A DNA stretch of 35,972 bases from Paracoccaceae bacterium (GTDB lineage: Bacteria; Pseudomonadota; Alphaproteobacteria; Rhodobacterales; Rhodobacteraceae), in the NCBI GenBank assembly GCA_014359745.1, contig JACIYW010000009.1, positions 1 to 35,972 on the forward strand, read 5' to 3'. The notes below the pieces were generated by a model. That model searched no databases. It was not told the DNA's origin and worked only from the letters and a program-made list of their open reading frames with translations. A program made the position numbers and the translations under genes. This document shows positions 1 to 35,972 of the stretch, in pieces; position 1 is the stretch's first letter; every line of letters starts with the position of its first letter.

Positions 1-2
1 AT

Positions 3-452
3 CTGCGCGACGATGCGATCCGGTTTTGCCAAGAGGCGCGCCGTCTGCGCCCCGACATGGTGTTCGGCGCCGATATCATCGCCGGTTTCCCGACCGAGAC
101 CGAGGCGATGTTCGAGAACTCGGTCCGGCTGGTCGAGGATTGCGGGCTGACCTGGCTGCATGTGTTTCCCTATAGCGCGCGCAAGGGCACGCCGGCGGCG
201 CGCATGCCCGCGGTTTCGGGGGCGGCGATCAAGGAACGGGCATCGCGGCTGCGCGCCCTGGGGGACGCGCGCGCAGCGCTGCATATGGCCGGACAGGTGG
301 GTCGTGAACACCGGGTGCTGATCGAGGGGCCCCGCGCCGGGCGCACCGAACAGTTCGCCGAGGTGGCTTTTGCCAGCGATCAGCCCGAGGGGCAAATCGT
401 ATCGGCGCGAATCACCGGCGTGGCGGCGGGGCGTTTGCAGGCCGGGGCCTGA
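3..452 (+). CDS. mtaB: MtaB-type tRNA methylthiotransferase, C-terminal part (5' end outside window)
   Basis: The reading frame is open from the first bases of the window, so the start lies upstream. The visible 149 residues match the end of the radical-SAM methylthiotransferase family: the stretch RPDMVFGADIIAGFPTETE is typical of the radical SAM core, and it is followed by a TRAM-like tail with EHRVLIEG and the closing beta strands. In the family, MtaB (YqeV) adds a methylthio group to threonylcarbamoyl-adenosine 37 of tRNAs. MiaB is the main alternative. The HVFPYSARKGTPAARMP segment and short tail fit MtaB better, but the diagnostic N-terminal cysteines are not in view. Confidence 0.85.
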   Translation: MRDDAIRFCQEARRLRPDMVFGADIIAGFPTETEAMFENSVRLVEDCGLTWLHVFPYSARKGTPAARMPAVSGAAIKERASRLRALGDARAALHMAGQVGREHRVLIEGPRAGRTEQFAEVAFASDQPEGQIVSARITGVAAGRLQAGA

Positions 453-460
453 GGCGCCGT

Positions 461-561
461 CTACAGTGTTTCGGCTTTTCCATGAATCGGCGGAAACGCT
501 GTAGGGTGTTGATCTGTCGCAATTTCGAACCGAAAAAGTCTATCAACTTTTTCTGAAATTG
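461..561. repeat. Two adjacent imperfect palindromes in the mtaB downstream gap
   Basis: CTACAGTGTTTC (461-472) pairs with GAAACGCTGTAG (493-504) with one mismatch. A few bases on, CAATTTC...GAAAAAGT (520-539) pairs with ACTTTTTC.GAAATTG (546-561). Neither has a T-tract, and the sequence is AT-richer than the flanking genes. This resembles REP-like extragenic palindromes. The function is unknown. The rest of the 453-768 gap holds only the terminator at 644-680 and no credible gene. Confidence 0.5.
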
Positions 562-643
562 CTTTAGGCCAAGCTTGGACCATCGGTTTTCGGCTGGCGA
601 GCGGCGTTCAATTTTCGGGAAGGGTATATGGGGGATATTTATC

Positions 644-680
644 CCCGAACCCGCCAAGGTATTGAGCGGGTTCGGGTTTT
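644..680 (+). terminator. Rho-independent terminator candidate
   Basis: A perfect 11-bp stem, CCCGAACCCGC (644-654) with GCGGGTTCGGG (666-676), closes an 11-nt loop and is followed by TTTT (677-680). It lies about 190 bp after mtaB and about 90 bp before the converging stop of the L,D-transpeptidase gene, so it most likely ends plus-strand transcription. Confidence 0.65.
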
Positions 681-768
681 CACTGTCCCTTTTGGGGAAA
701 TCTTATCCCCATCCGGGCGGGAACACAATTGTGACGATTTCACGATGGTTGCCTGGGGGCGAGCGGTG

Positions 769-1371
769 TCAAATCAGCAACACCTGCGTGCCGACATTGG
801 CGCGGCCGAACAGGTCGGCGATATGTTCGTTGTAAAGGCCGATACAGCCGTTCGACGAACGGCGGCCGATCTTGCGCGTATCATGGGTGCCGTGGATGCG
901 GTAATATTGCCACGACAGATACAGCGCATGGGTGCCCATCGGGTTTTCCGGGCCCGCCGGGATGAAATCGGGCCATTCGGGATTGCGCCTTTTCATGGCC
1001 GGGGTGGGGGCCCATGTCGGCCCCTCGACCTTGCGGATGACGCTGGTGCTGCCGCGGCGCGTCAGGTCATCGGACATCGGCACCGACGAAGGGTAAAGTT
1101 TGTAGGTCTGCCCATCCTCGCTCCAGAAATGGACGGCGCGGCTTTCGATATCGACCAGGATCGCGCCCTTGCGCAGGGTGCTGAAATAGGGCTGCCAATC
1201 AAGGGTGCGGAAGGCCGAGGCGTTGCGCCGCACCGATTGCACATCCTGTTCGATTTCGACGGTGTTGGCCATCGGCTGGGCGAGCGCGGGCATTGCCAGG
1301 CCGCTGGCCATGGCGGCCCCGCCGCCAAGAAACACCCGCCGAGAGAAATTTGAAAAATTGTCGCTGCCCAT
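769..1371 (-). CDS. Tat-exported L,D-transpeptidase (YkuD domain)
   Basis: The 200-residue protein starts with a twin-arginine signal (SRRVFLGGG, hydrophobic stretch, PALAQP), so it should act in the periplasm. The C-terminal half carries the YkuD signature: HGTHDTRKIG, then SSNGCIGLYNEH, with the catalytic Cys in GCI. L,D-transpeptidases of this family make 3-3 peptidoglycan cross-links or attach proteins to the wall. The usual Arg of GCIRL is Gly here. An AAGGAG motif a few bases upstream of ATG at 1371 supports the start. It is divergent from the CAP lipoprotein gene. Confidence 0.85.
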   Translation of the reverse strand: MGSDNFSNFSRRVFLGGGAAMASGLAMPALAQPMANTVEIEQDVQSVRRNASAFRTLDWQPYFSTLRKGAILVDIESRAVHFWSEDGQTYKLYPSSVPMSDDLTRRGSTSVIRKVEGPTWAPTPAMKRRNPEWPDFIPAGPENPMGTHALYLSWQYYRIHGTHDTRKIGRRSSNGCIGLYNEHIADLFGRANVGTQVLLI

Positions 1372-1536
1372 AGCGTTCTCCTTCGATGCCGAGAGGGATC
1401 ATCGTGATATCTTACGATTTTGATGTGGCAATTACAAATCAAACCCCTTGCTGTTGGCGGTTTATCGCGCGAAGGGTTTGTGCCCGCGGGCGCGCCGATG
1501 TAATGAGGGCAGGATTTTGTGTGATGGACCCCCCGA

Positions 1537-2082
1537 ATGATGAAACCTTCTGGAATTTTTCTGATTATTTGCCTTGGGCTGTCGGCCTGCGCAGCGCCGC
1601 CAGAGGTAAAATACGGGACCGATGGCAAGCCGTTGCCACGGGTCTATCGGTTGAAAGAGTCGCAGTTGGGCGAAATTCAGCTTCGAATGCTGGACGGCGT
1701 CAACGCGCTGCGTGGCGCGGCCGGGTCGGGCCCGCTGCGCCTGAATGCCGCGCTTAATGCCGCCGCAGCGACCCATTCGCGCGACATGTCCTTGCAGAAC
1801 CGGCCCTGGCACTTTGGCTCGGACGGGTCATCGCCCATCGACCGGGTGGCGCGCGCAGGCTATCCCGACGAGTTGAAGGGAGAGCTGATTTCCGAAACCT
1901 ACGAGACAGAGCTGGAAACGCTGGCGGCCTGGGCGGCAAACCCGGTCGAGCGTGAAATCCTGCTGGACCCGGCGGCGCAGGAAATGGGCTTTGCCTATTT
2001 CCAGGAACCAAGCGGCAAGCTGTGGTGGACGCTGGTCACTGGCGGGCCCGATTCAATATCGACGGTCGGTGCGACCAATTGA
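1537..2082 (+). CDS. CAP-domain (SCP/PR-1-like) lipoprotein
   Basis: This is a 181-residue protein with a lipoprotein signal peptide: hydrophobic GIFLIICLGL followed by the lipobox LSAC, with the acylated Cys at about residue 18. The mature part shows the CAP fold: LDGVNALRGAAGSGPLRLNAALNAAAATHSRDM near residues 53-86, a HFG motif and a closing WWTLVTGG strand. Bacterial CAP lipoproteins are mostly uncharacterised. The site between two L,D-transpeptidase genes suggests an envelope role, which is an inference. ATGs at 1537 and 1540 are both possible; no strong ribosome site is seen. Confidence 0.78.
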   Translation: MMKPSGIFLIICLGLSACAAPPEVKYGTDGKPLPRVYRLKESQLGEIQLRMLDGVNALRGAAGSGPLRLNAALNAAAATHSRDMSLQNRPWHFGSDGSSPIDRVARAGYPDELKGELISETYETELETLAAWAANPVEREILLDPAAQEMGFAYFQEPSGKLWWTLVTGGPDSISTVGATN

Positions 2083-2084
2083 AC

Positions 2085-2103
2085 GGGCAAGCCAGAATTG
2101 CCC
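2085..2103. terminator. Small hairpin between convergent genes
   Basis: GGGCAA (2085-2090) pairs with TTGCCC (2098-2103) around a 7-nt loop, immediately after the CAP lipoprotein stop and before the converging L,D-transpeptidase stop at 2132. It has no T-tract, so termination is only suggested by position. Confidence 0.35.
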
Positions 2104-2131
2104 ATTCGTCGGTTTCGCGTAGCGATGCCGG

Positions 2132-2632
2132 TCAGGCGGTGACGTTGATCGGGGTGCCGGTGCGCACCATCGCGTAGATTTCTTCAATCTCGGGATTGGT
2201 CACGGCGATGCAGCCCCATGTCCAGTCGGGTTTGCTGACGCCGGTGGGGGGGTGGCCGTGGATGAAGATGTCGCCGCCCGGCGACCTGCCGACAGCGCGC
2301 GCCAGGGCGATATCGTGATGGTTCGGGTAAGATATTCCAAGCGCCAGGTGGTATTTGCTTTGGGGGTTGCGGCGATCGATGACATAGGGCCCTTCGGGGG
2401 TGCGGCCGTCCCCCTCGAACCGTTTGTGACCTTCGGGGTTGAAGCCAAGGGCGATGTGGTAAAGCTTGAGCACCTTGTCGCGATGCAGAAGCATCAAGCG
2501 CCGGTTGGTCTTTTCGACATGGATGCGCGTGACCTCTGGTCCGGTATAGGCGCGGGTGGGATAGGTGTTTCTACCGCAGGCGGCAAGCGTAGCCGCCGCC
2601 CCGGCCAGAAGGATCTGTCGTCTGGTCTGCAT
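2132..2632 (-). CDS. L,D-transpeptidase lipoprotein (YkuD domain)
   Basis: The 166-residue protein begins MQTRRQILLAGAAATLAAC, which combines a Tat-like RR motif with a lipobox (LAAC), so it is probably an exported lipoprotein. The YkuD catalytic block is intact: IFIHGHPP near residue 126, then WTWGCIAVTNPEIEEIY with the nucleophilic Cys. It belongs to the group often annotated as murein L,D-transpeptidase YafK/ErfK-like. The ATG at 2632 is preferred over the in-frame GTG at 2638, because a GGGGCAG stretch lies just upstream of it. Confidence 0.83.
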   Translation of the reverse strand: MQTRRQILLAGAAATLAACGRNTYPTRAYTGPEVTRIHVEKTNRRLMLLHRDKVLKLYHIALGFNPEGHKRFEGDGRTPEGPYVIDRRNPQSKYHLALGISYPNHHDIALARAVGRSPGGDIFIHGHPPTGVSKPDWTWGCIAVTNPEIEEIYAMVRTGTPINVTA

Positions 2633-2657
2633 GTTCACTGCCCCGAAAGTCTTGTTG

Positions 2658-2681
2658 TTTTCCTGATATCATACAGGAAAA
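2658..2681. repeat. Perfect 8-bp inverted repeat upstream of the L,D-transpeptidase
   Basis: TTTTCCTG (2658-2665) pairs with CAGGAAAA (2674-2681) around ATATCATA. It lies 26 bp upstream of the ATG at 2632, where an operator would be expected, and also just after the ion channel gene ends. A regulatory role is only a guess. Confidence 0.35.
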
Positions 2682-2727
2682 CCGCAGAAAGTGAATCCCA
2701 ACTTGCGGGGCAATTCTCAATTTTGGG

Positions 2728-3510
2728 TTACTTTGGGGGATCGATTTGCGACAGCCGCGCCTCGATCGCGGCAAGGCGGGCGAGAACCTCGTCGCGGTAG
2801 GCGGCGTTCGATTTCTTTTCCTCTTCGTTATGGGCGTCCTGCATCGAGTTGACTATCAGGCCGACCAGAAGGTTCACCACCGCAAAGGTGGTGATCAGGA
2901 TGAACGGCACGAAAAACGCCCAGGCATGGGGATATTGCACCATCACCGGGCGCACGATGCCCATCGACCAGGATTCCAGCGTCATGATCTGGAACAGCGA
3001 ATAGGCGGAATTGCCAAGGGTGCCGAACCATTCATCGAAGGCATCCCCAAAGAGTTCGGTGGCCAGCACCGAACCGATGTAAAAGATCATCGACATCAAC
3101 AGCAGCACGCTGCCCATGCCCGGCAGCGCGGTCAGAAACCCCTCGACCACGCGGCGCAGTCTGGGGGCGGCCGAAACCACCCGCAGCACCCGCAGGATGC
3201 GCAGCGCCCGCAGGACCGACAGCGATTGCGCGCCCGGCACGATGGCGATGCCGATGATCACGAAATCGAAGACGTTCCACCCCGAGCGGACGAAACGCAC
3301 CCCCTGCGCAAAGATCTTCAGCCCCAGTTCCAGAATGAAGATCGCGAGGCAAGCGTGATCGAGCGCCACGATCAGCGGACCGAAAGCGGCCATCAGCCGG
3401 TCGGATGTTTCCATGCCCAGAAGCACGGCGTTGAACATGATGACGCCGATGATCGCGTTGCGGATTTTGGGCCGGTCCAGCCACTGATCAATCGACGTAC
3501 GAAGCGACAT
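2728..3510 (-). CDS. Bacterial voltage-gated sodium channel (NaChBac family)
   Basis: The 260-residue protein has the layout of one six-helix voltage-gated channel domain. It carries an S4 segment with regularly spaced arginines (LRALRILRVLRVV), a pore loop with the selectivity filter TLESWS, an S6 helix (LITTFAVVNLLVGLIVNSM) and a charged C-terminal tail predicted to form the coiled coil that assembles tetramers. TLESW is the filter of NaChBac/NavMs-type sodium channels. The start is set at ATG 3510 because a GGGGG ribosome-site candidate precedes it. An earlier in-frame start at 3576 would overlap the upstream methyltransferase by 41 bp. Confidence 0.87.
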   Translation of the reverse strand: MSLRTSIDQWLDRPKIRNAIIGVIMFNAVLLGMETSDRLMAAFGPLIVALDHACLAIFILELGLKIFAQGVRFVRSGWNVFDFVIIGIAIVPGAQSLSVLRALRILRVLRVVSAAPRLRRVVEGFLTALPGMGSVLLLMSMIFYIGSVLATELFGDAFDEWFGTLGNSAYSLFQIMTLESWSMGIVRPVMVQYPHAWAFFVPFILITTFAVVNLLVGLIVNSMQDAHNEEEKKSNAAYRDEVLARLAAIEARLSQIDPPK

Positions 3511-3535
3511 GCCACGGCCCCCTGAAAATCCCCGC

Positions 3536-4783
3536 TCAGCTATCGGCCTTCGAGAAGGCTGCCGCAAGTTCGACATGCGCGGACCAGCGGAATTGGTCGA
3601 TCACCTGTACCCAGTCAAGCACATAGCCACCCTGGGTCAGAATCCTTGCGTCGCGGGCGAAGGTGACGGGGTTGCAGGAAACGGCGGCGATGCGGGGCAC
3701 GGCGCTTTGGGCCAGTTCGCGGCACTGTGCTTCGGCCCCGGCGCGCGGGGGGTCGATGACGACGGCGCCGTAATCAAGTTCGGCGGTCAGCAGCGGGCGG
3801 CGGAAGAGATCGCGCACCTCGGTGGTCAGGGGGCGCAGGCCGGTTGCCTGACGGGCGCCGGTGGCAAGGGCGGTAATCATCGCGGCGTCGCCTTCGACCG
3901 CGTGCACGCGCGCCTGCGTGGCAAGGGGCAGGGCAAAGGTGCCGCAGCCGCTGAACAGATCGGCGATGGTGGCGGGGGGGCCGATGGCGCTGGTGACGGC
4001 GCTGGTAACGGCGGCCAAAAGGGCGGCCTCGCCGTCGGCGGTGGCCTGAAGGAAGGCGCCGGGGGGCGGGGTGACGCGGGCGGGGCCGAAGGGGATCATC
4101 GGCGGGACGGATTGGGAGATCGTCTCTCCCGACCAGGAAAGCCGGGCGAGGCTCGCGCTTTCCACCAGGTGTGCCAGGGTCATCAGGCGGCTGGCCTCGG
4201 GGCTTGGCGCGCCGCTGATGTCAAGGTCAAGGCCGGTATCGGTAAGCGTCAGGGTGAAGGACAGCGTGGTGCTGCGCGAGGCGCAAAGCGCTGTGATCGC
4301 CTCAAGCAGGGGCAGGGCGGCCATCAGATCGGGATGCAGCAGCAGGCAGCCGGGGATTGCCACGATCGTATCCGAAGCGCGGGCATGAAAACCGACGAGC
4401 GCGCCCTTTTTGGTGCGCCGTCCGGCAAGGGTGGCGCGGCGGCGGGCGCGGGCGGGCGAAGTGTGGATCGGGCGAAAGCTGGTGTGCAGGCCCTGGGCGG
4501 CCAGGGCCATGCGCACCACATCGGCTTTCCACGCCGCCACGAAAGCGTCAGAGGCATGTTGCAGCGCGCAACCGCCGCAGGCCCTGGCATGGGGGCAGGG
4601 CGGGCGGATGCGGTAGGGCGCGGGCGTGAGGATTTTCGGCGCGGCGATCCGGCCGTCTGTCACGGTGCCCTCGACCACCTCGCCGGGCAGGGTGGCGGGG
4701 ATATGGACGGGGCCGGGCGCGACCCCATCGCCGCGGTGGTTGAGGCGGGTGATCGTGTGACGGGTGGGGTGATCGGGGGGCAT
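3536..4783 (-). CDS. Class I SAM-dependent RNA methyltransferase, RlmD/TrmA family
   Basis: The 415-residue protein has an N-terminal TRAM-like region and four cysteines placed as for a [4Fe-4S] cluster (C63, C69 and C72 in CPHARACGGC, and C146 in IPGC). A Rossmann SAM site follows (DLFSGCGTFALPL), then IDPPRAGA and the catalytic-Cys motif SCNPVTFARDA. The family makes 5-methyluridine in rRNA or tRNA; RlmD (23S U1939) and RlmC are the closest types, but the exact target cannot be decided from sequence alone. It lies just upstream of the sodium channel gene, probably in one transcript. Confidence 0.87.
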   Translation of the reverse strand: MPPDHPTRHTITRLNHRGDGVAPGPVHIPATLPGEVVEGTVTDGRIAAPKILTPAPYRIRPPCPHARACGGCALQHASDAFVAAWKADVVRMALAAQGLHTSFRPIHTSPARARRRATLAGRRTKKGALVGFHARASDTIVAIPGCLLLHPDLMAALPLLEAITALCASRSTTLSFTLTLTDTGLDLDISGAPSPEASRLMTLAHLVESASLARLSWSGETISQSVPPMIPFGPARVTPPPGAFLQATADGEAALLAAVTSAVTSAIGPPATIADLFSGCGTFALPLATQARVHAVEGDAAMITALATGARQATGLRPLTTEVRDLFRRPLLTAELDYGAVVIDPPRAGAEAQCRELAQSAVPRIAAVSCNPVTFARDARILTQGGYVLDWVQVIDQFRWSAHVELAAAFSKADS

Positions 4784-4811
4784 GGTTGCTTTGCAGGTTG
4801 GGGCGGGATTT

Positions 4812-4874
4812 GAGTATTTGGATCGAGAGGATGGGCGGGTGGCGGTGGAGTTTGAGTATTTTCACCAAGATGAA
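4812..4874. repeat. Two copies of a GAGTATTT extragenic motif
   Basis: TTGAGTATTTGGATCGAGAGG begins near 4810 and the related GAGTATTTTCACCAAGATGAA spans 4854-4874. Both lie in the 110-bp gap between the ABC exporter stop and the rlmD-like start. The second copy matches 10199-10220 and 18371-18392. It is a dispersed motif, not a gene. Confidence 0.6.
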
Positions 4875-4893
4875 ATGGCAGGTTTGTTCTTCG

Positions 4894-6726
4894 TTATTCC
4901 GCGGCGTCGGCCACGCCGATGAAGCCGCCCGACTGGCGGTTCCAGTAGCGGGCGTAAAGGCCATTCTGGGCGAGGAGTTCGTCGTGGCGCCCGGTTTCGA
5001 TGATGCGGCCGTGGTCCATGACGATGATCCGGTCCATGGCGGCGATGGTGGACAGGCGGTGGGCGATGGCGAGCACGGTCTTGCCCTGCATCACGCGGAT
5101 CAGCGCGGTCTGGATCGAGGCCTCGACCTCGGAATCGAGGGCGGATGTGGCCTCGTCCAGCACCAGGATGGGCGCGTCCTTGAGGAAGGCGCGGGCAAGC
5201 GCGATGCGCTGGCGCTGGCCGCCGGAAAGTTTCACGCCGCGTTCGCCAAGGTGGGCGTCATAGCCTGAACGGCCGAAGTGATCCTTCATGCCTTTGATGA
5301 AGCCGTGGGCCTCTGCCTGTCTGGCGGCGGCGATCACGTCGTCCATACTGGCGCCGGGCCGACCGTAAAGGATGTTGTCGCGGGCGGAGCGGTTGAACAG
5401 CGCGGTTTCCTGGGTGACGGTGGCGATCTGGCGGCGCAGGCTGGCCTGGGTTACGTCGCGCAGGTCGTGGCCGTCGATCAGGATGCGGCCCTGTTCGGGA
5501 TCGTAGAGGCGCAGCAACAGCGCGATCAGCGTCGATTTTCCCGCCCCCGAGGCGCCGACGATGCCGATCTTTTCCCCGGCGGGGATGGTCAGGCTGACGG
5601 CATCGATGCCGCCTTCGCGGCGCCCGTAGGCAAAGCTGACGGCTTTGAACGTGATGGTGCCGGTGGCCTTTGGCAGTGGCCGGGCATCGGGGCTGTCGGG
5701 CAGGCTGTGGGGCGGGGTGAGGGTGCGGATGCCATCTTCGATTTCGCCGACATTGGCGTAGATCGCCATCAGGACGAAGCTGACCCAGCCGGTCATCTGC
5801 GCGATGCGCAGCGCAATCGCGCCCGCCGCGGCGATATCGCCCGGCGATGCCGCGCCGCGTGTCCAGAGCACAAGCGTGCCGCCGACAAGCACGACGGGCA
5901 GGAGCCCCGCGAGCACCATCAGCGCCAGCCGGAACCAGGCAGACACCACGCCGAAATCCACCGTGCGGTCGCGGTAGGTCTGCATGGTGTCGAGGGCGGC
6001 GCCATCCTCGTGTTCGGCATTGGCGAAAAGTTTCACGGTCTTGATGTTGGTGATCGTGTCCACCACCTGCCCGGTCACCATCGCCCGCGCCCCGGCGCGC
6101 GCCATCGAGGTGCGGCGCACGCGGGGCAGGAAGGCCTTGATCAGCAGGAAATAGGCGGCCAGCCAGAAGGTCAGCGCGACCGCGATCCAGATGTTGATCG
6201 AGACAAGGAACAGCGCCGAACCGATCAGCGAGGCCAGCGAAAACGAGATGACGTTGACGCTTTCGCTGATCACGTCGGTGACGGCGCGCGCGGTTTGCAT
6301 CTGTTTTTGCGCGATGCGGCCGGCGAAATCATTGTCGAAGAACGTTACCGCCTGACCCAGCGTGAAACGGTGCAGGCGCGACAGCACCAGTGGCATCAGG
6401 TTGGGCGCGATGACGATCGAATTCATCGCCGCCATCGCCGATGACGCAATCGGGCGCAGCAGGATGAAGAACACCGCAAACCCGGCCAGAAGCAGCCAGT
6501 TCCGCGCAAAGAACACCGCCGGATCATGGGCAAGTGCGGTGTCGATCACATGGCCAAGCACCAGCGCGCTGAGCACCTCGAACACGCCCGCGATGGCCGA
6601 GACGCCGGAGGCCAGCAGCACGACGGGCCACGACCCTTCCAGCGCCCAACGCAGAAAGGCCCAGAGGCTGCGCGGTGGCGTGCCCTCGGCGGGGCGGAAC
6701 GGGTTTATGAGGCCTGCGATCTGCAT
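4894..6726 (-). CDS. ABC exporter, fused membrane and ATPase domains (MsbA/multidrug type)
   Basis: The 610-residue half-transporter has an N-terminal six-helix membrane domain (about residues 25-320) and a C-terminal ATPase. The ATPase shows Walker A GASGAGKST, signature LSGGQRQRIALARA, Walker B ILVLDEATSALD and the H-loop in AIAHRLST. It would work as a homodimer in the inner membrane; the substrate is unknown. The start is placed at ATG 6726 (MQIAGLINPFRP). The longer frame back to 6873 would run into the end of cca and adds a sequence with no family resemblance. Confidence 0.88.
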   Translation of the reverse strand: MQIAGLINPFRPAEGTPPRSLWAFLRWALEGSWPVVLLASGVSAIAGVFEVLSALVLGHVIDTALAHDPAVFFARNWLLLAGFAVFFILLRPIASSAMAAMNSIVIAPNLMPLVLSRLHRFTLGQAVTFFDNDFAGRIAQKQMQTARAVTDVISESVNVISFSLASLIGSALFLVSINIWIAVALTFWLAAYFLLIKAFLPRVRRTSMARAGARAMVTGQVVDTITNIKTVKLFANAEHEDGAALDTMQTYRDRTVDFGVVSAWFRLALMVLAGLLPVVLVGGTLVLWTRGAASPGDIAAAGAIALRIAQMTGWVSFVLMAIYANVGEIEDGIRTLTPPHSLPDSPDARPLPKATGTITFKAVSFAYGRREGGIDAVSLTIPAGEKIGIVGASGAGKSTLIALLLRLYDPEQGRILIDGHDLRDVTQASLRRQIATVTQETALFNRSARDNILYGRPGASMDDVIAAARQAEAHGFIKGMKDHFGRSGYDAHLGERGVKLSGGQRQRIALARAFLKDAPILVLDEATSALDSEVEASIQTALIRVMQGKTVLAIAHRLSTIAAMDRIIVMDHGRIIETGRHDELLAQNGLYARYWNRQSGGFIGVADAAE

Positions 6727-6814
6727 AGGTGATCCGTCTGGGAAGGGGCATATGCCCGCGATATAGGGTGCCCGCCGGTCAAGGGAAACCGGCGCGCCGA
6801 TCTGTGCCGGTCCG

Positions 6815-7957
6815 TCAGGCCAGCAGATCGTCCCGGCCAAGGGTAAAGCCAGAGGCGATCCAGCGATCTTCAAGGGCGGTCAGCCGCGCGCCAAGGGCCG
6901 CGCCCTGAACCCCCGGCATCAGATCGGCGGCGCTGACGGGAAAGGTGGCGGAGGCGCCGCGCGCGATGTCTGCCTGCCAGTTGGGGGGCGGCGGGCTTTG
7001 CATCAGGGCGGCGCGCACCAGCACGATATCGGTGGCCGTCGCCTGCCCGTGGCGATAGCCAAGTTCGGCCGCGGCGCACGGGCTTTCGGCGCCGCTGCGG
7101 ATCAGATCAAGGTGGCGCGCATCGGCTTTTGACAGGCGCAGCGCCTGCCCGACATCCGCGCCGCCCAACGAGGCCAGGCGGCGGCGCCAGTCGGGGGCAA
7201 GGCCGCCCTCAAGATGCACCAGAACCGGCAGCGCGCCGGCCTCGGCCCCCGGCAAGACCTGCGCAAGAACACCCGCCGCCTGCATCGAGGCAACAGCGGG
7301 GGCGGGATCGGGCGCGGCCAGCAGCTTGCGCATCTCGGCCCCGATGCGTTCGCGCGACAGGCGGGGCAGGCCCCCGGCGTGGGCGGCGCAGGCGGCCAGA
7401 CCTTCGGCATCAAGCCCGCGCGCGGGGTCGCCATACCAGGCGTGAAACCGGAAAAACCGCAGGATGCGCAGGTAATCCTCGCGGATGCGGGCATTGGCAT
7501 CGCCGACAAAGCGCACGCGCCGGTTTTCCAGATCGGGCAGGCCGCCAAGCGGGTCGATCACCGTGCCGTCGGCCTGGGCATAAAGCGCGTTCATGGTGAA
7601 ATCGCGGCGCGCGGCATCCTCGGCCAGGTCATCCGACCAGGCGACGGTGGCGTGGCGGCCGTGAGTTTTCACATCGCGGCGCAGGGTTGTCACCTCATGC
7701 GGCAGGCCGCCCGCGATCACGGTGATGGTGCCGTGATCGATGCCGGTCGGCACCGGCCGCAGGCCCGCCGCCTGCGCCAGATCCATCACCCGTTCGGGGC
7801 GCGCATCGGTGGCAATGTCGATATCCGCGACCGGCATTCCCAAAAGCGCGTTGCGCACGCAGCCCCCGACCAGCAGCGCCAGATGCCCCGCATCGGTCAG
7901 CATGGCGCAGACCGCCTGTGTTTCGTCGCGGGTCAGCCAGGGGCCGCTGACCTTCAT
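6815..7957 (-). CDS. cca: CCA tRNA nucleotidyltransferase
   Basis: The 380-residue class II enzyme adds or repairs the 3' CCA end of tRNAs. The nucleotidyltransferase core is clear: VGGCVRNALLG, then DIDIAT with the metal-binding aspartates, RRDFTMNALY, and RILRFFRFHAWYG at the start of the neck domain. The C-terminal part is the shorter alphaproteobacterial form. Its ATG overlaps the Nudix stop by ATGA (7954-7957), indicating translational coupling with the upstream Nudix gene. Confidence 0.93.
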   Translation of the reverse strand: MKVSGPWLTRDETQAVCAMLTDAGHLALLVGGCVRNALLGMPVADIDIATDARPERVMDLAQAAGLRPVPTGIDHGTITVIAGGLPHEVTTLRRDVKTHGRHATVAWSDDLAEDAARRDFTMNALYAQADGTVIDPLGGLPDLENRRVRFVGDANARIREDYLRILRFFRFHAWYGDPARGLDAEGLAACAAHAGGLPRLSRERIGAEMRKLLAAPDPAPAVASMQAAGVLAQVLPGAEAGALPVLVHLEGGLAPDWRRRLASLGGADVGQALRLSKADARHLDLIRSGAESPCAAAELGYRHGQATATDIVLVRAALMQSPPPPNWQADIARGASATFPVSAADLMPGVQGAALGARLTALEDRWIASGFTLGRDDLLA

Positions 7958-8556
7958 GGCGCCAGCCGGTCGGCCAGGGCGCGCAGGATCCGCGCGGTGG
8001 CGCCCCAGATGTAATAGGGGCCATAGGGCACGGTGAAATAGTTGCGTTGCTGCCCCATCCAGATCCGCGATTGCACGCGGTAGCGTGTGGGATCGCAGAG
8101 ATGGGCAAGGGGGACGGTGAACACCTCATCCACCTCGCCCGCTTCGGGGCGCGGATCGAACGCGGCCAGCACCCGGCCCAGAACCGGGGTGATGCAATAC
8201 CCGGTGCCGGTTTCATGGGTGGGCAGTTGGCCCAGAACCATCACATTGGCGGGGTCGAGGCCGATTTCCTCATGGGATTCGCGCAGCGCGGCGGCGGCGG
8301 TGCTGGCGTCGGTCGGGTCAACCTTGCCGCCGGGAAAGGCGATCTGTCCGGGGTGGTGGCGCAGCCGCGATGACCGCTTGGTCAGGATGACGCCGATCCC
8401 CGACGGCCCGGCCAGAAGCGGCACCAGAACGGCGGCCTGGCGCAGGGTGCGGCCTGCAGGCGGGGGGGTGGCCTTGTTCAGGTCGAAATCGGACGAGGGC
8501 GCGCCGGGGCGTGCCAGCGCGCGCAGGATGGGGGCGAGGGGATCGTCGTCAGTCAT
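7954..8556 (-). CDS. CoA pyrophosphatase-type Nudix hydrolase
   Basis: The 200-residue protein has the Nudix box in its CoA-diphosphatase form (FPGGKVDPTDASTAAAALRE, then SHEEIGL). It is preceded by LTKRSSRLRHHPGQIAFPGG, the segment that marks CoA/acyl-CoA pyrophosphatases (NudL/YeaB type). The start at ATG 8556 (MTDDDPLAP) avoids the upstream GMPPGMPPGM run, which comes from a 12-bp tandem repeat inside hslO. It overlaps hslO by 8 bp and cca by 4 bp, so the three genes form one tight unit. Confidence 0.88.
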   Translation of the reverse strand: MTDDDPLAPILRALARPGAPSSDFDLNKATPPPAGRTLRQAAVLVPLLAGPSGIGVILTKRSSRLRHHPGQIAFPGGKVDPTDASTAAAALRESHEEIGLDPANVMVLGQLPTHETGTGYCITPVLGRVLAAFDPRPEAGEVDEVFTVPLAHLCDPTRYRVQSRIWMGQQRNYFTVPYGPYYIWGATARILRALADRLAP

Positions 8557-9592
8557 TCCCGGTGGCATCCCCGGTGGCATCCCCGGAGTTTGGCCCAGAA
8601 TCGGGGCCAGAGCCATCCGTAGCGGTCAGCGCGGCGGGATCCAGTTCGTAATGCGCGTTGCAGAACTGGCAATCGGCGGTGATCAGCCCGTCATCGGTGA
8701 TCATTTCGGCGATGTCTTCGGGGCTGAAGGCCGACAGGCTTTCATGCACCCGCTCAACCGAACAGGTGCAGCCGAATTGCACCACCTGCGCGTCAAAGAC
8801 GCGGGGGATTTCTTCGTGGAAGAGGCGCACCAAAAGGTCGGTGGGTTGCACCCGCGGGCCGGTCAGTTCGATATCCTCGACCGTATCAAGCAGAATATTG
8901 ACGCGGTTCCAGTTTTCGGCGTCATCGCCGTGGACGATATCTTGCGGGGCCAGCAGGCCGCCCGCGCCCGATCCGCCGCCCTGCGCATGCGGAGAGCTTT
9001 TGGGCATGTGTTGCAGCATCATGCCGCCCGCGCGCCAGTGTTCGGCCTCGGTCTGGGTGGTGCTGCGGCCAAGGCCAAGGGCAAAGCGGGTGGGCAATTG
9101 TTCGGATTGCGCGAAATAGGTTTCGGCACAATCGGCCAGCCTTGTTCCCGACAGCGGGGTGATGCCCTGATAGGGCGTCATGTCGGGGCCCTGATCGATG
9201 ATGATCGCGAAATACCCTTGCCCCAACAGGGCGAAGGGATCCGTTTCGGCCCTGATGCCGGGGGCGTCGGCGTCAAATGCGGCATAGGCGCGGATGCGGG
9301 CGGGCGCGCCTTCGGCCTCGGGGCCGTAATAATCGGTTGCGATCATGCGGACCGGCCCGTCGCCGCGTATCTGAAGCGAGAGTTTCCAGCGCAGCTTGAC
9401 AGTCTGGCCGATCAGCGCGGTCAGCACCACGGCCTCTGCCACCAGCGCCTCGACGGCGGGCGGATAGGCGTGCTGGCCCAGAATACGGTTGAGCAGCCCG
9501 TCAAGCCGGGTCACCCGGCCCCGGATATCGGCGCGGTCAAGCTGAAAGGGCAGGACGGTATCGTCCCAGGCGATTTTCGATCCAAGGGTCAT
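8549..9592 (-). CDS. hslO: Hsp33 redox-regulated chaperone
   Basis: The 347-residue cytoplasmic chaperone is activated by oxidation of a C-terminal zinc site. The four zinc cysteines are present: CTCSVERVHESL and, about 30 residues on, CQFC. The N-terminal region (LDRADIRGRVTRLDG) and the central GPVRMIATDYYGPEAEG segment match the family. The tail is extended by about 25 Gly/Asp/Ser-rich residues (SGPDSGPNSGDATGDATGND) partly encoded by a 12-bp duplication. It is divergent from the plus-strand Nudix gene, with 69 bp between the starts. Confidence 0.92.
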   Translation of the reverse strand: MTLGSKIAWDDTVLPFQLDRADIRGRVTRLDGLLNRILGQHAYPPAVEALVAEAVVLTALIGQTVKLRWKLSLQIRGDGPVRMIATDYYGPEAEGAPARIRAYAAFDADAPGIRAETDPFALLGQGYFAIIIDQGPDMTPYQGITPLSGTRLADCAETYFAQSEQLPTRFALGLGRSTTQTEAEHWRAGGMMLQHMPKSSPHAQGGGSGAGGLLAPQDIVHGDDAENWNRVNILLDTVEDIELTGPRVQPTDLLVRLFHEEIPRVFDAQVVQFGCTCSVERVHESLSAFSPEDIAEMITDDGLITADCQFCNAHYELDPAALTATDGSGPDSGPNSGDATGDATGND

Positions 9593-9661
9593 GGGCTGGT
9601 CCTGCGGTGCGATCCCGTTCTATCGTGCCCGCGCGGCAACGGCAACCACGGGAGCAGAGCC

Positions 9662-10129
9662 ATGACCAGACGTTTCGGCCAGCCCCCCGAGGCGGGGCGC
9701 GTGTATCGCAGGCGGCCGGGGGCCTATGCGGTGCTGATCCGGGGGGGGCGGGTGCTGCTGACCCATCAGCAGGCACCCGAACCCGAATTCCAGTTGCCCG
9801 GCGGCGGGATCGATCCGGGTGAACATCCGCTGCACGCGCTGCGCCGCGAGGTGGGTGAGGAAACCGGCTGGTCGATCGCGGGGGTCCGGCGGATCGGGGC
9901 CTTTCGCCGCTTTGCCTATATGCCGGAGTATGATCTTTGGGCGGAAAAGCTGTGCATCATTTACACCGCCCGCCCCGCGCGCCGCCTTGGCCCGCCGACC
10001 GAGGCCGGGCACAGCGCGCATTGGGTGGGGTTTGGCGCGGCCCCCGCGCTGGTGGGCAATCCGGGGGATGCGCATTTTCTGGCGGGGGTTCTGGCGCGGG
10101 CGGTTCGGGTGCTGGCCGGTCAAAGATAG
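9662..10129 (+). CDS. Nudix hydrolase
   Basis: This is a 155-residue protein with a canonical Nudix box: GGGIDPGEHPLHALRREVGEETG, i.e. Gly, five residues, Glu, then REVGEE. Such enzymes cleave nucleoside diphosphate-X compounds; the substrate cannot be read from sequence. The start is fixed by GGGAG eight bases upstream of ATG 9662. The same frame stays open far upstream, but only as the complement of hslO. It is the last intact gene before the nos scar. Confidence 0.85.
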   Translation: MTRRFGQPPEAGRVYRRRPGAYAVLIRGGRVLLTHQQAPEPEFQLPGGGIDPGEHPLHALRREVGEETGWSIAGVRRIGAFRRFAYMPEYDLWAEKLCIIYTARPARRLGPPTEAGHSAHWVGFGAAPALVGNPGDAHFLAGVLARAVRVLAGQR

Positions 10130-10198
10130 CTGCCTGCAACGGATTTCAGCCCGTCGGCTTCAGTCCCTTGACCGGCGCGCGTGGCGTGCGCGGGAGAT

Positions 10199-10246
10199 GC
10201 GTATTTGGGCCAAGATGAAGCGAGATGAAGCGAGATGAAGCGAGAC
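10199..10246. repeat. GAGTATTT-type motif running into a 10-bp tandem repeat
   Basis: GCGTATTTGGGCCAAGATGAAG (10199-10220) is a copy of the dispersed motif also found at 4854 and 18371. Its tail is expanded into about three copies of CGAGATGAAG (10211-10246). It lies 70 bp downstream of the Nudix stop. Confidence 0.6.
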
Positions 10247-10257
10247 AAGCCGATGCT

Positions 10258-10288
10258 ACCCCAAAACCCGAAATTTCGGTAGTGGGGT
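10258..10288. repeat. Hairpin around CCGAAATTTCGG
   Basis: The 12-bp perfect palindrome CCGAAATTTCGG (10268-10279) sits inside an outer ACCCC/GGGGT pairing (10258-10262 with 10284-10288). It could end transcription from the Nudix gene or mark the edge of the IS630 remnant; there is no T-tract. Confidence 0.4.
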
Positions 10289-10332
10289 GTGACGCGGAAG
10301 TTGTCTGATACCTAGCTTTGGAAGGTTTTCCA

Positions 10333-10550
10333 CTAATTCTGGATGGTTTCCCGAAAGAACTTCAGGATCGCAGTCGCGACCTGTTTCCGGGTGGGGTAAT
10401 GGCGATTATGGGTCACGTGCTGGTGCATGACCGCCGATAATCGTTCGCTGGGGTTGAGGTGAAGGCAACAGGGCGGCAACTGGATCAGGTGGAAATGGCA
10501 ATCGGGAGGTGCCGGGAAGGCCCCCGATCCCGTCACCATACCGGCGCGGT
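10333..10550 (-). pseudogene. IS630-type transposase, C-terminal fragment
   Basis: About 70 residues read on the minus strand match the end of IS630-family DDE transposases: a degenerate HRAG segment, then LIQLPPCCLHLNPSERL (family consensus LPPYxPxLNPxExxW), then HVTHNRHYP and a final helix before the stop. The glutamate of LNPSE is the last catalytic acidic residue. The N-terminal catalytic parts and any clear terminal repeat on the nosL side are missing. Homology stops at about 10540-10550, where nosL homology begins on the other strand, so this is one side of a breakpoint. Confidence 0.75.
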
Positions 10551-10968
10551 GCTGGATCATTTCTGTATGATGCAGTTTGACCAACACCCCGGCCCCATGG
10601 CGCAAATTCATCTCTCCGGTCGGCCCGATCCGATCTTTTTCACCCAAGTGCGCGACGCGCTGACTTATGTCAAAGACCCCGAGCGTGACGCCGATATCCT
10701 TGCCTTCTACGTCGGCGACATGGGCGCGGCGACAAGCTGGGAGGTGCCGGGCATGGACAACTGGGCCCGTGCTGATACTGCGTATTTCGTCACCGGTGCC
10801 GATGTCACCGGCGGTATGGGCGCGCCCGGGATCGTGCCCTTCGCCAGCGCCGATGCCGCCCGCGATTTCGCCATCCGCAAGGGCGGACAGGTGATGATGC
10901 TTTCTGACACCCCGACCAAGACCGTTCTGACCCCGGTCGAGGTCGCGCTTGAGGAAAAGCCGTCATGA
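10540..10968 (+). pseudogene. nosL: NosL copper chaperone, 5'-truncated
   Basis: From about 10540 the plus strand encodes the NosL core. It begins at VLDHFCMMQFDQHPGP with the metal-binding Cys/Met region and continues through AQIHLSGRPDPIFFTQVRDAL, YVGDMGAATSWEVPG and GGMGAPGIVPFASADAA. NosL delivers copper to N2O reductase at the outer surface of the cell membrane and is normally a lipoprotein. Here the signal peptide, lipobox Cys and early N-terminal part are gone, replaced by IS630-derived sequence. An in-frame ATG at 10459 could give a chimeric protein, but it would lack an export signal. The stop overlaps the nosX ATG by 4 bp. Confidence 0.8.
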
Positions 10969-11852
10969 CCCCGACACGCCGCCGCTTCCTGACCTTCACG
11001 GCCGCCGCATTGGCCGTGCCATCCGCAGCCGCCGCCGGTGACACCGCCCGCTGGGCCGGTTTCGCCCTCGGCGCGCGCGCCAGCATGACCCTGGCCGGGA
11101 TCACCCCGCTTCAAGCCCGACCCGTCTTTGCCCGGCTCGAGGCCGAGATCGCCCGGCTTGAGCGGATTTTCAGCCTCTACCGCAATGACAGCGCGCTGGT
11201 CCGGCTCAACCGCACCGGCAGGTTGCGGGCCCCGCCGCACGAGTTGCTGGAGGTGCTGACGCTGGCCGGTGCCTTGCACGATGTTTCCGGCGGGGCGTTC
11301 GATCCCACCGTGCAACCGCTCTGGCAGGCGCTTGCCACCGGCGGTGACGCCGTGACGGCCCGCGCGACGCTCGGCTGGGACGGGGTGCGGTTCGATGTGG
11401 ACGAGGCGCGCCTTCTGCGCCCCGGCATGGCGCTCACGCTTAACGGGATCGCGCAGGGCTATATCACCGACCGGATCGCGGCGCTGCTGCGCGGGCAGGG
11501 GCTGCGCGATGTGCTGGTCGATATCGGCGAGGTCGTGGCCCTTGGCCGCAAACCCGACGGCAGGCCATGGCAGGCCGGTATCGCCACGCCCGCGCGCGCG
11601 CTTGTCCACCGCGTGGCGCTAAGCGACCGGGCGCTTGCAACTTCGGCCCCGATGGGCACGATGCTGGCTGCCGGACAGGGCCATATCCTTGATCCGCAGG
11701 GCCATGGCCCGCGCCATGAACTGGTTTGCGTTTCGGCCCCCCGTGCGGCGCTGGCCGATGGCCTGTCGACCGCGCTTTGCCTGCTCGATGGCAGGGCAGG
11801 ACAATCGACCATAGCCCATTTCGACGGGGCCGCCGTCGAATACATCACATGA
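10965..11852 (+). CDS. nosX: NosX, ApbE-family FAD:protein FMN transferase
   Basis: The 295-residue protein starts with a Tat signal (TPTRRRFLTFTAAALAVPSAAAA) and has the ApbE fold: RLEAEIARLERIFSLYRNDSALVRLN, GAFDPTVQPLW, LNGIAQGYITDRIA, LVDIGEV and GHILDPQ. ApbE proteins attach FMN to a Thr of periplasmic domains. NosX does this for NosR in the N2O reductase system, and in Paracoccus the related NirX, encoded beside NirI, can replace it. It follows nosL with an ATGA overlap and appears complete, although the rest of the nos operon is absent. Its own promoter is not obvious. Confidence 0.88.
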   Translation: MTPTRRRFLTFTAAALAVPSAAAAGDTARWAGFALGARASMTLAGITPLQARPVFARLEAEIARLERIFSLYRNDSALVRLNRTGRLRAPPHELLEVLTLAGALHDVSGGAFDPTVQPLWQALATGGDAVTARATLGWDGVRFDVDEARLLRPGMALTLNGIAQGYITDRIAALLRGQGLRDVLVDIGEVVALGRKPDGRPWQAGIATPARALVHRVALSDRALATSAPMGTMLAAGQGHILDPQGHGPRHELVCVSAPRAALADGLSTALCLLDGRAGQSTIAHFDGAAVEYIT

Positions 11853-11883
11853 CCCCTTCAACCAACCAAGAGGAGACGACCAG

Positions 11884-12264
11884 ATGTTCACCAGGCTGAT
11901 CACTGCCGGGGCACTCACGCTCAGCCTCGCCGCTTCGGCCCTCGCCGAGGGCGACACGGCAGCGGGCGAAAAGGTATTCAACAAATGCAAGGCCTGTCAC
12001 ATGGTAGGCGAGGATGCCCAAAACCGCGTTGGCCCCGTGCTCAACGGCATTGTCGATCGGCCGGTCGCGGCGGGCGAGGGGTTCAAATATTCCGACGTGT
12101 TCCAGGAAAAAGCCGCCGAAGGCGCGGTCTGGAGCGAAGAGGAGCTTGCCGCCTTCCTCGCAAGCCCGCGCAAATATGCCAAGGGCACCAAGATGGCCTT
12201 TCCCGGTCTGCGCAAAGACGCCGAGATCGCCGCCGTGATCGCCTATCTGGCGACGTTCAAGTAA
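11884..12264 (+). CDS. Periplasmic class I cytochrome c (c2/c550 type)
   Basis: The 126-residue protein has a signal peptide (cleavage near SALAEG), a heme-binding CKACH (C35, C38, H39) and a probable axial Met104 in KGTKMAFPG, with the c2-type body VGPVLNGIVDRPVAAGEGFKYSD. It is probably a soluble electron donor to NirS or NorCB, or a link to the cytochrome bc1 complex; the partner is inferred from position. An AGGAG ribosome site precedes ATG 11884, 31 bp after nosX, so the two may be co-transcribed. It converges on the nir operon. Confidence 0.88.
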   Translation: MFTRLITAGALTLSLAASALAEGDTAAGEKVFNKCKACHMVGEDAQNRVGPVLNGIVDRPVAAGEGFKYSDVFQEKAAEGAVWSEEELAAFLASPRKYAKGTKMAFPGLRKDAEIAAVIAYLATFK

Positions 12265-12316
12265 CCCGCGCGCTGCCGCGATCAGGGTCGCCCAGCCACG
12301 CGCCGGGCGGCCCACC

Positions 12317-12550
12317 TCATTTGCGTCCCTCGGCCTCGTCGATCAGGCCCTTGATCCACAGCGTCACCCACCAGTTGACTGGCATGCCGAGCGGCAGGCA
12401 GAGCCAGAGCGCTGCGACCGGCGAGAGGGCGGGCCAGCCTACCACCTGCCACAGCAACGCCAGCATGAAGAGATTGATCGCCACGGCCAGCGCGGTGAAC
12501 GGGTAGAGAGCCAGGTAAAGCCGCAGGGGCGGGCGCTTGATCGGGGGCAT
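12317..12550 (-). CDS. Small membrane protein at the end of the nir operon
   Basis: The 77-residue protein has two hydrophobic helices (LALYPFTALAVAINLFMLALL and PVAALWLCLPLGMPVNWWVTLW) and a short charged tail. It starts at ATG 12550, 7 bp after the nirN stop, so it is part of the nir transcript. I cannot assign a function. Short membrane proteins of about this size, sometimes called NnrT, are associated with nir/nor loci in Rhodobacter relatives, and this may be one, but that match is from memory and untested. Confidence 0.65.
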   Translation of the reverse strand: MPPIKRPPLRLYLALYPFTALAVAINLFMLALLWQVVGWPALSPVAALWLCLPLGMPVNWWVTLWIKGLIDEAEGRK

Positions 12551-12557
12551 GGGCGGG

Positions 12558-14105
12558 TTAGTGGCTGGTGCCTTCGGAGAAGGTGATCTTGTTGAAGACA
12601 TTGTATTTCCCCGAGGGTTTGCGCATCGGCAGGCGGGTGACCTCTTCCAGCGTCTTGGCATTGTAGACGATCACCGCGCCGTCGTCTTCCCAGACCGAGA
12701 CCAGCGCATGACTGCCGTCGCGGGTAAATTCCACATGCGCCACCGTGGCGCCGGGCACCGGGCGCAGGGTGCGCACAATCTCAAGGCTTTGCTTGTTGAT
12801 CACATGCATCGCGTCGCGATTGGGGCCAAAGAATACGTCGGCCCAGAAATAGGGCGTGTTCTCGTGGCTGCGCAGGAAGAACCCCGGCCCGTCGGTCTTG
12901 ATGGTGTCGGTCACGGTCCAGCTTTCGGTGTCGATGATCGAGAGCATCCCCTCTTTCAGGTGCGGCGTGGCCATCACCCGGCGGCCGTTCCGTTCCCATG
13001 AAATGCCCGATCCCAGATGCGGCATTCCGGGCAGGGGCAGTTCGGCGATCTCGCGGCCGACGTTGAGGTTGACCACCACGCCCCGCCCGCTATCGCGCGC
13101 GGCACCGATCAAGGCGCGGTAATCATCGGTGAAGAAAAAATCGTCGAGCGGCTCGGACAGCATGATCCGCCGCCGGGCGAACAATCCTTGCGAGGACGGG
13201 ATAGCCTCGATCATGCCCTTTTCGCGGCTATGGACAAATCCCTCATAAACGGGCGCGGCGGTTGGGTCGGTCGCCACCTCCCAGATTTCCGCCACATCCT
13301 TCAATGCCAGGATGAAACTGTCGCGCTGCGGCGCCTGATAGACCGCCGAGACGCGGCTTGCCGTGCCGTCCTTGCCCGCGACCGGCATGACGATCTTTAC
13401 GCTCAGGTCGTCGGTGTCGAGGATCGTCAGCGTCATCGGCAGGTAATTGGCCACCGCCAGCCACTTGCCATCGGTGCTCATCGCGATGTTGCGGCTGTTG
13501 AGGCCGGCGCGCACCCGGCCCACCTGATGCAGCGACCAGATATCGTATTTCTGCACCCAGCCATCGCGCGACATGATGAAGACATAGCGCCCGTCGGGGC
13601 TGAACTTCGGGCCGCCATGCACGGCAAAGGGGGTGGTGAACCGGTCGAGCACCTTGAACGTGTCGCCGTCGAGCACACTGACATGATGATCGCCGGTTTC
13701 CACCACCAGCGTGATGTTAAGCGGGTCGGCGTCGAAGACGGGGGTGTTGGCGGGCGTGTAGTCGGGATCGCGCCAGCGCGTTCCGGCAATCTGCGTAGGC
13801 CCCCAATCCGGCACATGACCCAGCGGCGTTTTCAGCCACTCGGCCAGGGCTGCGATCTCTGTCTCGCTCAAGTTGTCGCCATAGCCGGGCATCTGCGTGG
13901 CGGCGCGGCCGTGCGCGATCACCTCGGCCACCTTCGGCCCGCGCATCCGGCTGAGCGTTTCAGGGATCAGCGCCGGGCCCTCTCCGCCCAGCCGGTCGGC
14001 CCCGTGGCAGGCGGCGCAATCACGCGCGTAAACCTGCGCCGGGTCCGCCATCGCCGGGCCTGTGAGGAGCGCCAGCGCGCTAATAAAACCGATGGATCGG
14101 ATCAT
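12558..14105 (-). CDS. nirN: NirN, heme d1 biosynthesis dehydrogenase (c-heme plus d1 domain)
   Basis: The 515-residue protein has a signal peptide (cleavage near PAMADP), an N-terminal cytochrome c domain with CAACH (C30, C33, H34) and [12 protein letters not shown], and a C-terminal eight-bladed propeller of the NirS/NirF type. NirN oxidises dihydro-heme d1 to heme d1 in the periplasm, the last step of cofactor synthesis. Its position after nirJ and the separate, clear nirS at 19627-21384 distinguish it from NirS. ATG 14105 overlaps the nirJ 3' end by 26 bp. Confidence 0.87.
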
Positions 14106-15294
14106 GTTTCTTGCCTCTGAACGGGGTGACGGCCAGACGGTCGCCGGTGTTGGACACGCCGATTTCGGCGTCATCCAGGTAACAGGCGGGATCCTCTGCC
14201 CAGGGGTCGCCGGTCAGTTGCAGCGCGCGGATGCGGGTATTGCCGCCGCAGACCGATTGATAGGCGCATTGCCCGCAACGCCCTTTCAGGGGGCGCGGGC
14301 GTTGTCGCAACTGCGTCAACATCGGGTCATCGCCGGTCCACAACTCGGAAAACTTCGTGGTTTTCACATTGCCCACCGTGTAATCCGACCAGTAGGTGTC
14401 GGGGTGCACCCGCCCCAGCGTGTCGATATTGGCCACGCCCAGGCCGGAGGAATTGCCGCCCCAGGCCTCCAGATGATCGCGCAGATGCGCCACGCGGGCA
14501 GGCTCGAAATGCCGCTCGGCCCAGCGCAGCATATAGACCGCATCGGCATCGTTGTTGCCGGTGACCAGATCCAGCGGCGCGCCCTCTGCCGCCGCCACCC
14601 AGGCGCGGTCGATCATCATATCAAGCGCGCGGCGCGTGTGATCGTGCTGCGCATCCTCGCCCCGGTTCTTATCGCCGCGCCCGGCATAGACAAGGTGGCT
14701 GAGGTAAAACTTGTCCACCCCCTCGTTATCGCAAAGTTTCAGCAAATCAGGTAGTTGCGCTTCGTTGTCGCGCGTGAGCGTGAACCGCAGCCCCACCTTG
14801 ATGCCGCGCGCCTTGCACGCGCGCACCCCGCGCAATGCGTCGTCAAACGCCCCGTCCACGCCGCGAAACCAGTCATTCGTCTTGCCGATCCCGTCGATGG
14901 AAATGCCGACATAGTCGAACCCGATTTCGGCCACGCGATCCGCAGTCTCGCCATGTACCTTGGTGCCGTTGGTCGACAGCGCCAGCATCCGCACCCGCTT
15001 GCGCGCCTCTGCCGCGATCTCGAACAGGTCGCGCCGGTCCAGCGGCTCGCCCCCCGACAGGATCAGCGCCGGAATGCCGAAGTCGCCCAGATCGTCGAGC
15101 GTTGCCATCGCCTGTTCGTGGCTCAGTTCACCCGGAAAATCCACATTCGCCGAGACCGTGTAGCAGTGGCGGCATTTCAGGTTGCAGCGCCGGGTGAGGT
15201 TCCAGATCACCACCGGCTTGACCGGCCCTGCGCCCCTGCGGCGCAGCGGGGTGGGGTTGACCAGTTGGTGCATGTATTCGGTCAGGCGAAACAT
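14080..15294 (-). CDS. nirJ: NirJ, radical SAM heme d1 synthase
   Basis: This is a 404-residue radical SAM protein with C37, C41 and C44 in [25 protein letters not shown], and a C-terminal cysteine-rich region ([13 protein letters not shown] and later ACYLDD) for an additional Fe-S cluster. NirJ replaces the two propionate chains of 12,18-didecarboxysiroheme by oxo groups. ATG 15294 begins 1 bp after the nirH stop; the longer frame back to 15378 is just nirH read in another frame. Confidence 0.93.
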
Positions 15295-15295
15295 C

Positions 15296-15784
15296 TCAGC
15301 CCTCCTTCGGGCGCAGCCGCAGCCCTGTTTTCTTGAGAATGCGCGTCGAATAGAGGATGTCACCGGCGCGGCACGCATCGCCCAGCAATTCGGCGATCTG
15401 TGCGCGCTTTTCCTCGACCTCGTCGCGGCTTTGCCCGTGGATCATGGCAAAGATGTTATAGGGCCAGTCGGGCAGGGCGCGCGGCCGCTCGTAGCAATGG
15501 CTGACATAATCGAGCGCTCCCACGCGCGCGCCCAACTCCGCCACCGCCCCATCCTCCACATCCCAGACCGACATGCCATTGGCGACCATGCCAAGCGCAT
15601 AGTGATTTGGGGCCACCGCCACGCGGCGGATGACCCCGCGTTCCTGCATCGCGCGCAGCCGGGCACAAAGCGTGGCCTCGTCCAGCCCCAACTTTTCGGC
15701 CACCATTGCGTAGGGCTGCGGCACAAGGGCCAATCCGCCCTGCGTGGCGGCGATGATGCGGCGGTCCGTGGCGTCGATGTTCAT
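15296..15784 (-). CDS. nirH: NirH, siroheme decarboxylase subunit (Lrp/AsnC-like)
   Basis: The 162-residue protein has an N-terminal winged-helix resembling Lrp/AsnC ([17 protein letters not shown]) and the marker segment [22 protein letters not shown], typical of NirH/NirL and AhbB proteins. With NirDL and NirG it decarboxylates siroheme to 12,18-didecarboxysiroheme; despite the fold it is an enzyme subunit, not a regulator. The ATG overlaps the nirG stop (ATGA, 15781-15784). NirH is assigned by order and by the WPYN motif. Confidence 0.85.
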
Positions 15785-16230
15785 GCGGCGACCCTGAACC
15801 CGATAAAGAACTCCGTCAGCTTCGGGAAACAGAGCACGCGCAGCCCTGTTTCCTGTTCAAGGGACGTGGTCACCGCCTCGATCTCGGCTGCCGTTTCCGT
15901 AGCCAGAACGAACCACATGTTCAGACGATGACTGCGCTCATAATTATGCGCCACCTCTGGCCGGGCATTGACTTTGGTCACGACGGTCTCGAAATCCGCC
16001 TCAGGCACCGCCATGGCACAAAGGCAAAACGCGCCCCCCATCGCCTCGGCGTCATAAAAGGGGCCAAAGCGGGTGATGATCCGCGCGGCCTTCATCCGCC
16101 CCAGCCGCGCCAGCAGGTCGTCTTCGGTCAATCCCAATTCCTGGGCCACCTTCAGGAACGGGTCGGGGCAGATAGGAAAGCCGTCTTGCAAGCGATTCAG
16201 GATCAGCCGGTCCGTGGCGTCAAGTTTCAT
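15781..16230 (-). CDS. nirG: NirG, siroheme decarboxylase subunit (Lrp/AsnC-like)
   Basis: The 149-residue paralogue of NirH and the NirDL domains has the same N-terminal LDATDRLILNRLQDGFPI helix pair and the NYERSHRLNMWFVLATE motif of NirD/NirG/AhbA subunits. It works with the neighbouring Nir proteins in siroheme decarboxylation. ATG 16230 is preceded by GGAGAAC and overlaps the nirDL stop (ATGA, 16227-16230); a longer frame to 16278 would only extend into nirDL. Confidence 0.85.
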   Translation of the reverse strand: MKLDATDRLILNRLQDGFPICPDPFLKVAQELGLTEDDLLARLGRMKAARIITRFGPFYDAEAMGGAFCLCAMAVPEADFETVVTKVNARPEVAHNYERSHRLNMWFVLATETAAEIEAVTTSLEQETGLRVLCFPKLTEFFIGFRVAA

Positions 16231-17216
16231 GCCGTTCTCCTTTCGCGCGCCACCAGTGCGCCGGTCTGCTTGAAACAATGGCTGGAAAACAGCGCCAGAT
16301 GCGGCACGCCCTGCAATTCCGGGCGCGCCGCCGCCGCGTCGAGATGCGCCAGCGCCTCGGCCCGGCTGCGGGCGTGGATCATGGAATAGAGGCGGTAGGG
16401 CCAGCCCCCCGCGACCGGCCTGCGCTCATAGCACAGCGTCACGCCCGGTTGTGCCGCCAGCATCGGCCCGGCCCTGTCGATCGCTTCGGAGGGCAGATCC
16501 CAGACCACCATCGCGTTCGACCGCCAGCCCAGCGCCCGGTGCCGCACGATCACGCCAAGGCGCGAAATGATCCGCGCGTCCACCAACACCCTGATCCGCG
16601 CGATCACCGCATCCATATCCAGCCCGAGAGACGCGCCGATATCGGCATAGGGGCGCTCGACCAGGGGCAGGCCGCGCATCAGCGCCTGCACGATCTCGCG
16701 GTCGCCGGGGCGCAGCATGGTGATATCCGGCGGCAGCGAAACGGGCCGTACCCTTGTGTCGCCGCGCAGCGAGAACCCCAGATCGAGATTGAAGGGTCGC
16801 ACCAGCGGTAGATCCATCACCCGCAGCCCGCTGCGCCGCCCGATCCGCGACAGCGCGGCCGATATATGCGCCCGGTCCGGCCCGGTGGCGACGAACCACA
16901 GGTTCCAGGCATTTTCGCGCAGGTAGGAATGGTTGACCCCCGGCTCGGCCCCGATGATCTCCGCCACCTCCTCGACCCGCGCCTCGGGCGCGGCCACGGC
17001 GGCGAGCGTACTGGCGGCGATGGTCCCCGGTGCGACCGTGGCCCCCACCCGGGTGATCTGCCCCGCCGCCTGCCTGGCGCGAAGCCGCGCGATCACATCC
17101 GCCTCCGACGTGCCCAGCTCTTGGGCCAGCGCGGCAAATGGCCGCGCCGCGACCGGGAAATCCCGCTGCCAGTCATCGAGCAGCGCGCGGTCAACGGGAT
17201 CGGAAAACCGGTGCAT
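16227..17216 (-). CDS. nirD: NirDL fusion, siroheme decarboxylase
   Basis: The 329-residue protein is made of two Lrp/AsnC-like halves. Residues 1 to about 155 are NirD-like (HSYLRENAWNLWFVATG), and about 165 to 329 are NirL-like (REIVQALMRGLPLVERPYA, then CYERRPVAGGWPYRLYSMIHA). Paracoccus also has the fused NirDL form, whereas Pseudomonas has separate genes. It acts in removal of the C12 and C18 acetate carboxylates of siroheme. It starts 3 bp after the nirF stop and overlaps nirG. Confidence 0.88.
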   Translation of the reverse strand: MHRFSDPVDRALLDDWQRDFPVAARPFAALAQELGTSEADVIARLRARQAAGQITRVGATVAPGTIAASTLAAVAAPEARVEEVAEIIGAEPGVNHSYLRENAWNLWFVATGPDRAHISAALSRIGRRSGLRVMDLPLVRPFNLDLGFSLRGDTRVRPVSLPPDITMLRPGDREIVQALMRGLPLVERPYADIGASLGLDMDAVIARIRVLVDARIISRLGVIVRHRALGWRSNAMVVWDLPSEAIDRAGPMLAAQPGVTLCYERRPVAGGWPYRLYSMIHARSRAEALAHLDAAAARPELQGVPHLALFSSHCFKQTGALVARERRTA

Positions 17217-17219
17217 CTC

Positions 17220-18488
17220 TTACAGCCCCGTCTTGTGCGCGCGCGCGGTGAAAAAGATACCCGAGGGGCTTTCGGCCGCGATCTCGCTCAGCTTCTCGAA
17301 GGTTTCGGTGTCATAGACCATGACGCGACCGACATCGCGCACCGACACCCACACCTCGCGCCCGCGCGGGGTGAATTCCATGTGCAGCACGCCGGGGCCG
17401 GGTTTGAATTCATGGATGATCTGCTTGGTCAACGTGTCGATCACCTGGATGGTGTCATTGAGTGGATGGGCGAAATTGACCCAGACCTGACGGCCATCGG
17501 GCCGCGACATGGCGAAAACCGGCTGACCATGGGTGGGCGTTCGCCCGGTTTCGTCCAACGTGCGCGCATCGACCCAGAGCACCTCGTGCTGGCCCATGGC
17601 GGGCAGCACGAAATCCGTGCCCGCCAGCGCCCAGCCCTCCAGATGCGGCATCTTGTAGACTGGCAAGCCCTCGCGCCCCTCGGCATAGCCGGGCAGAATG
17701 GTGCGCGGCGCGGGGCTTTCCTGCCAAAGATCGAGCGCCGTGAGGTGATCCTCGCCAAATAGCCCGACAATATAGGTGCGCCCATCGCCGGTCACCAGCG
17801 CGTCATAGGGGTTCTTGCCCATGCCGGTGATCTTGGTGATTTGCGGGGGGACATCGGAAAGATCGGCGATCCAGGTCTCGCCCGCGTCCCACAGCGAAAA
17901 CACAAAGCGCGTGCCGGGAATATCCACCAGCCCGATGGTCTTGGACCCTGTAGGAATGTCGGCCACCATCTCCAGCGTGCCCGCATCAAACACCCGCACG
18001 CCGCCCGGATCGTAATTCGACACGGCCACATAGCGGCCGTCGTCGGAAATCGCCCCGCCAATGGAATTGCCTGCCTGCATGACCCGTTTGACCACGCGCC
18101 GTTCCAGGATATCGACCTTGGTCAACCCGCCATCGCGACCAAAGACATAGGCAAAGCGTTCATCCGGCGAATAGACGAGACTGGCATGGGACAGATCGCC
18201 CAGCCCCTCGATCCGCCCCAGTGACGCGCGCTCGGACTGGTCGACGACCAGAAGCGAGCCGGTTGCGCGCTCCACCACCAGCCCCAGGTCGCCGGTAGCT
18301 TGCGCCTGCGCGCCAGTGGCCATCGCCCCGCAGATAACGACCGCCGCCGCTGTCAGCAGCTTTCGGACCTGAGTATTTTTGCCAAAAAGAAGCCAGGACC
18401 ATGTTTCTTCTGGCCCTAAATATCCCAGGGAAGTCGCCCGCAGGGCGGTGGGGGCAGCGCCCCCGAACAGGCGTCGGGTCAGGCTCAT
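17220..18488 (-). CDS. nirF: NirF, heme d1 biosynthesis propeller protein, with repeat-encoded N-terminal extension
   Basis: From about residue 64 on, the protein is a typical NirF: an eight-bladed d1-binding propeller without a cytochrome c domain (GDLGLVVERATGSLLVVDQS, FGRDGGLTKVDILERR, YVAVSNYDPGGV, PLNDTIQVIDTLTKQI). NirF takes part in late heme d1 synthesis in the periplasm. The only ATG ahead of the signal peptide is at 18488, overlapping the nirC stop as ATGA. The signal-like stretch (VRKLLTAAAVVICGAMATGAQAQA) comes about 40 residues later. The intervening residues are encoded by a palindromic dispersed repeat (18366-18470), so either the protein has an unusual N-terminus or translation begins at a non-standard codon near 18365. 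Confidence 0.88.
   Translation of the reverse strand: MSLTRRLFGGAAPTALRATSLGYLGPEETWSWLLFGKNTQVRKLLTAAAVVICGAMATGAQAQATGDLGLVVERATGSLLVVDQSERASLGRIEGLGDLSHASLVYSPDERFAYVFGRDGGLTKVDILERRVVKRVMQAGNSIGGAISDDGRYVAVSNYDPGGVRVFDAGTLEMVADIPTGSKTIGLVDIPGTRFVFSLWDAGETWIADLSDVPPQITKITGMGKNPYDALVTGDGRTYIVGLFGEDHLTALDLWQESPAPRTILPGYAEGREGLPVYKMPHLEGWALAGTDFVLPAMGQHEVLWVDARTLDETGRTPTHGQPVFAMSRPDGRQVWVNFAHPLNDTIQVIDTLTKQIIHEFKPGPGVLHMEFTPRGREVWVSVRDVGRVMVYDTETFEKLSEIAAESPSGIFFTARAHKTGL
18366..18470. repeat. Palindromic dispersed repeat inside the 5' end of nirF
   Basis: GAGTATTTTTGCCAAAAAGAAG (18371-18392) and an inverted relative (18403-18425; minus strand GGATATTTAGGGCCAGAAGAA) form imperfect arms around CAGGACCAT. 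Next come two GC hairpins: CGCCC/GGGCG (18435-18447) and GGGGGC/GCCCCC (18450-18464). Single copies of the first arm occur at 4854 and 10199. The element is typical of intergenic sequence but stays open in the nirF frame. Confidence 0.65.
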
Positions 18489-18784
18489 TCGCTTTCTCCG
18501 TTCAGCAGGTAATCGGCAATCCACGCAGCCTCCGCCTCGGTCAGAAGCGGCCGCCAGGGGGGCATCGGCGTGCCCGGCACACCGTCAAGGATCACCGCTT
18601 TCAGCCCCTCGGCCTCGTAATGTGTCAGCGCCTGCGCGCGAATGTCCGGCCCCAGCCCGCCCTTGAGCGTCAGCCCGTGGCACGATCCGCAATCCTGCCG
18701 CACCAGCCGCTCCAGCGCGCGGGCGTCCGGTTCGGCCAGGGCAGGGGCGGCGACCAGCGCCAGTATCAGCGCCGCCTTATTCAC
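18485..18784 (-). CDS. nirC: NirC, small periplasmic cytochrome c55x
   Basis: The 99-residue protein has a signal peptide (cleavage near APALAEP), one heme site CGSCH (C32, C35, H36) and TPMPPW supplying the probable axial Met. NirC is a monoheme cytochrome of nir operons, proposed to pass electrons to NirS or to heme d1 assembly. It starts with GTG at 18784, inside the last codons of nirE (8-bp overlap), and its stop overlaps the nirF ATG. Confidence 0.88.
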   Translation of the reverse strand: MNKAALILALVAAPALAEPDARALERLVRQDCGSCHGLTLKGGLGPDIRAQALTHYEAEGLKAVILDGVPGTPMPPWRPLLTEAEAAWIADYLLNGESE

Positions 18785-19544
18785 CGGCCATTACCTGCGG
18801 CAGGTCGAGCGGCAGCGGTGCGCTGTGATAAAGCGAGACGACATGCCCCAGAACGAAGAGTGCCGGGGCAGGCATCGGGCGTTCGGCCATGTCAATGCCG
18901 ATCCGGTCGAGCCGCGAGAGGTGCCGCGCCTCGCGCGGGGTGGTGGCATGGGCCACCGCCAGCACCGGCAGGCTGCCGGGCAGGCCCGCGCGCATCAGGT
19001 TGAGCGCGATCTCGGCGATATTGGCGGCGCCCATGTAGATGACCAGCGTGGTGTTCTCATCGGCGAGGCTCTGCCAGTCGAGATCGAGCTTTGCGTCGCG
19101 CGCCCGATGGCCGGTCACATAGCGCACGCCGGTGGCCAGCCCGCGATGGGTGAGCGGCACGCCGGTGGCCGCCGCCATGCCCTGCGCGGCGGTGATGCCG
19201 GGGGCATAGTCCACGCGGATACCGCGCGCCGCGAGATAGGCCGCTTCCTCTGATCCGCGCCCGAAGATCAGCGGATCACCCCCCTTGAGCCGCGCGACCG
19301 TCAGCCCCTCGCAGGCCAGCTCATGCAGGATTTCGTTGATCCGATCCTGCGGCACGGTATGGTATTTCGGGGCCTTGCCAACCGGCACCATCCGGGCCCC
19401 TTCCGGGGCGAGCGCCAGAATTTCGGGGCTGACCAGCCGGTCATGGACCACCGCATCCGCGGATTTGAGCATCTCCACCGCGCGCAGCGTCATCAGATCG
19501 ACCGCGCCGGGGCCTGCGCCGATCAGATATACCTTGCCTGTCAT
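18777..19544 (-). CDS. nirE: NirE, uroporphyrinogen-III C-methyltransferase
   Basis: The 255-residue SUMT has VYLIGAGPGAVDLMTLRA at the N-terminus, VARLKGGDPLIFGRG (SAM/substrate site) and YAPGITAAQGMAAATGVPLTHR. It methylates uroporphyrinogen III twice to precorrin-2, the entry step toward siroheme and heme d1. The position directly after nirS argues for NirE rather than CobA or CysG. The start is set at ATG 19544, with GAGGAG just upstream; the frame back to 19604 covers the nirS-nirE hairpin. Confidence 0.93.
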   Translation of the reverse strand: MTGKVYLIGAGPGAVDLMTLRAVEMLKSADAVVHDRLVSPEILALAPEGARMVPVGKAPKYHTVPQDRINEILHELACEGLTVARLKGGDPLIFGRGSEEAAYLAARGIRVDYAPGITAAQGMAAATGVPLTHRGLATGVRYVTGHRARDAKLDLDWQSLADENTTLVIYMGAANIAEIALNLMRAGLPGSLPVLAVAHATTPREARHLSRLDRIGIDMAERPMPAPALFVLGHVVSLYHSAPLPLDLPQVMAGE

Positions 19545-19586
19545 TGTCAGGGCTCCTCGGCTGGGTCTTGAACCTGGCTGGAAAGG

Positions 19587-19616
19587 GCCGGGGGCCGCCC
19601 TCACGAGGCCCCCGGC
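19587..19616 (-). terminator. Strong hairpin between nirS and nirE
   Basis: GCCGGGGGCC (19587-19596) pairs perfectly with GGCCCCCGGC (19607-19616) around a 10-nt loop, 10 bp after the nirS stop. On the minus strand it is followed by CCTTTCC, not a real T-tract, so partial termination or protection of nirS mRNA 3' ends is more likely than a full stop. Confidence 0.6.
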
Positions 19617-19626
19617 GCGCGCTGTG

Positions 19627-21432
<1,806 letters not shown>

Positions 21433-21448
21433 TTAAGCGCCGAGCGCC

Positions 21449-21462
21449 TTGACCTAAGTCAA
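21449..21462. promoter_or_regulatory. FNR/Dnr/Nnr-type operator between nirS and nirI
   Basis: TTGACctaaGTCAA has perfectly symmetric half-sites. Its centre is 71.5 bp from the nirS ATG and 41.5 bp from the nirI ATG at 21497. The ExxSR recognition helix of the Crp/Fnr protein at 29922-30629 is suited to TTGA half-sites. Confidence 0.82.
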
Positions 21463-21496
21463 CGCTTTGCATCCGGCTTGGCATGACAGTCTGCCC

Positions 21497-23539
21497 ATGA
21501 TGCGAGCCGTTCTAATCACCGTGCTGATCTTGTACCTCGTGCCCCTGTCCGTGGCACAGGCGCAGGGCATCGGCGGTGCCGGGGCCCAGGGCCCGATCGC
21601 ACCGGCCATGCCCACCCGCGCGATTGCCGCCGCACTCTTTGACCACACCGGCCCGCTGGCATTGCAACGGCAGGAAGATGCCGTGCCGGGCTGGCAGGTC
21701 TCGGGGGCTTCGGGCGCGTTGGGCTTTGTCGCCTCGACATGGGAGGTGACGCGCTCGGTCGGCTATTCGGGCCGCCCGCTGGATGTGCTGGTGGCGATTG
21801 ACATGCAGGGGCGGATCGCCGGGGCGCGGCTTATGCGACATGCCGAGCCGATCCTGACGCTGGGCCTGTCGGATGAGGATATTTCCCGTTTCGTCGGCGG
21901 CTTTGCCGGGGTCGATCTGGCCGACCCGGAAGGTGCGGGGAAGGGGCCGGACATGCCTGACATCATCTCGCGCGCGACCGTCTCGACGGGCGTGATCCGC
22001 GATTCGATCCTGCGCACGGCGCGCACCCTGGCGATTGCGCGCGGGTTGCTGCCGGGGGGCGGCATCGACCGGGTGAGCTATGCGCCCCGCGACTGGGACG
22101 CGCTGATCGAAGAGGGCGCAATCACCAACCGCACCGTCACCCTGACCAAGGCGGCGCAGGCACTGGCCGGGGCCAAGGTGCCGGTACCAACAGGCGACGC
22201 GCCTTTCATTGATCTTTACGCGGCGCTTATCGACCCGCCCACCATAGGGCGCAACATCCTTGGCCAACAGCAGTATACCCGTGCCATGGGTGCGCTAGGC
22301 CCCGGCGAAACCGCCGTTTTCGTGGCCTCGCGCGGGCTTTATTCGCATCGGGGCACGGCATGGCGGCGGGGGGGCGTGTTCGACCGGCTGGTGGTGGTAC
22401 AGAATGAGGCGCGCATCGCGCTGGTAAAATCCGGCTATACAAGGATTGACGATCTGGCCATCAAAGGCGCGCCGGATTTCAAGGAGCGGAGCCTCTTTCA
22501 CCTGCCCGGCGACGGCTTTGACCCGACGCAGCCCTTCACGCTGGAGCTGACCGCCTCGCGCGCCACAGAGGATGGCGAGGTCAGCTTTATCACCGAACTG
22601 GGCTATGCCCTGCCCGCCGCCTATATCACCAAGCCGCCGATTGAGCCTGCGCCGCTCTGGCAATCGCGCTGGCAGGACAAGCGGTTTCAGGTGGCCTCGG
22701 TCATGGTGATGATGGCGGCGCTGACGCTGATCCTGCTGGTGCAGGAATGGATCGTGCGGCGCAAGCGGCTGTGGCTGGGGCTGCGGCTGGGCTATCTGAC
22801 GCTGACGCTGGTGTGGCTGGGCTGGGTGCTGAACGGCCAGTTGTCAGTCGTACAGGTGGTGGCCTTCTTGCAATCGCTGCTCTCGGGCTTTCGGTGGGAG
22901 ACCTTCCTGATCGAGCCGGTGATCTTCACGCTGTGGTCCGGTGTTGCGCTTGGCCTGCTGTTCTGGGGGCGGGGGGTGTTTTGCGGCTGGCTTTGCCCGT
23001 TCGGGGCGCTTCAGGAGATCAGCAATCTCGCCGCCCGCCGGTTTGGCGTGCCGCAGATCGCGGTCCCACCGGCGATCCACGAGCGGCTCTGGATGATCAA
23101 ATACACGCTCTTCGTGGCCATTCTCGCGCTCAGCTTCTACTCGATGGATCTGGCGCTGCGACTGGCCGAGGCCGAACCGTTCAAGACCGCCATTTCCATG
23201 CGGATGATGCGTGCCTGGCCCTTTGTCGTCTTCGTGCTGGCGTTGCTGTTGGCGGGGCTGTTCATCGAACGGTTTTACTGCCGCTATCTCTGCCCGCTGG
23301 GCGCGGCGCTGGCGATCCCGGCGAAACTGAAGATCTTCGACTGGCTGCACCGCCGCCCGCAATGCGGCCGCGAATGCCGGTTGTGCGAGACCAAATGCAC
23401 CGTCGGTGCGATTGACCCGCTGGGGCGGATCAACCCCAATGAATGCGTGCTCTGCCTGCGCTGCCAGGTGGTGATGAATGACACGGCCACCTGCCCGGTG
23501 CTCAAACGCCGCCAACGCCAGACCGAGGCCACATCATGA
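21497..23539 (+). CDS. nirI: NirI, NosR-like membrane flavo-iron-sulfur protein
   Basis: The 680-residue protein has a signal peptide, a periplasmic FMN-binding domain with DIISRATVSTGV (possible flavinylated Thr161, codon 21977), and a membrane part of several helices from about residue 400. It carries the cysteine motifs FCGWLCPFGALQE and YCRYLCPLGAA and a C-terminal ferredoxin-like segment (CRLCETKCTVGAI, CVLCLRCQVV). NirI of Paracoccus is required for nirS expression and is a paralogue of NosR. NirI is chosen because the gene is divergent from nirS and no nosZ is present. ATGs at 21497 and 21500 lack a visible ribosome site. Confidence 0.87.
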   Translation: MMRAVLITVLILYLVPLSVAQAQGIGGAGAQGPIAPAMPTRAIAAALFDHTGPLALQRQEDAVPGWQVSGASGALGFVASTWEVTRSVGYSGRPLDVLVAIDMQGRIAGARLMRHAEPILTLGLSDEDISRFVGGFAGVDLADPEGAGKGPDMPDIISRATVSTGVIRDSILRTARTLAIARGLLPGGGIDRVSYAPRDWDALIEEGAITNRTVTLTKAAQALAGAKVPVPTGDAPFIDLYAALIDPPTIGRNILGQQQYTRAMGALGPGETAVFVASRGLYSHRGTAWRRGGVFDRLVVVQNEARIALVKSGYTRIDDLAIKGAPDFKERSLFHLPGDGFDPTQPFTLELTASRATEDGEVSFITELGYALPAAYITKPPIEPAPLWQSRWQDKRFQVASVMVMMAALTLILLVQEWIVRRKRLWLGLRLGYLTLTLVWLGWVLNGQLSVVQVVAFLQSLLSGFRWETFLIEPVIFTLWSGVALGLLFWGRGVFCGWLCPFGALQEISNLAARRFGVPQIAVPPAIHERLWMIKYTLFVAILALSFYSMDLALRLAEAEPFKTAISMRMMRAWPFVVFVLALLLAGLFIERFYCRYLCPLGAALAIPAKLKIFDWLHRRPQCGRECRLCETKCTVGAIDPLGRINPNECVLCLRCQVVMNDTATCPVLKRRQRQTEATS

Positions 23540-23604
23540 GACCCGCGCTGGCGGGGCGCGGTAGAGGTGAATCAGGCGATATTGGCCGGGAACGGACAGC
23601 CCCT

Positions 23605-23674
23605 GTAGGGTGGCTGAACCCCACGCGCCCGCTCAATATAGATAGGCTATACGCGTGGGTTTAACCCACCCTGC
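23605..23674. repeat. Long imperfect inverted repeat between nirI and norC
   Basis: The 23-bp arm at 23605-23627 (GTAGGGTGGCTGAACCCC..) pairs with 23652-23674 (..GTGGGTTTAACCCACCCTGC) around a 24-nt loop. Arms of this GGTGGGTTTAACCCACC type occur in many genomes as dispersed palindromes. It may also end nirI transcription. The rest of the 283-bp gap holds the norC promoter. Confidence 0.6.
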
Positions 23675-23745
23675 AATTTGCCGTTCAAACGCAGCAACAG
23701 CCCATTCCACGCCATATTGCCCACCCACCAAAACCCGCGCCACCG

Positions 23746-23759
23746 TTGACAATAGTCAA
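23746..23759 (+). promoter_or_regulatory. FNR/Dnr/Nnr-type operator upstream of norC
   Basis: TTGACaataGTCAA has the same half-sites as the nirS-nirI box. Its centre is 70.5 bp upstream of the norC ATG, nearly the same spacing as for nirS. If bound at -41.5, transcription would start near 23794. Confidence 0.82.
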
Positions 23760-23822
23760 GGAGCGCGTCCCGCCCGCGGTGCAAGGATCGCGCACACGCA
23801 TCCACGCGCAAAGGAGATCATC

Positions 23823-24275
23823 ATGCGCGAAGTCATGACCAAGAGCATGGCCCGCAACATATTCTACGGCGGGTCACTGTTCTTCATCATCATCTTCGTG
23901 GGTTTGTCGGTGCATTCGCACCGTTACATCGTGACCACCTCGACCAATGCCGAGACGCTGACCGAAAGCGTCGCCCTCGGCAAGAAGGTCTGGGAGGACA
24001 AGACCTGCATCAACTGTCATTCGATCCTGGGCGAGGGGGCGTATTTCGCGCCGGAACTGGGCAATGTCACCACCCGCTGGGGCGTCGCCGACGACCCCGA
24101 AGGCGCCTATCAGATGCTCGACGGCTGGATCAAGGCGCAGCCCTCCGGCATCGAGGGCCGCCGCCAGATGCCCTATTTCGATCTGACCGAAGAGGAAACC
24201 CGCGGCCTTGCCGATTTCCTCCGCTGGGTCGATTCGATCGATGCGCAGGGCTGGCCGCCCAATGACGCGGGCTGA
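23823..24275 (+). CDS. norC: Nitric oxide reductase cytochrome c subunit
   Basis: The 150-residue membrane-anchored cytochrome c has an N-terminal helix (IFYGGSLFFIIIFVGLSV), heme site CINCH (C62, C65, H66) and axial Met116 in RRQMPYF. It takes electrons from periplasmic carriers and passes them to NorB. AAGGAG lies 7 bp upstream of ATG 23823; the frame is open further upstream but without family resemblance. It is the first gene of norCBQDEF. Confidence 0.96.
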   Translation: MREVMTKSMARNIFYGGSLFFIIIFVGLSVHSHRYIVTTSTNAETLTESVALGKKVWEDKTCINCHSILGEGAYFAPELGNVTTRWGVADDPEGAYQMLDGWIKAQPSGIEGRRQMPYFDLTEEETRGLADFLRWVDSIDAQGWPPNDAG

Positions 24276-24290
24276 GAAAGGACCGGACCA

Positions 24291-25655
24291 ATGAAATACG
24301 AAACACAGAAAATCGCGCTGGCCTATTTCTCGGTGGCGCTCGGGCTGTTCCTGATCCAGATCATCGGCGGGCTGCTGGTGGGCTGGGTCTATGTCAGCCC
24401 CAATTTCCTGAGCGAACTTGTGCCGTTCAGCACATTGCGGATGCTGCACACCAATTCGCTCATCGTCTGGCTTCTGCTGGGCTTTTTCGGCGCGGCCTAT
24501 TTCCTGATCCCCGAAGAGGCCGAGCGCGAGATCCACTCCACCAAGCTGGCCTATCTGCAACTGATCATCCTCGTGATCGGCACGCTGGGCGTGGTGGTGA
24601 CCTATCTGTTCAACCTCTTTGAGGGGCACTGGCTTCTGGGCAAGGAGGGGCGCGAGTTCATCGAACAGCCCGTCTGGGTCAAGATCGGCATCGTCGTGGC
24701 GGCGCTGATCTTTCTCTACAACGTCACCATGACGGTGCTGGCGGGCCGCAAGACCGCGATTTCCAACATCCTTCTGCTCGGTCTTTGGGGGCTGGCGCTG
24801 TTGTTCCTGTTTGCCTTCTACAACCCCGAGAACCTCGCGGTGGACAAGCAATACTGGTGGTATATCGTCCATCTCTGGGTCGAAGGGGTGTGGGAACTCA
24901 TCATGGCTTCGATCCTGGCCTTCCTGATGCTGAAACTCACGGGCGTTGACCGCGAGGTGGTGGAAAAATGGCTCTATGTCATCGTCGCCGCCGCGCTGTT
25001 TTCCGGCATTCTCGGCACCGGGCACCACTATTACTGGATCGGCACGCCGGGGTATTGGCAGTGGATCGGCTCGATCTTCTCATCGCTTGAGGTGGTGCCG
25101 TTCTTCGCGATGATGGCCTTTGCCTTCGTCATGGTCTGGAAGGGGCGGCGGGATCATCCCAACAAGGCGGCGCTTTTGTGGAGCCTTGGTTGCGCGACGC
25201 TCGCCTTCTTCGGGGCCGGGGTATGGGGCTTTCTGCACACGCTGCACGGGGTCAACTATTACACCCACGGCACGCAGATCACCGCCGCTCATGGGCATCT
25301 CGCGTTTTACGGGGCTTATGTCTGTCTCAACATCGCGATCTTCACCTATGCGCTCCCCATTCTGCGGGGCCGCGATCCCTATAATCAGGTGCTCAACATG
25401 GCCGCCTTCTGGCTGATGTCGGGCGGTATGGTCTTCATGACCTTCACGCTGACATTTGCCGGTACGATCCAGACCCACCTGCAACGGGTGATGGGCGAAT
25501 ACTACATGCAGGTGCAGGACCAACTGGCGCTGTTCTACTGGATGCGCTTTGGCGCGGGCGTGGTGGTGTTCCTTGGCGTCTTGCTGCTGATCTATTCGCT
25601 CGCTTTCCCGCGGCGCGAGATCATCTCGGCCGAACCCACGGTGGCTGCGGAGTGA
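24291..25655 (+). CDS. norB: Nitric oxide reductase large subunit
   Basis: The 454-residue heme-copper-oxidase superfamily protein has about twelve membrane helices. It reduces two NO to N2O at a heme b3-FeB centre. The ligand motifs are present: RMLHTNSLIVWL (low-spin heme), HLWVEGVWELI with the FeB-site His and Glu, GTGHHYYWIG, and AAHGHLAFYGAYV near the second pair of heme histidines. The length equals that of cNOR catalytic subunits; it is not a quinol-dependent qNOR, which would carry an N-terminal extension. It is 15 bp after norC. Confidence 0.97.
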   Translation: MKYETQKIALAYFSVALGLFLIQIIGGLLVGWVYVSPNFLSELVPFSTLRMLHTNSLIVWLLLGFFGAAYFLIPEEAEREIHSTKLAYLQLIILVIGTLGVVVTYLFNLFEGHWLLGKEGREFIEQPVWVKIGIVVAALIFLYNVTMTVLAGRKTAISNILLLGLWGLALLFLFAFYNPENLAVDKQYWWYIVHLWVEGVWELIMASILAFLMLKLTGVDREVVEKWLYVIVAAALFSGILGTGHHYYWIGTPGYWQWIGSIFSSLEVVPFFAMMAFAFVMVWKGRRDHPNKAALLWSLGCATLAFFGAGVWGFLHTLHGVNYYTHGTQITAAHGHLAFYGAYVCLNIAIFTYALPILRGRDPYNQVLNMAAFWLMSGGMVFMTFTLTFAGTIQTHLQRVMGEYYMQVQDQLALFYWMRFGAGVVVFLGVLLLIYSLAFPRREIISAEPTVAAE

Positions 25656-25660
25656 GTGAC

Positions 25661-26473
25661 ATGGACGGAGACATGACCCTGCAACAGGGGGGGGCGGCAA
25701 CCGCCCCCTTCTATCTCGCGCAAGGCGATGAATGCGCGCTGTTTCGGGCCGCCAGCGAAAACGACCTGCCGGTGCTGCTCAAGGGGCCGACGGGCTGCGG
25801 CAAGACCCGGTTCGTGGCGCATATGGCCGCAATCCTTGGCCGCCCGCTTTATACCGTGGCCTGCCACGATGACCTGTCGGCGGCCGACCTGATCGGGCGT
25901 TACCTTCTCAAGGGTGGCAAGACGGTGTGGGTTGATGGGCCGCTCACCCGCGCGGTGCGCGAGGGGGCGATCTGTTACCTCGACGAGGTGGTCGAGGCGC
26001 GCAAGGATGTGACGGTGGTCCTGCACCCTTTGACCGACGACCGCCGCATCCTGCCGATCGACCGCACTGGCGAGGAATTGGAGGCCGCCCCCGGCTTCAT
26101 GCTCGTGGCCTCCTACAACCCCGGCTATCAGAATATCCTCAAGACGCTGAAACCCTCCACGCGGCAACGCTTTGTCGCCATGGAGTTCGACTTTCCGCCG
26201 CCCGATCTGGAAACCCGGATCGTCGTGCAGGAATCCGGCATCTCAAAGGACCGCGCCGCCGCCCTCGTGCGGCTTGCGGGCAAGCTGCGCGCCCTCAAGG
26301 GGCAGGATCTGGAGGAGGGGGTTTCAACCCGCCTGGTTATCTACGCCGCGACCCTCATCGTCACGGGACTGCCCATCGAGCGCGCCATCGAGGCCGCGAT
26401 GATCCAGCCGCTGACCGATGACGCGGATATCAAACGCGGGCTCCTCGATCTGGTCACGGCCGTCTTTGGGTGA
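25661..26473 (+). CDS. norQ: NorQ, MoxR-type AAA+ ATPase
   Basis: The 270-residue ATPase has Walker A GPTGCGKT, Walker B ICYLDEV and a sensor-1 segment (LVASYNPGYQN). NorQ works with the VWA protein NorD to insert or activate the non-heme iron of NorB. ATG 25661 is preferred because GGAG lies 8 bp upstream; a GTG at 25652 would overlap the norB stop but lacks that spacing. Confidence 0.94.
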   Translation: MDGDMTLQQGGAATAPFYLAQGDECALFRAASENDLPVLLKGPTGCGKTRFVAHMAAILGRPLYTVACHDDLSAADLIGRYLLKGGKTVWVDGPLTRAVREGAICYLDEVVEARKDVTVVLHPLTDDRRILPIDRTGEELEAAPGFMLVASYNPGYQNILKTLKPSTRQRFVAMEFDFPPPDLETRIVVQESGISKDRAAALVRLAGKLRALKGQDLEEGVSTRLVIYAATLIVTGLPIERAIEAAMIQPLTDDADIKRGLLDLVTAVFG

Positions 26474-26476
26474 GGC

Positions 26477-28420
26477 ATGGCCATGACCGGGATCGACATC
26501 GAGCCATGGGAACCCGAAGAAACCATCGGGAAACTGTGGCACGCGTTTGCCAGCCGCCTCGATGCGCCGCAGGTGCATCACGGAGCCGCGGTTGACCTTT
26601 CAGAGGTCAGCGGGCGGCTGGCAGTTTTCTTTCGCGGGCTGGGCGGCGCGCATTCGGTCGAGATCAGGCCCGTCTCGCCCGAGGTATCGCGCCACCGCCT
26701 GCGCTTTTTGCGCCGGTTGGGGACCGACGCCGAACTGACCCCGCGCGCCAGTTTCGACGGCGAGGTGCTGCGCCTGCCCGAATCCCTGGCGCTTTTCCCC
26801 ACGCGTGAGGCCAACGGCGCACTCTATCTCTGGCTCGCGGCGGCGGTGGCCCATGCGTCTGCTCCCGCGAGCGACCCCGACCCGCTGCGCGCCGACCTGC
26901 TATCCTTGCGCGCTGCGCATGAGATGACCCGCGCCGCGCTGGCCGCCGCACCGGGGCTGCGCGATCTCTACGCGGGCCTCTGCTCGGCCACGCTGCACTA
27001 CCGCCCCTCCGTCGGCCTGCCGCGCTCTGAGGCGGTAATCGAGGCGCTGATCCGGCACCTTCTGGGTGATCCCGCGCCGCTATCTGCGCGCGCCGAAGAC
27101 TTCAAAACCGCGATGGAGAGCGGCGAGTTTTCAGCCCTCACCGCCCCGCGCGGCTATCGCCCTTACCGGCCCGTCGCGCTCTGGCCCGACCTGCGCGCGC
27201 TGGTTCTCTCGGCCCGCGACGAGGTGGAAAGCCGCGACACGGATGGCCCGCCCGAAGAGGGCAGCGACAAGACCCACCGCGCCCGCCGCCGCCACGCCGA
27301 TCAGGCCGAGCGCCGCGACAGCCTGATCCTGCATAAATTCGAGGCGGTTCTAAGTTGGGCCGAGTTTCTCAACCTCAACCGCCGGGTCGATGATGACGAT
27401 CCCGACAGCGCCAAGAAGGCCGCCGACGACCAAGAAGAAATCGGGCTGGGGCAGATATCCAAGGCCCCCGCAACGCGCCTCAAACTGCATCTCGATCTTG
27501 CCCCCGAAGACGTGGACCGCGAACGCCTCTCGGGCGTCACGCTCTATCCCGAATGGGACACGCGCATCGGGGCCTACCTGCCCGATCACGTGCGCGTGCT
27601 CGACAGTATGGCGGAGCCGGTGGACTGCGTTCCCGCCTTTCGCGAGGACCCGCGCGCCGCGCGCCGTATCACCCATGTCAGACGCCAGTTCGAGGCGCTG
27701 CGCCCGGGTCGCGTTTCGATTCCCGGCCAGCTTGACGGCGACGAGTTGGACATGGACGCGGCGGTGCGCGCGCGGGTCGATATTCTGGCAAACGGCGCAG
27801 GCTCCAACCGCATCTGGCGGCAGACGCGCCCCGTTGCCCGCGATCTGGCGGTGTCGATCCTTCTGGATGTCAGCCGCTCGACCGAGAGCGCCGTGGGCGA
27901 CCGCGCCGTGATCGACATCGAGCGCGAGGCTTTGGCGGCGCTGGCCTGGGGGCTGGACGCCTGCGGTGACGAGTTCGCCATCCACGCCTTTTCTTCGCTC
28001 AAGCGCGACCGTGTCTATATCCAGACCTGCAAGGATTTCACCGAGCCGATGACCGGCCTGATCGAGCAGCGCATCGCGGGCCTGCGCCCCGGTTTCTACA
28101 CCCGCCTCGGGGCCGCTGTCCGCCATGCCTCCGCCGATCTGGCACGGCAGGGGCACCGCCGCCGCCTGCTTCTGGTCATCACCGATGGCAAGCCCAACGA
28201 TCTCGATCATTACGAAGGCCGCCACGGCATCGAAGACACCGCCATGGCGGTGCGCGAGGCGCGGCGCGCCGGGCAGTCGGTCTTTGGCATCACCGTCGAC
28301 AAACAGGCCAAGGCCTGGTTCGCGCGGATGTTCGGGCAAGGGGCCTTTCACGTCATCCCGCACCCCGAACGCCTGACCGAGGCGCTGCCGATGATCTACC
28401 GCGAACTGGTTGGCGTATGA
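26477..28420 (+). CDS. norD: NorD, VWA-domain NO reductase activation protein
   Basis: The 647-residue cytoplasmic protein has a long alpha-rich N-terminal part and a C-terminal von Willebrand A domain. The MIDAS motif DVSRST is at about residue 465, and it is followed by FAIHAFSS and LLLVITDGKPND. It acts with NorQ in NorCB maturation. It starts 3 bp after norQ and overlaps norE by 4 bp (ATGA). Confidence 0.94.
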   Translation: MAMTGIDIEPWEPEETIGKLWHAFASRLDAPQVHHGAAVDLSEVSGRLAVFFRGLGGAHSVEIRPVSPEVSRHRLRFLRRLGTDAELTPRASFDGEVLRLPESLALFPTREANGALYLWLAAAVAHASAPASDPDPLRADLLSLRAAHEMTRAALAAAPGLRDLYAGLCSATLHYRPSVGLPRSEAVIEALIRHLLGDPAPLSARAEDFKTAMESGEFSALTAPRGYRPYRPVALWPDLRALVLSARDEVESRDTDGPPEEGSDKTHRARRRHADQAERRDSLILHKFEAVLSWAEFLNLNRRVDDDDPDSAKKAADDQEEIGLGQISKAPATRLKLHLDLAPEDVDRERLSGVTLYPEWDTRIGAYLPDHVRVLDSMAEPVDCVPAFREDPRAARRITHVRRQFEALRPGRVSIPGQLDGDELDMDAAVRARVDILANGAGSNRIWRQTRPVARDLAVSILLDVSRSTESAVGDRAVIDIEREALAALAWGLDACGDEFAIHAFSSLKRDRVYIQTCKDFTEPMTGLIEQRIAGLRPGFYTRLGAAVRHASADLARQGHRRRLLLVITDGKPNDLDHYEGRHGIEDTAMAVREARRAGQSVFGITVDKQAKAWFARMFGQGAFHVIPHPERLTEALPMIYRELVGV

Positions 28421-28965
28421 GCGACACCAGCGTGTTCGATGAATTGCCCGGCGATCTGATGATCTGGGTGCTGATCGTCAGCGAGCTTCTGGTGTTCGGT
28501 GCCGGTCTGGCGGCCTTCCTCGCCGTGCGCTTCACCGACCCCGAGGGCTTTGCCACAGCACAGGGCGCGCTTTATCGCGCCGGGGCGGGGCTGAACACGG
28601 TGGTTCTCATCACCTCCGGCGCGCTTGCCGCCTGGGCCCTACGCCTGCGCGAGGGCGCGCGGCGTGGCGCGGCGCGTCTCGCCCTTGTCGGTGCGGCGCT
28701 TCTGGGGGTCGTGTTCCTGATCGTCAAATCCATCGAATATGCGGGCAAGGCGGCGGATGGCATCGCGTGGGACAGCCACCCGTTCTTTACCTTTTATTAC
28801 GGTCTCACCGGCTTTCATGCCGCGCATGTGGTGGCCGGGGTTCTGGTCCTGCTGCTGGTGGCATGGAAAGACGACCCCCGCAATATCGAGGCCGGGGCGG
28901 CCTTCTGGCACATGGTTGATCTGATCTGGGTGCTGCTATTTCCGGTCATCTACCTGCTGCGGTGA
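28417..28965 (+). CDS. norE: NorE, cytochrome c oxidase subunit III-like protein
   Basis: This is a 182-residue membrane protein with five predicted helices and CoxIII-family features (EYAGKAADGI, FFTFYYGLTGFHAAHVVAGV, WHMVDLIWVLLFPVIYLL). NorE is an accessory protein that supports NO reductase activity but is not part of the purified enzyme. It is coupled to norD by ATGA and to norF by a 1-bp overlap. Confidence 0.9.
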   Translation: MSDTSVFDELPGDLMIWVLIVSELLVFGAGLAAFLAVRFTDPEGFATAQGALYRAGAGLNTVVLITSGALAAWALRLREGARRGAARLALVGAALLGVVFLIVKSIEYAGKAADGIAWDSHPFFTFYYGLTGFHAAHVVAGVLVLLLVAWKDDPRNIEAGAAFWHMVDLIWVLLFPVIYLLR

Positions 28966-29240
28966 TGGCCATGCCCCGCGATCCCCTTTTGCGCGCCTGG
29001 GTCGCGCTCATCGGCTTCAGCCTTGGCGCGACCGCCTTGTCATTCTGGCACTGGCCGCCTGGGCTGACCGCATTTGCCGGGGCACTAATCCTTGCACTCG
29101 CCTGGCTCAAGGCACGGGTGATTCTCGCACGCTACCTTGGCCTTGCCGCCGCCCCGTTCTGGCGGCGCGGGTTCGAGGTGGCTCTGGCGCTCTTTTGTCT
29201 GCTGTTGCTGGGTCTCTATCTGGCGCCGGGCCTGCTCTAG
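28965..29240 (+). CDS. norF: NorF, small membrane accessory protein
   Basis: The 91-residue protein has three hydrophobic helices and the segment KARVILARYLGLAAAPFWRRGFE, typical of NorF/CoxIV-like proteins of nor clusters. Its role in NO reductase activity is supportive. ATG 28965 overlaps the norE stop by one base (TGATG); a GTG at 28962 is also possible. It is the last gene of the operon. Confidence 0.8.
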   Translation: MAMPRDPLLRAWVALIGFSLGATALSFWHWPPGLTAFAGALILALAWLKARVILARYLGLAAAPFWRRGFEVALALFCLLLLGLYLAPGLL

Positions 29241-29364
29241 GGGCGTCGGGCCGCCCGAGAGCGTACGAAACGTCCGTTCATTTTCGAAAACCGGCCAGAT
29301 TACCTGCGAAATCCATGTATAAACCATACGAAACGTACGAGATTTCCTGTTGTGTTTCGGCCTG

Positions 29365-29925
29365 TCAGACCACAAATTTCTGGGCCAGATTGTCCGGCAG
29401 ATCGAACTCTCTCAGTACCCGTGCCCGGCCCTCTGCCGACATTTTCAACGCCGTCTTTGTGACGATTCTATCCATCTTTTCAGAATCCTGCGTGGGTGCG
29501 AAGGGGGCGAAATACCATTTCAGAAAGGTAAAACAGATCACGTCCTCCAGCGCCTGTACCTCTCGGTTGCGCTTGATCCCTTCCTTTCGGATCATTTGTC
29601 CAGCGTTTTCAATATCATGGGTGCCATACCCGGCCTCCGCCATGATCTCGGCCACACGCGTGGCATGGTGTTTCGCCAGTGCGGTGCGCCATGTCAGATA
29701 CCCGGCGCGCCCTTCTGGAAAATCCTTTCTTTTCAATACCCAACGTTCGATATGCTGGCCCCGCGCGGCGATCTGCAACGGCTCCGACGCATCCGGGAAA
29801 AGCCGCTCCAACTCGGCGCTCATCCGCTGCCCGTAAAGCTGCGCGGCAGGCTGTCCCTCGGTCCGGTCAGGATCATGCGCATTCGCGTCATCAATCGCGG
29901 AAAGACAAAATTCCAATTTTTTCAC
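29365..29925 (-). CDS. DUF4202 domain protein
   Basis: The 186-residue soluble protein has the conserved features of DUF4202: AIDDANAHDP, AAQLYGQRMSAELERL, HIERWVLKRKDFPEGRAGYLTWR, and RKEGIKRNREVQALEDVICFTFL. No biochemical function is known to me; the alpha-helical body with conserved His, Arg and Asp/Glu could be catalytic. It starts with GTG at 29925 overlapping the regulator stop (GTGA), so its translation is coupled to the NO regulator. GC content is visibly lower than in the nor genes. Confidence 0.85.
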   Translation of the reverse strand: MKKLEFCLSAIDDANAHDPDRTEGQPAAQLYGQRMSAELERLFPDASEPLQIAARGQHIERWVLKRKDFPEGRAGYLTWRTALAKHHATRVAEIMAEAGYGTHDIENAGQMIRKEGIKRNREVQALEDVICFTFLKWYFAPFAPTQDSEKMDRIVTKTALKMSAEGRARVLREFDLPDNLAQKFVV

Positions 29926-30629
29926 AATGCCTTACTCCATGCATCCGCCGGATCCTGTTCGGCATAGGCCTGCAGCATCTTGATGTCGTCTATGGTGGCA
30001 TGGTGGCGGCTGATACGCACGCCGACCGGTTTGAGCTTGGAAAAAGCGCGCGACAGGCTTTCGGGTTTCATGCCAAGCCACCCTGCGATCAGCAGTTTAT
30101 CATACGGCAAGGTCACCACGCAACTTCCAGATTTGCAGATACAAAGACGGATCAGAAAATTCGCCACCCGCTGCGCGCCGGTCTGCGATTTGATCTGCTC
30201 GACCTGAACGACGAGCTCATGCAGGTGCTGGAAGGTCGAGGCGACCACCGCGATCGCCACCTCCGGTTCGCGCTGCAGCATCGCGATGAAACGCCGCGCT
30301 GAAATCTGCAACAGAGTACAGTCGGTTACCGCCTCAGCCGACACAGGATAGGGTTTCATTCGAAACGCCACAGCTTCGCCAAAGCTGTGGCCTCTGGTGA
30401 ATACGTTGACCACCGTCTCGTTGCCGTTGGGTGCAATCCGGTAAAGTTTGACCCATCCTTCCAGCACCACATGGACCACAGTTGCCTTTTCGTCTTGCAG
30501 GAAAATCGTTTCTCCCCGCGCGAATTCATGCGCCGACGCATCGGTCAACAACGCCTCTGCAACTTCGTTCGGCAGGGGCCTCATCAACAGCGACCTTCTT
30601 GCGATATCAAGGCCTTCGGATTTTTTCAT
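29922..30629 (-). CDS. Crp/Fnr-family regulator, Dnr/Nnr type
   Basis: The 235-residue regulator has an N-terminal cyclic-nucleotide-like sensor fold (FARGETIFLQDEKATVVHVVLEGWVKLYR, GHSFGEAVAF), a long dimer helix and a winged helix with MKPESLSRAFSKLK. ExxSR in the recognition helix is the FNR-type reader of TTGA. No N-terminal cysteine cluster for an Fe-S centre is present, which fits NO-sensing Dnr/Nnr/NnrR proteins rather than FNR. The two boxes at nirS-nirI and norC are its likely targets. ATG 30629 is used; a TTG at 30638 is possible and no clear ribosome site is seen. Confidence 0.87.
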   Translation of the reverse strand: MKKSEGLDIARRSLLMRPLPNEVAEALLTDASAHEFARGETIFLQDEKATVVHVVLEGWVKLYRIAPNGNETVVNVFTRGHSFGEAVAFRMKPYPVSAEAVTDCTLLQISARRFIAMLQREPEVAIAVVASTFQHLHELVVQVEQIKSQTGAQRVANFLIRLCICKSGSCVVTLPYDKLLIAGWLGMKPESLSRAFSKLKPVGVRISRHHATIDDIKMLQAYAEQDPADAWSKAL

Positions 30630-30805
30630 GAGGATCAAGCCGCTGAATTGAGTGAACGCTGCCGGTTGATTGTTAACTCATCGACCGCTATCGGTCCATT
30701 GTGAGAAACTGATAAAAAGTGAATGTGCTAATTCGATGCGGTTGTGTCTCGAAAGTGGTGGAAATTCTCTGGCGGCGTTCTCCGAGCATGCGCATTTGGA
30801 CCTGA

Positions 30806-31049
30806 TCAGGCGACGAGGTCAAGACTGATCGGGGCGATGGGCTGCGCCAAGGTTTGCCAGCCATCGACCTTTCGCATCTGGATTTCGCATGATGCCATCA
30901 GCGCCCACAGCAGCATCGGCACGGTTTCTGCGCAGGGCAGCACGGTCTGGGTCTTGATGCGGCGGCGGAATTGCTTGTTCAGGGGCTCTATGGCGTTTGT
31001 CGTCCTGGCGGATTTCCACTGTGATGGTTCCAGGCACGTGAAGGTAAAC
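30806..31049 (-). pseudogene. IS256-type transposase, C-terminal fragment
   Basis: The minus strand encodes about 80 residues matching the end of IS256-family (Mutator) transposases: PSQWKSARTTNAIEPLNKQF, RRRIKTQTVLP, LLWALMASCEIQMRKVDGW and a stop at 30806-30808. The catalytic N-terminal part is absent. A sequence at 30740-30769 resembling an IS256-type terminal repeat (GGTTGTGTCTCGAAAGTGG...) lies just beyond the stop. Confidence 0.78.
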
Positions 31050-31330
31050 AGCCGATCTCCGGCCTCGCCCAGGCTGTCGGCGACGATGATGCGCGGGCCA
31101 AGCGCGCGGCCTCGTTTGGCACAACGGTTGCCAGCATTCAGATGCTGGAACGCGCGGGCGATCTGGCGGGCATGTCGATGGGTCAGGTCGAACAGGCCAC
31201 CGTCCAGTTGGCGCGGCGGCTGAGCCAGGCGGCTGCCGGGACCGGCCCGGTCGTGGTCGCCCTGCGCCGCCTGCGGTTGTCAGCCGAAGACCTGCAACGC
31301 CCGCCGCTGGACCAGCGCATCGCCACCATT
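31050..31330 (+). pseudogene. Phage tail tape-measure protein fragment
   Basis: The plus-strand frame (31142 and upstream in frame) reads ISGLAQAVGDDDARAKRAAS, FGTTVASIQMLERAGDLAGM, SMGQVEQATVQLARRLSQAA and RRLRLSAEDLQRPPLDQRIA. This resembles a segment of lambdoid-type tape-measure proteins, which set tail length. It has no start of its own and is cut on both sides, directly joined to the IS256 fragment at about 31050. Confidence 0.6.
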
Positions 31331-31510
31331 CGGGAAGAGCCGACGATGCGTTGGCAATAATGCGCAGCATGGCCGGTCGCTGGTCGGACGAGGATATCGC
31401 CGCATCGCTCAATCGGATGGGCCCGCCTTAGCGGGCAAGGCAAAACCTGGACAGCGCACCGCGTAGCATCCGTTCGGCGTGTTCGCGGTATCCACGCCTA
31501 CCGATCCGGA
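31331..31510 (+). pseudogene. Serine recombinase C-terminal fragment, frameshifted
   Basis: MAGRWSDEDIAASLNRMG (from 31369), then after a frame change near 31430 GQGKTWTAHRVASVRRVRGI, matches the C-terminal region of large serine recombinases (consensus DxxIAxxLNRxGxxTGxGxxWTxxRVxxLR). The catalytic N-terminus is missing. Confidence 0.55.
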
Positions 31511-31554
31511 TACACCTCAAATGTTTACAGACACTTGAAGAAAGGGTGGGTAAT

Positions 31555-31636
31555 GAAACACGCTTCGCGATGGGGCGGATCAGATTTTCGACCCTGTTGT
31601 TGTCGATCTCGACACGGCCGTCTGTCAGGAACGCGC
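31555..31636 (-). pseudogene. IS66-type transposase fragment
   Basis: The minus strand reads FLTDGRVEIDNNRVENLIRPIA, matching the IS66 transposase segment FLDDGRIELDNNxVERxIRPIA with the family's conserved acidic residue. Only about 25 codons are left. The fragment begins within a few bases of the fliP stop codon. Confidence 0.65.
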
Positions 31637-31637
31637 G

Positions 31638-32369
31638 CTAGAAATAACTGCGCACCAGCGCCCCCGTCACCAGCGCCCAGCCATCAGCCACCACAAAGAA
31701 CGCCAGCTTGAACGGCAGCGAGACCACTGCGGGCGGCACCATCATCATCCCCATCGACATCAGGACAGCCGCCACCACCAGATCGATGATCAGGAATGGC
31801 AGGAATATCAGAAACCCGATCTGAAAGGCGCGCGCGATTTCCGACAGAAGGAAGGACGGAACCAGGACCGAAAGATTGGCCCCGGCCATCGGCCCCGACG
31901 GGGTGGCATCGGGGCGCAGCGCGGCAAGGGCGGCAAAGGTATCGGGATCCATGCGCGCGGCCATGAAGGTGCGAAACGGCGCGATGGTGGCGGTAAAGGC
32001 CGGTTCGACCTCCATCTTGCCGTCCATGAGGGGTTGCACGCCCTTGGCCCATGCCTCCATCAGGACCGGGTCCATCACGAACCAGGTGAGAAACAGCGCC
32101 AATGTGACGATCAGCATGTTGGGCGGCGATTGCTGCAAGCCGATGGCCTGACGCAGGATCGACAGCACCGTGACGATAAAGGGAAAGGCGGTGATCATCA
32201 CCGCAAGGCCGGGCACCAGGCTGAGCACCGTCAGCGCGATCAGCAATTGCACCCCGCGCGCGGCGATCGAGGTGTCATCGCCCAGCGACAGGGTAATTTC
32301 CTGTGCCATGGCGGGCAGCGCGCCCAGCACCACCACCACCAGACAGACAGGCCCCAGCCCGCGCAGCAT
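31638..32369 (-). CDS. fliP: Flagellar type III export membrane protein FliP
   Basis: This is a 243-residue protein with a cleavable signal peptide (cleavage near PAMAQE) and four hydrophobic helices. Signature stretches are VLSILRQAIGLQQSPPNMLI, FLLSEIARAFQIGFLIFLPF and LIIDLVVAAVLMSMGMMMV. FliP forms the core of the flagellar export gate with FliQ and FliR. It starts 5 bp after the fliN stop. It ends normally in LVRSYF although IS66 sequence begins immediately after the stop. Confidence 0.95.
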   Translation of the reverse strand: MLRGLGPVCLVVVVLGALPAMAQEITLSLGDDTSIAARGVQLLIALTVLSLVPGLAVMITAFPFIVTVLSILRQAIGLQQSPPNMLIVTLALFLTWFVMDPVLMEAWAKGVQPLMDGKMEVEPAFTATIAPFRTFMAARMDPDTFAALAALRPDATPSGPMAGANLSVLVPSFLLSEIARAFQIGFLIFLPFLIIDLVVAAVLMSMGMMMVPPAVVSLPFKLAFFVVADGWALVTGALVRSYF

Positions 32370-32374
32370 CGCGC

Positions 32375-32644
32375 CTAAAGCCCGTTCTTGAGATCGGCAA
32401 TCTCGGTCAGCCGCACGGCAAGTTGCCCGGCATGTTCGCCGGTCATCTCTTCCAGTTCCCCGCGCGCGATCAGCCGGTCGCCCACATAAAGTTCCACCGG
32501 ATCCTCGACGCGGCGGTCAAGGGGCAGCACCGTATCGGGGCGCAGGCGCAAAAGGTCGCGTACCAGCGGCCGGGCGTGGCCTACCGAGATGGTTATCTCT
32601 ATCGGAACCTGGGTGAAGGGGTTTCTGGGCGATGTGTCATCCAT
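32375..32644 (-). CDS. fliN: Flagellar motor switch protein FliN (short form)
   Basis: The 89-residue protein is essentially one SpoA domain: VPIEITISVGHARPLVRDLLRLRPDTVLPLDR, VELYVGDRLIARGELEEM, AVRLTEI. FliN is part of the cytoplasmic C-ring that sets rotation and helps export. The short form without a long N-terminal region is common in Rhodobacterales. It overlaps fliH by 8 bp. Confidence 0.88.
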   Translation of the reverse strand: MDDTSPRNPFTQVPIEITISVGHARPLVRDLLRLRPDTVLPLDRRVEDPVELYVGDRLIARGELEEMTGEHAGQLAVRLTEIADLKNGL

Positions 32645-33239
32645 GGATCTGATGCTCCTTCATGGGATCGGTGGCGAAATAGGCGGTGACGGCATTGGCG
32701 ATGGCGCCTATGGCGCTGTTCAGGTCGATCTGTTCTTCGGTCTCGCCAAGGCGCAGATGCACCTGGCCTTCGGCAAGCAGGGGGTCGACGCTGACGGTCA
32801 GCGGCAGGTGATCCTGGCCGTCAAGCGCGCCTGTCAGCGTGTCATGGTCGGCGACACTGCAGGTCAGCAACACCGGCACATCGGCGGCCTTTCCGGCCAG
32901 GGGCAGCAGCCGTTCGGCCACCGTATGGGCCAGGGTGTCGCGCGCCAGATCGGGCAGGACGCGGGCGACGATTTCGTGCAGCAGTGGCGCCAGCGATTTC
33001 AGCACCGCCGCGCGCGCCTCGTGATAGGTGAAGGACAGGGTTTGAAGGTTGCGTGCAAGGTCGGCGCGGATACGCGCCTGTTCATCGGCCTCATGCGCGG
33101 CGGCGTCGTCCCAGCCGGCCTTGTAACCGTTTTCATAGGCGGCAAGGCGCGCCTCTTCGCCCGCGGGGGTGCCCGCGATGATCTCGTCGATCATGTTGCT
33201 GCGCGGCGGGTCGAAGGATTCCAGGATCAGGCGGGGCAT
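32637..33239 (-). CDS. fliH: FliH-like flagellar assembly protein
   Basis: The 200-residue soluble protein has an N-terminal charged region (AYENGYKAGWDDAAAHEADEQ), a long helix and a C-terminal domain (LLHEIVARVLPDLARDTLAHTVAERLLPLAG) like FliH/YscL, the peripheral stalk that regulates the export ATPase FliI. Similarity in this family is weak, so the call leans on position between fliF and fliN. It overlaps the fliF stop by 1 bp and fliN by 8 bp. Confidence 0.72.
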   Translation of the reverse strand: MPRLILESFDPPRSNMIDEIIAGTPAGEEARLAAYENGYKAGWDDAAAHEADEQARIRADLARNLQTLSFTYHEARAAVLKSLAPLLHEIVARVLPDLARDTLAHTVAERLLPLAGKAADVPVLLTCSVADHDTLTGALDGQDHLPLTVSVDPLLAEGQVHLRLGETEEQIDLNSAIGAIANAVTAYFATDPMKEHQIHG

Positions 33240-34894
33240 CAGGCGTTTTCTTCCTGCTCGTCGCGGTCTTCCATCCAGCCGCGCAGGATCTCCACGGTTT
33301 CCTCGCGCCGATCCTCGATCAACTGGCGCAGGCGTGCCACGGGATCGGGCGCGGGTTGATCCTGTGCCGCCTGATTCTGTGCCCCGCGATTGCCAAGCGC
33401 GGGCAGCGCGGGGGTAAAGCCGCCCTCATCTATCTCGCCGGTCAGCGCGGCGTCGCGGGATGCGGCCCCGTCACCGGTCAGCGCCGCGCGGCCCAGCGGG
33501 GTGGCGGAAGGGCCGCCGATCGGGATCGGTGCCGCCGGGCGCGCCCGGTTGCCCGATGCCAGGATCGGGCGCAGCACGAACAGGCCAAGCACCAGCGCCA
33601 CGACCGAAAGAACCACGATCTGCGCCAGCGACATCAGGTCGATCGCGGCCAGCCAACTGCTTTGGGCAAGCGTGCCCTGCACGGCATCGGGTTGCAGTTC
33701 CAGCGAACGGATGGTGATCACGTCGCCCCGTTCGGCATCGAAGCCGATCGCCGACGACACAAGATCGTGCAGCGCCGTCACCTCTGCCTCGGGGCGCGGG
33801 GTCCAGGTTTCGGTGCCGTCGTCGGCTTTGGCCCGGATACCGCCCAGAAGCACGGCGACCGATATGCGCTTGATCGTGCCGGGCGCGCGGCTGATTTCGC
33901 GGCGGGTTTCCGACAGTTCGTAATTCACCCGGTTGCGGGTGGTATTTTCCCGGCTTTCCTCGGTGCCGCCGCCTTTTGCATCGCCTTCAGGCAGATTGCT
34001 GGCGACGGTCACGGCGCCTTTGCCGGTATCCTTGGCCGATTGGGTGCGTTCTTCGGTATCGGTGCTGATGGCGACACGGCCGTTGGGGTCGATCCGCCGT
34101 TCGGTGATCGATTCCAGGTCGTTATCGGTGTCTACCGTCACCTCTACCACCGCATTGCCGGGGCCGACCCGCGCCTCAAGCAGGCGCTGAACGCTTTGGC
34201 GAAGGGCACTGGCCCGGTCCTGGGCGGCCATGGCGGCGGGGATCTTGCTGTCGGGCGACTGGACAAGGCCGCTGTTGGCGTCGATCACCGACACATCCTC
34301 GGGCCGCATGCCCGCGACGGCGGCGGCCACCAGATGCTGAACCGCCTGCGCCTGTTCCGGCGAAACGCGGCCCGATGCCGGCGTCAGGCTGACCGAGGCG
34401 GTGGGCGCGGCAAGGGTGCGAAACGGCTGGCTGTCGCGCGCGGCAATGTGAACGCGGGCGGCCCGGATCATCGGGCTTGCGATGATGGTGCGGGCCAGTT
34501 CCCCCTCGCGGGCGCGCCAATAGGCGGCGTCGAACATCTGTGATGTGGTGCCGAACCCCGACAGCTTGTCAAGCAGTTCGTAGCCCGCGCCGGTATTGGC
34601 CGGAAGCCCGTCGGCCGCAAGTGTCATGCGCACCGAATCACGGCGGGCCTGATCGACATAGATCGCGGTGCCGCGCACCTCATAGGCCACGCCCTCTTGA
34701 TCAAGCGCCGCGATGACTTCACCGGCCGCATCCGATTCAAGCCCCGCATAAAGCAGCGCCATGCCCGGCGTGGTGGCCATCCTGGTCAGCCCCAGAACCG
34801 CGGCGAAGATCGCAATGGTGGCCAAAACCACGACAAGCCTGCGGCGCGGATCAAGATTCGACCAGAGTGTCAGTATCTGCGGCATCTGCGGCAC
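33239..34894 (-). CDS. fliF: Flagellar MS-ring protein FliF
   Basis: The 551-residue membrane protein has two hydrophobic helices near the ends (LVVVLATIAIFAAVLGLTR and LMSLAQIVVLSVVALVLGLFVL). Between them are the periplasmic ring-building domains (GMALLYAGLESDAAGEVIAAL, EVRGTAIYVDQARRDSVRMTLA, ARVHIAARDSQPFRTLAAPTASVSLT). The C-terminus binds FliG. GTG 34894 is chosen because GGGAG lies 6 bp upstream; ATG 34885 or ATG 34957 are alternatives. Confidence 0.92.
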   Translation of the reverse strand: MPQMPQILTLWSNLDPRRRLVVVLATIAIFAAVLGLTRMATTPGMALLYAGLESDAAGEVIAALDQEGVAYEVRGTAIYVDQARRDSVRMTLAADGLPANTGAGYELLDKLSGFGTTSQMFDAAYWRAREGELARTIIASPMIRAARVHIAARDSQPFRTLAAPTASVSLTPASGRVSPEQAQAVQHLVAAAVAGMRPEDVSVIDANSGLVQSPDSKIPAAMAAQDRASALRQSVQRLLEARVGPGNAVVEVTVDTDNDLESITERRIDPNGRVAISTDTEERTQSAKDTGKGAVTVASNLPEGDAKGGGTEESRENTTRNRVNYELSETRREISRAPGTIKRISVAVLLGGIRAKADDGTETWTPRPEAEVTALHDLVSSAIGFDAERGDVITIRSLELQPDAVQGTLAQSSWLAAIDLMSLAQIVVLSVVALVLGLFVLRPILASGNRARPAAPIPIGGPSATPLGRAALTGDGAASRDAALTGEIDEGGFTPALPALGNRGAQNQAAQDQPAPDPVARLRQLIEDRREETVEILRGWMEDRDEQEENA

Positions 34895-35033
34895 GGGTTT
34901 CTCCCTTTGCGAATCTGCTTGCGAATCTGCGGGCCGGTTTCTGGCGGCTGACCTCATGCTTCGGTGATCGCCCTTAACAATCGGTTAGTTTCCGCGGCCT
35001 ATAAAACACCTGTTGCAACCGGCAGGAGGTTCC
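34895..35033. promoter_or_regulatory. Divergent fliF-fliL intergenic region
   Basis: This 139-bp region separates the minus-strand fliF operon from fliL, so it must hold the promoter(s) for both. It contains a 12-bp imperfect tandem repeat (GCGAATCTGCTT/GCGAATCTGCGG, 34909-34932) and an AT-richer stretch at 34973-35008. I could not assign a sigma-factor site with confidence. Confidence 0.45.
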
Positions 35034-35516
35034 ATGGCCGAGGCAGAGGAAACACAGGATCCGGCGGTGCCGGCCAGGCGATCGGGCAAGGCGCTGCTGA
35101 TCGGGCTGGGGCTGGCGCTGATGCTGGGGGGCGGCGGTTTCTATGCCGCCTATTCGGGTTTGCTGCCGCTTGGCGGCGGGCAGGGGCATGACGCGGCGCA
35201 TCCTGCCGCGCTTGGGGATGTCAGTTTCGTGGCGCTCGCGCCGCTTCTGATCAATCTGGGGCCATCGGGATCGAACCGGCATCTTCGTTTCACTGCGCAG
35301 CTCGAGGTGGCACCGGGCGCCGCGCGCGATGTCGAAACGCTGGCGCCGCGGATCCTTGATGTTCTGAACGGCTATCTGCGGGCCGTCGATCAGGCCGAAC
35401 TGCAAGAGCCTGCGGCGCTGATCCGGCTGCGCGCGCAGATGCTGCGCCGGGTGCAGATCGTGGTGGGTGAAGGGCGGGTGCGCGACCTTCTGGTAACGGA
35501 ATTCGTGTTGAACTGA
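35034..35516 (+). CDS. fliL: Flagellar basal body-associated protein FliL
   Basis: The 160-residue protein has an N-terminal cytoplasmic stretch, one membrane helix (ALLIGLGLALMLGGGGFYAAY) and a periplasmic FliL domain (FVALAPLLINLGPSGSNRHLRFTAQLEV, then DVETLAPRILDVLNGYLRAV, ending in TEFVLN). FliL stabilises the stator-rotor contact. GGAGG just upstream of ATG 35034 gives a firm start. Confidence 0.92.
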   Translation: MAEAEETQDPAVPARRSGKALLIGLGLALMLGGGGFYAAYSGLLPLGGGQGHDAAHPAALGDVSFVALAPLLINLGPSGSNRHLRFTAQLEVAPGAARDVETLAPRILDVLNGYLRAVDQAELQEPAALIRLRAQMLRRVQIVVGEGRVRDLLVTEFVLN

Positions 35517-35525
35517 GAGGGCAAG

Positions 35526-35972
35526 ATGGCGCTGATTGCGGATTTTCTGATGGTGGCGGGGGCGATTGCGGCGGCGGCCTATTGCATGGTGCTGTCGCGG
35601 CGGCTGAAACGGTTCACCCGGCTGGAAGATGGCGTGGGCGGGGCCATCGCGGTTCTGTCGGCGCAGGTCGATGACATGACGCAGGCGCTTAAACAGGCCC
35701 GAAACGCGGCGCAGAATTCCGAAGCGACGCTGATTGCCCAGACCGCACGGGCAGAAAACGCGGCCCGGCGTCTGTCGCTGATGCTGGCGTCGTTGCACGA
35801 TCTGCCAGACCCGCAGTCGGCACCCGCCCCGGCACCCGCCGCAGCGCCTGTGTCGGCGTCAGATCCAGCGGTGGCACCATCGTTTGCCCATACGCCGGGT
35901 TCAAGCGACCCGGCCCCGCCCAAGGTTTCTGAGGATGCGGCGGCGCAGGAACCTGACCGCCGCGTCAGGTTC
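35526..35972 (+). CDS. DUF6468-like flagellar-cluster protein, 3' end outside window
   Basis: Translation from ATG 35526 stays open to the window end (149 codons). It encodes an N-terminal membrane helix (LIADFLMVAGAIAAAAYCMV) followed by SRRLKRFTRLEDGVGGAIAVLSAQVDDMTQAL, a helical coiled-coil-like region and a Pro/Ala-rich segment. This fits the DUF6468 family found next to fliL and motE-like genes in alphaproteobacterial flagellar loci; the role is unknown. GAGAGGG precedes the start, 9 bp after fliL. Confidence 0.75.
   Translation, partial: MALIADFLMVAGAIAAAAYCMVLSRRLKRFTRLEDGVGGAIAVLSAQVDDMTQALKQARNAAQNSEATLIAQTARAENAARRLSLMLASLHDLPDPQSAPAPAPAAAPVSASDPAVAPSFAHTPGSSDPAPPKVSEDAAAQEPDRRVRF

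Follow-up and report, generated by a model that had tools for sequence, protein, structure and literature searches.

Organisation of the locus

The window, by which is meant the whole stretch of 35,972 nucleotides analysed here, belongs to a draft genome of a Paracoccaceae bacterium (G000; 262 contigs, 2.93 Mb, completeness 100, contamination 1.95%). It joins a group of core genes, through a repeat and the remnant of an insertion sequence, to a truncated nosL, an open nosX and the genes of nitrite and nitric oxide reduction. The features are as follows.

769-10127, strand not assigned: left flank with CCA, NUDIX, Hsp33 and a second NUDIX gene, conserved in relatives
10140-10243, plus strand: truncated dispersed intergenic repeat, then three GATGAAGCGA units (20 copies aligned, including that of the window)
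10250-10501, minus strand: IS630-family remnant (transposase 3' end and right end of the element), from a profile match and DNA identity
10502-10509, no strand: junction of the IS630 remnant and nosL, between the end of IS homology and the start of nosL DNA homology
10510-10968, plus strand: nosL remnant, from PF05573 and a DNA alignment with eight relatives
10965-11852, plus strand: nosX, open, starting MTPTRRRFL (ApbE, PF02424, E 1.1e-47)
11884-12264, plus strand: c-type cytochrome, c550/CycA-like (PF00034, E 6.5e-9)
12317-12661, minus strand: small conserved gene between nirN and the cytochrome, in the same place in many relatives
12558-21384, minus strand: nirN, nirJ, nir D/L/G/H-type genes, nirF, nirE and nirS, named by reading the open reading frames
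21467-23539, plus strand: nirI (NosR-like; named by reading and place), with DIISRAT at about residues 165-171
23655-28965, plus strand: norC, norB, norQ, norD and norE, named by reading
29922-30638, minus strand: Crp/Fnr-type regulator, named by reading

The genes of the left flank were named by reading, except Hsp33, which matches PF01430 (E 4.5e-67). Comparison of the left-flank reading frames with the Hsp33 regions of six relatives by tblastn gave 48-73% amino acid identity and a largely collinear order, with fewer matches in L204. Hsp33 is present in six of the seven relatives searched, all of them draft genomes (the exception is G394), and in all six it lies on a different contig from nosZ. 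As the left flank of the window was seen beside nos in none of the relatives searched for Hsp33, a simple local deletion is not demonstrated. The Hsp33-NUDIX block is followed in all six by genes for a response regulator and an Hpt protein. The corresponding genes of the own genome were considered as the reciprocal junction and rejected: they adjoin a DnaK-like gene on C208, nothing there matches the IS stretch, and they have no bearing on how the junction arose. A match of 49 bases to the nos stretch of L075 (E 8e-4) was taken as chance.

The repeat at 10140-10243 accounts for at least 39 of the 43 matches in the own-genome search (40 of 199 candidates scored). Many of its copies extend from CCTTGACCGGCGCGCGC, by way of GAGTATTTGGGCCAAGATGAAG, to an end resembling CGGTCAAGG, and the copy in the window is cut on the right, its terminal units preceding the IS remnant. 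Neither a convincing conserved fold among the 20 aligned copies nor a plasmid match was found for it.

Downstream of nosX, the cytochrome occupies the same position in L075, L077 and L128 and scores 93.6 bits on NF043008, under the cut-off of 240. The small gene at 12317-12661 has no family match in NCBIfam at 1e-5 or in Pfam at 1e-3. The nir block is collinear with L075 (82-88% amino acid identity) and L079 (82-89%), the nor genes are collinear with the genomes of the same two organisms, G394 and G398, at 76-97% (NorB 97% to G394), and the Crp/Fnr regulator, 90% identical to G394 and 83% to G398, is the last gene common to the relatives in the stretches compared. No Rfam family was detected in the window at gathering thresholds. 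A scan of 9600-12600 returned no sigma-70-like promoter, such scans missing many, and four terminator-like sites against 2.3 expected; it thus gives no sign that nosX is expressed.

The junction and the condition of nosL and nosX

The minus strand encodes the C-terminus of an IS630 transposase, and only positions 249-297 of the 299 in NF033545 are represented in the window (E 8.2e-6; 25.5 bits against a cut-off of 100), so that no complete transposase is present. Homology at the DNA level extends over 10256-10501, with 72% identity (179 of 247 columns) to an IS630 element on a Loktanella salsilacus plasmid (L074), and 10250-10395 is 87% identical to C197:16001-16144 of the own genome, where transposase remains adjoin the copy. 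The junction range widens to 10502-10522 if a nine-base match at 10510 is due to chance. It falls inside the transposase gene, at about residue 273 of the Loktanella protein, and not at the end of the element, a position that neither transposition nor a simple deletion next to the IS would produce.

The sequence-only reading of this DNA had placed the beginning of NosL at about 10540, exactly where IS630 homology stops. The abutment is real, but the IS homology ends at 10501 and that of nosL starts at about 10510-10523, position 10540 being the place of a one-base frame change. Pfam NosL matches the reading frame 10459-10968 over profile positions 10-129 of 131 (E 6.3e-37; 127.3 bits against a cut-off of 24). 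In the DNA alignment with eight relatives, TGCCGGGAA at 10510-10518 is aligned with the lipobox Cys-Arg-Glu codons of L128, about 11 bases being missing behind it, and 10523-10539 is aligned with the PDPVTM codons of the relatives in another frame, one base being missing after 10539. The frame 10459-10968 stays open because the losses of about 11 bases and of 1 base, together 12, cancel. Reading of the sequence before 10510 revealed no start codon, hydrophobic stretch or signal peptide, and of a lipoprotein signal peptide with its lipobox Cys only a possible Cys codon is left; the loss of the signal noted earlier is thus borne out. NosL is known as a lipoprotein copper chaperone for NosZ. In the window it is further altered by K to M and E to G changes at residues identical in all 74 other NosL. 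At 36 conserved columns the window shows 2 deviations, against a mean of 0.42 in the others; L115 and L066 show 4 each and four other rows 2, so that a relic is not alone in having lost two such residues.

Rates of change were compared with those of L075 using four outgroups. Unique amino acid changes in nosL number 16-19 in the window and 3-9 in L075, while third-position changes are alike (14-20 and 13-19). The binomial p values for the excess are 0.011, 0.027, 0.0009 and 0.17 in tests that are not independent, and with outgroup L079 the excess is non-significant (17 against 9, p 0.17). No consistent excess of amino acid changes was found for nirN and nirJ in a comparable test. The sequence of nosL therefore carries signs of decay, and its pairwise dN/dS, still low at 0.156/0.58, suggests that the decay is recent or partial.

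The nosX gene stands apart in this respect. It was described as intact, and it is indeed open, scores 163.3 bits on the ApbE profile (cut-off 25.6) and shows 0 deviations at the 50 columns that are at least 95% conserved in other NosX, so that both the domain and the conserved residues of a NosX/ApbE flavin transferase are present. Its first residues, MTPTRRRFL, form a Tat-type motif. Unique changes number 16-20 in the window and 10-12 in L075 (binomial p 0.18-0.44), and dN and dS relative to L075 are 0.103 and 0.45, respectively. Few or no signs of decay are apparent in the sequence of nosX.

The shared island and the second nos operon

Eighty loci, the best 80 of 582 by NosX alignment, were named and compared. 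In nine of these (L075, L077, L079, L081, L085, L086, L115, L128 and L141) nosRZDFYLX lies upstream of nirN and converges with it, an arrangement also seen in L067. L075 is Roseovarius sp. SP300 (G394), the closest by NosX among the best 80 of 582, and L079 is Paracoccus salsus (G398). From nosL to the Crp/Fnr gene the window is collinear with both (75-97% amino acid identity to G394 and 65-94% to G398), with two exceptions: the search did not recover the whole cytochrome in L079, and G398 gave no match to the gene at 29365. In both genomes nosRZDFY sits upstream of nosL, and the window matches their nos-nir regions only from nosL onward. In the collinear relatives L075, L077, L079, L081 and L128, nosRZDFY and the 5' end of nosL are present, and these are missing in the window. 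This agrees with the earlier statement that nothing of nosRZDFY precedes nosL here, as does the only nosZ match of the assembly, which is on C19. In L075, L077 and L128, nosRZDFYLX lies upstream of a cytochrome gene in the same place. To the left of nosR, the only item common to G394 and G398 is a partial neighbour match that ends just before nosR.

The identity of P. salsus proteins to those of the window is 82-94% in the island, except for NorC (76), NosL (70) and NosX (65), as against 59% for Hsp33 and 60% for CCA in the left flank. Over 10505-30640, the nos-nir-nor-Crp/Fnr island is far more similar to Roseovarius and P. salsus than the neighbouring core genes are. An island identity well above that of core genes points to horizontal sharing between genera, and these sequence comparisons suggest that Roseovarius-like and Paracoccus bacteria share the denitrification island by horizontal transfer.

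A search of the own genome found one nosZ, two nosL and two ApbE matches. The sole nosZ lies on contig C19, which carries nosR, Z, D, F, Y and L. C19 ends 17 bases past the nosL stop, its end has 15 bases in common with the start of contig C184, and nosX continues there in frame. C19 and C184 together hold a complete nos operon with nosR, Z, D, F, Y, L and X open and adjacent, the join depending on the 15-base overlap and the common reading frame only. The C19 proteins score 1145.8 bits on TIGR04244 for NosZ (cut-off 625), 463.7 on TIGR04247 for NosD (cut-off 300) and 780 on NF046105 for NosR (under the cut-off of 1000). NosF matches general ABC models, all under their cut-offs among the 25 of 184 matches listed; NosY and NosL have no NCBIfam match at 1e-5, and NosL passes the Pfam cut-off. 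The idea that the nos genes of the window had moved rather than been deleted was discarded, since with one nosZ and two nosL there is no second nosZ to account for. One nosZ was likewise found in each of the 14 relatives searched (that of G402 in two pieces), and none has two complete nosZ, as expected if two nos operons per cell do not last.

A concatenated NosRZDFY tree of 71 rows (FastTree, midpoint root) places C19 in a 20-row clade (support 100) with L189 and L190, apart from the six-row group of L075 (100). The NosZ of C19 (L002:3656-5599) stands at about the same distance from its own clade (82%) and from the L075 group (82.5%; 82-83%), and NosD, NosF and NosY are clearly nearer to their own clade; from these identities it is possible that the C19 operon is a mosaic.

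Origin of the truncated locus

The sequence-only reading had gone on to propose an organism that stops at N2O. The genome search for nosZ and nosR, named beforehand as the check that could overturn this, found the complete nosRZDFYL of C19 running into the nosX of C184, which leaves the statement without basis unless these two contigs are contaminants. The organism probably still converts N2O to N2, as judged from its gene content. The window is, with good confidence, the broken left edge of a shared denitrification island of the order nosRZDFYLX-cytochrome-nir-nirI-nor-Crp/Fnr, from which a redundant nos operon was lost while nosX stayed open. The locus would most likely be an unremarkable sort of relic, namely the margin of a redundant nos operon. 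By this account, nosRZDFY and the 5' end of nosL would have been lost; the cut end now meets an IS630 remnant, with an unrelated core locus next to it. The complete nosRZDFYLX of another lineage elsewhere in the genome would let the cell still reduce N2O and may have made the loss tolerable. Being the gene nearest to nir, nosX may stay open for flavinylating NirI or for helping the other NosR. All these results derive from one draft assembly, without reads across the junction.

The manner of the loss admits a variant, to which somewhat less than an even chance is assigned, in which the island arrived already cut at nosL through partial transfer or recombination. It agrees with the position of nosR, apart from the partial neighbour match, as the leftmost common gene in the G394 and G398 stretches, which makes nos the edge of the island, and with the different divergence of island and core. 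However, no donor of a truncated island is present among the best 80 of 582 loci, L076 being cut elsewhere in nosL, and the excess changes in nosL fit a decay in this lineage after the split from L075. As the island and the left flank diverge differently from the relatives, partial transfer and later deletion are indistinguishable.

That the IS630-nosL join is a chimera of the assembly is improbable. The unequal divergence of the island and left flank, in a single draft assembly, could be so explained, but the own-genome search (40 of 199 candidates scored) found no second identical copy of the IS stretch, the best being 87%, and nosL at the join has small deletions and has lost conserved residues, which is what a genuine relic would show. 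A slightly smaller probability attaches to the nosRZDFYLX of C19 and C184 having come from another, misbinned organism, the true genome being without nosZ. The number of contigs and the estimated contamination allow for this, and only the assembly or bin links C19 and C184 with C252. The tetranucleotide profile of C19, on the other hand, is like that of the own stretches, with correlations of 0.972-0.978 to five of them outside the island and 0.945 to L075 and L079; these own stretches correlate among themselves at 0.967-0.988. The island itself reaches 0.968-0.981, which makes this a weak test.

An IS-mediated deletion that took the only nosRZDFY and left denitrification ending at N2O is very unlikely. 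The missing genes are confirmed by the collinear relatives and an IS630 remnant does lie at the junction, but a junction within the transposase gene does not bear out the part ascribed to the insertion sequence, and the end point fails on the operon of C19 and C184. It is just as unlikely that the fused frame 10459-10968, open into the NosL core through its two cancelling deletions, encodes a functional cytosolic NosL-like protein, given the lack of a signal peptide by reading, the two changed invariant residues and the excess amino acid change.

A NosX tree of 95 rows, made by a quick method with SH-aLRT support only, has the window as sister to L075 (99) and the truncated L076 as sister to L077 (99). 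Both partners have complete nos operons, and two independent losses are the best reading of this pattern. L076, a Roseovarius MAG, retains about 48 nosL codons before a nosX that reads without interruption as far as the contig reaches (286 of 295 residues); on a different contig the genome carries a nosRZDFYL of the other nos lineage together with part of a nosX. In L091, a Rhodobacteraceae MAG, debris of nosR, nosZ, nosF and nosL is packed into about 1.1 kb (8856-10001) before an open nosX, and no nos genes are visible in L096 (98), its sister row. A nosX that has outlasted its operon is also seen in these two other lineages, L076 and L091. L110 (Roseovarius FR_34) has a frame-broken nosX without nosL at 9900-10880 and a nos operon of the other nos lineage in its genome (L190), of which nosR and nosZ are also in two frames; the frame breaks of L110 and L190 are possibly sequencing indels. 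The available excerpts of the literature on nosX with nirX, insertion sequences and pseudogenes contain no report of a nosX outlasting its operon.

Retention of nosX and comparison with known systems

NosX/ApbE proteins are proposed in PMC7660919 to attach FMN to NosR. The NirI of the window retains a DIISRAT motif; D[VI]ISRAT occurs in 14 of the 21 rows that match this NirI at 46% or more (of the seven misses, three fall short of the place and four reach it), and DIISGAT or DIVSGAT in 47 of 54 NosR rows. The window NirI scores 633.9 bits on NF046105, under the cut-off of 1000. The FMN_bind domain (PF04205) is detected in the NosR of C19 (E 3e-5) and not in the window NirI at E 0.001, which argues against a simple equivalence of NirI and NosR. 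One ApbE match each was found in G394 (its nosX), G400 and G401, and two, four and two, respectively, in the other island carriers G396, G398 and G399, fragments included. A single ApbE in a genome would serve both NosR and NirI if NirI is flavinylated, and perhaps the nosX of the window is kept to flavinylate NirI.

It is tentatively suggested that the nirX of alphaproteobacterial nir clusters is a nosX left behind by repeated loss of nir-linked nosRZDFYLX in lineages that held or gained another nos operon, the window being such a conversion with part of nosL still attached. In the NosX tree, nirI- or nor-linked nosX form two separate groups among nosX, one of 14 rows (100) and one of three Aurantimonas rows (100), the latter nested in a six-row group (98) in which the remaining three rows carry complete operons. 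The order nirI-nosRZDFYLX-cytochrome-nor in L094, L095 and L116 and the order nirI-nosX-nor in, for example, L113, L122 and L123 fit an internal deletion. The nosX genes of L076 and L091, with a nosL tail or nos debris in front, also support the idea. Against it, no nosL match at E 0.01 lies upstream of nosX in the 17 nirI- or nor-linked loci inspected. A 93-residue NosY match within nirI of L135 (E 0.005) was taken as chance.

Work by Saunders in 2000 is said to be in line with a redundancy of nosX and nirX. In PMC3541799, single mutants of nirX and nosX behave as wild type and only the double mutant fails, whereas PMC7660919 states that nosX is not replaced by nirX. A nosX spared beside nir genes makes this dispute testable by evolution besides mutants, and the sparing of nosX next to nir is the part worth following. 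As a cut nos operon can be a dispensable copy, an N2O-emitting phenotype should not be predicted from one locus.

A study on Castellaniella (PMC11046850) describes four strains that lost nos, with N2O demonstrated as the end product of one of them, and also two genomes that each carry a pair of nos operons. As in the window, mobile DNA, there a genomic island, lies where nos was; unlike the genome of the window, which retains a second nos operon, those strains are without nos. The IS630 element of the Loktanella plasmid is similar to the remnant in the DNA of its tail, and only about 250 bases of the 3' end of such an element are retained in the window. The clade I nosRZDFYLX clusters of the Paracoccus denitrificans type have in common with the window the nosL-nosX order and the NosL and ApbE-type NosX families; in contrast to them, the window is devoid of nosRZDFY, its nosL lacks a start and signal, and only nosX is open and conserved. 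The window has the layout of the NirX type, an ApbE gene beside nir genes without nosRZDFY. As in the case of Paracoccus denitrificans nirX, a nosX homologue is placed in a nir cluster that holds nirI, but in the window it stands at the end of the nir genes opposite nirI, with the nosL remnant in front of it.
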